Source of the DNA: a virus
Virus record (IMG/VR): IMGVR_UViG_3300037606_000566
Coordinates: 1-35,818 of that record
Direction: 5' to 3' (one strand)
Length of the DNA: 35,818 bases
Positions within the stretch are counted from its first letter, which is position 1; every line of letters begins with the position of its first letter. The position numbers and the translations under genes were made by a program. A model generated the notes under the pieces. That model searched no databases and was not told the DNA's origin. It saw only the letters and a list, made by a program, of their open reading frames with translations. Positions 1 through 35,818 of the stretch are shown here, one piece after another.

Positions 1-3000
1 GTCCTCTATTTACTTCATTTGACACTAAATGACTAATATTAAATTTAAACTTAACTGTTGAGTTTGAATCTTGTGTAATTTGAGTAACTGAATTAACATT
101 TATCGTTAAATCAACTAATGGTAGGGTCATTTGGTTAGTATCAATAAATATTAATTCACTAAAGCATGTATTCTCAATATTGGTCATTCTCACCAGAATA
201 GTCTGGTTAAGTTCATTTCTTGGTATGTTAAAGGTTAAAATACTACTACTATCAGTGTAACCACTTACTGATATTGGTATCCAGTTTTCATCATCAGTTA
301 ACGCATACTGTATGTGAACTAGTGGCCCACTATAAATTGAATTTACTTTAAATTTAATAACGTACTCATTTGAAAGACATTGTAAAGCTAGTGTAGTAGC
401 ATCTGCTGCTTCTATTTCCATGAATGGTGTAAGGTTAGTAATTACTACATCTTCTTCTACAATAGTACCAAAAACATCAGTAACTTTAATATTATACGTA
501 CCACCTGATAAATTTTGATTACTAAAACTAGTGTTAGTGTATCCATTATCACCAGTTACTGCAATATTAAACGGTGATTGACCACCTGATGTTGAAATGT
601 TTATTAAACCATCTGCACTGTCAAAACATAAACTATTCTGTTTAGTAATTATTAACGTAAATGGTGATGGACCTAAAACAACTAAATCACTAACTATTGT
701 TGAGCCACCAGCTGAATCAGAAACAAGTAATGTATATCCAAAACCATATTCACCCAAAGCGGTATCCGAAGGTAAATTACCTATAATTATAGGTGACGTA
801 TAGTCTCCATTAGTGATTGTATCACCACCACTATTTTTTAAAATATAATTATATGGGGAAGTACCACCACCAATATTCAATAAACTAATTTCTCCATCGG
901 CAGATAAAACACTTGTACTGTTTTTATTAACAATTGCAAAAGCAAATAAACTAACTGGGTCACTAATAATAAACGATTGATTTACAGGGACACCGTTTGA
1001 ATCACTTGAAGATATTGTATATAGTCCATTAGCTAAACCAATAATTGATACAATTGCTTCAGTTGAACCACTAAAAATATATCCATTCGGCCCACTTAAA
1101 ACAAAAGTATAGTTTGGTGAACCACCAACAAATGTTATTACAACTGTACCATCTAATGTCCCGATTGCCGAAACCGCAGTAGTTGAAATTAAAATATTGA
1201 ATTCAGAGACAATTGTTGGGTCACAATAATTAAAAAATGATTGTTTCAATTTACCTAAACTATTTTTTCTTGGAGATAAACCAAAATAAAAATAATATGA
1301 GTTTTCGTATTGTCCAAAGTTCTTATCACCCACAATCACACCACCTTTTCTGTAGTTTCTAAAATCAATATATTCAAAACCGTTTACCTTTTTAGTTGTA
1401 CCTCCAGTTACTTGATTTACAACGGTGAAATCATAATTACCTAAATTTAAAAGGTTAAAACTTGTATTAAAACCACTTCCATATAGTCCTTCAAGTTTCC
1501 AATTTTTTCGGTCTTTATTTAATGAATAAAAAGCATCTCTAAACCATTTTACCGTTGAACCATCAGTTACGTCAATGTCATCGCTACCAATGTTCCCATC
1601 AGCAATGCTACCACCTTCGTCTTGTCTATTTTGGTCGGTCTCAACCCCAAATTCACATATATGTCTCATATTTAGACACTGTCTATAGTCACTTCGTAAA
1701 CCGAAACAGTCTATATTGAAAAATAAACTTGACCCTTGGTCGTCACCAACTTTTACTTGACCAGTCTCACTTATTTTACCATTTTCAGTTAATTTTATTT
1801 CTGGTGGTAGTTTATATGTTGTTGAAATTAAATCATTGACTAAGTTTGGAACACCTTGCCAATCGCATTCGAATACTGACCCCAATAAAATAATATCAGT
1901 GGCAAATAATTTCAAACTACCATCGTGAGTTGACCCAGCATAAAAGAATTCATCGTTTTTCTTTTTAACTAAACCTTCCCTTATTGGTGACGATTGTTCA
2001 GCCTCTTCAGAACGGTTACCACCAGAAAAACAACTATCCACTAACCTATTATTAAAACAATTATTGTCTGGGACACCATTTTCATCGTTGTCAACACCAC
2101 CACTACTTATACCAAAATCTCGACAATCATACTCGCAGAATATTTCACCCTTTTTATTTCTTTTTGTTTTTGAAATAACAAATGAGTATAAAGAACCATT
2201 AATCCAATCATTATAAAAATCGAATTTGAATAACCCTAAAGATTTAGCCATTTCAAAAGCAACACAATCACTTAAGCCACATAAATCAACTGGGTTCTGA
2301 CCACCATGACAGATATTAGTAACATTTACTTCCTTTTTTAACGCAGCTATACCATTTTCCCCAATACATCCAGGTGAATAAACCCTAGTATCTTCACCAC
2401 ATCTAACATATATACAAGGAACATACTTTATTAACTCTATCTTAAGCTTACACGCAAAACCTAAAATCTTTATAAAAGGCCTCACTTCAGCTACGGGTAT
2501 TTTTACTCTACCGACGCTACATAAGGCTCCAGTAATCCTATTTAAAACTCTATCAATGATAAAATTTAATAACCCAATCAACACATTAATGAAGGTAATT
2601 ACTATTGAGTTGACTATAAATATTATAAAACCAACAATTTGGATTAATAGACAGATAATAAAAAACAAAGCAGTGAATTTTATGTTCACTTTATTATAAG
2701 GAAATGGTGTCTTGTCTCCTATACAATCATCCACATTCTTTATTCCAGTTATTTGTCTTCCACCACCTGAAATACCAAAAGTTTGAAATCTTGAAATATA
2801 ATTTGATACAGTATAAATTTTATTCCAATATAAATCCCTAAAACTAGTTTCTTTTGTCGATGCACCAAACTCGTAATCTACTTCATCTATTTTTGTTGGA
2901 TTATTCGGAACCAAATATTTAGCTCTGCTGCTAGTAGTACCATTACCAGAATCATTCATGCTAATTTTAAATCTAACCGAAGCCTTGGTAGGAATACCCT

Positions 3001-4039
3001 TGTTTGGGTCATCAGAAAGCGTAAGTTGGCCAAATTCGTCAGTAATTACATAATCTAAATTCATTGGTACTTGATAAGCCCAAGAACCATTTTCATCAAT
3101 AAGTTGTCCACCGTTTACTGTAAATTCTTCAATCTCACCGTTGATAGTTTTACGAACCATATCAATAGTTCCTTCACCACTTATTTGTTGACATAAAACG
3201 CCTAACCCTTTTCTAGGTGTACAATTTTTAGTTAATGCTTGTTGTTCTTGGTCTCCAAATATACTACCCATAAAAATAGCTGATGGTTGTATAGTATAAT
3301 TTAAATCTAAATCAACTCTTGTTATACCTATCTCACAATTGTCTATATCACCCCAAAAAGGTTGTACATTAACACCAATATTAGCTGATTTCACCTGAAC
3401 TAATTTATCTAAATTAGTCCCACCTTTAAATTTTGTTGTTGTTTCAAATAAGTCAAGTGGGGTCCCTTGAGAAATGCTATCGTAAGGTCTTTGAGACGCT
3501 ATACCGATATCTGATATATCAGCGTCTACATGGATTGTATGGTTACCAACTGGTACACCAAAAATCATGAAATCCCCAGCGTAATTTGTTGTTGTAGTAA
3601 ATTTATAATATTTTGAATAGATTTCTAATTTTTCTGGGTTGTCCAGAATTTCTCTTTTTGATGGGAAAGTACCGATTGGTGTAAAACAAGGGTTTCCGTT
3701 GTCTGAATTGGTTGGAAGTAAATTATATCTAACACCAAAAAAATCCTTGTCACTAACTATGTCATAAGGGTAAAGGTTCTTAATTTCCGCATTTTCATTA
3801 TCAATTTCATCTATTGGTATGAAAATACTAATCTTGGCGTTTGGGACCCCAAAACCACTATTCATTATAACTCTACCAGTAACAACACCGTAATCAGAAC
3901 AAAAGTTTCTATACGCATCTTCTTGTGATATTTTTAATGAAAGAATTTCAATAAAATCAAAATCTTGTTCTAATTTTACTTTTAAATATTTATCATTTCC
4001 ATTAGGCGTAGTCCTAATCCTAACAGTGTTGTTAGACAT
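1..4039 (-). CDS. Very large probable virion surface protein with SprB-like repeats (C-terminus cut by window edge)
   Basis: The frame is open from an ATG at 4039 to the window edge, giving at least 1346 residues; the true end lies outside. Near residues 50-180 is a carboxypeptidase-regulatory-like beta domain (GVVTGRVIMNSGFGVPNAKI, later GDFMIFGVPVGNHTIHVDAD). Around residues 450-500 is a long hydrophobic stretch (KFTALFFIICLLIQIVGFII and onwards), unusual for a virion protein. Near residue 655 is a calcium-loop-like motif, DNDENGVPDNN, in a Cys-rich region. From about residue 950 to 1200 there are three tandem units resembling SprB repeats, with motifs such as GGTSPYNYIL, GGQSPFNIAV and LSGGTYNIKVTD. 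SprB repeats are known from Flavobacterium gliding adhesins. Position just after gp6 and a small membrane protein suggests a baseplate or tail-fibre role, which is inference. No adhesin-specific binding site can be read directly. Confidence 0.7.
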   Translation of the reverse strand, partial: MSNNTVRIRTTPNGNDKYLKVKLEQDFDFIEILSLKISQEDAYRNFCSDYGVVTGRVIMNSGFGVPNAKISIFIPIDEIDNENAEIKNLYPYDIVSDKDFFGVRYNLLPTNSDNGNPCFTPIGTFPSKREILDNPEKLEIYSKYYKFTTTTNYAGDFMIFGVPVGNHTIHVDADISDIGIASQRPYDSISQGTPLDLFETTTKFKGGTNLDKLVQVKSANIGVNVQPFWGDIDNCEIGITRVDLDLNYTIQPSAIFMGSIFGDQEQQALTKNCTPRKGLGVLCQQISGEGTIDMVRKTINGEIEEFTVNGGQLIDENGSWAYQVPMNLDYVITDEFGQLTLSDDPNKGIPTKASVRFKISMNDSGNGTTSSRAKYLVPNNPTKIDEVDYEFGASTKETSFRDLYWNKIYTVSNYISRFQTFGISGGGRQITGIKNVDDCIGDKTPFPYNKVNIKFTALFFIICLLIQIVGFIIFIVNSIVITFINVLIGLLNFIIDRVLNRITGALCSVGRVKIPVAEVRPFIKILGFACKLKIELIKYVPCIYVRCGEDTRVYSPGCIGENGIAALKKEVNVTNICHGGQNPVDLCGLSDCVAFEMAKSLGLFKFDFYNDWINGSLYSFVISKTKRNKKGEIFCEYDCRDFGISSGGVDNDENGVPDNNCFNNRLVDSCFSGGNRSEEAEQSSPIREGLVKKKNDEFFYAGSTHDGSLKLFATDIILLGSVFECDWQGVPNLVNDLISTTYKLPPEIKLTENGKISETGQVKVGDDQGSSLFFNIDCFGLRSDYRQCLNMRHICEFGVETDQNRQDEGGSIADGNIGSDDIDVTDGSTVKWFRDAFYSLNKDRKNWKLEGLYGSGFNTSFNLLNLGNYDFTVVNQVTGGTTKKVNGFEYIDFRNYRKGGVIVGDKNFGQYENSYYFYFGLSPRKNSLGKLKQSFFNYCDPTIVSEFNILISTTAVSAIGTLDGTVVITFVGGSPNYTFVLSGPNGYIFSGSTEAIVSIIGLANGLYTISSSDSNGVPVNQSFIISDPVSLFAFAIVNKNSTSVLSADGEISLLNIGGGTSPYNYILKNSGGDTITNGDYTSPIIIGNLPSDTALGEYGFGYTLLVSDSAGGSTIVSDLVVLGPSPFTLIITKQNSLCFDSADGLINISTSGGQSPFNIAVTGDNGYTNTSFSNQNLSGGTYNIKVTDVFGTIVEEDVVITNLTPFMEIEAADATTLALQCLSNEYVIKFKVNSIYSGPLVHIQYALTDDENWIPISVSGYTDSSSILTFNIPRNELNQTILVRMTNIENTCFSELIFIDTNQMTLPLVDLTINVNSVTQITQDSNSTVKFKFNISHLVSNEVNRG

Positions 4040-4051
4040 ATTTTGTTTTTT

Positions 4052-4390
4052 TTATTTATTCGTTATATCTTCAACGTTTAACATCAAGTATTCATCATCA
4101 TCATCATCATCTTCATCGTCATCATCTTCATCAGTCTGTTTATTTTTCTTACCATAAACTTTTTTCCATTTATTAATAATTTGAAGGAAATCAACTTTTT
4201 TATTTAAAACGATTAAATCAAACATAAACCATATAATCACAAACATTATTATAGGTAATAACATTAAACCGACTAAAAATCCAATAATTTTAACAATATA
4301 TTTAAATATATTAGATTCATTTTTTACCATTTTTTCATCCGACATTACAAGCTTATCGCTAATATTATCACTTTTACATCCACAACTCAT
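4052..4390 (-). CDS. Small membrane protein with poly-acidic tail, unknown function
   Basis: 112 residues. It begins MSCGCKSDN with two early cysteines. One strongly hydrophobic stretch at about residues 30-62 (YIVKIIGFLVGLMLLPIIMF and onwards) is long enough for one or two membrane passes. A basic segment (NKWKKVYGKKNK) follows, then an Asp/Glu run of about 16 residues encoded by repeated GAT/GAA codons, then a short ending, NVEDITNK. There is no signal-peptidase site I would trust. It lies 12 bases upstream of the large SprB-repeat gene and 44 bases after gp6, so it is probably co-transcribed with both. That could mean a virion assembly or membrane-contact role, but I do not recognise the family. 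The acidic tail encoded by simple repeats may be prone to length variation. Confidence 0.7.
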   Translation of the reverse strand: MSCGCKSDNISDKLVMSDEKMVKNESNIFKYIVKIIGFLVGLMLLPIIMFVIIWFMFDLIVLNKKVDFLQIINKWKKVYGKKNKQTDEDDDDEDDDDDDEYLMLNVEDITNK

Positions 4391-4434
4391 ATTTTTTTTT
4401 ATTAAATATAGCCTTTTTTTACAAAAAGAAAACC

Positions 4435-6252
4435 TTACCTAACACGAATTTGGATATCTTTTGATGGGTTCTTAATCTCAAACATTGTTGTTGGTTCCCC
4501 AAATAAAGTCGCCTCGCCAAATAAACTTATTTCTCTAGTCTGCTGGTCAACGTATTCTTGAGAAATTTCATTTAAACTATACTCACCTCCAACTTTATTT
4601 ATTACCCGAATATCCAAAACGTTTAACACACCACCAACATTGTTAATTAGTTCTATTAATTGAGACATGTATATATTATCACCCATTTGGAATTTATTTA
4701 TATTCATATAATCTCTAATCTCAGTTATCACTTGACTCATAATTTGAGCTTGTGGAAATTGTTTGTCGATGTATAAATCAACGTCAAAAGCTAAATTAAC
4801 GATTCTACCATTACTAATTTGAACATAATCATTAAGCATTTTATAATCAGCTAAATACGTTACAATATTTTCTCTTAAAACGCTAGTAGAATCATTTGAT
4901 AATTTACTGTTACTATCTAAACCTAAAACATATATTTTTATTTTATTTTGTTCTTCTAATACACCACATCTAAAGGGTATGCCGAATTTTCCTGGCATTT
5001 GAGCTATTCTGGTCTGGTAATCTTTAATCGTAACCGCTCTGTTTTGAGAAGAAAAATTATAACGTACCATGTGTTTTATTTCATCTACACTTGGTGCATC
5101 TTTACCACCTAAAGCTGGAAATAAATTGTTTACCTTTAATGAATCCCTTACAGCTTTATTTTTTGCTTGGTCAACACCGTTAATAATTAGATTTAAAATA
5201 CCTAGACTATTAATTATGTTTGGACCTAAATTAGTGTTAGCACCACCACCTACTCTGTATCTAATAAACATAGTATTGTTAGCACTCGGAACGGTACCCA
5301 ATGACAAATTATTAATAAAATTACCAATTTGATTCACTAAAGCCGCATTTGAATCGAATTCATTTAAACTACTAGTATCTTGCGTACCAGCACCGAATAT
5401 TAACTTTGTAAAACCTAAATCAGTGTATTCACTGATGAATTTTTTTGTGACTGAAATCCATTTTCCTGGTTTTGCCATGGAAGCATCAGATATTTTAGTG
5501 GTGTCTTCTACGAATATTTTGTCCTCAGCCAATGCGTCTACTTCATACCATCTATTATTAGCGTCAACAAACTTATCTATTGTTGGTTCTGAGCTAAAAC
5601 TAGTACCTTGTAAGGTAATAACTGAATCAATTGATAGAACATTATCCTCTGGTAATATTACTTCAAGGAAAGGCTTTACATCACCTTGCGTTAAAACTCT
5701 TTTTAAAATTCTAGTGTAACCGTTAGTTACTATTTCTCTTTTTATTAAAGTATAGTTAGTTAAGTTACCATTTGAATTAAAATTTGGGATTATTAATCTG
5801 TTTGGAATACCACCAACCGTAAAGGGATTAGAAAAATCAATGTCTGATGTGGTTTCAAATACTTTACCACCACCAGAAACTTGAGCACCACTTTTAATTA
5901 TTGGTGTGTATGATAGGTCGAAACTATCACCGTTTACTGGAACAGTAATGTTAAAGTCAACAATAGTAACACTAGGTCTTTTCCCAGGTATCTTTAACCC
6001 AAACGTTCTAGCCATCGACAAAACTGACTTTCTTTCTCTAGCATAGTCTATTTGTGTTTCTTGGAACATTCTGTCAGTATTTACCGATAACATATCTCCA
6101 ACAGCAGCATTTAATTCTAAAAGCATCATACCTACTGATGCATCATTAAAATCGTTAAAAATATCTGGATAATATTGTCTAACCATACTTACTAATTCAG
6201 TACGTATATCTGCGAAATTTCTTGCCGTATAACCGATTCCCTTATTTGCCAT
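4435..6252 (-). CDS. 6: Baseplate wedge protein, T4 gp6 / baseplate J-like
   Basis: 605 residues, close to T4 gp6 (660). The N-terminus has the usual gp6/J pattern: ARNFADIRTELVSMVRQYYP, then NDFNDASVGMMLLELNAAVG and DMLSVNTDRMFQETQIDYAR, followed by an RKSVLSMARTFGLKIPGKRPS segment (about residues 70-95). The middle is beta-rich. The C-terminal half has NRAVTIKDYQTRIAQMPGKF (about 400-420), typical of the J-family core that dimerises to close the baseplate ring. In T4, gp6 joins wedges into the inner baseplate ring and works with gp25 and gp53. Here gp25 lies just upstream, but a plus-strand endonuclease gene now separates the two. The ATG at 6252 is preceded by an A/T-only leader with no Shine-Dalgarno sequence. 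Confidence 0.9.
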   Translation of the reverse strand: MANKGIGYTARNFADIRTELVSMVRQYYPDIFNDFNDASVGMMLLELNAAVGDMLSVNTDRMFQETQIDYARERKSVLSMARTFGLKIPGKRPSVTIVDFNITVPVNGDSFDLSYTPIIKSGAQVSGGGKVFETTSDIDFSNPFTVGGIPNRLIIPNFNSNGNLTNYTLIKREIVTNGYTRILKRVLTQGDVKPFLEVILPEDNVLSIDSVITLQGTSFSSEPTIDKFVDANNRWYEVDALAEDKIFVEDTTKISDASMAKPGKWISVTKKFISEYTDLGFTKLIFGAGTQDTSSLNEFDSNAALVNQIGNFINNLSLGTVPSANNTMFIRYRVGGGANTNLGPNIINSLGILNLIINGVDQAKNKAVRDSLKVNNLFPALGGKDAPSVDEIKHMVRYNFSSQNRAVTIKDYQTRIAQMPGKFGIPFRCGVLEEQNKIKIYVLGLDSNSKLSNDSTSVLRENIVTYLADYKMLNDYVQISNGRIVNLAFDVDLYIDKQFPQAQIMSQVITEIRDYMNINKFQMGDNIYMSQLIELINNVGGVLNVLDIRVINKVGGEYSLNEISQEYVDQQTREISLFGEATLFGEPTTMFEIKNPSKDIQIRVR

Positions 6253-6287
6253 CTTAATTATTTATAAATAAATATAATCATTTAACT

Positions 6288-6319
6288 TTATTTGTAAATA
6301 ATTGTTTATTTACAAATAA
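6288..6319. promoter_or_regulatory. Perfect 14-bp inverted repeat between divergent genes
   Basis: Arms TTATTTGTAAATAA (6288-6301) and TTATTTACAAATAA (6306-6319) are exact reverse complements around a 4-base loop, TTGT. The repeat lies between the starts of gp6 (minus) and the plus-strand endonuclease. It could be a protein-binding palindrome acting on both genes, or an RNA hairpin upstream of either. The stem is almost all A/T, so it would be a weak intrinsic terminator. Confidence 0.6.
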
Positions 6320-6334
6320 TTAATTATTTTTTCG

Positions 6335-6342
6335 TACATTTG
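6335..6342 (+). promoter_or_regulatory. Possible -7 promoter element for the plus-strand endonuclease
   Basis: TACATTTG matches the Bacteroidota -7 consensus TAnnTTTG exactly and lies 28 bases before the ATG at 6370. No TTG sits at the expected -33 distance, so this is only half of a promoter. If used, transcription would begin near 6347, which excludes the TTG at 6340 as start codon and favours the ATG at 6370. Confidence 0.35.
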
Positions 6343-6369
6343 CGTAGTTATAATAAAGAAACAATAAGT

Positions 6370-8052
6370 ATGAAAAAAAAGACAATAGAAGATTTTATTT
6401 TAGAATCAAATAAAATACATAACAGTAAATATGATTATACTAATTCAGTTTATATAGATAATAACACTAAACTTAAGATAATATGTAGTGAGCATGGTGA
6501 ATTTGAACAGAAACCTAATAAACACATTTGTAATAAACAAGGTTGTCCAAAATGTGGTTCAAGTAAAACTAGTGATAAACAGAAGAACACAATCGAATTC
6601 TTTATTCAAAAGGCTAATGAGGTACATAGTGATAAATATGATTACTCAAAGGTTATATATAAGAACACTAAAACTAAGGTTATAATAATTTGTCCTATCC
6701 ATGGTGAATTCGAACAAACGCCAGATAATCATTTATCTGGTAGAGGATGTATGTACTGTGGTGGTACAATTAAAATGGATGGAAAGTTATTTATATCTAA
6801 AGCTCAAAAAATACATAACAATAAATACGATTATTCAAAAGTTGTTTATACTAATTCTAGAACTAAAGTCACTATAATTTGTGCTATTCATGGTGAATTC
6901 GAACAAACACCAAATAACCATCTATCCAAAGAGCAAGGTTGTTTTGAATGTTTAGGTAAAATATACAATACCGACACTTTTAAAACTATATGTAGTATAG
7001 TTCATAATAATAAATATGATTACTCAAAAGTAATCTACAATAACTCTCAGGGTGAAGTCGAAATAATTTGTCCTATTCATGGTGAATTTAATCAAAGGGT
7101 TGATTCACATAGACAAGGAAATGGTTGTATTAAATGTTCAAATAATGGTACATCGTCTCATGAAATTGAAATAAAGACTTTTATAAAATCACTTGACGTT
7201 AAAATTATAGAGAATACTAGGAAAATAATAAAATCATTTGAATTAGATATTTATTTACCAGACCATAAAATAGCTATTGAATATAATGGGTTATATTGGC
7301 ATTCCGAAATATATAAAGATAAAAATTACCACCTCAATAAAACACAATTATGTTCAGAACAAGATATTCAATTAATACACATATTTGAGGATGAATGGTT
7401 AAATAAACAAGATATTGTTAAATCTAGACTTAAAAATATTCTTGGTTTAACACAAAAAAGAGTTTATGGTAGAAAATGTGAAATAAAAGAGGTATCAACA
7501 AAACAAGCCAGAGAATTTTTAATTAATAATCATTTACAAGGATATAGTAATTCAAGTATTAGGTTAGGGTTATATTATGAAAACAAGTTAGTTTCTTTAA
7601 TGACTTTTGGTAATTTAAGAAAGATTTTAGGTCAAAATAAAAAAGAAAACTCATATGAATTACTTAGATTCGTCAATGAGTTAGATACGAGCGTAATTGG
7701 TGGGGCTGATAAATTATTTAAATATTTTATAAAGAATTATAATCCCAAAGAAGTTATTAGTTATGCTGATAAAAGATGGAGCGTTGGTAATTTATATGAA
7801 AAATTAGGTTTTGAATTTGTTCATGACTCAAAACCTAACTATTTTTATATTATAAATAAAGAAAGGAAATACAGGTTTAATTATCGAAAAGATTTGTTAG
7901 TTAAAGATGGTTATGATAAAGCAAAGTCAGAACATGACATCATGTTAGAAAGAGGTATTTATCGAATCTATGACTCTGGTAATAAAAAATATATTTTAAG
8001 ATTTTTTACTATTTCACTTATATGTTTACAACAATTATATCTGACGTTGTAA
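6370..8052 (+). CDS. Homing endonuclease: four zinc-ribbon repeats plus Vsr-like (EDxHD-type) nuclease
   Basis: About 560 residues from the ATG at 6370; a TTG at 6340 in frame would add ten residues. The first 260 residues are four copies of a roughly 60-residue unit: HNxKYDYSKVxY, then CPIHGEF, then GCxxC. Each carries a C-x2-H and C-x2-C set fit for one zinc ion. Next comes a nuclease of the Vsr/PD-(D/E)xK-like class seen in I-Bth0305I relatives (FELDIYLPDHKIAIEYNGLY, then IHIFEDEW). The C-terminal 190 residues (NNHLQGYSNSSIRLGLYYEN, VISYADKRWSVGNLYEKLGF) look like the Mom/GNAT-like domain often fused to such nucleases. It is the only plus-strand gene, wedged between gp25 and gp6, and its last 35 bases run antisense into the end of gp25. 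The family role (cutting alleles that lack it) is established; activity here is inferred. Confidence 0.85.
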   Translation: MKKKTIEDFILESNKIHNSKYDYTNSVYIDNNTKLKIICSEHGEFEQKPNKHICNKQGCPKCGSSKTSDKQKNTIEFFIQKANEVHSDKYDYSKVIYKNTKTKVIIICPIHGEFEQTPDNHLSGRGCMYCGGTIKMDGKLFISKAQKIHNNKYDYSKVVYTNSRTKVTIICAIHGEFEQTPNNHLSKEQGCFECLGKIYNTDTFKTICSIVHNNKYDYSKVIYNNSQGEVEIICPIHGEFNQRVDSHRQGNGCIKCSNNGTSSHEIEIKTFIKSLDVKIIENTRKIIKSFELDIYLPDHKIAIEYNGLYWHSEIYKDKNYHLNKTQLCSEQDIQLIHIFEDEWLNKQDIVKSRLKNILGLTQKRVYGRKCEIKEVSTKQAREFLINNHLQGYSNSSIRLGLYYENKLVSLMTFGNLRKILGQNKKENSYELLRFVNELDTSVIGGADKLFKYFIKNYNPKEVISYADKRWSVGNLYEKLGFEFVHDSKPNYFYIINKERKYRFNYRKDLLVKDGYDKAKSEHDIMLERGIYRIYDSGNKKYILRFFTISLICLQQLYLTL

Positions 8053-8398
8053 ATACCTCATCTGTTATTGAATATCTTATAGTTAGTGTTGCCGCATGGT
8101 CACTTTCTTCTGATTCAACAATTGAGAGTTCATCAATTGTTAATTGGGGAAAATATGCTTTTATTACGTTGTGGATTTCTTCTTTAATTCCACTCATTGT
8201 TAATTCGTCATTTGGTTCGAATATAAACTTCATTAAATCTGTACCAAAATCTGGTTTATAAAGTCTTTGACCTCTTCTAGTAAGAATTAGATGTAGTAGG
8301 TCAGCTTTTACTGCTTGGGTATCATTATCATTCAAAGCCAAAAAATGTCCTTTATCGCTATCTTTAAACGGGTAGTTTATATTTATAAATCTTGCCAT
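8018..8398 (-). CDS. 25: Baseplate wedge protein gp25 (GPW/gp25 family)
   Basis: 126 residues, near T4 gp25 (132). The family core is readable: KADLLHLILTRRGQRLYKPD followed by FGTDLMKFIFEPND, then IKEEIHNVIKAYFPQLTIDE. The LxTxxGxRxxxPxFG pattern is the hallmark of this family, structurally lysozyme-like but not enzymatic. In contractile tails it starts sheath assembly and binds gp6 and gp53 in the wedge. Here it is the first gene after the nrdA terminator. Its C-terminal codons (8018-8052) overlap the end of the plus-strand endonuclease gene, so the two genes converge. It probably needs its own promoter, but none with the TTG/TAnnTTTG pattern is visible in 8399-8457. Confidence 0.9.
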   Translation of the reverse strand: MARFININYPFKDSDKGHFLALNDNDTQAVKADLLHLILTRRGQRLYKPDFGTDLMKFIFEPNDELTMSGIKEEIHNVIKAYFPQLTIDELSIVESEESDHAATLTIRYSITDEVFTTSDIIVVNI

Positions 8399-8457
8399 AT
8401 TATTCTTTAATTTATAAATATAATAACATTTAATTTTTATAAGTAAATATAGGAATT

Positions 8458-8485
8458 AAAAAAGGGAGCCAATTGGTTCCCTTTT
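8458..8485 (-). terminator. Intrinsic terminator after the RNR genes
   Basis: Read on the minus strand, AAAAGGGAACC pairs with GGCTCCCTTTT around an AATT loop (one G-T pair), followed directly by a run of six T. It starts 16 bases after the stop codon of the last nrdA piece, so it should end the operon that holds the helicase, nrdB and nrdA pieces. Confidence 0.8.
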
Positions 8486-8500
8486 ACTTTTTGTTTTATT

Positions 8501-9118
8501 TTACGTAGAACAACCTTCACACTCAAATTGACTTTCTGTCGGTTTTTCTGGTTGTTTTACTTTACTCATGTCAATAGCTAAATGTTTAGCTTTCATTTCA
8601 ACTGGTTGACTTCTTAAATAGTATTGTCCAGTTTTTAACCCTAATCTCCAAGCTAGAAAATGTGCTGTTGTTAATTTACCTACCGTTGGAGTAGCGAAGA
8701 ATAAATTTAAACTCTGTGATTGGTCAATAAATGGACCTCTTTCAGCTGACATTTCTATTAAAGATTTTTGTGACAACTCCCAAACTGTTTTGTAAATGTC
8801 TTTTAAATCTTGACTAATTCCTGAAATATTTTGAACACTTCCTTCACTTTTAATTAATTCTTGTAAAATATCTCTATTCCATAATCCTTCAGCTTCTAAG
8901 TCCCTTACTAGATGTTTATTTACCATCGCAAATTCACCACCAGTTACTTTTCTAACATAAAGATTTGACGTAAATGGTTCAAATGCTTCGTTTGCCCCAA
9001 TTACTCTAGCTGAGTTATGACTAACACAACCGTTTTCCATTATATAATGATTTACATTAGGTACTTCAATATCCCATGTTGGTTTTACTTCTCCTTTAGA
9101 TATTTTTTTTATTTTCAT
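8501..9118 (-). CDS. nrdA: NrdA fragment 3: split-intein C-half fused to the C-terminal part of the RNR large subunit
   Basis: 205 residues. Residues 1-35 are a C-terminal split-intein half ending NGCVSHN, followed by Ser36 as the +1 extein residue. Residues 36-205 continue class Ia NrdA: SARVIGANEAFEPFTSNLYV matches the conserved stretch after the substrate-phosphate loop, and MSAERGPFIDQSQSLNLFFA is equally typical. The end, FECEGCST, has a Cys-x2-Cys pair expected for the mobile tail that re-reduces the active site. The piece cannot work alone. It must be spliced to fragment 2 (9171-10154), whose C-terminal intein half starts at the matching position after PTAS. The two genes are separated by 52 A/T-rich bases and no endonuclease gene. 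It is followed by a terminator. Confidence 0.92.
   Translation of the reverse strand: MKIKKISKGEVKPTWDIEVPNVNHYIMENGCVSHNSARVIGANEAFEPFTSNLYVRKVTGGEFAMVNKHLVRDLEAEGLWNRDILQELIKSEGSVQNISGISQDLKDIYKTVWELSQKSLIEMSAERGPFIDQSQSLNLFFATPTVGKLTTAHFLAWRLGLKTGQYYLRSQPVEMKAKHLAIDMSKVKQPEKPTESQFECEGCST
9014..9118 (-). other. Split intein 2 of NrdA, C-terminal half (35 residues)
   Basis: It starts at the gene's own ATG with a Lys-rich strand (MKIKKISKGEVKPTWDIEV), then block F (WDIEVPNVNHYIMENG) and block G (CVSHN). The terminal His-Asn precedes Ser, as needed for Asn cyclisation and Ser+1 attack. Its length matches known split-intein C-halves. Confidence 0.9.
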
Positions 9119-9170
9119 TTTTTTTTCTTAATTTATTAATAATTTTTATTTGATAACAAAACATCGAGGG

Positions 9171-10154
9171 TTATTCGAAAATATTTAAAATATCGTCATC
9201 TAATAATAGGTCTTTAACTTCAACCCAAGTTTCTTGACCATCTCTATTTACCTTAAACTTATGGTTTGGTGTTGCCTCAAAAATAGAACCATCTTCCATT
9301 TCTATTTTGTACACTTCTGAATACGCATTGTATTTAATTTTATCAACTTCTTCGTAACCATTAGTGGTTTTTACATTAAAAGGTTTTAATGGTAACCATT
9401 GTTGTAAATTGTTGTCCTCTAAAGCTGACCAATCGATATTATTTTCTTCCAATATATCTTTAAAGGATTTAACACCGTTTTCGGTTTGTATTCTAGTTCC
9501 AATAACTTGACAACTAGCAGTTGGTGGTGCTGTTGTTACTAAAGAATTTCTAACACCATATTTAATTATGTCTTCTCTTAATTGTTTCCAATCATGAAGA
9601 CCAGATAAATCTTCTTCATTTATTCCCCACATTTCCCATTGGAAAACACCCTCAGAAATAGGTGAACCTTCATACCCATGATATTTTAAACCACTTGATT
9701 TAGCTAAATTACAAGATTCCTTAAGTGCATTATAATAAATGGTTTCAAAAATGTTTTTATTTAATTTCCTTGCACTTTCTGAAGTAAAAGGAAGTTTTAA
9801 TATCGCATATGTGTCAGCTAATCCTTGAATACCAATTCCTAATGCTCTTTGCTCTAAACCACCTTTTCTACCTTCTTTTGTAGAATATTCATTGACCTCA
9901 ATTGCGATATTAAGTGATTTAGTTATTGAACGAGCAACCCTTCCTAACTCAATAAAGTCATATTTACCATCTTTAATAAATTTATGTACTGGGATACTTG
10001 TAAGCGTACAAATCGCAGTTGTCTGATAATCAGTAGATTCCATAATTTCTGCACAATTATGTACTAAAATACCGTTCCCAAAGAAATTACTATTACCTTC
10101 AACTGTAATGTCATACACCTTTTTATTTTCTTTTAATTTTTCTATTTTTATCAT
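9171..10154 (-). CDS. nrdA: NrdA fragment 2: intein C-half, middle of RNR large subunit, second intein N-half
   Basis: 327 residues made of three parts. Residues 1-33 are the C-half of split intein 1. Residues 34-214 are the central RNR barrel: CAEIMESTDYQTTAICTLTS starts with the thiyl-radical cysteine (Cys34) and carries a redox cysteine at 49; the 15-residue spacing is that of eukaryote-like class Ia enzymes. The segment ends NSLVTTAPPTAS, part of the loop that binds substrate phosphate. Residues 215-327 are the N-half of split intein 2. This protein must be spliced at both ends. Its ATG lies one base after the TAG of the GIY-YIG gene, so translation may be coupled to it. Splicing all three pieces would give about 770 residues, close to human R1 (792) and E. 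coli NrdA (761). Confidence 0.93.
   Translation of the reverse strand: MIKIEKLKENKKVYDITVEGNSNFFGNGILVHNCAEIMESTDYQTTAICTLTSIPVHKFIKDGKYDFIELGRVARSITKSLNIAIEVNEYSTKEGRKGGLEQRALGIGIQGLADTYAILKLPFTSESARKLNKNIFETIYYNALKESCNLAKSSGLKYHGYEGSPISEGVFQWEMWGINEEDLSGLHDWKQLREDIIKYGVRNSLVTTAPPTASCQVIGTRIQTENGVKSFKDILEENNIDWSALEDNNLQQWLPLKPFNVKTTNGYEEVDKIKYNAYSEVYKIEMEDGSIFEATPNHKFKVNRDGQETWVEVKDLLLDDDILNIFE
9174..9512 (-). other. Split intein 2 of NrdA, N-terminal half (113 residues)
   Basis: It begins CQVIGTRIQTENG (block A, Cys1 nucleophile) right after PTAS. Block B is GSIFEATPNHKFKV, with the TxxH pair. It stops after LLLDDDILNIFE, so the endonuclease region and C-half are absent and the partner is at 9014-9118. 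It is very acidic: roughly 23 Asp/Glu against 12 Lys/Arg. Confidence 0.9.
10056..10154 (-). other. Split intein 1 of NrdA, C-terminal half (33 residues)
   Basis: MIKIEKLKENKKVYDITVEG holds block F, and NSNFFGNGILVHN ends in the block G His-Asn, followed by Cys. It closely resembles the C-half of the metagenomic NrdA-2 split intein as I recall it (FDITVKDNSNFFANNILVHN). The pairing with the N-half at 11354-11668 follows from the RNR sequence on either side. Confidence 0.92.
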
Positions 10155-10155
10155 T

Positions 10156-11304
10156 CTACACGTATTTAAATTTTACATTTTTATATTTAATTTTTCTACC
10201 TTCACAAACATCAACTATGTATCTATGAACACCATTTATATGTTTAACAGCATCAGACACAGAATTAAATATGGTTTCAACACCATTTTCCTCAATCATT
10301 TTAACTTTAATTTTAACACCATTTTTAATTTTAAATTTATATTCACCATTTTCATATCTAAAAACATCTTTTTCGGTATTATTACAAACACATTTTCGCC
10401 TAATAACTTCCTTACAAATATTAAAATGTTTTGAAGCTGATTCAATATTGTCAAATATTATTTCAATCTCGTCTTCAATATTTGTTTTATAAAAAACTTT
10501 TTTATAGTTTTTAAAAACCCTACCTTTATTTTCTTTAGGTTTTGGTATTACTAATTCACTAAATTTAAACCTCCATTTAAAACCACCAGCAGTACTACCT
10601 TGTTTAATTGCTCTAGTAATACCAGAGTTATGTTTTATTCCATTTTTTATAGCAGCTTCAATACTTGAAGAATATGCTTCAATATCATTACCATTTAAAT
10701 CCAATTTAACAACACACTTAGCGTTTGGGTTATTTAATCTATTATTCTCAGACATTTTAAGTTTAGTTTGTTCACTAGCTTTTCTACCTATATTCCAATG
10801 TTTACCAATTATTTTAGCTTTATGTGATGGTCTATCCTCTAATTTTAACCCATACATTGGGTTATTAACACCAATTGCATTTATTCTATGTTTTTCACGT
10901 ATTTCTTCTTTATTTGGATTATTAGTGAAAGTATCACCACCACCAAAACCACCTATACTTATGTTAGTTAAAATACCAGTGTTATTATACCTAAAACCCA
11001 TAATATTAATTAATAAAGCTTCTATCGTATAAGCTGTTTTTTCATCTAACCCATCAATAATTTTAATTATAATTGGTTCTAACCCTTCATTTAAAATTTG
11101 GTTAATAACATTTAACTTATAAGTATTATTTGTCAAATCTTTGTTTTGTTCTTTTACACTTTTTAAATGTTTATCTAACCTACCAGAACCATCTTTACCT
11201 TTACCAATATAAAACGGTTTGTTTTTAAAAGTATAACTACCGAATTTATAGTCACCATTAGACCTTGGGTCTAAGTAAGCGTACACATAATATTTTTTTT
11301 CCAT
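10156..11304 (-). CDS. GIY-YIG homing endonuclease lying between the two halves of NrdA split intein 1
   Basis: 382 residues from the ATG at 11304. An ATG at 11343 in frame exists, but its codons fall inside a perfect hairpin and translate to low-complexity MISIIYIYIME, so I reject it. The N-terminus is a GIY-YIG nuclease: YYVYAYLDPRSNGDYKFG, PFYIGKGKDGSGRLDKHL, then a Glu in TIEALLINIMG. Next is a NUMOD3-like segment (NNPMYG, then SEQTKLKMSENN), then NUMOD1-like DNA-binding units (CVVKLDLNGNDIEAYSSSIE, and two further SxxxAxKH units). Such enzymes spread themselves by cutting alleles that lack the insertion, here presumably intact nrdA. It sits where the first NrdA break occurs, and its stop is one base before the start of the next nrdA piece. 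Confidence 0.9.
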   Translation of the reverse strand: MEKKYYVYAYLDPRSNGDYKFGSYTFKNKPFYIGKGKDGSGRLDKHLKSVKEQNKDLTNNTYKLNVINQILNEGLEPIIIKIIDGLDEKTAYTIEALLINIMGFRYNNTGILTNISIGGFGGGDTFTNNPNKEEIREKHRINAIGVNNPMYGLKLEDRPSHKAKIIGKHWNIGRKASEQTKLKMSENNRLNNPNAKCVVKLDLNGNDIEAYSSSIEAAIKNGIKHNSGITRAIKQGSTAGGFKWRFKFSELVIPKPKENKGRVFKNYKKVFYKTNIEDEIEIIFDNIESASKHFNICKEVIRRKCVCNNTEKDVFRYENGEYKFKIKNGVKIKVKMIEENGVETIFNSVSDAVKHINGVHRYIVDVCEGRKIKYKNVKFKYV

Positions 11305-11345
11305 TGTGATTTCCATTATGTATATATATATAATGGAAATCACAA
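11304..11345 (-). promoter_or_regulatory. 16-bp hairpin abutting the start codon of the GIY-YIG gene
   Basis: Arms 11304-11319 and 11330-11345 are perfect reverse complements (core TGTGATTTCCATTAT) around a 10-base TA-rich loop. On the minus-strand RNA, the 3' arm ends on the A of the AUG at 11304, so the whole ribosome-landing region is inside the stem. T-rich sequence typical of a terminator does not follow. T4 endonuclease genes such as I-TevI use a hairpin like this to block translation of long transcripts. Confidence 0.8.
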
Positions 11346-11350
11346 AAAGA

Positions 11351-12925
11351 TTAAAATATTTCTAATACATCAGTCTCAACTAAATCTTTAGCTAACACAT
11401 ACCCTCTATTTTTTGTGAATATTTGGTGTTCTGGTGTGCAAATAATATGTTTACCAGTTTCCTCATCAGTTATCTTTAAAACATCAGCTGACTCATTCAT
11501 TAAGGCAGCATTTGTTATCTTTTTATATTCTGGTTTATTTGTTTCAATATTATAACTTAATACTTCTATACCGTGTTCTACATTAAAATCGTTAACAACA
11601 TCGGAAATATTAAAATCAACTTCCTTACCATGATATTTTGTTTTAATAATTGTTTCACCATCAACACACAAATTACTTGAATGAATCATACCAACGTTTT
11701 TTTGGTTCGATTTTTTATTAGCATGGTCTTTGTGACACATGTAAGGCATACCAGTCTCAATTTGGGCTTCTAATATTTTTAACCATAAATCATAAGCTTT
11801 TATCTTGGTTCCAATACCTAAAGCCACAGCTTTGTCGTATTCTTCTTCAAATTCAACACCATATATTTCATAAAATGGTTTTAGACCAGCTTCTTTTATG
11901 TCATCTGGGCAAAATAGATACCAATCTCCTCCAGATTCAACTGCTCTCATGAAATTATCTGTATTCCATAAGCCCGAAAATAAATCTCTGGCCCTCATTG
12001 TTTCATCACCTGTTTTTTTTCTAATATCTAAAACATCAAATACATCTTTATGCCATGGTTCGATGTAGATTGCACAGGAACCTGGTCGTTTACCACGTTG
12101 ATTCCAAAACCTAAGTGTTTCATTAACAATTTTTAAATATTTCAAAATACCACCAGCTTTTCCGTTAGATTTACCGACATTACTTTCTTTAGAACGCATG
12201 TTAGAAACGGCTAATCCGATACCCTCTGCCTTTGACGATGAAATTGCAATTCTAGATAAAATATTTAATAAACCATCAGTTGAATCCTCTGGAATTATTG
12301 ATAAGTTACATGATGCAATTTGTCCAATTGTGGTACCAATGTTAATTTTTAAAGGTGTTGCTGGACTTTCTTTTTGAAAACTTAAATCATCATACTTCTC
12401 TAAAAAGTCTTCTGGTGTTCCCGTTATCATTAAAGCAACCCTAACATATAAGTGTTGTGGTCGTTCAACGATTGAACCGTTTTTCAATTTTAGAAGATAA
12501 ATGTCTTTTAAAGAACACCACCCAAAATAATCAAAATGAAAATCTCTTTTATAATCAATTGCTGACTCAATTAATTCGATATTATCTTTTACTTTATTGA
12601 AGTAACCCTCACTTAATAGACCAGCGTTATACATCTTTTTAGTCGCTTTCATAAACGATTCCTCAGTTTCCTTATGAAGTTTAGTTATTGAAATATTAGC
12701 CGCTAATTTTGAGTAATCTGGATGATTCATCGCTAAAGATTCGGCCACAACAGAAATTAAGTCATCTAATTGATTAGTTGTCATTAAATCTGCAATACCT
12801 TGTGTTACTTTAATAAATACATCATCCGCATTTACTTTTAATCCTTCTGATTGTTTTTTAATTCTTGTTAGAATTTTATTCGGGTTAAAATCAATCTTAT
12901 TCCCGTTTCTTTTAATTACTTGCAT
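11351..12925 (-). CDS. nrdA: NrdA fragment 1: N-terminal part of RNR large subunit fused to a split-intein N-half
   Basis: 524 residues. Residues 1-90 are an ATP-cone (MQVIKRNGNKIDFNPNKILT), the allosteric activity domain. Residues 91-419 are the first part of the class Ia barrel: GTTIGQIASCNLSIIPEDST holds Cys206, partner of the later redox cysteine, and GKAGGILKYLKIVNETLRFW plus RGKRPGSCAIYIEPWHKDVF are strong R1 signatures. The RNR sequence stops at HSSNL, exactly before the thiyl-radical cysteine. Residues 420-524 are a split-intein N-half. The gene starts 11 bases after nrdB in an operon with the helicase. It reduces ribonucleotides to deoxyribonucleotides only after joining fragments 2 and 3. 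Confidence 0.95.
   Translation of the reverse strand: MQVIKRNGNKIDFNPNKILTRIKKQSEGLKVNADDVFIKVTQGIADLMTTNQLDDLISVVAESLAMNHPDYSKLAANISITKLHKETEESFMKATKKMYNAGLLSEGYFNKVKDNIELIESAIDYKRDFHFDYFGWCSLKDIYLLKLKNGSIVERPQHLYVRVALMITGTPEDFLEKYDDLSFQKESPATPLKINIGTTIGQIASCNLSIIPEDSTDGLLNILSRIAISSSKAEGIGLAVSNMRSKESNVGKSNGKAGGILKYLKIVNETLRFWNQRGKRPGSCAIYIEPWHKDVFDVLDIRKKTGDETMRARDLFSGLWNTDNFMRAVESGGDWYLFCPDDIKEAGLKPFYEIYGVEFEEEYDKAVALGIGTKIKAYDLWLKILEAQIETGMPYMCHKDHANKKSNQKNVGMIHSSNLCVDGETIIKTKYHGKEVDFNISDVVNDFNVEHGIEVLSYNIETNKPEYKKITNAALMNESADVLKITDEETGKHIICTPEHQIFTKNRGYVLAKDLVETDVLEIF
11354..11668 (-). other. Split intein 1 of NrdA, N-terminal half (105 residues)
   Basis: Block A starts CVDGETIIKT with Cys1. 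Block B is GKHIICTPEHQIFT with TxxH, and the half ends AKDLVETDVLEIF at the stop codon. It resembles the N-half of the NrdA-2 split intein as I recall it (VLSYNIDTKEVEYKEISDA compared with VLSYNIETNKPEYKKITNA here). It is acidic: roughly 20 Asp/Glu against 11 Lys/Arg. Confidence 0.92.
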
Positions 12926-12936
12926 GTTTTTTTTTA

Positions 12937-13914
12937 TTAAATTTCTTCATCAAATGAAATAGGTCCACTTAAATCAGCTGATTTGTATTCTGTTGAGCGA
13001 CCCTCAAAAAAGTTCTGTTTTGTTTTTAAAGCAATTTGATTCATAAATTCAAATGGATTTTTAGCGTTGAAAACTTTGTCGCACTCAAGTTGAACTAGTA
13101 AACCATCAACAACAAACTCTAAATATCTTTTCATTAATTCAGAATTCATACCAATAAGAGACACTGGTAAAGATTCAGTAATAAACTCTTTTTCAATTTC
13201 TAATGCTGACAAGAAAATTTCTTTAATTCTTTCGTTAGATGGTTTGTTTACGATGTGGTTGTTCAATAAGTGAATAGCAAAATCACAATGTAGTGCTTCA
13301 TCTCTTGAAATGAATGCATTACTATCACATAACCCAGGCATTAACCCTCTTGATTTCAAATAGAATATACTACAAAAAGAACCACTGAAAAATATACCTT
13401 CAACAGCAGCAAAAGCCACTAATCTTTCAGCAAATGATTCAGATTCAATCCATTTTAAAGCCCAATCAGCCTTCTTCTTGACTGGTTCCATATATTCTAT
13501 CGCCTTAAAGCATTCGTTTCGCTCTTTGGTGTCTTTGATGTACGTATCAATCAATAGTGAATACATATTACTATGTATATTTTCCATCATAATTTGAAAA
13601 CCATAAAAGAATGATGCTTCAGTATACTGAACTTCTTTTAAAAAGTTTTCAGCCAAGTTTTCATTTACGATACCATCTGAGGCAGCAAAAAAAGCTAATA
13701 CGTTTTTAATGAAAAACCTCTCATTTTCAGATAATTTATTATTCCAATCGTCAATATCTTTAGATAAATCAACTTCTTTTACTGTCCACATTGATTCTAA
13801 AGATATTTCATAATATTTCCAAATATCTTCATGTTCAATTGGGAAAATAACAAAACGGTCCGAATTTTTAACTAAGATTGGTTCTATTTCTTCTACTCCA
13901 CTAATATTACTCAT
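12937..13914 (-). CDS. nrdB: Ribonucleotide reductase small subunit (class Ia, eukaryote-like)
   Basis: 325 residues, an ordinary length for NrdB/R2, with no intein. It makes the di-iron tyrosyl radical that starts catalysis in NrdA. Ligands can be read in the order of mouse R2: Asp49 in [11 protein letters not shown], Glu111 and His114 in [11 protein letters not shown], Glu172 in [11 protein letters not shown], and Glu206 and His209 in [10 protein letters not shown]. The radical tyrosine is Tyr118, four residues after His114. The stretch [16 protein letters not shown] is close to eukaryotic R2, in line with the eukaryote-like spacing in NrdA. The C-terminal tail (SFDEEI) is the acidic peptide expected to dock on NrdA. 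It lies 37 bases after the helicase C-piece, with simple tetranucleotide repeats in its leader. Confidence 0.96.
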
Positions 13915-13920
13915 TTGTTG

Positions 13921-13954
13921 TTTGTTTGTTTGTTTGTTTTTATTTATTTATTTA
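13921..13954. repeat. Tetranucleotide repeats in the nrdB leader
   Basis: On the plus strand there are four TTTG units (13921-13936), then four TTTA units (13939-13954). The last unit overlaps the stop codon of the helicase C-piece. On the nrdB mRNA they read as A-rich AAAT and AAAC repeats just before the ATG, which may help translation in a host without Shine-Dalgarno use. Confidence 0.75.
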
Positions 13955-14452
13955 TACTGGGACTATTAACCCCTCCATTACTTCGGTCTTTGTTTTTTGT
14001 GCCTTAGCCGCTGCAAATAATGTATTAACTCTTAATTGCTGTTGTACGCTATTATCTTCACTATGCTCTTTTTTTGTCCTAGCACCTTTACTTTCACCCA
14101 TATCAATTTGTATTCTTGAATTATCAAATTTAATATCCTTAAATATAACACCATCTTTACCAAAACGAGATTTAAGTATTGCCATAGTTGCTGTATCATC
14201 ATCTTTTTGGTCTAAAGTCTTAGCGATTGATACAATGAAGTGACCAATCTGCCCTTTTTTTATAGAACCACCCATTTGGTTTGCTTCTACTACTTCCGCT
14301 GAAAGAGAACTATTGTGCGTATAGATATCATTAGCGTAAAACATATGTGTTTCTTCTACTGTTATATCAATGGTGTCCTCTTCTCCGATTAATTCTATTG
14401 ATTCAATTTCGTCTAGCTCAAAATCAATAGAATCTAAATTATGTTCTTTCAT
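13952..14452 (-). CDS. 41: Helicase fragment 2: split-intein C-half fused to the C-terminal part of the gp41-type helicase
   Basis: 166 residues. Residues 1-47 are a split-intein C-half ending NDIYTHN. Residues 48-166 resume a gp41/DnaB-type helicase at SSLSAEVVEANQMGGSIKKG, then QIGHFIVSIAKTLDQKDDDT and a core strand FDNSRIQIDMGES, the region with the arginine finger and hexamer contacts. With fragment 1 the spliced enzyme would be 208 + 145 + 119 = 472 residues, against 475 for T4 gp41. Its ATG overlaps the TGA of fragment 1 (ATGA), so the two are translationally coupled and no endonuclease gene remains in the break. Without trans-splicing the phage would lack its 5'-3' replicative helicase. 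Confidence 0.93.
   Translation of the reverse strand: MKEHNLDSIDFELDEIESIELIGEEDTIDITVEETHMFYANDIYTHNSSLSAEVVEANQMGGSIKKGQIGHFIVSIAKTLDQKDDDTATMAILKSRFGKDGVIFKDIKFDNSRIQIDMGESKGARTKKEHSEDNSVQQQLRVNTLFAAAKAQKTKTEVMEGLIVPV
14312..14452 (-). other. Split intein of the helicase, C-terminal half (47 residues)
   Basis: Very acidic N-terminal extension (HNLDSIDFELDEIESIEL), then block F (DTIDITVEETHMFYAND) and block G (IYTHN) before Ser. It resembles the gp41-1 C-half as I recall it (IEVSGNHLFYANDILTHN). By eye it has 15 acidic residues and one lysine. Confidence 0.9.
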
Positions 14453-16773
14453 TGTTTTTTAATTAGTAATTTATCACCAACACTTAACCCGCTTTCAATT
14501 GAATTTAATTTTCCAGCCGATGTTGGAAAAACGTGTTTTTTAGATACTTTAATTTCTTTACCAGATTTTAATTTTATTTTATATACTGGTTGTTTTTCTA
14601 TTGGGAAAACATGTGAAACTATTTTGTAACCATCTTTAGTTAAAATTTTATCGTTTAATTTAACGTCTTTTATCTCAATTGTACCTTTACCTTCTATAAT
14701 TATCTTAGTATCTAAAGAAAGACAACGATTTCCTTGAACCGCTGTCCAACCAGCCATATCTAGTTCAGATAACAACGTCTCAAATTGCCTCATTACGCTT
14801 CCTTCACCAGCGTTTATATCATCAAATTTTCTTGATGGTTCAACGCAATCTATGTAGTCTAACAAGATTAAGTCTGGTCTAAACCCTTGTGCGATTAATT
14901 TTCGAATATATTGTCTAATCATAGGTATTGTTGTCCCATCACTTGAAAATTTTACTAACCTTAAATCACCTAGCTTTTGTTTTTCAGCGACAATTGACAT
15001 AACTTCATCATGATGTGACGACAAATCATTTAGAGGGATACCTGTCCAACAAGATAAATGTTTTCTTTGAATAACTTTTGGGTTATCTTCAAAAAATATT
15101 TGTAAAACATTATAACCATCATTAGCTCCAGTATTCGCTATTTTTGTCATCATTGTTGTATTATGTGTGACGATAAAATCGTCTGTAACATATAAATGTT
15201 CTGGGTCATCAACCATAATACATTTAGCTTCTTCATCATGTGAATATTCAATACTTTCTATGAACTTATTGTTAGAGTAGTTATCGTTGTTTACTACTCT
15301 AACCAGCTTACTAGTTAATTTAAACGGAACTATACCATTGTCTTTAGGGAATGAAATAGTTAATCTATAAGTTAACTCTCCTACTTTATTAGAGACTATA
15401 CACGAGCCACCTAAAGATAAAACTAATTCTTTAACGTCATCACATAGCTGTTTGGAATTAGTTTTATAAACAAAACTACCGTCTTTTCCAACATTACTAT
15501 CGTTATCTAATAACCCTTGTAAAATCTCTTGTCTATTGTTAATTGAATTATATAGATATTCTTTAGGTATAAATTTATTATTAGATGACGAATCAAATAA
15601 CCCAAGTTTTTTTATTACATCGGTGATTTGATTTATGGTTATGATAATATCATCTTTATACATTTCAACACCATATGCTGAATCATCACCTATACTTTTT
15701 TTAATGTGTTCTATCAGTTCAAAATCTTTAGTTACTATTATAGAAGACTTGAAGTATTCATCACCCATTAATAACCCCAAAATGTATGGGTTTAACGGTA
15801 ATTCTTTTTCGTCAAAAATAACTGGTTTAACTGTTGGAATCTTATAGTTTACCACCCCTTTAGTGGCAGAATTTAACTTTTCAATAATATCACTGGTTCT
15901 CATAACAGTAAAATCATCGTTTGGGTCCAATTTAGTTTGTTGATTAACTGACCATAAGTGTTCTTTATCACACATTGTTGATGTTCCGTCATTAAACTTT
16001 ACTTGGTACATTGGTCTGATACCTTGTGGGTAAACCCCAGTAACATTTGTTTGTCTACCTAATCTATTAATTACCCTATCACCAACTTTAATGTCACCCA
16101 TTAAAGAATAACCACTTGGTGTATAAATTTTACTTGAAACACCTTGTGCTTTACCAACACCAAATGGTGCTAATATTACACCTAACTCACCTTTGGATAA
16201 TCCACCATCCATTATTTCGTCTAACCCAGAAATACCAGTTGGTATTGGTTTCCTAAAATCAACATCTAAAACACTACTGATGTTGTCATAAACGCTCATA
16301 CCTTGGTCTTTGTTATCACCAACTTCAAGTGATTTCCTTAACATAGCTTCGATTTGGTCGAAATTATCTAACCCACCAGTTTTATTTAATTTTTCAACAT
16401 TTACTAAAGTCTTCAACATGTCTTGCTGTTTACAAAACCTCATAGCCATGTCTTGGACTTTTAATGTATCATTTAAATCAGCTTCTTGTATTTTTCTAAG
16501 TTGTGCAATGACGTATTTTTGTTGTATATCGTCTTTAACTTCTTCTAATAATCTAAATTGTAAACTACCAATATCTGGTACTATATTATCAATTCTATGT
16601 GCATCTTTAATTGTAGCAACAATTATTTTCAAGTACGAGTCAGCAAAGTAATTTGGGTCAACAATATCTAAGATAGAATCACTAAATTTCCTATCCGTTA
16701 TAAACTGTGCGATTAGTCTAATTTGATAATCGTAACCTAAATAACCAAAACTATCTCTATCTAACACCGCCAT
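14449..16773 (-). CDS. 41: Helicase fragment 1: gp41/DnaB-type N-part with an internal intein and a split-intein N-half
   Basis: 774 residues in four parts. Residues 1-208 are the helicase N-domain and start of the RecA-like core (PTGISGLDEIMDGGLSKGEL, then Walker A APFGVGK). Residues 209-538 are a complete intein that interrupts Walker A before its Thr. Residues 539-683 continue the motor: TTMMTKIANTGAN, Walker B PDLILLDYIDCVEP, and WTAVQGNR at the conserved Gln/Arg sensor loop. Residues 684-774 are a split-intein N-half. One cis- and one trans-splicing event are needed to give a working 5'-3' helicase for the replisome. It lies 44 bases downstream of a gene of unknown function and overlaps fragment 2 by four bases. 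Confidence 0.94.
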   Translation of the reverse strand: MAVLDRDSFGYLGYDYQIRLIAQFITDRKFSDSILDIVDPNYFADSYLKIIVATIKDAHRIDNIVPDIGSLQFRLLEEVKDDIQQKYVIAQLRKIQEADLNDTLKVQDMAMRFCKQQDMLKTLVNVEKLNKTGGLDNFDQIEAMLRKSLEVGDNKDQGMSVYDNISSVLDVDFRKPIPTGISGLDEIMDGGLSKGELGVILAPFGVGKAQGVSSKIYTPSGYSLMGDIKVGDRVINRLGRQTNVTGVYPQGIRPMYQVKFNDGTSTMCDKEHLWSVNQQTKLDPNDDFTVMRTSDIIEKLNSATKGVVNYKIPTVKPVIFDEKELPLNPYILGLLMGDEYFKSSIIVTKDFELIEHIKKSIGDDSAYGVEMYKDDIIITINQITDVIKKLGLFDSSSNNKFIPKEYLYNSINNRQEILQGLLDNDSNVGKDGSFVYKTNSKQLCDDVKELVLSLGGSCIVSNKVGELTYRLTISFPKDNGIVPFKLTSKLVRVVNNDNYSNNKFIESIEYSHDEEAKCIMVDDPEHLYVTDDFIVTHNTTMMTKIANTGANDGYNVLQIFFEDNPKVIQRKHLSCWTGIPLNDLSSHHDEVMSIVAEKQKLGDLRLVKFSSDGTTIPMIRQYIRKLIAQGFRPDLILLDYIDCVEPSRKFDDINAGEGSVMRQFETLLSELDMAGWTAVQGNRCLSLDTKIIIEGKGTIEIKDVKLNDKILTKDGYKIVSHVFPIEKQPVYKIKLKSGKEIKVSKKHVFPTSAGKLNSIESGLSVGDKLLIKKQ
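14452..14724 (-). other. Split intein of the helicase, N-terminal half (91 residues)
   Basis: Block A CLSLDTKIIIEGKG follows GNR; block B is GKEIKVSKKHVFPT. The end, VFPTSAGKLNSIESGLSVGD then KLLIKKQ, resembles the gp41-1 N-half as I recall it (LFPTQTGEMNISGGLKEG). It is basic: about 19 Lys against 10 acidic residues. Confidence 0.92.
15160..16149 (-). other. Contiguous 330-residue class 3-type intein in the helicase Walker A motif
   Basis: It starts with Ala rather than Cys or Ser (AQGVSSKIYTPSGY) after GVGK and ends VTHN before Thr. Counting from its Ala1, it has Trp66 after the block B His-Leu, Cys310 at block F position 4 (AKCIMVDDPEHLYV) and Thr328 in VTHN: the WCT triplet of class 3 inteins. 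A LAGLIDADG-type nuclease domain lies between, with motifs PYILGLLMGDEYF and EILQGLLDNDSNV. The two acidic residues are kept, but the usual Gly after each Asp is Glu or Ser, so activity may be weakened. Confidence 0.85.
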
Positions 16774-16817
16774 TTATCATTTTTTTTTAATTATTACTTA
16801 AAACTTTAATGAAAATT

Positions 16818-17291
16818 TTATTTTTTATGAATAAATTTTCTATTGCTAAAAGATTGTCTAATTTCAGAAATGATTTCTGGAATTATCTCTTTTATATTTA
16901 CATTTACTTTTAGAGATAAGTAAAAAAACTCGTTTGGAAAGATTGATTCTCCACGAACTTCTTTATCTAAAAGAAATTGAAACTTAAATTCATCCATTTT
17001 TTTTGGTGGTGATTTATAGGTTTCTTGTGATTGGTCTATGTACGGATTGTAATTGGACCACATATAATCATTTGATTGTTTTTTTAAAAACGTGGGGATT
17101 ATACCTAATCTACCTAAATCGTTTAAATGCATACCTGAAACTTCATCTAACATTTCTTTCATGTTTGTCATGTCTTCATCAAAATCAAAAATATGAAAAC
17201 CTCTTTGACAAACAATATTATTGTTCACATAAAGGATAAACTCAAACCTATCATTGTCAAATTTTTTAAAAACCTCTTTTTTATTTTCCAT
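16818..17291 (-). CDS. Unknown protein between helicase and RNase H genes
   Basis: 157 residues; I do not recognise the family. It starts MENKKEVFKKFDNDRFEFIL with an alternating pattern that suggests a beta-sheet (FILYVNNNIVCQRGFHI). A mixed helical and aromatic middle (MWSNYNPYIDQSQETYKSPP) follows, then FFYLSLKVNVNIKEIIPEII near the end. There are no membrane segments, signal peptide, or nucleotide-binding motif. Its place in the minus-strand replication cluster, 30 bases after the RNase H gene and 44 bases before the helicase, suggests a replication accessory role, such as a loader or replisome factor, but nothing in the sequence proves that. The leader has three exact 7-base TTAATTA repeats. 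Confidence 0.75.
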   Translation of the reverse strand: MENKKEVFKKFDNDRFEFILYVNNNIVCQRGFHIFDFDEDMTNMKEMLDEVSGMHLNDLGRLGIIPTFLKKQSNDYMWSNYNPYIDQSQETYKSPPKKMDEFKFQFLLDKEVRGESIFPNEFFYLSLKVNVNIKEIIPEIISEIRQSFSNRKFIHKK

Positions 17292-17294
17292 TTG

Positions 17295-17315
17295 TTAATT
17301 ATTAATTATTAATTA
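17295..17315. repeat. Three tandem 7-base TTAATTA repeats in a leader
   Basis: Three exact copies of TTAATTA lie between the RNase H stop and the ATG of the 157-residue gene. Like other leaders in this window, it is A/T-only and without a Shine-Dalgarno sequence. Confidence 0.75.
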
Positions 17316-17321
17316 TTTATT

Positions 17322-18374
17322 TTAAAATTTTATTTTTTCTCTTGCTATTAAGTTCTTAAACGGAACTAAATAATCGGGATACCTATATTCACCAATCGCT
17401 ACATCTAACCCATCTCTTTTCATAAAGGATAGTACGTTTTTTAATTCTCTACCACTATCATCTAACGTACCTTCTATCAAAGCCTCTAAATTACCTATAC
17501 CATTTTTAGTCATCATTGGAGAGCTAAGGTCAACTAATTTTTTATTTATTTCATATATCTTATTACCTTGAATACCATCTGTAATAGAATATAACAAATT
17601 TTCTAAAGCCAGTAAAGGTTTCTTTTTAGTTGAAACTCTTTCATCGCTCAATATTTTGGCCTCGACTAGTAATTCTTCAATAGAGAACTTTCGGGTAGTT
17701 ATTTCTGGAAACAATTTTATTAGTGTTTTTTCACCAACACCTTTTATACCTTTGATTGAATCGGAATTATCTCCAATTATTGTTTTCATTAGTACAGCAT
17801 TCTCTCTATGGTAACAAAAGTACGAAGAAAAATTATCTATCCCAACGTATTTCTTTAAATCTAAGAAATAAATTTTTACGTTTTCCCTAACTAACTGAGC
17901 CATATCTCTATCGTTAGTAGCTATGGTTATTTTTTCGTTTTCTTTTTTATTTAAACAATAATAAGCGATAAAGTCATCACCTTCTATTATATCATCCTTT
18001 AACTGTCTGACATACATTTCATTTAAATATTCCCAAACAACTTCTCTTTGTAATAGTTCTGATTCATCTATTGGTTTAGTGCCGTTAATGTAATCTTTAC
18101 CTCTATCACTTTTGTATGGTTTATATATCTCATACCTTAGTTTACCACTAAAATTACCATCCCAGAAGACGTATACTCTATGATATACGTCTTCTGATAG
18201 TAACATTCTTAATATAGTAATAAATTGGTAAATACCGCCTATATGTTGCCCATTATTATTATAACTATTTTTAGCCCCAAAAAAACTAGTTTTAAACAAT
18301 GCTGAACCATCTATGAGTAAAGTGTTTTGTATTTTTTTTCTTACTTCACCGTTTTTTGGTGGTCTTTTATTCAA
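17322..18374 (-). CDS. rnh: RNase H / FEN-type 5'-3' nuclease (T4 rnh-like)
   Basis: 350 residues, somewhat longer than T4 RNase H (305). Acidic metal-binding residues appear in the family order: Asp22 in LLIDGSALFKTSFFGA, Asp72 in VYVFWDGNFSGKLRYEIYKP, Glu131/Asp133/Asp134 in IIEGDDFIAYY, Asp155/Asp157 in TIATNDRDMAQL, and Asp202/Asp205 in GDNSDSIKGIKGVGEKTL, the last running into the helix-hairpin-helix that grips DNA. The enzyme removes RNA primers and flaps during lagging-strand synthesis. It sits between uvsX and the helicase module, as expected for replisome genes. A long perfect inverted repeat lies inside its coding sequence (18163-18196). Confidence 0.9.
   Translation of the reverse strand: MNKRPPKNGEVRKKIQNTLLIDGSALFKTSFFGAKNSYNNNGQHIGGIYQFITILRMLLSEDVYHRVYVFWDGNFSGKLRYEIYKPYKSDRGKDYINGTKPIDESELLQREVVWEYLNEMYVRQLKDDIIEGDDFIAYYCLNKKENEKITIATNDRDMAQLVRENVKIYFLDLKKYVGIDNFSSYFCYHRENAVLMKTIIGDNSDSIKGIKGVGEKTLIKLFPEITTRKFSIEELLVEAKILSDERVSTKKKPLLALENLLYSITDGIQGNKIYEINKKLVDLSSPMMTKNGIGNLEALIEGTLDDSGRELKNVLSFMKRDGLDVAIGEYRYPDYLVPFKNLIAREKIKF
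18163..18196. repeat. Perfect 13-bp inverted repeat inside the RNase H gene
   Basis: Arms 18163-18175 and 18184-18196 (CAGAAGACGTATA on the plus strand and its exact complement) flank an 8-base loop. It encodes part of the SEDVYHRVYVFWD stretch, so the structure is laid over conserved codons. Function unknown. Confidence 0.65.
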
Positions 18375-18407
18375 AATAAATAATTTAAAAATTAATATTC
18401 TTTTTTT

Positions 18408-19520
18408 TTATTTACTGAAGCTTTCTTCAGGAATAGTTTCTTCAGTAACTTCAAATTCTTCAAAATTAGTACCTAACTTAGCATTGATAAAGTCTTTATT
18501 AACTTTAACATAACTGTTTTTTTCATCTGGATTTAAAAAACCGTGTGGTGTTGAACAAATAGAACCAGAATATTCGATTCCATTTACGTGGTTTTTGACA
18601 CACTTAATATCAGTTCTAACACCAAAATTATAGCTTTGTCCACCACTTACAGCGTCTAATTTTTTACTTGATGAGGTTGTCATACCACCCATGTGGAAAA
18701 TTAACCTTACACCGTATTTAAATCCTTCACCACCATTATGCATAACCGTTGGTTGTCCAACCGCATTAGGTCTTAACCATATTTTTTGAACCGCAACGAA
18801 CGTGTTTGTGTATAATGAATTTTCACGTCTTGAAGCTGGTATTCTAAAATTTAAAATTGATTCAAATTCTCTTTTAAGTGCTCCAGCAGTCCATTGATTG
18901 TTGTTCGTGTTTGAAACCGCACCTTGATAACAACCTATAGAACCGATTGAATCCCAAAGGAAAACTAAATTGTATGGTAACTCACCTTTTTCTTGTTTAT
19001 CTAACAACTCGTTTATTAATTTTGCAACGTCTTCAACAACTGGGATATATCTTTGAGGTGTGGTTTTCATTTTAGCGTCTTTATAATCAAAGTTTTGATA
19101 TAATGCTAATAAATCACTACCACCAAAATACATAAAGTCGTCACCATCGTAGTCTAAAATCTCACCTGTTTCTTCGTCTACTGTTTCATTAAAATTAAAA
19201 CCAACTAGTCTAGCGTGTTCCCAATTAAAACTACCTTCAGTATCTATGATTATACAATAGTCACCTATTTTTTGGGCACCAGCTAACGATTCATAAATTC
19301 CAGTTGATTTACCAACATCTGAAAAACCCCTAAATTGTGATGTATAACCTCTTGGTACGCCTGGTAAACCGACAGCGTCATGGAATGCTTTCTTAAAGGG
19401 TAACCAAGTTAATTCTTTTTCTTTAACTACTTGTTCACCTAACCCAATACTTTTTTTAAAGTCTTTGTTACTAAACCCGACTTTAGTTAAAGGTTTCTTT
19501 TCTGGATGCTTTTTAATCAT
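18408..19520 (-). CDS. uvsX: UvsX-type recombinase (RecA family)
   Basis: 370 residues, near T4 UvsX (391). Walker A is FRGFSDVGKST (about 63-73), followed by IIIDTEGSFNWEHA (about 90-103) and Walker B YNLVFLWDSIGSI with Asp190. The NNNQWTAGALKREFESILN stretch (about 206-225) and later KYGVRLIFHMGGMT match the family. It forms filaments on single-stranded DNA for strand exchange and recombination-dependent replication, working with the gp32-type protein encoded just upstream. There is no intein, unlike the helicase. A terminator lies between gp32 and this gene, yet no promoter of the TTG/TAnnTTTG kind is visible in the 84-base gap, so expression may rely on read-through. Confidence 0.95.
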   Translation of the reverse strand: MIKKHPEKKPLTKVGFSNKDFKKSIGLGEQVVKEKELTWLPFKKAFHDAVGLPGVPRGYTSQFRGFSDVGKSTGIYESLAGAQKIGDYCIIIDTEGSFNWEHARLVGFNFNETVDEETGEILDYDGDDFMYFGGSDLLALYQNFDYKDAKMKTTPQRYIPVVEDVAKLINELLDKQEKGELPYNLVFLWDSIGSIGCYQGAVSNTNNNQWTAGALKREFESILNFRIPASRRENSLYTNTFVAVQKIWLRPNAVGQPTVMHNGGEGFKYGVRLIFHMGGMTTSSSKKLDAVSGGQSYNFGVRTDIKCVKNHVNGIEYSGSICSTPHGFLNPDEKNSYVKVNKDFINAKLGTNFEEFEVTEETIPEESFSK

Positions 19521-19553
19521 TTAACTTATTTTTAAAATTTAATTATTTTAGAT

Positions 19554-19582
19554 AAAAAAAGAGGCTATACACCTCTTTTTTT
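19554..19582. terminator. Intrinsic terminator between gp32 and uvsX (can act in both directions)
   Basis: AAAAAAAGAGG and CCTCTTTTTTT form an 11-bp stem around a 7-base loop. It lies 23 bases after the gp32 stop codon. The symmetric A and T runs allow termination on either strand. It would uncouple gp32, which is needed in large amounts, from uvsX. Confidence 0.8.
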
Positions 19583-19604
19583 CTTTTATTTTATTTTAGG
19601 TTCA

Positions 19605-20492
19605 CTAAAATGGTAAATCATCATTTTCATCTAACTCAACTTTATTAGTTTCTACGCTAGAAGTAGTAGGAGTTGATTGCATTTTGTTTTTAATACTTTC
19701 AATACCTGAATTAACGTCTTTAGTTTCTTCTACTTTTTCTTTGTTTAAACTGTTTACGAATTTCTTTTCTTCTTTGTCCCATACAGGAATTCCACCATTT
19801 ACTATAATTTCTAAATATTCGTAATTTCTTTCAGCGTAAACATCTCTCCAAGTTCTAGTATCATTTACCCACAATTCTTTAAGTGCTGGGTCTGAAGTTA
19901 ATGGGGATGGGTCCAAAGTGGCTATCCCAGATACGATTGCGATGTCTCTTGAGTTTCTAGTGATTGTTAATAATAAATCACGACCAGTTTCTTCGTCAGT
20001 AATATCTTTTTTAATCGCATTTAAAATACCGATAACTTTATCGTAAACACCATCTTTACTGTAACTGTGGTTAAATCTCCAGAATTTAACTCCATCTCCT
20101 TCATTTTCTCTATCAATTACCTTAACAATATACATTTGTTTTTGGTTATACTTTTTTGCATACTCTCTATCAGAGTCTTTACCAGTAGCTATCAACGCTT
20201 CTCGTGCTTCACAAAATGGACACGCTTCATTATTTTCGGTTTTTAAACACGCAAATGTTTTCCATTCACCATCTACTTGAACTTTATGTCCAAAAAAATC
20301 TTGAAAAGGTGAACCGCTTTCCGTAGGAATAATTCTGATTTGTTTTGTGGCTGAGTTTGTTCCTTTTGGGAGATAAGTTGTAAAGTAGTTGTTTAAATCA
20401 TAAACTTTTGCTTCTTTTTTCTCAAACTTTGGTGAGTTGTTTTTTTCGTACTGTGCCATCATAGCTAGTAATTTCTCTTGTCCTGTGCTCAT
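19605..20492 (-). CDS. 32: Single-stranded DNA-binding protein, T4 gp32-like
   Basis: 295 residues (T4 gp32 is 301). A basic N-terminal arm is followed by the core with a zinc site His69-x12-Cys82-x8-Cys91-x2-Cys94 (FFGHKVQVDGEWKTFAC, then CPFCEAREAL), nearly the spacing of T4 (His-x12-Cys-x9-Cys-x2-Cys). DNA-binding aromatic segments include VKFWRFNHSYSKDGVYD. The C-terminus is acidic (KVELDENDDLPF), the tail that binds partner proteins. It coats exposed single strands during replication and recombination. It has its own good promoter (20596-20625), a leader of about 98 bases, and a terminator after it, so it is a one-gene transcription unit. The leader's low-structure A-rich end could support gp32-style self-repression, which is inference. 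Confidence 0.93.
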   Translation of the reverse strand: MSTGQEKLLAMMAQYEKNNSPKFEKKEAKVYDLNNYFTTYLPKGTNSATKQIRIIPTESGSPFQDFFGHKVQVDGEWKTFACLKTENNEACPFCEAREALIATGKDSDREYAKKYNQKQMYIVKVIDRENEGDGVKFWRFNHSYSKDGVYDKVIGILNAIKKDITDEETGRDLLLTITRNSRDIAIVSGIATLDPSPLTSDPALKELWVNDTRTWRDVYAERNYEYLEIIVNGGIPVWDKEEKKFVNSLNKEKVEETKDVNSGIESIKNKMQSTPTTSSVETNKVELDENDDLPF

Positions 20493-20595
20493 TTTTTTTG
20501 CTTTTTTTTTGCTTTTATTTGTTATGCTTATGTGTAATTACATCTAAATATAATTAATTTTAATTAAAAGTAAATCGTATCGTAATAATTACATA

Positions 20596-20625
20596 CAAAT
20601 ATACTAATAAAAATCTTTTTAACAA
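20596..20625 (-). promoter_or_regulatory. Bacteroidota-type promoter for gp32
   Basis: On the minus strand, TTG (20623-20625), then 19 bases, then TATATTTG (20596-20603): an exact fit to TTG-N19-TAnnTTTG. Transcription would start near 20590, about 98 bases before the gp32 ATG. Confidence 0.75.
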
Positions 20626-20634
20626 CTTTTTTAT

Positions 20635-21405
20635 TTAAAATTCGTTGTCGTCTTCTTCGTCAAATTGGTTGTCGTCAAAACCAAAACTTTTTTTAATGTT
20701 TGGTTCACTGTAAGAATAGTCTACATCACTTTTTTTAAGAATGTATTCTTTCTTTTTTGTTTCTTCATTACCCATAACGTCATATGCTCCTTCTTTATCT
20801 TTCCAATAGTCAGTTAATTTCTGGCTGTATGGGAATGAATCTAGTGAACGCATCTCTAGTTTTTCAACTGGTGTTGGGTTTCTTTTTATTATTTCCTTTT
20901 CTAAATTTTCAATTTTATTTGAAACAGCGTCCATTTTAGCGATTCTGTTTTCTAAATCACTTAATTTAGATAATAACATTTCAGAATTTTTACTGGCTTC
21001 TTCTGCCGCTGATTTAGCTTCTTCTGAGCCTTGAACTAAAGATGTTACGTCAATTTCTACTTCATCATCAACTGGTTCTTCCATAGGTTCTTCCATAGGT
21101 TCACCTAATTCATCTGGGGTCTCTGGTTCTGGTTCTGGCATTTCACCAACTGGAGCTTCTGGGTCAGCATCTAACCCTAGTTCATCACCAATTTCACCAG
21201 CAACATCCATGTCTATGTCGCTATCAGTTTCATTATCTGTAGGTGGTAACTCATCATTTGTTTCCTCATCTTCAGCTTCATATAACCCTTCATCGTACTT
21301 TGGTTCTTCTTTGCTTTCTTGGTAGAAATCATAACTTTCTAATACTTTAAAACGTTTCAATTCCTCTTTCAGCAATTCTGGGTTTAGTTTAGTTTTTTTA
21401 AACAT
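20635..21405 (-). CDS. Acidic coiled-coil protein, unknown function
   Basis: 256 residues. The N-terminus, LLKEELKRFKVLESYDFYQE, is helical. Residues 38-120 are a Pro/Glu/Asp-rich, probably disordered region with repeats (EPMEEPMEEPVDDE, encoded by exact 12-base repeats near 21075-21105). Residues 128-172 form a likely coiled coil (SEMLLSKLSDLENRIAKMD). The end is mixed-charge and acidic (DDNQFDEEDDNEF). There are no cysteines or membrane segments. Its start overlaps the stop of the upstream 62-residue gene by one base (TAATG), so the two are coupled. High acidity plus coiled coil would suit a scaffold or internal virion protein, but I do not recognise it. Confidence 0.75.
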   Translation of the reverse strand: MFKKTKLNPELLKEELKRFKVLESYDFYQESKEEPKYDEGLYEAEDEETNDELPPTDNETDSDIDMDVAGEIGDELGLDADPEAPVGEMPEPEPETPDELGEPMEEPMEEPVDDEVEIDVTSLVQGSEEAKSAAEEASKNSEMLLSKLSDLENRIAKMDAVSNKIENLEKEIIKRNPTPVEKLEMRSLDSFPYSQKLTDYWKDKEGAYDVMGNEETKKKEYILKKSDVDYSYSEPNIKKSFGFDDNQFDEEDDNEF

Positions 21406-21593
21406 TATTTTAATAGTTGTCTTCCGTCTTCTGTAATTATTTTTTTATTTATTCTTTCAACAAGACTTCTATCGCCTTTAAGAATACAAACACCATCAGG
21501 ACAATTTTGTAAAGATTCATTGGGGGTGCCTAAGAATTCATCTAAGTCAGTGTTTAATTGTGTTTTTTTATTATTTATTTTCTTATCTTCCAT
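21405..21593 (-). CDS. Short conserved-looking protein, unknown function
   Basis: 62 residues. It has a Lys/Asn-rich start, then LNTDLDEFLGTPNESLQNCP, then DGVCILKGDRSLVERINKKI with two cysteines. The dense, non-repetitive second half and the TAATG coupling with the next gene argue that it is real. I do not recognise the family. It could be a partner of the acidic coiled-coil protein encoded immediately after it. Confidence 0.65.
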   Translation of the reverse strand: MEDKKINNKKTQLNTDLDEFLGTPNESLQNCPDGVCILKGDRSLVERINKKIITEDGRQLLK

Positions 21594-21641
21594 ATTAAAT
21601 TAGTTTTTAGTTCAATTATTGTTATATATAAATATCTTAAT

Positions 21642-22046
21642 TTAGTTAAAAACTCGACTTATAGTTAAAATTTTAAGTTCTTTATTACTAATTAATATTA
21701 TTTTATTATTGTATTCACCCCAATTTAATTTTACTGTTTTGTTTTCGATAAAATCATAGGTGTCTGGATATTTCTCTTTTATTAAAAGATTTAAACCATT
21801 AATTGTGTATAAAACATTTAATCTTTTATGTATTATGATTGAATTGGGGAACATTTGTTTTATGTTTATTGGTTCATCTTTCAATACATTTACTCTAAAT
21901 GTAAAAATTAGTTTTGACTCATCGTCTATGTTTTTAAATATATAAACTTTATTTTTTTTTATATTAAAATCATTTTCTAAATAGTTTAAAAAATAGTCGG
22001 TTTTATCTGGATTTATGAATGATGCTAGTAGGATTGTTTTCTTCAT
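21642..22046 (-). CDS. Unknown protein
   Basis: 134 residues, starting at an ATG 44 bases inside the end of the upstream gene. The beginning MKKTILLASFINPDKTDYFL looks like a strand then helix, and the rest alternates short strands and helices (KLIFTFRVNVLKDE, NNKIILISNKELKILTISRV). No catalytic motif, metal site, or membrane segment is visible. The overlap suggests translational coupling with the 211-residue gene upstream. No later in-frame ATG removes the overlap without losing much of the protein. I do not recognise the family. Confidence 0.7.
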   Translation of the reverse strand: MKKTILLASFINPDKTDYFLNYLENDFNIKKNKVYIFKNIDDESKLIFTFRVNVLKDEPINIKQMFPNSIIIHKRLNVLYTINGLNLLIKEKYPDTYDFIENKTVKLNWGEYNNKIILISNKELKILTISRVFN

Positions 22047-22638
22047 TGTTTGTTATTGAAAATAGAAATGGTGTATAACGAACATTATTTTCAAGTCCAG
22101 TTATATTAGTTTTATCCTCTATAAATATGGTATCATCTGTGAAAAACACAGAACTTTTAGCCTTAATTTTATTTTTAATCTTAGAAACATTTATACCTAC
22201 AAATCTCAATAATTTTAAATCTATCCCTAGTATAATATTTTCCGCATATATATAAATCATTTGACCATTTTGATAGCTTATTTTATTCTCCATATTAAAG
22301 AATTTTTTCACTATTTTTTTAATGGTAATGTCTGAAAATTGTATTACGTCTACAAAAACATATGAAATTTTATCAAATAATTGTGATACCACTAAATTAA
22401 CAAACCATCTCAAATCTTCCTCGTATTTATCTCTTCTTTCTGTTTTTTTGAATGTCCAATATAGGTTTTCACCCAATTTTCTCTCCAAAATATCAAAATC
22501 TGGATAATTATTGTTCACATAAGAAAACCCTAAAATTAAAGTGGGTATTCCATGGATGATTTCATCCATGGAACCCACAATATTAAATGCTTTACTTACA
22601 TTTACTGAATGTGTTGAGACTATATTTGCTATTTTCAT
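22003..22638 (-). CDS. Unknown protein with a strong hairpin near its 5' end
   Basis: 211 residues. It begins MKIANIVSTHSVNVSKAFNI and has a mixed alpha/beta pattern: TLILGFSYVNNNYPDFDILE, WTFKKTERRDKYEEDLRWFV, KISYVFVDVIQFSD. No recognised motif or membrane segment. The cluster of charged and aromatic residues in the first half might bind nucleic acid, but that is weak. It is the first gene after the giant hub gene. Upstream is a TACCTTTG element only four bases before the ATG. A long GC-rich inverted repeat, odd for this AT-rich genome, lies 60-98 bases into the coding sequence. Confidence 0.72.
   Translation of the reverse strand: MKIANIVSTHSVNVSKAFNIVGSMDEIIHGIPTLILGFSYVNNNYPDFDILERKLGENLYWTFKKTERRDKYEEDLRWFVNLVVSQLFDKISYVFVDVIQFSDITIKKIVKKFFNMENKISYQNGQMIYIYAENIILGIDLKLLRFVGINVSKIKNKIKAKSSVFFTDDTIFIEDKTNITGLENNVRYTPFLFSITNNEENNPTSIIHKSR
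22541..22578 (-). promoter_or_regulatory. Hairpin with T-rich tail inside a coding region: possible attenuator
   Basis: GTGGGT and TCCATGGATGA on one side pair with their complements on the other (17 bp with a 2-base bulge and a tiny loop). On the minus strand it is followed by TTTAATTTT. It is much richer in G and C than its surroundings. It overlaps codons 21-33 of the 211-residue gene. Confidence 0.55.
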
Positions 22639-22642
22639 AAAG

Positions 22643-22650
22643 CAAAGGTA
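22643..22650 (-). promoter_or_regulatory. Possible -7 element giving a near-leaderless transcript
   Basis: On the minus strand TACCTTTG fits TAnnTTTG and is followed by CTTT and the ATG of the 211-residue gene. No TTG is present at the -33 distance, so this is weak. If used, transcription would start at or next to the A of the ATG. Confidence 0.3.
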
Positions 22651-22666
22651 CTAAATTATTTTTATT

Positions 22667-25600
22667 TTAAACTGGTTTACTAAAAATATTAGATTCTATT
22701 CTACGTCTTATTACTAACCCAGAAAAAACTTCACTTTTACCAGTACTTTGGTTTTTAGCTGTTATTGGACCAGACATCATTTTATCGGCAGTAACAGTGT
22801 ATTGTAAATTCTTGATGCTATCCTTAAATTTAGATACACCACCAGTATTGTAAGCGAATGAAATCAAAGCCGCTTTTTGGTTATCATTTAATTTATCCCA
22901 GTTATTATAACCTAACTGTCTACTTACAACAGGTTGGAATCTATCGTTAATATCATACTCCAAGGTTAATAACGCTGTTTGTTCACTAAATACCGTATCT
23001 TTAGTGACTATTTGTGGTTCTGCTCCAGCACTGTTAATTATTCTATCACTACCAAATCCACCTCTATATGTTCCAACATCTTTCTGGGGCTTACTTACGA
23101 ACCCTTCGAAGGTTTTAATTATCGTTTTAGCTCTCTGGACCCAATCACCACTTAAATTGTTAACCATATCTAATTGATTCGAAGACGCTTTAACGTTTTT
23201 ATATTCACCACCAGATGGACCGCCAACGGCATTTTCTCTATCACTGGCGTTGATTGTCTTATAATTACACCCAACGTATACCGCTTCTTTTCCATCTTTG
23301 CCTTTAGGGTTTTTAACAAATGGTTTAATTAATTCTTCTTTTATTTCAGACAATGGATTGTCAGAGGCTTTATTGCCTCCAGCACCTGGTATTGGTCTAT
23401 TCCTTAACATACAAATAGCTGATTTACCATGATATTCCCAATGCCAGTGTTCTTCACCATTTACTTTACCTAATCCTTGACCATCGTTGGCCCAATATGG
23501 TTGTACGAAACCATATTTGTAAGAATTTCTATATAACCAACCAATTGCTGGGTTTTCTTCAAAATTAAAAAATTTAGCTGGGCTACCAGTGGTGAATTCA
23601 TTTCTAAAAATACCTTCCGAACCATTTCGCCTAAACATTTGTAAATCAACAGCAATACCCCAACCATGTGGTGAGTTTTGTTTGGGTCTCACTCTATACA
23701 TAGAGGTTATATATGCATGTATAGCGTTATCTCCAGAACCAGAAACTGGTGTGAAATCGTTTTCACTCATCCATTTACCCCAATCAGTTAACATATTAGT
23801 TAATGGTACAGCAGCCTCAGTAAGCATTCTTTTATCTGGGTCTAATTCAAAACTAATATATTTTATTTTATCTATTTTAGTTAAAGTTATATTATTACTT
23901 TCTATTATTGAATTAAGACTACCATTTTCTATTATTGTTTGGATTATTGGTGCATAACTTCCAGTTTTAAAACTACCAGTTTCACCATCTATAACACCAG
24001 TCCCAGCATTTTCCGTATCTATTGAATCAGTAAGTGACATAAATAAATCATATGCCGTAATCAATGGTGTGTCAGAATATCTAGTCCTTGTACCAGTAAA
24101 TACTGTTGACATATAATTTGGTTTTATATTATGTTTTACTCCTGTAATCATATAAGCACCATGAAACATGGGTATGTTGTCCAATTGAAAATACATCATA
24201 GGTTGAATCATGGCGTTACCCATCATTTCAACTTGTGCTTTGTAACTTCTGACTGAATATACATTAAAAATATTTTGTCCAGCTAAAGACCTATTAGTTT
24301 GAGCACCTTTTTGTGAAATGTCCTCTTGAATTTGTAAAGACTCATCAGTTTCGATAAATTCACTTTGGTCTAATAAAATATCTTTAAATATATTTTGATT
24401 TTGTTGACCATAAGCAACTTTAAACACTGCAACTGGTTCTTCCCCACCTGATATATTGGTAGTGAAATCATTTGGTGTATCGGTAGAAATATTTCCATCA
24501 TTACACACAAAATCAAAACCATCATTACCATATTCTGAATTATTAAAATCTAAATGTTTTGATGGTTGTCCAGCATAAACACAAACAAAGTTAGGTCCGC
24601 ATGAACCGTTTGCTATTGCTTCTTCGTAATTTGGGTATGTCCCAAACATGGCTTTAAGGTTTTCAGGGTCTTTATAGTTGACAAAAGTAGGTAATGCATT
24701 GAAAACAAATTTATTTGAATCCAATAACCCACTAATAGCGTCATATGCAGAAGTGTTAGGTGATTTTATTAAATAGTTATTAACAGGTATAGGGTTGATA
24801 AATAATTTGTCACCTATGTCTTGAAATGACCTACTGACAAATCTAAAACTATCAATAAGACTTGGTGTATCACGACCATTATTTTTGGCAAGTTCTAAAT
24901 CTACCTTACTCCTCACACTTCTACTACTACTATCACCACATTGAAAAATTAAATTCTTTGGGTCGGTAGCTCCAGCTAACCATTTATCGTTTATGTTTTT
25001 ACATGTTGTATATAAAATAAATTTAATTACACTCTCATCTGTTGTCCCAAAAACTTGTTGTTCAATTTTTCTTTTAATTAATGTTGGTGAAAAAGAGTCA
25101 ATTTGTGTTTTTATTTCAGTAATTAGAGCCGATAAATATATGTTAAATGATGCGACAGAAACGGAGTTTATGTATCTGTTATTACCAGAGTCAGTTTCAT
25201 CCCTCCATATTTTATAATTATTGTTAACGATAATAACTTCTTGTTTCATAGCATCGATTAATGCCTTAACCCCAGAATTAGTGGCATAGTTACCACCCAT
25301 TTCTAAAGCTAAATAATCGTTATCCCAACCAGAATAATACAATTCAATGCTTGGGGAACCAATAGGTGTCATTATAACATAATTTTTACTTTTAAATTTT
25401 TCATTTATATAGTTAGCAACACTTATCGTGTCGTCTTTTTCATTTACAGCGTTTTTTATGGTATTTAAAAATGAATTAAACTCAGTAGAGTTGCCTGAAA
25501 AAATTTCTAGTTCATTTTTAAGTTCATTCCAACTTGTCTTATCATCAGTTCCATTGACAAAACTGAAAAAAGAGTTTTTAAATTCTTCAATTACTTGAAT

Positions 25601-28600
25601 AGGTAATCTTCTAAAGAGAGAATCTTTATCAATGTTTACGTAATCTTTAAATGACGATAGACCCCAATCTAAAAACTGTAACAACTCATCCCTATCATGG
25701 TTGCCACCAGTAGCTCTACCCCAAAGTGTTTCACCATTTTTACTCCAAAATATGGGGTCTTTAGGGTTATCGTTGGTTCTGTTTCCAATACTAACACCAG
25801 AACCACCACCAATTAATAAACCGCCCTCAATGATTGGGTCCTCTGAAGATAATCTCCATAATATGCTCCCAACCCAAGCACACCATAGTCTTGGAGAATG
25901 AATGAACCCAGCTTTTTGATTGAATAAATGTTTTATTTCGTTTACTTCAAAAGGTGAACCATCTAATGTATTCCAAGGTAAGTTGTTTAAAAACAAAAAG
26001 GCTTTGGAATAATTTCCACAGAAATAAATACTTCCATCTTGAGATTCAATCTTTGCTCTACTCTGACCATAATAAAATTTACTACCAAATAATGAAAAAG
26101 AAAAATTATCAGTACTACTCCTGTATTCTTCACTGTCAAAAAAAGTAGTAACATTAGAAGCGAATGCTGGTTGTTCAAAATATGGGAAGGTAATTGATGT
26201 ATCACCACCAATTAACGCATTAAATAATTCTCTATTAAGCCCGATATCTTCATGTAAAACATTAGATTCATTATCTAAAAAAAATTTTTCTTTGTCTTTA
26301 GGTGTACTTCTAATAGTCATCAGATTTTCTTTATCAAAATCATACTTTGTCTTGAGTGGTGTAATCTTATCTGCCGATAATTTTCTGCTTCTACTTAAAC
26401 CTTTACTGGTTGAATTTCTGTAAAAGACGTACATTAAAGGTAGTTTTGACCCAATACTACCACTAAAATCCATTTTAACATATTCTTGAATACCCAAAGA
26501 ACCACCAAATGAGTTATAGCCAGCTGTTGAATCCACTATGTCCTCTGACATTTTAGCTAAATTAAACAAACTTTCAGTTGCAATATTATCTGAGGTTGGA
26601 AATAATGTTACGTTATTTTTAAATGAATCAACAGGGATTATTTTCATATACATACTTCCATCAATTGGTTTTGTATTTGATAATCCATCACCATGATAAT
26701 TGGTCAAAAAGAAATTTTTTGTTGCCCTATTACTAAGAATATCCCACCCAGCTTTTTCTTTTAATTTATCTGGAGAAATTAACCATTCACCACTAAAGTT
26801 ATCACTAATAGGGATTATACTTTCTCTAATGTTAGCCTTTGGGTTAGCGTATATGTAGTTATTTTCGGCTTTTATTAATAAATTTTCAAAACCATCATTT
26901 TTATCTATTTTTACATTAATATAATCTTCTAAACTTAATTGAGAAATTGACTGTAAAAGGGTTTTATTTGTGATGTTTCTTACTATCGCATCAACTTCTA
27001 TTTTAGCCATTACCTCAATTTCTTTATTCTCGACATCTAAAGTGTTACTACCATTAGTATAACCTAGAAATGTTATACCTCTGTGTATAATCATACGTAT
27101 CACTTCTTCTTTAGTGGTATAAGTTGTTCTGGCATACGGTTCTTGTTCATTAAATAATTTAGTATCTAATGGGTTTACTGGGAACCAAGTTGTTTCAATC
27201 GTAGCTATTTCTGTTTCTACTTGATTGGTTAATTCTTGAGAAATTATAAATGCTTTTAATAAATCATCAATAAAGTTTAATTCATCAACTAATTGAGGGT
27301 TTTCCAAAACGCCATAATCACCAAGATATTTATCAACAAAATTACCGTCAATCGCTTTTTCTTTATAATCTGGCCAAGCAAAGAATTTATTTTTATTTAT
27401 GCTATTTTTTTTAATGTCTGTAGAACTAACTAAATCGGTTGTGAATTTTTTTGCTAATTCTTCAGTTCTGGTTATATTTAGTTCTGCCGCATTAGATACA
27501 GTATAGATAGTTTCCATCATTACCTCAATAGCTACAGTGAAAATCTCTGTTATATTTTTGACCGTTGGTTCAAAACTTAAGTTATTTCTAAAAGAATTTT
27601 TTAATTCCTCGGCCAAAACCATCTTTGTATTTTTTTCGGTTTTTTTCAGTTCGTTAACGCTGTTAGCTAACGTTTTATATATTTTAGTTAAATTATACGC
27701 ATCAAAAACTAAATCGTCACTTAAACCATTTTTATAATATTTATTCAGATAATTATTTATATTTTTTTTGTATTGTAACATACCATCAAATGACCCAATT
27801 ACCCCAGTTAAATAATCATCGGTTTCAGACCCAGATAAAGATTTTTTAGTTTCAAATACTGTTAAACCTTTGTCTATTCCAATTGTAGTTAAATCAGTAA
27901 AATCAATTAATTTAAGTGTAACAATATTAGTTGTTAGTTTGTTAAATTTTTCTATATTTAATGAAATCATTGAAGTATAATCGTTGATGGCTTTATTAAC
28001 TATATCAGGTTTTTTATTATTAGGTTTTATAATGAAAGTAAATTCAGGTCTAGCTAACTCTGGAATAACATCTAAAGCAACACCTAGAATATTTATATTA
28101 TTTTTAATTTCATCTATTAGTTTTAATGCCTCGTTTATACTATTAAGATTTTTTGACGCATCAGAATTATTTGATATTTTTGGGATACCTTCATTTATTT
28201 TACCAATGGCAACCATTAACTCGTTTAAATTTAAAATTTTTGAAGTTCTTTTTAAATTTATGGCGGCATATATCGATTTACCAATTTCAGTATATGGTAT
28301 TGCTTTCATATACCCAATAATTAAATCTGATAACATAGCATAAGTATATCCAACAAATTGACATTGAATTTCAAAGTTACCAGTTTTTGAATTAAATTTA
28401 GAGTTAAATTTAAGCATATGAAGACAGTAAGTTACTGGTTTACCATAATAACCTTTTATCTCCAACTCAAATAACGGGTATGGTAATTGAAAAAAAACGG
28501 CATATTTATTCCCAGAATTATTACCAGAAATATTTTCCTCGTTTTGAAAAATAGAGCTACCTCTCACATCAACGAAATCAATACTAATCATTGGTGCCAT

Positions 28601-28948
28601 TGATGGATTAAAAGAAATATCTATATTTGTGATACCTAAAGTTTCACTATTTAATGTTCCTTTATCAAATACCGTAGTTAAATCAGTGTACTTAGTTGTT
28701 AGTGATTTACCAGCACCTGTTTCGCTTCCTTCAATGAAATTAACAGATATTTTACTAGAACTTTCTACCGAACTACTTTCACCTGTTGTACTTAATACTG
28801 TTCTAGCCTTTCTACTTGTTCTTAAAATAACAGATATGTTTAAATCCTCTAAAGGAACTGACATATTATCACTTGAATCAAATCCATCTCTATCGTTTGG
28901 GTCAACTATTGTTACCCTACCAGCACTACACCCTATTTTATTCTCCAT
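22667..28948 (-). CDS. Giant baseplate hub protein with C-terminal M15 peptidase and GH24 lysozyme-like domains
   Basis: 2093 residues from the ATG at 28948. An ATG at 29002 in frame would overlap most of the end of the upstream gene; the later start gives an 11-base overlap. The first 1700 residues are structural. About residues 1550-1680 hold a hub-like segment (MGNAMIQPMMYFQLDNIPMF, then HGAYMITGVKHNIKPNYM). Residues about 1705-1855 are an M15-type D,D-carboxypeptidase/endopeptidase, with zinc ligands His1761 and Asp1768 in SPHGWGIAVDL and the pair around 1834-1836 in EEHWHWEYHG. Residues about 1936-2093 are lysozyme-like: Glu1948 in IIKTFEGF, Asp1957 in KDVGTYRGGFGS, and NDNQKAALISFAYNTGG. 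Together they should cut peptide and glycan bonds of the cell wall during entry, as the gp5 lysozyme does in T4. The usual active-site Thr position reads Arg. Confidence 0.88.
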   Translation of the reverse strand: MENKIGCSAGRVTIVDPNDRDGFDSSDNMSVPLEDLNISVILRTSRKARTVLSTTGESSSVESSSKISVNFIEGSETGAGKSLTTKYTDLTTVFDKGTLNSETLGITNIDISFNPSMAPMISIDFVDVRGSSIFQNEENISGNNSGNKYAVFFQLPYPLFELEIKGYYGKPVTYCLHMLKFNSKFNSKTGNFEIQCQFVGYTYAMLSDLIIGYMKAIPYTEIGKSIYAAINLKRTSKILNLNELMVAIGKINEGIPKISNNSDASKNLNSINEALKLIDEIKNNINILGVALDVIPELARPEFTFIIKPNNKKPDIVNKAINDYTSMISLNIEKFNKLTTNIVTLKLIDFTDLTTIGIDKGLTVFETKKSLSGSETDDYLTGVIGSFDGMLQYKKNINNYLNKYYKNGLSDDLVFDAYNLTKIYKTLANSVNELKKTEKNTKMVLAEELKNSFRNNLSFEPTVKNITEIFTVAIEVMMETIYTVSNAAELNITRTEELAKKFTTDLVSSTDIKKNSINKNKFFAWPDYKEKAIDGNFVDKYLGDYGVLENPQLVDELNFIDDLLKAFIISQELTNQVETEIATIETTWFPVNPLDTKLFNEQEPYARTTYTTKEEVIRMIIHRGITFLGYTNGSNTLDVENKEIEVMAKIEVDAIVRNITNKTLLQSISQLSLEDYINVKIDKNDGFENLLIKAENNYIYANPKANIRESIIPISDNFSGEWLISPDKLKEKAGWDILSNRATKNFFLTNYHGDGLSNTKPIDGSMYMKIIPVDSFKNNVTLFPTSDNIATESLFNLAKMSEDIVDSTAGYNSFGGSLGIQEYVKMDFSGSIGSKLPLMYVFYRNSTSKGLSRSRKLSADKITPLKTKYDFDKENLMTIRSTPKDKEKFFLDNESNVLHEDIGLNRELFNALIGGDTSITFPYFEQPAFASNVTTFFDSEEYRSSTDNFSFSLFGSKFYYGQSRAKIESQDGSIYFCGNYSKAFLFLNNLPWNTLDGSPFEVNEIKHLFNQKAGFIHSPRLWCAWVGSILWRLSSEDPIIEGGLLIGGGSGVSIGNRTNDNPKDPIFWSKNGETLWGRATGGNHDRDELLQFLDWGLSSFKDYVNIDKDSLFRRLPIQVIEEFKNSFFSFVNGTDDKTSWNELKNELEIFSGNSTEFNSFLNTIKNAVNEKDDTISVANYINEKFKSKNYVIMTPIGSPSIELYYSGWDNDYLALEMGGNYATNSGVKALIDAMKQEVIIVNNNYKIWRDETDSGNNRYINSVSVASFNIYLSALITEIKTQIDSFSPTLIKRKIEQQVFGTTDESVIKFILYTTCKNINDKWLAGATDPKNLIFQCGDSSSRSVRSKVDLELAKNNGRDTPSLIDSFRFVSRSFQDIGDKLFINPIPVNNYLIKSPNTSAYDAISGLLDSNKFVFNALPTFVNYKDPENLKAMFGTYPNYEEAIANGSCGPNFVCVYAGQPSKHLDFNNSEYGNDGFDFVCNDGNISTDTPNDFTTNISGGEEPVAVFKVAYGQQNQNIFKDILLDQSEFIETDESLQIQEDISQKGAQTNRSLAGQNIFNVYSVRSYKAQVEMMGNAMIQPMMYFQLDNIPMFHGAYMITGVKHNIKPNYMSTVFTGTRTRYSDTPLITAYDLFMSLTDSIDTENAGTGVIDGETGSFKTGSYAPIIQTIIENGSLNSIIESNNITLTKIDKIKYISFELDPDKRMLTEAAVPLTNMLTDWGKWMSENDFTPVSGSGDNAIHAYITSMYRVRPKQNSPHGWGIAVDLQMFRRNGSEGIFRNEFTTGSPAKFFNFEENPAIGWLYRNSYKYGFVQPYWANDGQGLGKVNGEEHWHWEYHGKSAICMLRNRPIPGAGGNKASDNPLSEIKEELIKPFVKNPKGKDGKEAVYVGCNYKTINASDRENAVGGPSGGEYKNVKASSNQLDMVNNLSGDWVQRAKTIIKTFEGFVSKPQKDVGTYRGGFGSDRIINSAGAEPQIVTKDTVFSEQTALLTLEYDINDRFQPVVSRQLGYNNWDKLNDNQKAALISFAYNTGGVSKFKDSIKNLQYTVTADKMMSGPITAKNQSTGKSEVFSGLVIRRRIESNIFSKPV

Positions 28949-29258
28949 ATAATAATTTATGATTTTTAACTTCCCCCATGTATCTAATAATTGCACTTTC
29001 AAATGGGAAAGGAATTCTAAGCATGGTCATATCTGGTATGTTAAATTCTAACCCACCATATTGTGGGTTGGCTAACATAATTAACCAACCACTATAAGGG
29101 TTATTATAATACAAATTACTTAATTTGTCAAGTCTAGTTAAGCCTTGTTTATATACCATACTTTTATCTTCACCAGAGACTGGTATTCTAATACCTGGAA
29201 TTGGTGTAATGTTTTCATCAATTCTAAATCTACTATATCTATCGAAATATTCGCTCAT
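28938..29258 (-). CDS. Small baseplate protein, LysM-like / gp53-like
   Basis: 106 residues. The segment LTRLDKLSNLYYNNPYSGWL followed by IMLANPQYGGLEFNIPD and LRIPFP follows the LysM-like layout found in T4 gp53 and tail proteins of the X type: helix, YY...W..I...N, then an inserted proline near the end. In T4, gp53 joins wedges in the baseplate. Here it sits between the OmpA-domain protein and the hub gene. It overlaps the hub start by 11 bases, so translation is probably coupled. The 89-base gap upstream has a small GC-richer patch (29283-29320) with an imperfect short hairpin and no clear promoter. The gp53 link is by pattern only. Confidence 0.6.
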   Translation of the reverse strand: MSEYFDRYSRFRIDENITPIPGIRIPVSGEDKSMVYKQGLTRLDKLSNLYYNNPYSGWLIMLANPQYGGLEFNIPDMTMLRIPFPFESAIIRYMGEVKNHKLLYGE

Positions 29259-29347
29259 TTTATTTGTTTTTTAACATGTTGTACCAGATAAAGGACGCTT
29301 TGTCTCAAGTATCATGGTTTGCTTATTACTTTTTTATAACCTATAAT

Positions 29348-32300
29348 TTAATTTACGAAATCAATCAAGGTGTTTGAACCACGTAAATATTTTCTATCGT
29401 GAAAAAACTTTATATCTAATTCTGGTATTGAAATAACGAAAGTTAATTTATTACTTGGTTCAATAGCGAAATCACTTATAATAGCACCCCAATTTTTTAC
29501 TTTAGATAAAAATACCGTATTGTTTTCTTCTGTAATATTTTTAAGTTTAAACGATACTAATTCTAATGAATTCATTGTTGTTACATTAGAATTTAAAGTT
29601 ATTTTTACGTCATATTCTTTTGATAATTCTTGATTAGAATCAAACCCAAATTTACCACCTAAAGTGTTAAATGTACTTATCTGAATCGTAAAATAATCTT
29701 TTTTTAACGTTAAAAAATTTTTCAGAATATCATAATCACTAACAGTAACTTCTAAACCAGTGTTTGCTGATGTCGATTGACTACTTTGTGATACTTCAGT
29801 TTCATTTTCTTTTTCTTGGTCTATGTTTTCATTATTAATAATTTCCATACCGTTTTTATCTTTTTCGATTTCAGATATATCTTTTATTCCATTGTGTAAA
29901 TACCATGGTCTAAATGTATTAACTATTTCGACTGCTGCTAAATCAGTTGCATTAAATGGTTCATCAATTATTGGTGCTATCTCACTAACTTTAGCTGGGG
30001 CAATCATTGGTTTATCTTTTGATATATAATCAGCTCTAGGGTCGTAAACTTGTGTGTTTGCAAAATAGTTAAACGATAAAGCATTTTGTAATTTGTTAAT
30101 TGGACCCATTAAACTAGAACCACCAATAAATTTAAAACTCATACTAACATTAGCAATCATTGGTTGCACACCAATACCTTCTGGGTTTAAATCCCAAACC
30201 AATGGTTCATAATCAATACTAACGTTATCAATAGCTATTTTAGTGTTGTAAAAATCACCAATTCTTAAAATACATATCGGTGGTCTACCAAATGCTAAAT
30301 TTGTCGCACCTTGTTCTTCCATAGTTGGTCCTTGTCTAGTACATTGTAATAAAAAAGTTAACCTAGAATTTAATCCTTCTGGAGTAGTTGAATGGAAAGC
30401 TGGGTGAAAATATTTTATTTTTTGTCTAAAATAGTCAAATACTAGTGGGTCTTCATCAGTTAATTTGTCAAAATATAAAGTTTCATTGTAATATTTACCA
30501 CTTATTTTATTATTTATTCTTCTATTGTTATTATCGTCATTAATTACTTCTTTTTTAGGTAAGTCTTCACCAGCAATGTCTTTACTGTAAATAAACGATA
30601 CTTTGGCTACCCTGTCTTGTTTACAAGCTAATGAATCGGTAGGACACTCTGCCGCCTGTCTTAATTTTGGTATTCCTTTGCAAGGAACACACCCAATTGA
30701 TTGTAACTCTCTCGTTTCACCAATAATAAACCTTTTATCAAAATCAGCATCAGTTAATTTAGGTAACCCACCCTTTATTAGTGGCCACCATCTTTGTTTA
30801 ATGTCTTCCTTTAGATTAATTGCTCTATCTTTAGCTAATTTATTATTATAAACAATATTTCCTTGACTACTAGCATAGCCAGTTATCGTAGCAATAAAGT
30901 TTGGTGATACTTCAATTAAATGTTTTGTCATTAATTCAACAAGTTTAGGGTCAAAATAACCATTTAATACTTGACTATCTGCACAAACAATTGTTGGTGA
31001 AGTTGCTGGGCTTCGTTTTTCTTCAATATTTTCAGAATAATTTAGTCCAAAATTATATCTGTCTGGCCAACCTTCACCATCGGCTTGGATGCTGTTGTTT
31101 CTGGCACCAGGGGTGTAATTAGCCTTATAATTTCCAAGTCCTTGATTTTCACCTTTTTGGTTGACTGAATAATCAATAGGTGTTCCATCTAATTTATTGA
31201 GTCCATTTTCATATAATAATTCAATAGCTGCGTTATCGTTAGGAAAATACACTGATATGTCTGTCGGTACCACCTCTTCTTCAATAACTTTAACGTCTTG
31301 AACTATTGGTGTTTCTTTAACTATATCACTAATTTGGGCTGGTGTTAATTTCTCACTAAATTTACTATCTGGGTCAATACATCCAGCCCAAAATGAAGCA
31401 ATATAACTGTCATCTGGTCCTTCTTCGCCTCTAAAAGAATTTACATAACTAGGATGGTCAACAATAATTTGAAAAGATAAATTACCTGTTCTTTCAGTAT
31501 TATTGTAAGTGTATATTGGTTCTCCACGCCCAATAAAATTACTTGTTTCCCAATTTAAACTACTATTTTCACTAAAGTTAATATTATATGGTGGAAACCA
31601 CATGATTCTACCTTTTTTACCAGTTAGTAGGTCTCCTGGTCCACGCTCTGACCTAGGTAATAAAGTATTACTATCAGCCCAAGCAAGATTTTCAATAGAA
31701 AACATATATTGTTTTGGGTCTGTAGGGTTATCATCAGTGTAAGGTGTTATTTTTGGAATACCAAATTCACTTAATATTGACCCTTGAGTATTATTACGAT
31801 ATGGAACTGTAGTATTAATTCCGTTTACTGTAGTTGCACCCTTATTATCAATACCATCAGTACCGCTTCTAACTAACTTTTTAACTCTATCGTATCTATC
31901 AAGAGTGGTCCAACTTCTACAATAAGTATCATTAGCTGATATGTTCTCTTCACCTTTATATCTACCTTGTTCGTTAAATAATGAAGCTTTTAATACTGCA
32001 TTACCTTTGGAAAAACCTTTACCATTGGCTGTCTGTATTTGAGATGATTTTTTATCCATATCCCCTTTAGCTGTAATGATATTAATCATACCTTTACTGT
32101 TGAATAGTTTTTGGGTTTTAATTAATAAAGATTTTTTGTCGCCTACAAGTTCATCATTTCGTCCAATTATATCTTGTATAAATCTAAAATTAGCTGGTAA
32201 TATTGCTTCATCTATTGTATTTACAGCTTCACCATTTGTAGATGTCCAAGTAAAATTAACATCACTTATTTTTCTGTTTTCGTATCCACTATTACCTCTT

Positions 32301-33679
32301 GGTCCAGCACCTATTTCTTCTGGGCTTAAAAATCCAGACTCTATTACTTTTTGTTCTCTATTATAACTTAAACTTGGTATAACACCACCAGTAACCCCAA
32401 ACTCCATACTACTTAATAAATTAACAAAATGTCCTTGTCCGTTACTATAAGCATAAAGGTTTGGTGAAGATATTGCATCTTTGGAATAATCTCCCTTATT
32501 GTTTGAATAAGCTGGACTATAACCGCTTCTAAATACGCTATTAGAAGGCGAATCTACGCCACCGTTACTAATACCATCTAAGTTGGCTCTAACATTACTA
32601 ATTAACGCCAATGCTTGACCACTACCAGTATATTTAAGCATCTCATTTGCTCTATCGATATTCTCTGAATCCCCATTTTCTGTTTGGAAAATAGAACCAG
32701 CATCATCTAAATAACTTCTTGGTATCGTAAAGCCTAGTATTTTGCCCGCTGTGTCCAAAATTCGTCCACCAGTAGTACTTGGTACCGTAATCTTATAAGT
32801 AGGCCTTAAACCGACTAATCCATCGCCTTTAATAAGACTTAAAATATTGTCTTTAACATTTAAAGCACCCAATAGTTCTTGTTGAACATTAAATGCTGCA
32901 TTATTAGCTAAAGCTAAGGCTAATTGTTGTCCACCAACCATGCCAAGTTTGGTGTCATTAATAATCCCAGTTGCACCTAGTAATCTACCAGCTATTGAAG
33001 ACCTAATATTAAAACTAGTAGTTAAACCACCACTACCAAAACCCAATCCTTGTCCACTTAAAACACTACCAATGATATTTGCCGTTTTTATTGCACCTCC
33101 ACCACCAATATTTAAACCACCTTTTTCATCTAAATAACCAGATATTTGGTTGGTAAAATTTACTTGGTCATTAACGATAAAATCAGCTACATCTAATTGT
33201 TGTGATTCATCTTTATATAAGTTCTTTTTAAGATTTTTATTTTTTGTTTCAGCTAAATTAGTTTTAGCTAATAAACCGTATTCAATAATACTTTCGTTAA
33301 CACCAATTGGATAAGATATTGGTGTATTTGGCCAATTTGAATCTGGATTTGAAGGTAAATATTGAACACCTAATAAATCATTAGCTGTTGATGCTGTATT
33401 TTGGAAAGTGTTTACGGAAATGTTGTTATCCTTGAAAATAATACCATTTGTTTCTAATGGTAAAAAATTAGGAATTACGTTAACATTATTATTTACGGTT
33501 AAATCCAATAATGGTTCACCAATCCTTGGACTACCATTTAAAGAAGTTGAAATAGTAGGATAGCTTGGGGGGAGATTTAAATTTAATAAAAAATCCCTAA
33601 TCCCGTAATCAACTGTAACACCATTTATTGTATTTTTTGTTGAATATGAAGGAGATGCTGTATTATAGTAAATTGGCAT
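29348..33679 (-). CDS. Large baseplate/tail protein with an OmpA-like peptidoglycan-binding domain
   Basis: 1443 residues. The N-terminal 450 residues are Gly/Asn-rich and of unknown fold. Around 690-740 is a beta segment common in phage tail-hub proteins (INFSENSSLNWETSNFIGRG, then EPIYTYNNTERTGNLSF). Residues about 890-990 match OmpA-like domains: NGYFDPKLVELMTKHLIEV, TGYASSQGNIVYNN, KLAKDRAINLKEDI, where N-x2-L-x3-RA is the family signature; the usual Asp of GHTD is Ser here. A tail-associated domain follows (LTFLLQCTRQGPT, PPICILRIGDFYNTKIAIDN). OmpA-like domains bind peptidoglycan, so this protein may hold the baseplate against the cell wall. It has its own promoter 178 bases upstream and an A/T-only leader. 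Confidence 0.8.
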   Translation of the reverse strand: MPIYYNTASPSYSTKNTINGVTVDYGIRDFLLNLNLPPSYPTISTSLNGSPRIGEPLLDLTVNNNVNVIPNFLPLETNGIIFKDNNISVNTFQNTASTANDLLGVQYLPSNPDSNWPNTPISYPIGVNESIIEYGLLAKTNLAETKNKNLKKNLYKDESQQLDVADFIVNDQVNFTNQISGYLDEKGGLNIGGGGAIKTANIIGSVLSGQGLGFGSGGLTTSFNIRSSIAGRLLGATGIINDTKLGMVGGQQLALALANNAAFNVQQELLGALNVKDNILSLIKGDGLVGLRPTYKITVPSTTGGRILDTAGKILGFTIPRSYLDDAGSIFQTENGDSENIDRANEMLKYTGSGQALALISNVRANLDGISNGGVDSPSNSVFRSGYSPAYSNNKGDYSKDAISSPNLYAYSNGQGHFVNLLSSMEFGVTGGVIPSLSYNREQKVIESGFLSPEEIGAGPRGNSGYENRKISDVNFTWTSTNGEAVNTIDEAILPANFRFIQDIIGRNDELVGDKKSLLIKTQKLFNSKGMINIITAKGDMDKKSSQIQTANGKGFSKGNAVLKASLFNEQGRYKGEENISANDTYCRSWTTLDRYDRVKKLVRSGTDGIDNKGATTVNGINTTVPYRNNTQGSILSEFGIPKITPYTDDNPTDPKQYMFSIENLAWADSNTLLPRSERGPGDLLTGKKGRIMWFPPYNINFSENSSLNWETSNFIGRGEPIYTYNNTERTGNLSFQIIVDHPSYVNSFRGEEGPDDSYIASFWAGCIDPDSKFSEKLTPAQISDIVKETPIVQDVKVIEEEVVPTDISVYFPNDNAAIELLYENGLNKLDGTPIDYSVNQKGENQGLGNYKANYTPGARNNSIQADGEGWPDRYNFGLNYSENIEEKRSPATSPTIVCADSQVLNGYFDPKLVELMTKHLIEVSPNFIATITGYASSQGNIVYNNKLAKDRAINLKEDIKQRWWPLIKGGLPKLTDADFDKRFIIGETRELQSIGCVPCKGIPKLRQAAECPTDSLACKQDRVAKVSFIYSKDIAGEDLPKKEVINDDNNNRRINNKISGKYYNETLYFDKLTDEDPLVFDYFRQKIKYFHPAFHSTTPEGLNSRLTFLLQCTRQGPTMEEQGATNLAFGRPPICILRIGDFYNTKIAIDNVSIDYEPLVWDLNPEGIGVQPMIANVSMSFKFIGGSSLMGPINKLQNALSFNYFANTQVYDPRADYISKDKPMIAPAKVSEIAPIIDEPFNATDLAAVEIVNTFRPWYLHNGIKDISEIEKDKNGMEIINNENIDQEKENETEVSQSSQSTSANTGLEVTVSDYDILKNFLTLKKDYFTIQISTFNTLGGKFGFDSNQELSKEYDVKITLNSNVTTMNSLELVSFKLKNITEENNTVFLSKVKNWGAIISDFAIEPSNKLTFVISIPELDIKFFHDRKYLRGSNTLIDFVN

Positions 33680-33758
33680 AAATATTTATTTGTATATAAA
33701 TAGTATACTATATCAGTTTTTTAAAAAATAAATAGTTAATTAATTGGAAGAAATATAA

Positions 33759-33805
33759 AAAAAATAATAAATAAAAAGTTTATAACTAATTATTTATTAT
33801 TTTTT
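33759..33805. promoter_or_regulatory. Perfect 16-bp A/T-only hairpin in the leader
   Basis: Arms 33759-33774 and 33790-33805 (AAAAAATAATAAATAA and its exact complement) flank a 15-base loop. It lies between the promoter and the ATG of the 1443-residue gene. All pairs are A-T, so it could arise by chance in such sequence, although a perfect 16-bp match is long. Confidence 0.5.
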
Positions 33806-33830
33806 ATAACATATATTATATATTATATAT

Positions 33831-33854
33831 TTTATTTATTTATTTATTTATTTA
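33831..33854. repeat. Six tandem TTTA repeats
   Basis: Six exact TTTA units on the plus strand (TAAA on the mRNA strand). They begin immediately after the -7 element of the promoter, so they would form the first transcribed bases. Confidence 0.8.
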
Positions 33855-33856
33855 TA

Positions 33857-33887
33857 CAAAATTACGATTTTTTTTCTAAATAAACAA
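33857..33887 (-). promoter_or_regulatory. Bacteroidota-type promoter for the OmpA-domain baseplate gene
   Basis: On the minus strand, TTG (33885-33887), then 20 bases, then TAATTTTG (33857-33864), fitting TTG-N19-21-TAnnTTTG. Transcription would start near 33852, about 173 bases before the ATG at 33679, and after the stop of the tape-measure gene. Confidence 0.7.
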
Positions 33888-33953
33888 GTATATTTATATG
33901 TTATTTTCATTTATTTTATTAAAAAAAACATAAGTTATTGATTTTCAATAGAT

Positions 33954-35818
33954 TTATCCTTTATTTTTTCCTCCATTTATATTTTTCTCAAGTTGAGATT
34001 GAATAGCAACGGTTATTTCCCTTACAAAATTTGGGTCTTTCATTAGGTCTATTGCTATTCCTGGGTTATCTGGTATAGTTATTTTTATCTCTCCTGACAC
34101 TTTTAAGTCTTCAAATTTATGTGTGATTATTGTACTTGTTTTGTTATTAGCTACTTCTGATACAACACCACCAGGTTTCATAGCAAGTAAATCATCTTTA
34201 TTGTCAATAGGTGTTATTTTACCACCTTGTAAAATACCACGACCCTCTGAAAAATCAGAACCCAAACCAAAACCCAAACCAGCCAATGCACCCAATGGAC
34301 CGCCAAGCATACCACCCATTGCCATTTTCCCCATAGTTCCACCAAAGAATCCATCATTCATTGCTGGGCCAACACTAGGGCTTGTTCCGTAGTTATCTAA
34401 ATCTCCCAATGCACCACCAGCTTCTGAACCTAAATAACCACCTATAAGCATACCTAAAGGTACCGTTATTGGTGCTAACGGAACAGCGAGTGCCCCTAAT
34501 GCACCACCAGCGGCAGCACCACCAACGGCACCTAATCCAGCAAAACCACCTTTAAGGACACCCCTACCCAAAGCTTCACCCTCACCCTTACCAGCCGCTT
34601 TTTGTTCTTCATATTCACTATAACCATACATACCCGCAGCTGCAACACCACCAAGTTTAGCGGCACCACTACCAGCAACTCCTTTAAAATTAGCCCCAAG
34701 TTTACCTATAGTCGATAAACCTCTTCCATTATTCATTGTAGCCATAGCACCTTCACTCCTGGTTCCAAAACCACCACGACCTTTACCCCCAGGAGCACCA
34801 CCAACACTAGCTGTCATGTTAAATCCAGTTCCCAATAACATTCCACTACTAATCCATTTTAGTTTATCGGCTAAGAATAACGCAATAGCTGATGTAATAG
34901 GATTGTCTATCATAAACCCACCAACAACTGAAATAAAATCTCCAACTAAAGAGGCTATTTTCTCTATTCTTTCACCAAACTTTCCTTTTTCAAATCTATC
35001 CACAAACGCATCCAATTTTGGTATTAACTTTGCGTTCATTACTTCGATTATTGGAAGTAAAAACTGTTTTAAACCATTTATTGTGTTAGTTAAAGCATCG
35101 TCAAAAGTCCTGGCATTTTTAGCTCTTTCATTAAGACTTTCTTTTTCTTTCATTAAAGCATTTACCGTTCCTTTATTTAATTGATTAATTAAAGTTGGGT
35201 TACCATTAATCATAACCGTTGCTTTACCATCATTTATTTCAGACATATTTGAAATAAATTCTCTTTCTTCATCTGAAGCACCCGCAAATATTTGACTACC
35301 AATACTTTTTAATTTAAAAGCGTTCTTACCAGCTGTGACTAAATCGTCATACGAAGCACCAGTTTGTTCTGCTATTATCCTTAATTTTTGCATTTCCATA
35401 GCACCTATTTGTATTTCCCCGTTTTCGTTAAAATGTGCGGATGCAGCGGCAGCGTTACCTAATTCTTTAGTCAAACCTGCCATATCATTACGAGCCATGT
35501 ACATCAAACGAAATGGGTCACCTAATTTAGCCCATTCACCACCCATAACTTGTAATTGGGCTGACATATCTACTGCTCCTTCAACATTAAATAATTTGTC
35601 TGCAAAATTTGCGGCAAATTCCATCCCAACACCCAGTTTTGCTACAGTTTTCGCCATAGTCGCTAAACCTTTAACACCACCTTGGAAATTATAGCGATTT
35701 AACATTTTAGTATTATTCGCAATGTTTTTAATAACTTTAGTTGCATTTAAACCCATTGCACTAGAGTCATTCATTGCTTGTTCAATGTACTCACTAGTCT
35801 TTTGTGCTGAAAGACCTT
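33954..35818 (-). CDS. Tail tape-measure-like protein (N-terminus cut by window edge)
   Basis: The frame stays open to the right edge: 14 further codons upstream of the ATG at 35774 read GLSAQKTSEYIEQA, so the true start lies outside. At least 620 residues are visible. The pattern fits tape-measure proteins: helical Ala-rich start (GLATMAKTVAKLGVGMEFAA), then GDPFRLMYMARNDMAGLTKE and MEMQKLRIIAEQTGASYDDL, a long Gly/Ala-rich hydrophobic region (GLGAVGGAAAGGALGALAVP and onwards), and a short soluble C-terminus (EITVAIQSQLEKNINGG). Such proteins set tail length and line the tube before DNA release. No lytic domain is visible in this part. The neighbouring baseplate genes agree. The visible length gives no tail length because the start is missing. 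Confidence 0.75.
   Translation of the reverse strand, partial: GLSAQKTSEYIEQAMNDSSAMGLNATKVIKNIANNTKMLNRYNFQGGVKGLATMAKTVAKLGVGMEFAANFADKLFNVEGAVDMSAQLQVMGGEWAKLGDPFRLMYMARNDMAGLTKELGNAAAASAHFNENGEIQIGAMEMQKLRIIAEQTGASYDDLVTAGKNAFKLKSIGSQIFAGASDEEREFISNMSEINDGKATVMINGNPTLINQLNKGTVNALMKEKESLNERAKNARTFDDALTNTINGLKQFLLPIIEVMNAKLIPKLDAFVDRFEKGKFGERIEKIASLVGDFISVVGGFMIDNPITSAIALFLADKLKWISSGMLLGTGFNMTASVGGAPGGKGRGGFGTRSEGAMATMNNGRGLSTIGKLGANFKGVAGSGAAKLGGVAAAGMYGYSEYEEQKAAGKGEGEALGRGVLKGGFAGLGAVGGAAAGGALGALAVPLAPITVPLGMLIGGYLGSEAGGALGDLDNYGTSPSVGPAMNDGFFGGTMGKMAMGGMLGGPLGALAGLGFGLGSDFSEGRGILQGGKITPIDNKDDLLAMKPGGVVSEVANNKTSTIITHKFEDLKVSGEIKITIPDNPGIAIDLMKDPNFVREITVAIQSQLEKNINGGKNKG

What the first reader, a model, noticed from the sequence alone, without database searches (positions are those of the whole stretch)
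8501..12925. One nrdA gene broken into three polypeptides by two different split inteins
Fragments 1, 2 and 3 carry, in order, N-half 1; C-half 1 plus N-half 2; and C-half 2. RNR sequence joins cleanly at both sites (HSSNL then CAEI; PTAS then SARV) and sums to about 770 residues. The middle protein must be trans-spliced at both ends, so the large subunit needs three gene products and two orthogonal splicing reactions. Split inteins in phage nrdA are known, but a three-piece assembly within one locus is uncommon and would be a natural three-part ligation system.
Basis: partly seen in the sequence, partly recalled or inferred. Interest (0 to 1): 0.88.

Follow-up and report, generated by a model that had tools for sequence, protein, structure and literature searches.

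The report
Phage enzyme gene in three pieces
A phage gene for the DNA-building-block enzyme ribonucleotide reductase is broken into three separate proteins, each carrying self-splicing half-tags that should weld them back into one enzyme, and relatives show how this may happen step by step.

Summary
On the minus strand, nrdA lies in three ORFs (12925-11351, 10154-9171, 9118-8501). Their RNR parts join to 770 residues, gap-free against an uninterrupted 770-residue relative. All four intein halves exceed curated NCBIfam cut-offs and keep the splicing residues.

It is no assembly error: 7 of 136 complete nrdA contigs in my query-biased IMG/VR sample show both splits, at three places on the tree counting the window. 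Relatives carry neither, only the first, or only the second. An isolate, Klebsiella phage KP13-7, has the same two-split layout plus a probable group I intron; phiKp_21 (second split only) and RaK2 (none) complete the series, with divergent tracts beside the sites that look like homing footprints. Gap nucleases erode or vanish while splits stay. Three of four intein halves show purifying selection; the test is uninformative for the fourth. Splicing itself is untested.

The arrangement ("fractured gene": split intein plus free-standing nuclease) is known from Dassa 2009, which I could not read. The double fracture is, as far as my searches reached, a new variant.

The parts
11669..12925 (-). 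NrdA extein 1 (419 aa): ATP-cone, N-terminal domain, first part of the barrel; ends ...HSSNL
11354..11668 (-). Intein 1, N-half (105 aa), Cys1, block-B CTPEH; stop codon 11351-11353
11304..11345 (-). Hairpin (16-bp stem) overlapping the start of the endonuclease gene
   Evidence: z -6.5; also in L114 and L133
10156..11343 (-). Free-standing GIY-YIG/NUMOD homing-endonuclease gene in gap 1 (395 aa from GTG; an in-frame ATG lies at 11316)
   Evidence: absent from L004-L006
10056..10154 (-). Intein 1, C-half (33 aa), ending HN; the +1 residue is the presumed catalytic Cys of NrdA
9513..10055 (-). NrdA extein 2 (181 aa), CAEI ... PTAS
9174..9512 (-). Intein 2, N-half (113 aa), Cys1, block-B TPNH; stop codon 9171-9173
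9014..9118 (-). Intein 2, C-half (35 aa), ending HN; +1 residue Ser
8504..9013 (-). NrdA extein 3 (170 aa), SARV ... QYY ... ECEGCST
12937..13914 (-). nrdB, uninterrupted small subunit (325 aa)
14449..16773 (-). gp41/DnaB-like helicase piece 1: extein, contiguous 330-aa intein (15160-16149), extein, N-half of a third split intein (14452-14724)
13952..14452 (-). gp41 piece 2: C-half of the third split intein (14312-14452) and the C-terminal extein

Best explanation
In this T4-like phage the large subunit of class I ribonucleotide reductase is made as three polypeptides. F1 carries extein 1 and the N-half of intein 1. F2 carries the C-half of intein 1, extein 2 and the N-half of intein 2. F3 carries the C-half of intein 2 and extein 3. 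Two separate protein trans-splicing reactions, at SNL|C and PTAS|S, ligate them into one 770-residue NrdA (splicing inferred, not shown). The splits arose (inferred) because each split intein travels as a cassette with a free-standing homing-endonuclease gene in the gap between its halves. Homing put the two cassettes into nrdA at different times and in different lineages. The endonucleases then decay or are deleted, and the gene stays fractured and dependent on trans-splicing.
For: Anatomy: three ORFs, clean joints, 770 aa; all four halves above NCBIfam cut-offs. In window, L009, L114 and KP13-7 both inteins keep Cys1, a T-x-x-H block B, terminal His-Asn and a Cys/Ser/Thr +1 residue (sequences; motif rules recalled). 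Intein 1 matches split intein NrdJ-1 (8ubs, E 1e-16). RNR residues that by recalled E. coli numbering must work together are spread over the pieces: SCNL and SNL in F1, C-AEI and ICTL in F2, QYY and the C-terminal Cys pair in F3. Selection: window versus L114 gives dN/dS 0.08 (IntC1), 0.08 (IntN2) and 0.045 (IntC2) against 0.05-0.14 for exteins; the two comparisons with L009 give 0.18-0.26 for these halves. Allele series: none (L016, L017), site 1 only (L133), site 2 only (L010-L012, L014), both (window, L004-6, L009 group, L114). Isolates: RaK2 none, phiKp_21 site 2, KP13-7 both. Tracts in extein 2 (552 bp): RaK2 and phiKp_21 differ at 1 site in bases 1-400 and at 21 in 401-552, next to site 2; phiKp_21 and KP13-7 differ at 38 sites in 1-390, next to site 1, and at none in 391-552. 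Nuclease decay in gap 2: 353-359 aa in L010 and L014; a 90-aa remnant in L114 and L095 (L114's matches both ends of the full ORF, E 3e-34 and 7e-9); only a 31-53 bp spacer in window, L004 and L009.
Against: No expression or mass-spectrometry data. Pfam's intein model is below cut-off in F1 and silent in F3. Intein 2 has only weak matches to solved inteins (2keq, E 0.002); the better-scoring hits in that list are mostly designed repeat proteins and look spurious. The AlphaFold model of F2 was poor (mean pLDDT 49). Synonymous changes are near saturation, so dN/dS is rough. For IntN1 the two divergent comparisons give 0.73 and 0.77 at 38% identity: these are different inteins, so purifying selection on IntN1 is not shown. 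The tree's label clustering is no better than shuffles, and its three changes could be one gain and two losses. In extein 3 RaK2 and phiKp_21 also diverge (90-97%) 240 bp and more beyond site 2, and a 60-bp bin without differences lies inside KP13-7's tract, so the homing reading is not forced. The gap-1 GIY-YIG proteins of KP13-7 and the window show no significant blastp match. Loss of the GIY-YIG gene in L004 rests on a short AT-rich match (17 of 19; 2 of 1000 shuffles as good) and on the shared block.
Confidence: 0.9

Rival explanations
1. Genes in pieces without splicing: the three fragments assemble non-covalently into active NrdA, and the intein halves are relics or aid docking only, as in phage Aeh1, whose nrdA is split by a mobE endonuclease and still works.
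For: The Aeh1 precedent is described in PMC3653736 (passages). L174 shows an nrdA broken by a GIY-YIG-like ORF with no intein halves seen at the break. IntN1 shows no measurable constraint between its divergent alleles.
Against: Catalytic intein residues are kept in four lineages, and IntC1, IntN2 and IntC2 are under purifying selection. Aeh1 nrdA carries no split inteins (recalled). The insertions sit inside active-site loops, where leftover 33-113 aa tails would disturb the enzyme (inference).
Confidence: 0.06
2. The gene is a dead, decaying nrdA, and the phage relies on host or other RNR.
For: It is interrupted by a selfish nuclease gene; nuclease remnants show decay in the locus (L114).
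Against: Extein dN/dS is 0.05-0.18 between three-piece lineages, the pieces are open frames in 7 of 7 three-piece contigs with complete nrdA, and nrdB is intact beside them.
Confidence: 0.02
3. RNA-level joining: the gaps are introns and a single mRNA encodes the enzyme.
For: A probable group I intron does interrupt nrdA of KP13-7 at another place (43.3 bits, E 1.6e-9 in a search of 1001 bases, under the gathering score of 50). It was missed at the gathering threshold, so that threshold can miss phage introns.
Against: No Rfam family reaches its cut-off in window 6000-17500 or in L004, L009, L114 and L133; I did not repeat the permissive search there. Each piece has its own start and stop, and the sequence at the breaks is intein.
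Confidence: 0.01
4. Assembly or sequencing artefact.
For: Only metagenome contigs for this lineage.
Against: The same breaks in L004-L006 and in L008, L009 and L015 from different datasets, in the more distant L114, and in the separately sequenced phage KP13-7.
Confidence: 0.01

Closest known systems
Fractured genes (Dassa et al. 2009, doi 10.1093/nar/gkp095; not held, known from citations and recall; a passage of PMC3653736 says it reports 7 nrdA and 2 nrdJ interrupted by inteins in ocean metagenomes)
   Same: Conserved enzyme gene broken by a split intein with a free-standing endonuclease gene in the gap (recalled); nrdA is among the genes.
   Different: Two split inteins in one nrdA, three polypeptides; gap nucleases in stages from present to eroded to gone. 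I could not check whether that paper already has a doubly fractured nrdA.
Split inteins NrdJ-1 (8ubs) and NrdA-2 (named in PMC7090010, passages)
   Same: Intein 1 matches NrdJ-1 by sequence. Other contigs with a site-1 split (L172, L173, L177, L183, L185-L188) carry an N-half 38-63% identical to the window's over the matched stretch. I had no NrdA-2 sequence to compare.
   Different: A natural partner of a second split intein in the same gene. Insertion is before the catalytic Cys here (SNL|C), but one codon later (SNLC|S or SNLC|C) in L009, KP13-7 and Campylobacter phage IBB_35.
Klebsiella phage KP13-7 nrdA (OP617745)
   Same: Split inteins at the same two places, within a codon, in the same order; a GIY-YIG ORF in gap 1 and another ORF in gap 2.
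   Different: Also has a probable group I intron. Its gap ORFs show no convincing blastp match to the window's GIY-YIG or to the gap-2 ORFs of L010/L014. Annotated only as nrdA_1, nrdA_2 and hypothetical proteins.
Campylobacter phage IBB_35 nrdA (HM246724; PMC3322345, passages)
   Same: Split intein at site 1 with ORFs in the gap, and an intein at site 2.
   Different: The site-2 intein is contiguous and a further contiguous intein lies upstream, so two polypeptides.
Aeh1 split nrdA (Friedrich 2007, recalled; described in a passage of PMC3653736)
   Same: nrdA broken by a free-standing endonuclease gene.
   Different: Works as two polypeptides without ligation; no split inteins (both recalled).
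Engineered multi-part ligation with orthogonal split inteins (PMC7090010, passages)
   Same: Several split inteins used at once to join several polypeptides.
   Different: Engineered, not natural.

Membership tests
Class I NrdA (RNR large subunit) | ATP-cone, N-terminal and barrel domains in order | tested here: met
   PF03477, PF00317 and PF02867 in order over F1-F3
Class I NrdA (RNR large subunit) | Active-site Cys, Asn-x-Cys-x-Glu, Tyr-Tyr and C-terminal Cys pair (recalled from E. coli) | tested here: met
   SCNL, SNLCAEI, ICTL, QYY and ECEGC present in the joined protein
Class I NrdA (RNR large subunit) | Enzyme activity | not testable with these tools
   needs protein
Split intein (both) | N- and C-half domains in separate polypeptides at an extein junction | tested here: met
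   TIGR01445 and TIGR01443 above cut-off in all four halves; Pfam PF14890 above cut-off only in F2
Split intein (both) | Cys1, block-B T-x-x-H, terminal His-Asn, +1 Cys/Ser/Thr | tested here: met
   sequences; motif rules recalled
Split intein (both) | Hint fold | tested here: inconclusive
   Sequence match to solved inteins good for intein 1, weak for intein 2; model of F2 too poor to use
Split intein (both) | Trans-splicing activity and orthogonality | not testable with these tools
   N-halves 29%, C-halves 44% identical to each other, which fits but does not show orthogonality
Fractured gene (Dassa 2009) | Free-standing endonuclease gene between the intein halves | tested here: met
   Gap 1: ORF with LEM-3_GIY-YIG, NUMOD1 and NUMOD3 above cut-off
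Fractured gene (Dassa 2009) | Same at the second site | tested here: not met
   Gap 2 of the window is a 52-bp spacer; nuclease-like ORF present in L010 and L014, remnant in L114. 'Fractured gene' is claimed for site 2 by descent only

The most novel reading that the evidence does not exclude
A gene can be driven in steps, and repeatedly, from one polypeptide to three by selfish split-intein cassettes. Each arrives by homing, its nuclease is later lost, and the fracture remains as a ratchet that makes an essential enzyme depend on two orthogonal trans-splicing reactions (constructive neutral evolution). Here the state appears at three separate places in the tree of one phage clade, with two different inteins at site 1, and once more in a Klebsiella jumbo phage. 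The halves of a split intein can also move separately: the N-half of intein 1 is nearly identical between two phages whose C-half of intein 1, endonuclease and exteins are only about 78-81% alike.
Probability: 0.5. Interest if true: 0.75.

Novelty: new variant of a known kind. Interest (0 to 1): 0.63.

Why it matters
It would be a natural three-part protein ligation, with pairs of inteins that evolved to work side by side in one cell, and so a source of co-evolved orthogonal split inteins for protein engineering. More generally, the allele series (none, either one, both; nuclease present, eroded, gone) lets one test directly how split inteins arise, spread by homing and become fixed. The Klebsiella isolates make it testable with cultured phages.

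Tried and rejected
AlphaFold of F2 with a four-row alignment gave mean pLDDT 49; I made no fold search with it. Rfam on the window found no intron. A megablast of window 1-24000 against 50,697 phage records gave no match. The genome-contig scan gave one relative only, a fragment in a Bacteroidia bin, too partial to classify. My automatic state caller was wrong for three contigs: L174, L175 and L178 were called split at site 1, but one ORF holds both intein ends there, so the intein is contiguous, and the break lies about ten codons downstream. L131 and L132 were called uninterrupted but have a contiguous intein at a third site. For the GIY-YIG gene missing from L004-L006 I considered insertion into the window lineage. 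I favour loss, because the near-identical block shared with L114 runs into the start of the gene, but the junction alone can be read both ways.

Literature: searches. I saw listings only: 3 of 3, 8 of 8, 2 of 2, 30 of 63, 15 of 31, 7 of 7, 30 of 517 and 20 of 97 papers. Passages of ten papers were read, no paper whole. None reports an nrdA in three polypeptides by two split inteins. The key paper, Dassa 2009, was not held, so I do not claim that it is unreported.
Full report
OBSERVATION. The window is a 35,818-base virus record with T4-like genes, among them a gp25 baseplate protein, a gp32-like protein, a DnaB-type helicase (gp41) and nrdB. On the minus strand nrdA lies in three ORFs, 12925-11351, 10154-9171 and 9118-8501. 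Cutting at the intein borders leaves exteins of 419, 181 and 170 residues, 770 in all. This equals the length of the uninterrupted NrdA of L016, with which the joined protein aligns over 770 residues (84.3% identical) and without a gap at either joint. RNR domains follow in order across the three ORFs. All four intein halves exceed the curated cut-offs of the NCBIfam intein models, though Pfam's intein model reaches its cut-off only in F2. No Rfam family reaches its cut-off in 6000-17500.

TWO DIFFERENT INTEINS. The N-halves of inteins 1 and 2 are 29% identical and the C-halves 44%. Intein 1 is like the split intein NrdJ-1 (8ubs, E 1e-16). Intein 2 has only weak matches among solved inteins (2keq, E 0.002). 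Intein 1 sits directly before the cysteine that by recalled E. coli numbering is the catalytic thiyl-radical site, so the +1 residue of splicing and the catalytic residue are the same. In L009, KP13-7 and Campylobacter IBB_35 it sits one codon later. At site 2 the KP13-7 insertion (PGE|T) may also be one codon from the window's (PTAS|S), but that alignment is uncertain. The residues that must meet in the active site are spread over the three pieces.

HOW COMMON. Queries with F2, F3, IntN1 and IntN2 (the first two lists were cut at 80 loci) gave 161 distinct IMG/VR contigs after removing repeats; 136 have nrdA from end to end, 25 do not and were left out of the tally. This sample is biased by the queries and does not include the window. 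Of the 136, 112 are uninterrupted at both sites (two of these, L131 and L132, have a contiguous intein elsewhere), 7 are split at both (L004, L005, L006, L008, L009, L015, L114), 4 at site 2 only (L010, L011, L012, L014), 10 were called split at site 1 only, 2 have a contiguous intein at site 1, and 1 is unclear. Inspection showed that L174, L175 and L178 of the ten have a contiguous mini-intein at site 1 and a break about ten codons downstream, leaving 7. The seven double splits are three lineages; L007, L008 and L015 are identical to L009 over the shared length, and L004 equals L006. On a tree of 24 NrdA extein sets the three-piece state needs three changes, the least that well-supported branches force; these could be one gain and two losses, and the label does not cluster better than shuffled labels.

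ISOLATES. Klebsiella phage KP13-7 has the same plan: nrdA_1; a probable group I intron with an HNH ORF (Rfam RF00028, 43.3 bits, E 1.6e-9, under the gathering score of 50); extein plus IntN1; a GIY-YIG ORF; IntC1-extein-IntN2; an ORF; IntC2-extein. phiKp_21 has only the site-2 split and RaK2 has none. In extein 2 (552 bp) RaK2 and phiKp_21 differ at 1 position in bases 1-400 but at 21 in 401-552, next to site 2. phiKp_21 and KP13-7 are identical in 391-552 but differ at 38 positions in 3-390, next to site 1. I read these as co-conversion tracts left by homing, site 2 first, site 1 later (inference). Against a simple reading, RaK2 and phiKp_21 also diverge (90-97%) in the far part of extein 3. 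Of the seven phage records I opened, KP13-7 is the only one in which I saw both sites split; PC14 and CC12667_12682_P3 were not analysed in detail, and of the tblastn hits I saw 40 of 2411 and 20 of 4746 rows.

NUCLEASE LOSS. In gap 2, L010 and L014 hold a 353-359 aa ORF with weak homing/HNH endonuclease matches in PHROGs and none in Pfam. L114 and L095 hold a 90-aa ORF; L114's matches the start (E 3e-34) and the very end (E 7e-9) of L010's ORF, an internal deletion. The window, L004 and L009 have spacers of 52, 53 and 31 bp. In gap 1, L114 and L133 hold a 261-aa GIY-YIG ORF; L114's is 81% identical in DNA to the window's over 756 aligned bases. L009 has none, and L004-L006 have none although they are 96-97% identical to the window around it. 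The tail that L004 has before F2 matches the 3' end of the window's nuclease gene at 17 of 19 bases (2 of 1000 shuffles as good), which suggests deletion.

SELECTION AND EXCHANGE. Between window and L114, IntC1, IntN2 and IntC2 have dN/dS of 0.08, 0.08 and 0.045 with exteins at 0.05-0.14; the comparisons of L009 with window and L114 give 0.18-0.26 for these halves, and 0.73-0.77 for IntN1 at 38% identity, where selection cannot be judged (synonymous sites near saturation). Between window and L114 IntN1 behaves differently: over 405 bp (11677-11273), from 9 bp before the intein to about 44 bp into the nuclease gene counted from its in-frame ATG (71 from the GTG), they differ at 3 positions, while exteins, IntC1 and nuclease are 78-81% identical. 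The N-half thus seems to have moved recently without its C-half. The window's and L009's intein 1 are different inteins (40% in the N-half against 81% in extein 1) at positions one codon apart, so the first split was probably acquired more than once.

MECHANISM AND STATUS. Shown: anatomy, conservation, recurrence, allele series, divergent tracts, nuclease erosion. Inferred: trans-splicing, orthogonality, homing as the cause. The closest known kind is the fractured gene of Dassa 2009, which I know only from citations and recall. PMC3653736 (passages) says that it reported nrdA and nrdJ interrupted by inteins in ocean metagenomes. I found the double fracture with three polypeptides in no listing or passage that I saw. 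I rate it a new variant of a known kind.

Noticed in passing
window 13952-16773: gp41 (DnaB-like helicase) is also fractured: one contiguous 330-aa intein starting with Ala at the Walker-A motif and a split intein near the C-terminus; the two ORFs overlap as ATGA. The joined exteins give 472 aa with a clean joint GNR|SSLSAEV. L004 is split there too.
   Followed up: partly
window 11304-11345: A strong hairpin (16-bp stem, z -6.5) covers the start region of the GIY-YIG gene; it is kept in L114 and L133 with a changed loop. It may silence translation of the nuclease.
   Followed up: partly
window 11677-11273 versus L114: The N-half of intein 1 is nearly identical (3 differences in 405 bp) between phages otherwise about 79% identical here, so one half of a split intein seems to have moved without the other.
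   Followed up: yes
window 6340-8052: A 570-aa plus-strand homing-endonuclease-like ORF (PHROG 559, E 2e-144; zinc-finger repeats, Mom-like C-terminal match) overlaps the 3' end of gp25 (8018-8398); a similar ORF lies in L004 and L014, none of 90 aa or more at that place in L009 or L010.
   Followed up: no
L133 7676-8425: The first 12 residues of gp25 are fused to what looks like a GIY-YIG endonuclease ORF (by eye), as if a nuclease gene had entered gp25.
   Followed up: no
L174 5429-9334 (also L175, L178): nrdA with a contiguous mini-intein at site 1 and, about ten codons later, a break; in L174 it holds a GIY-YIG-like ORF (by eye) and no intein halves are seen at the break.
   Followed up: partly
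L131 and L132, nrdA: A contiguous intein at a third site, before the cysteine of IAS|C (sequence seen for L131; L132 has the same coordinates).
   Followed up: no
L159 5215-7533: nrdA spread over five short frames that look like frameshifts; sequencing errors or decay.
   Followed up: no
L084 (KP13-7) 2852-3516: A probable group I intron with an HNH ORF interrupts nrdA, so this nrdA would need RNA splicing and two protein splicings.
   Followed up: partly
window 22667-29002: A 2111-aa ORF with a VanY peptidase and a phage lysozyme domain near its C-terminus.
   Followed up: no
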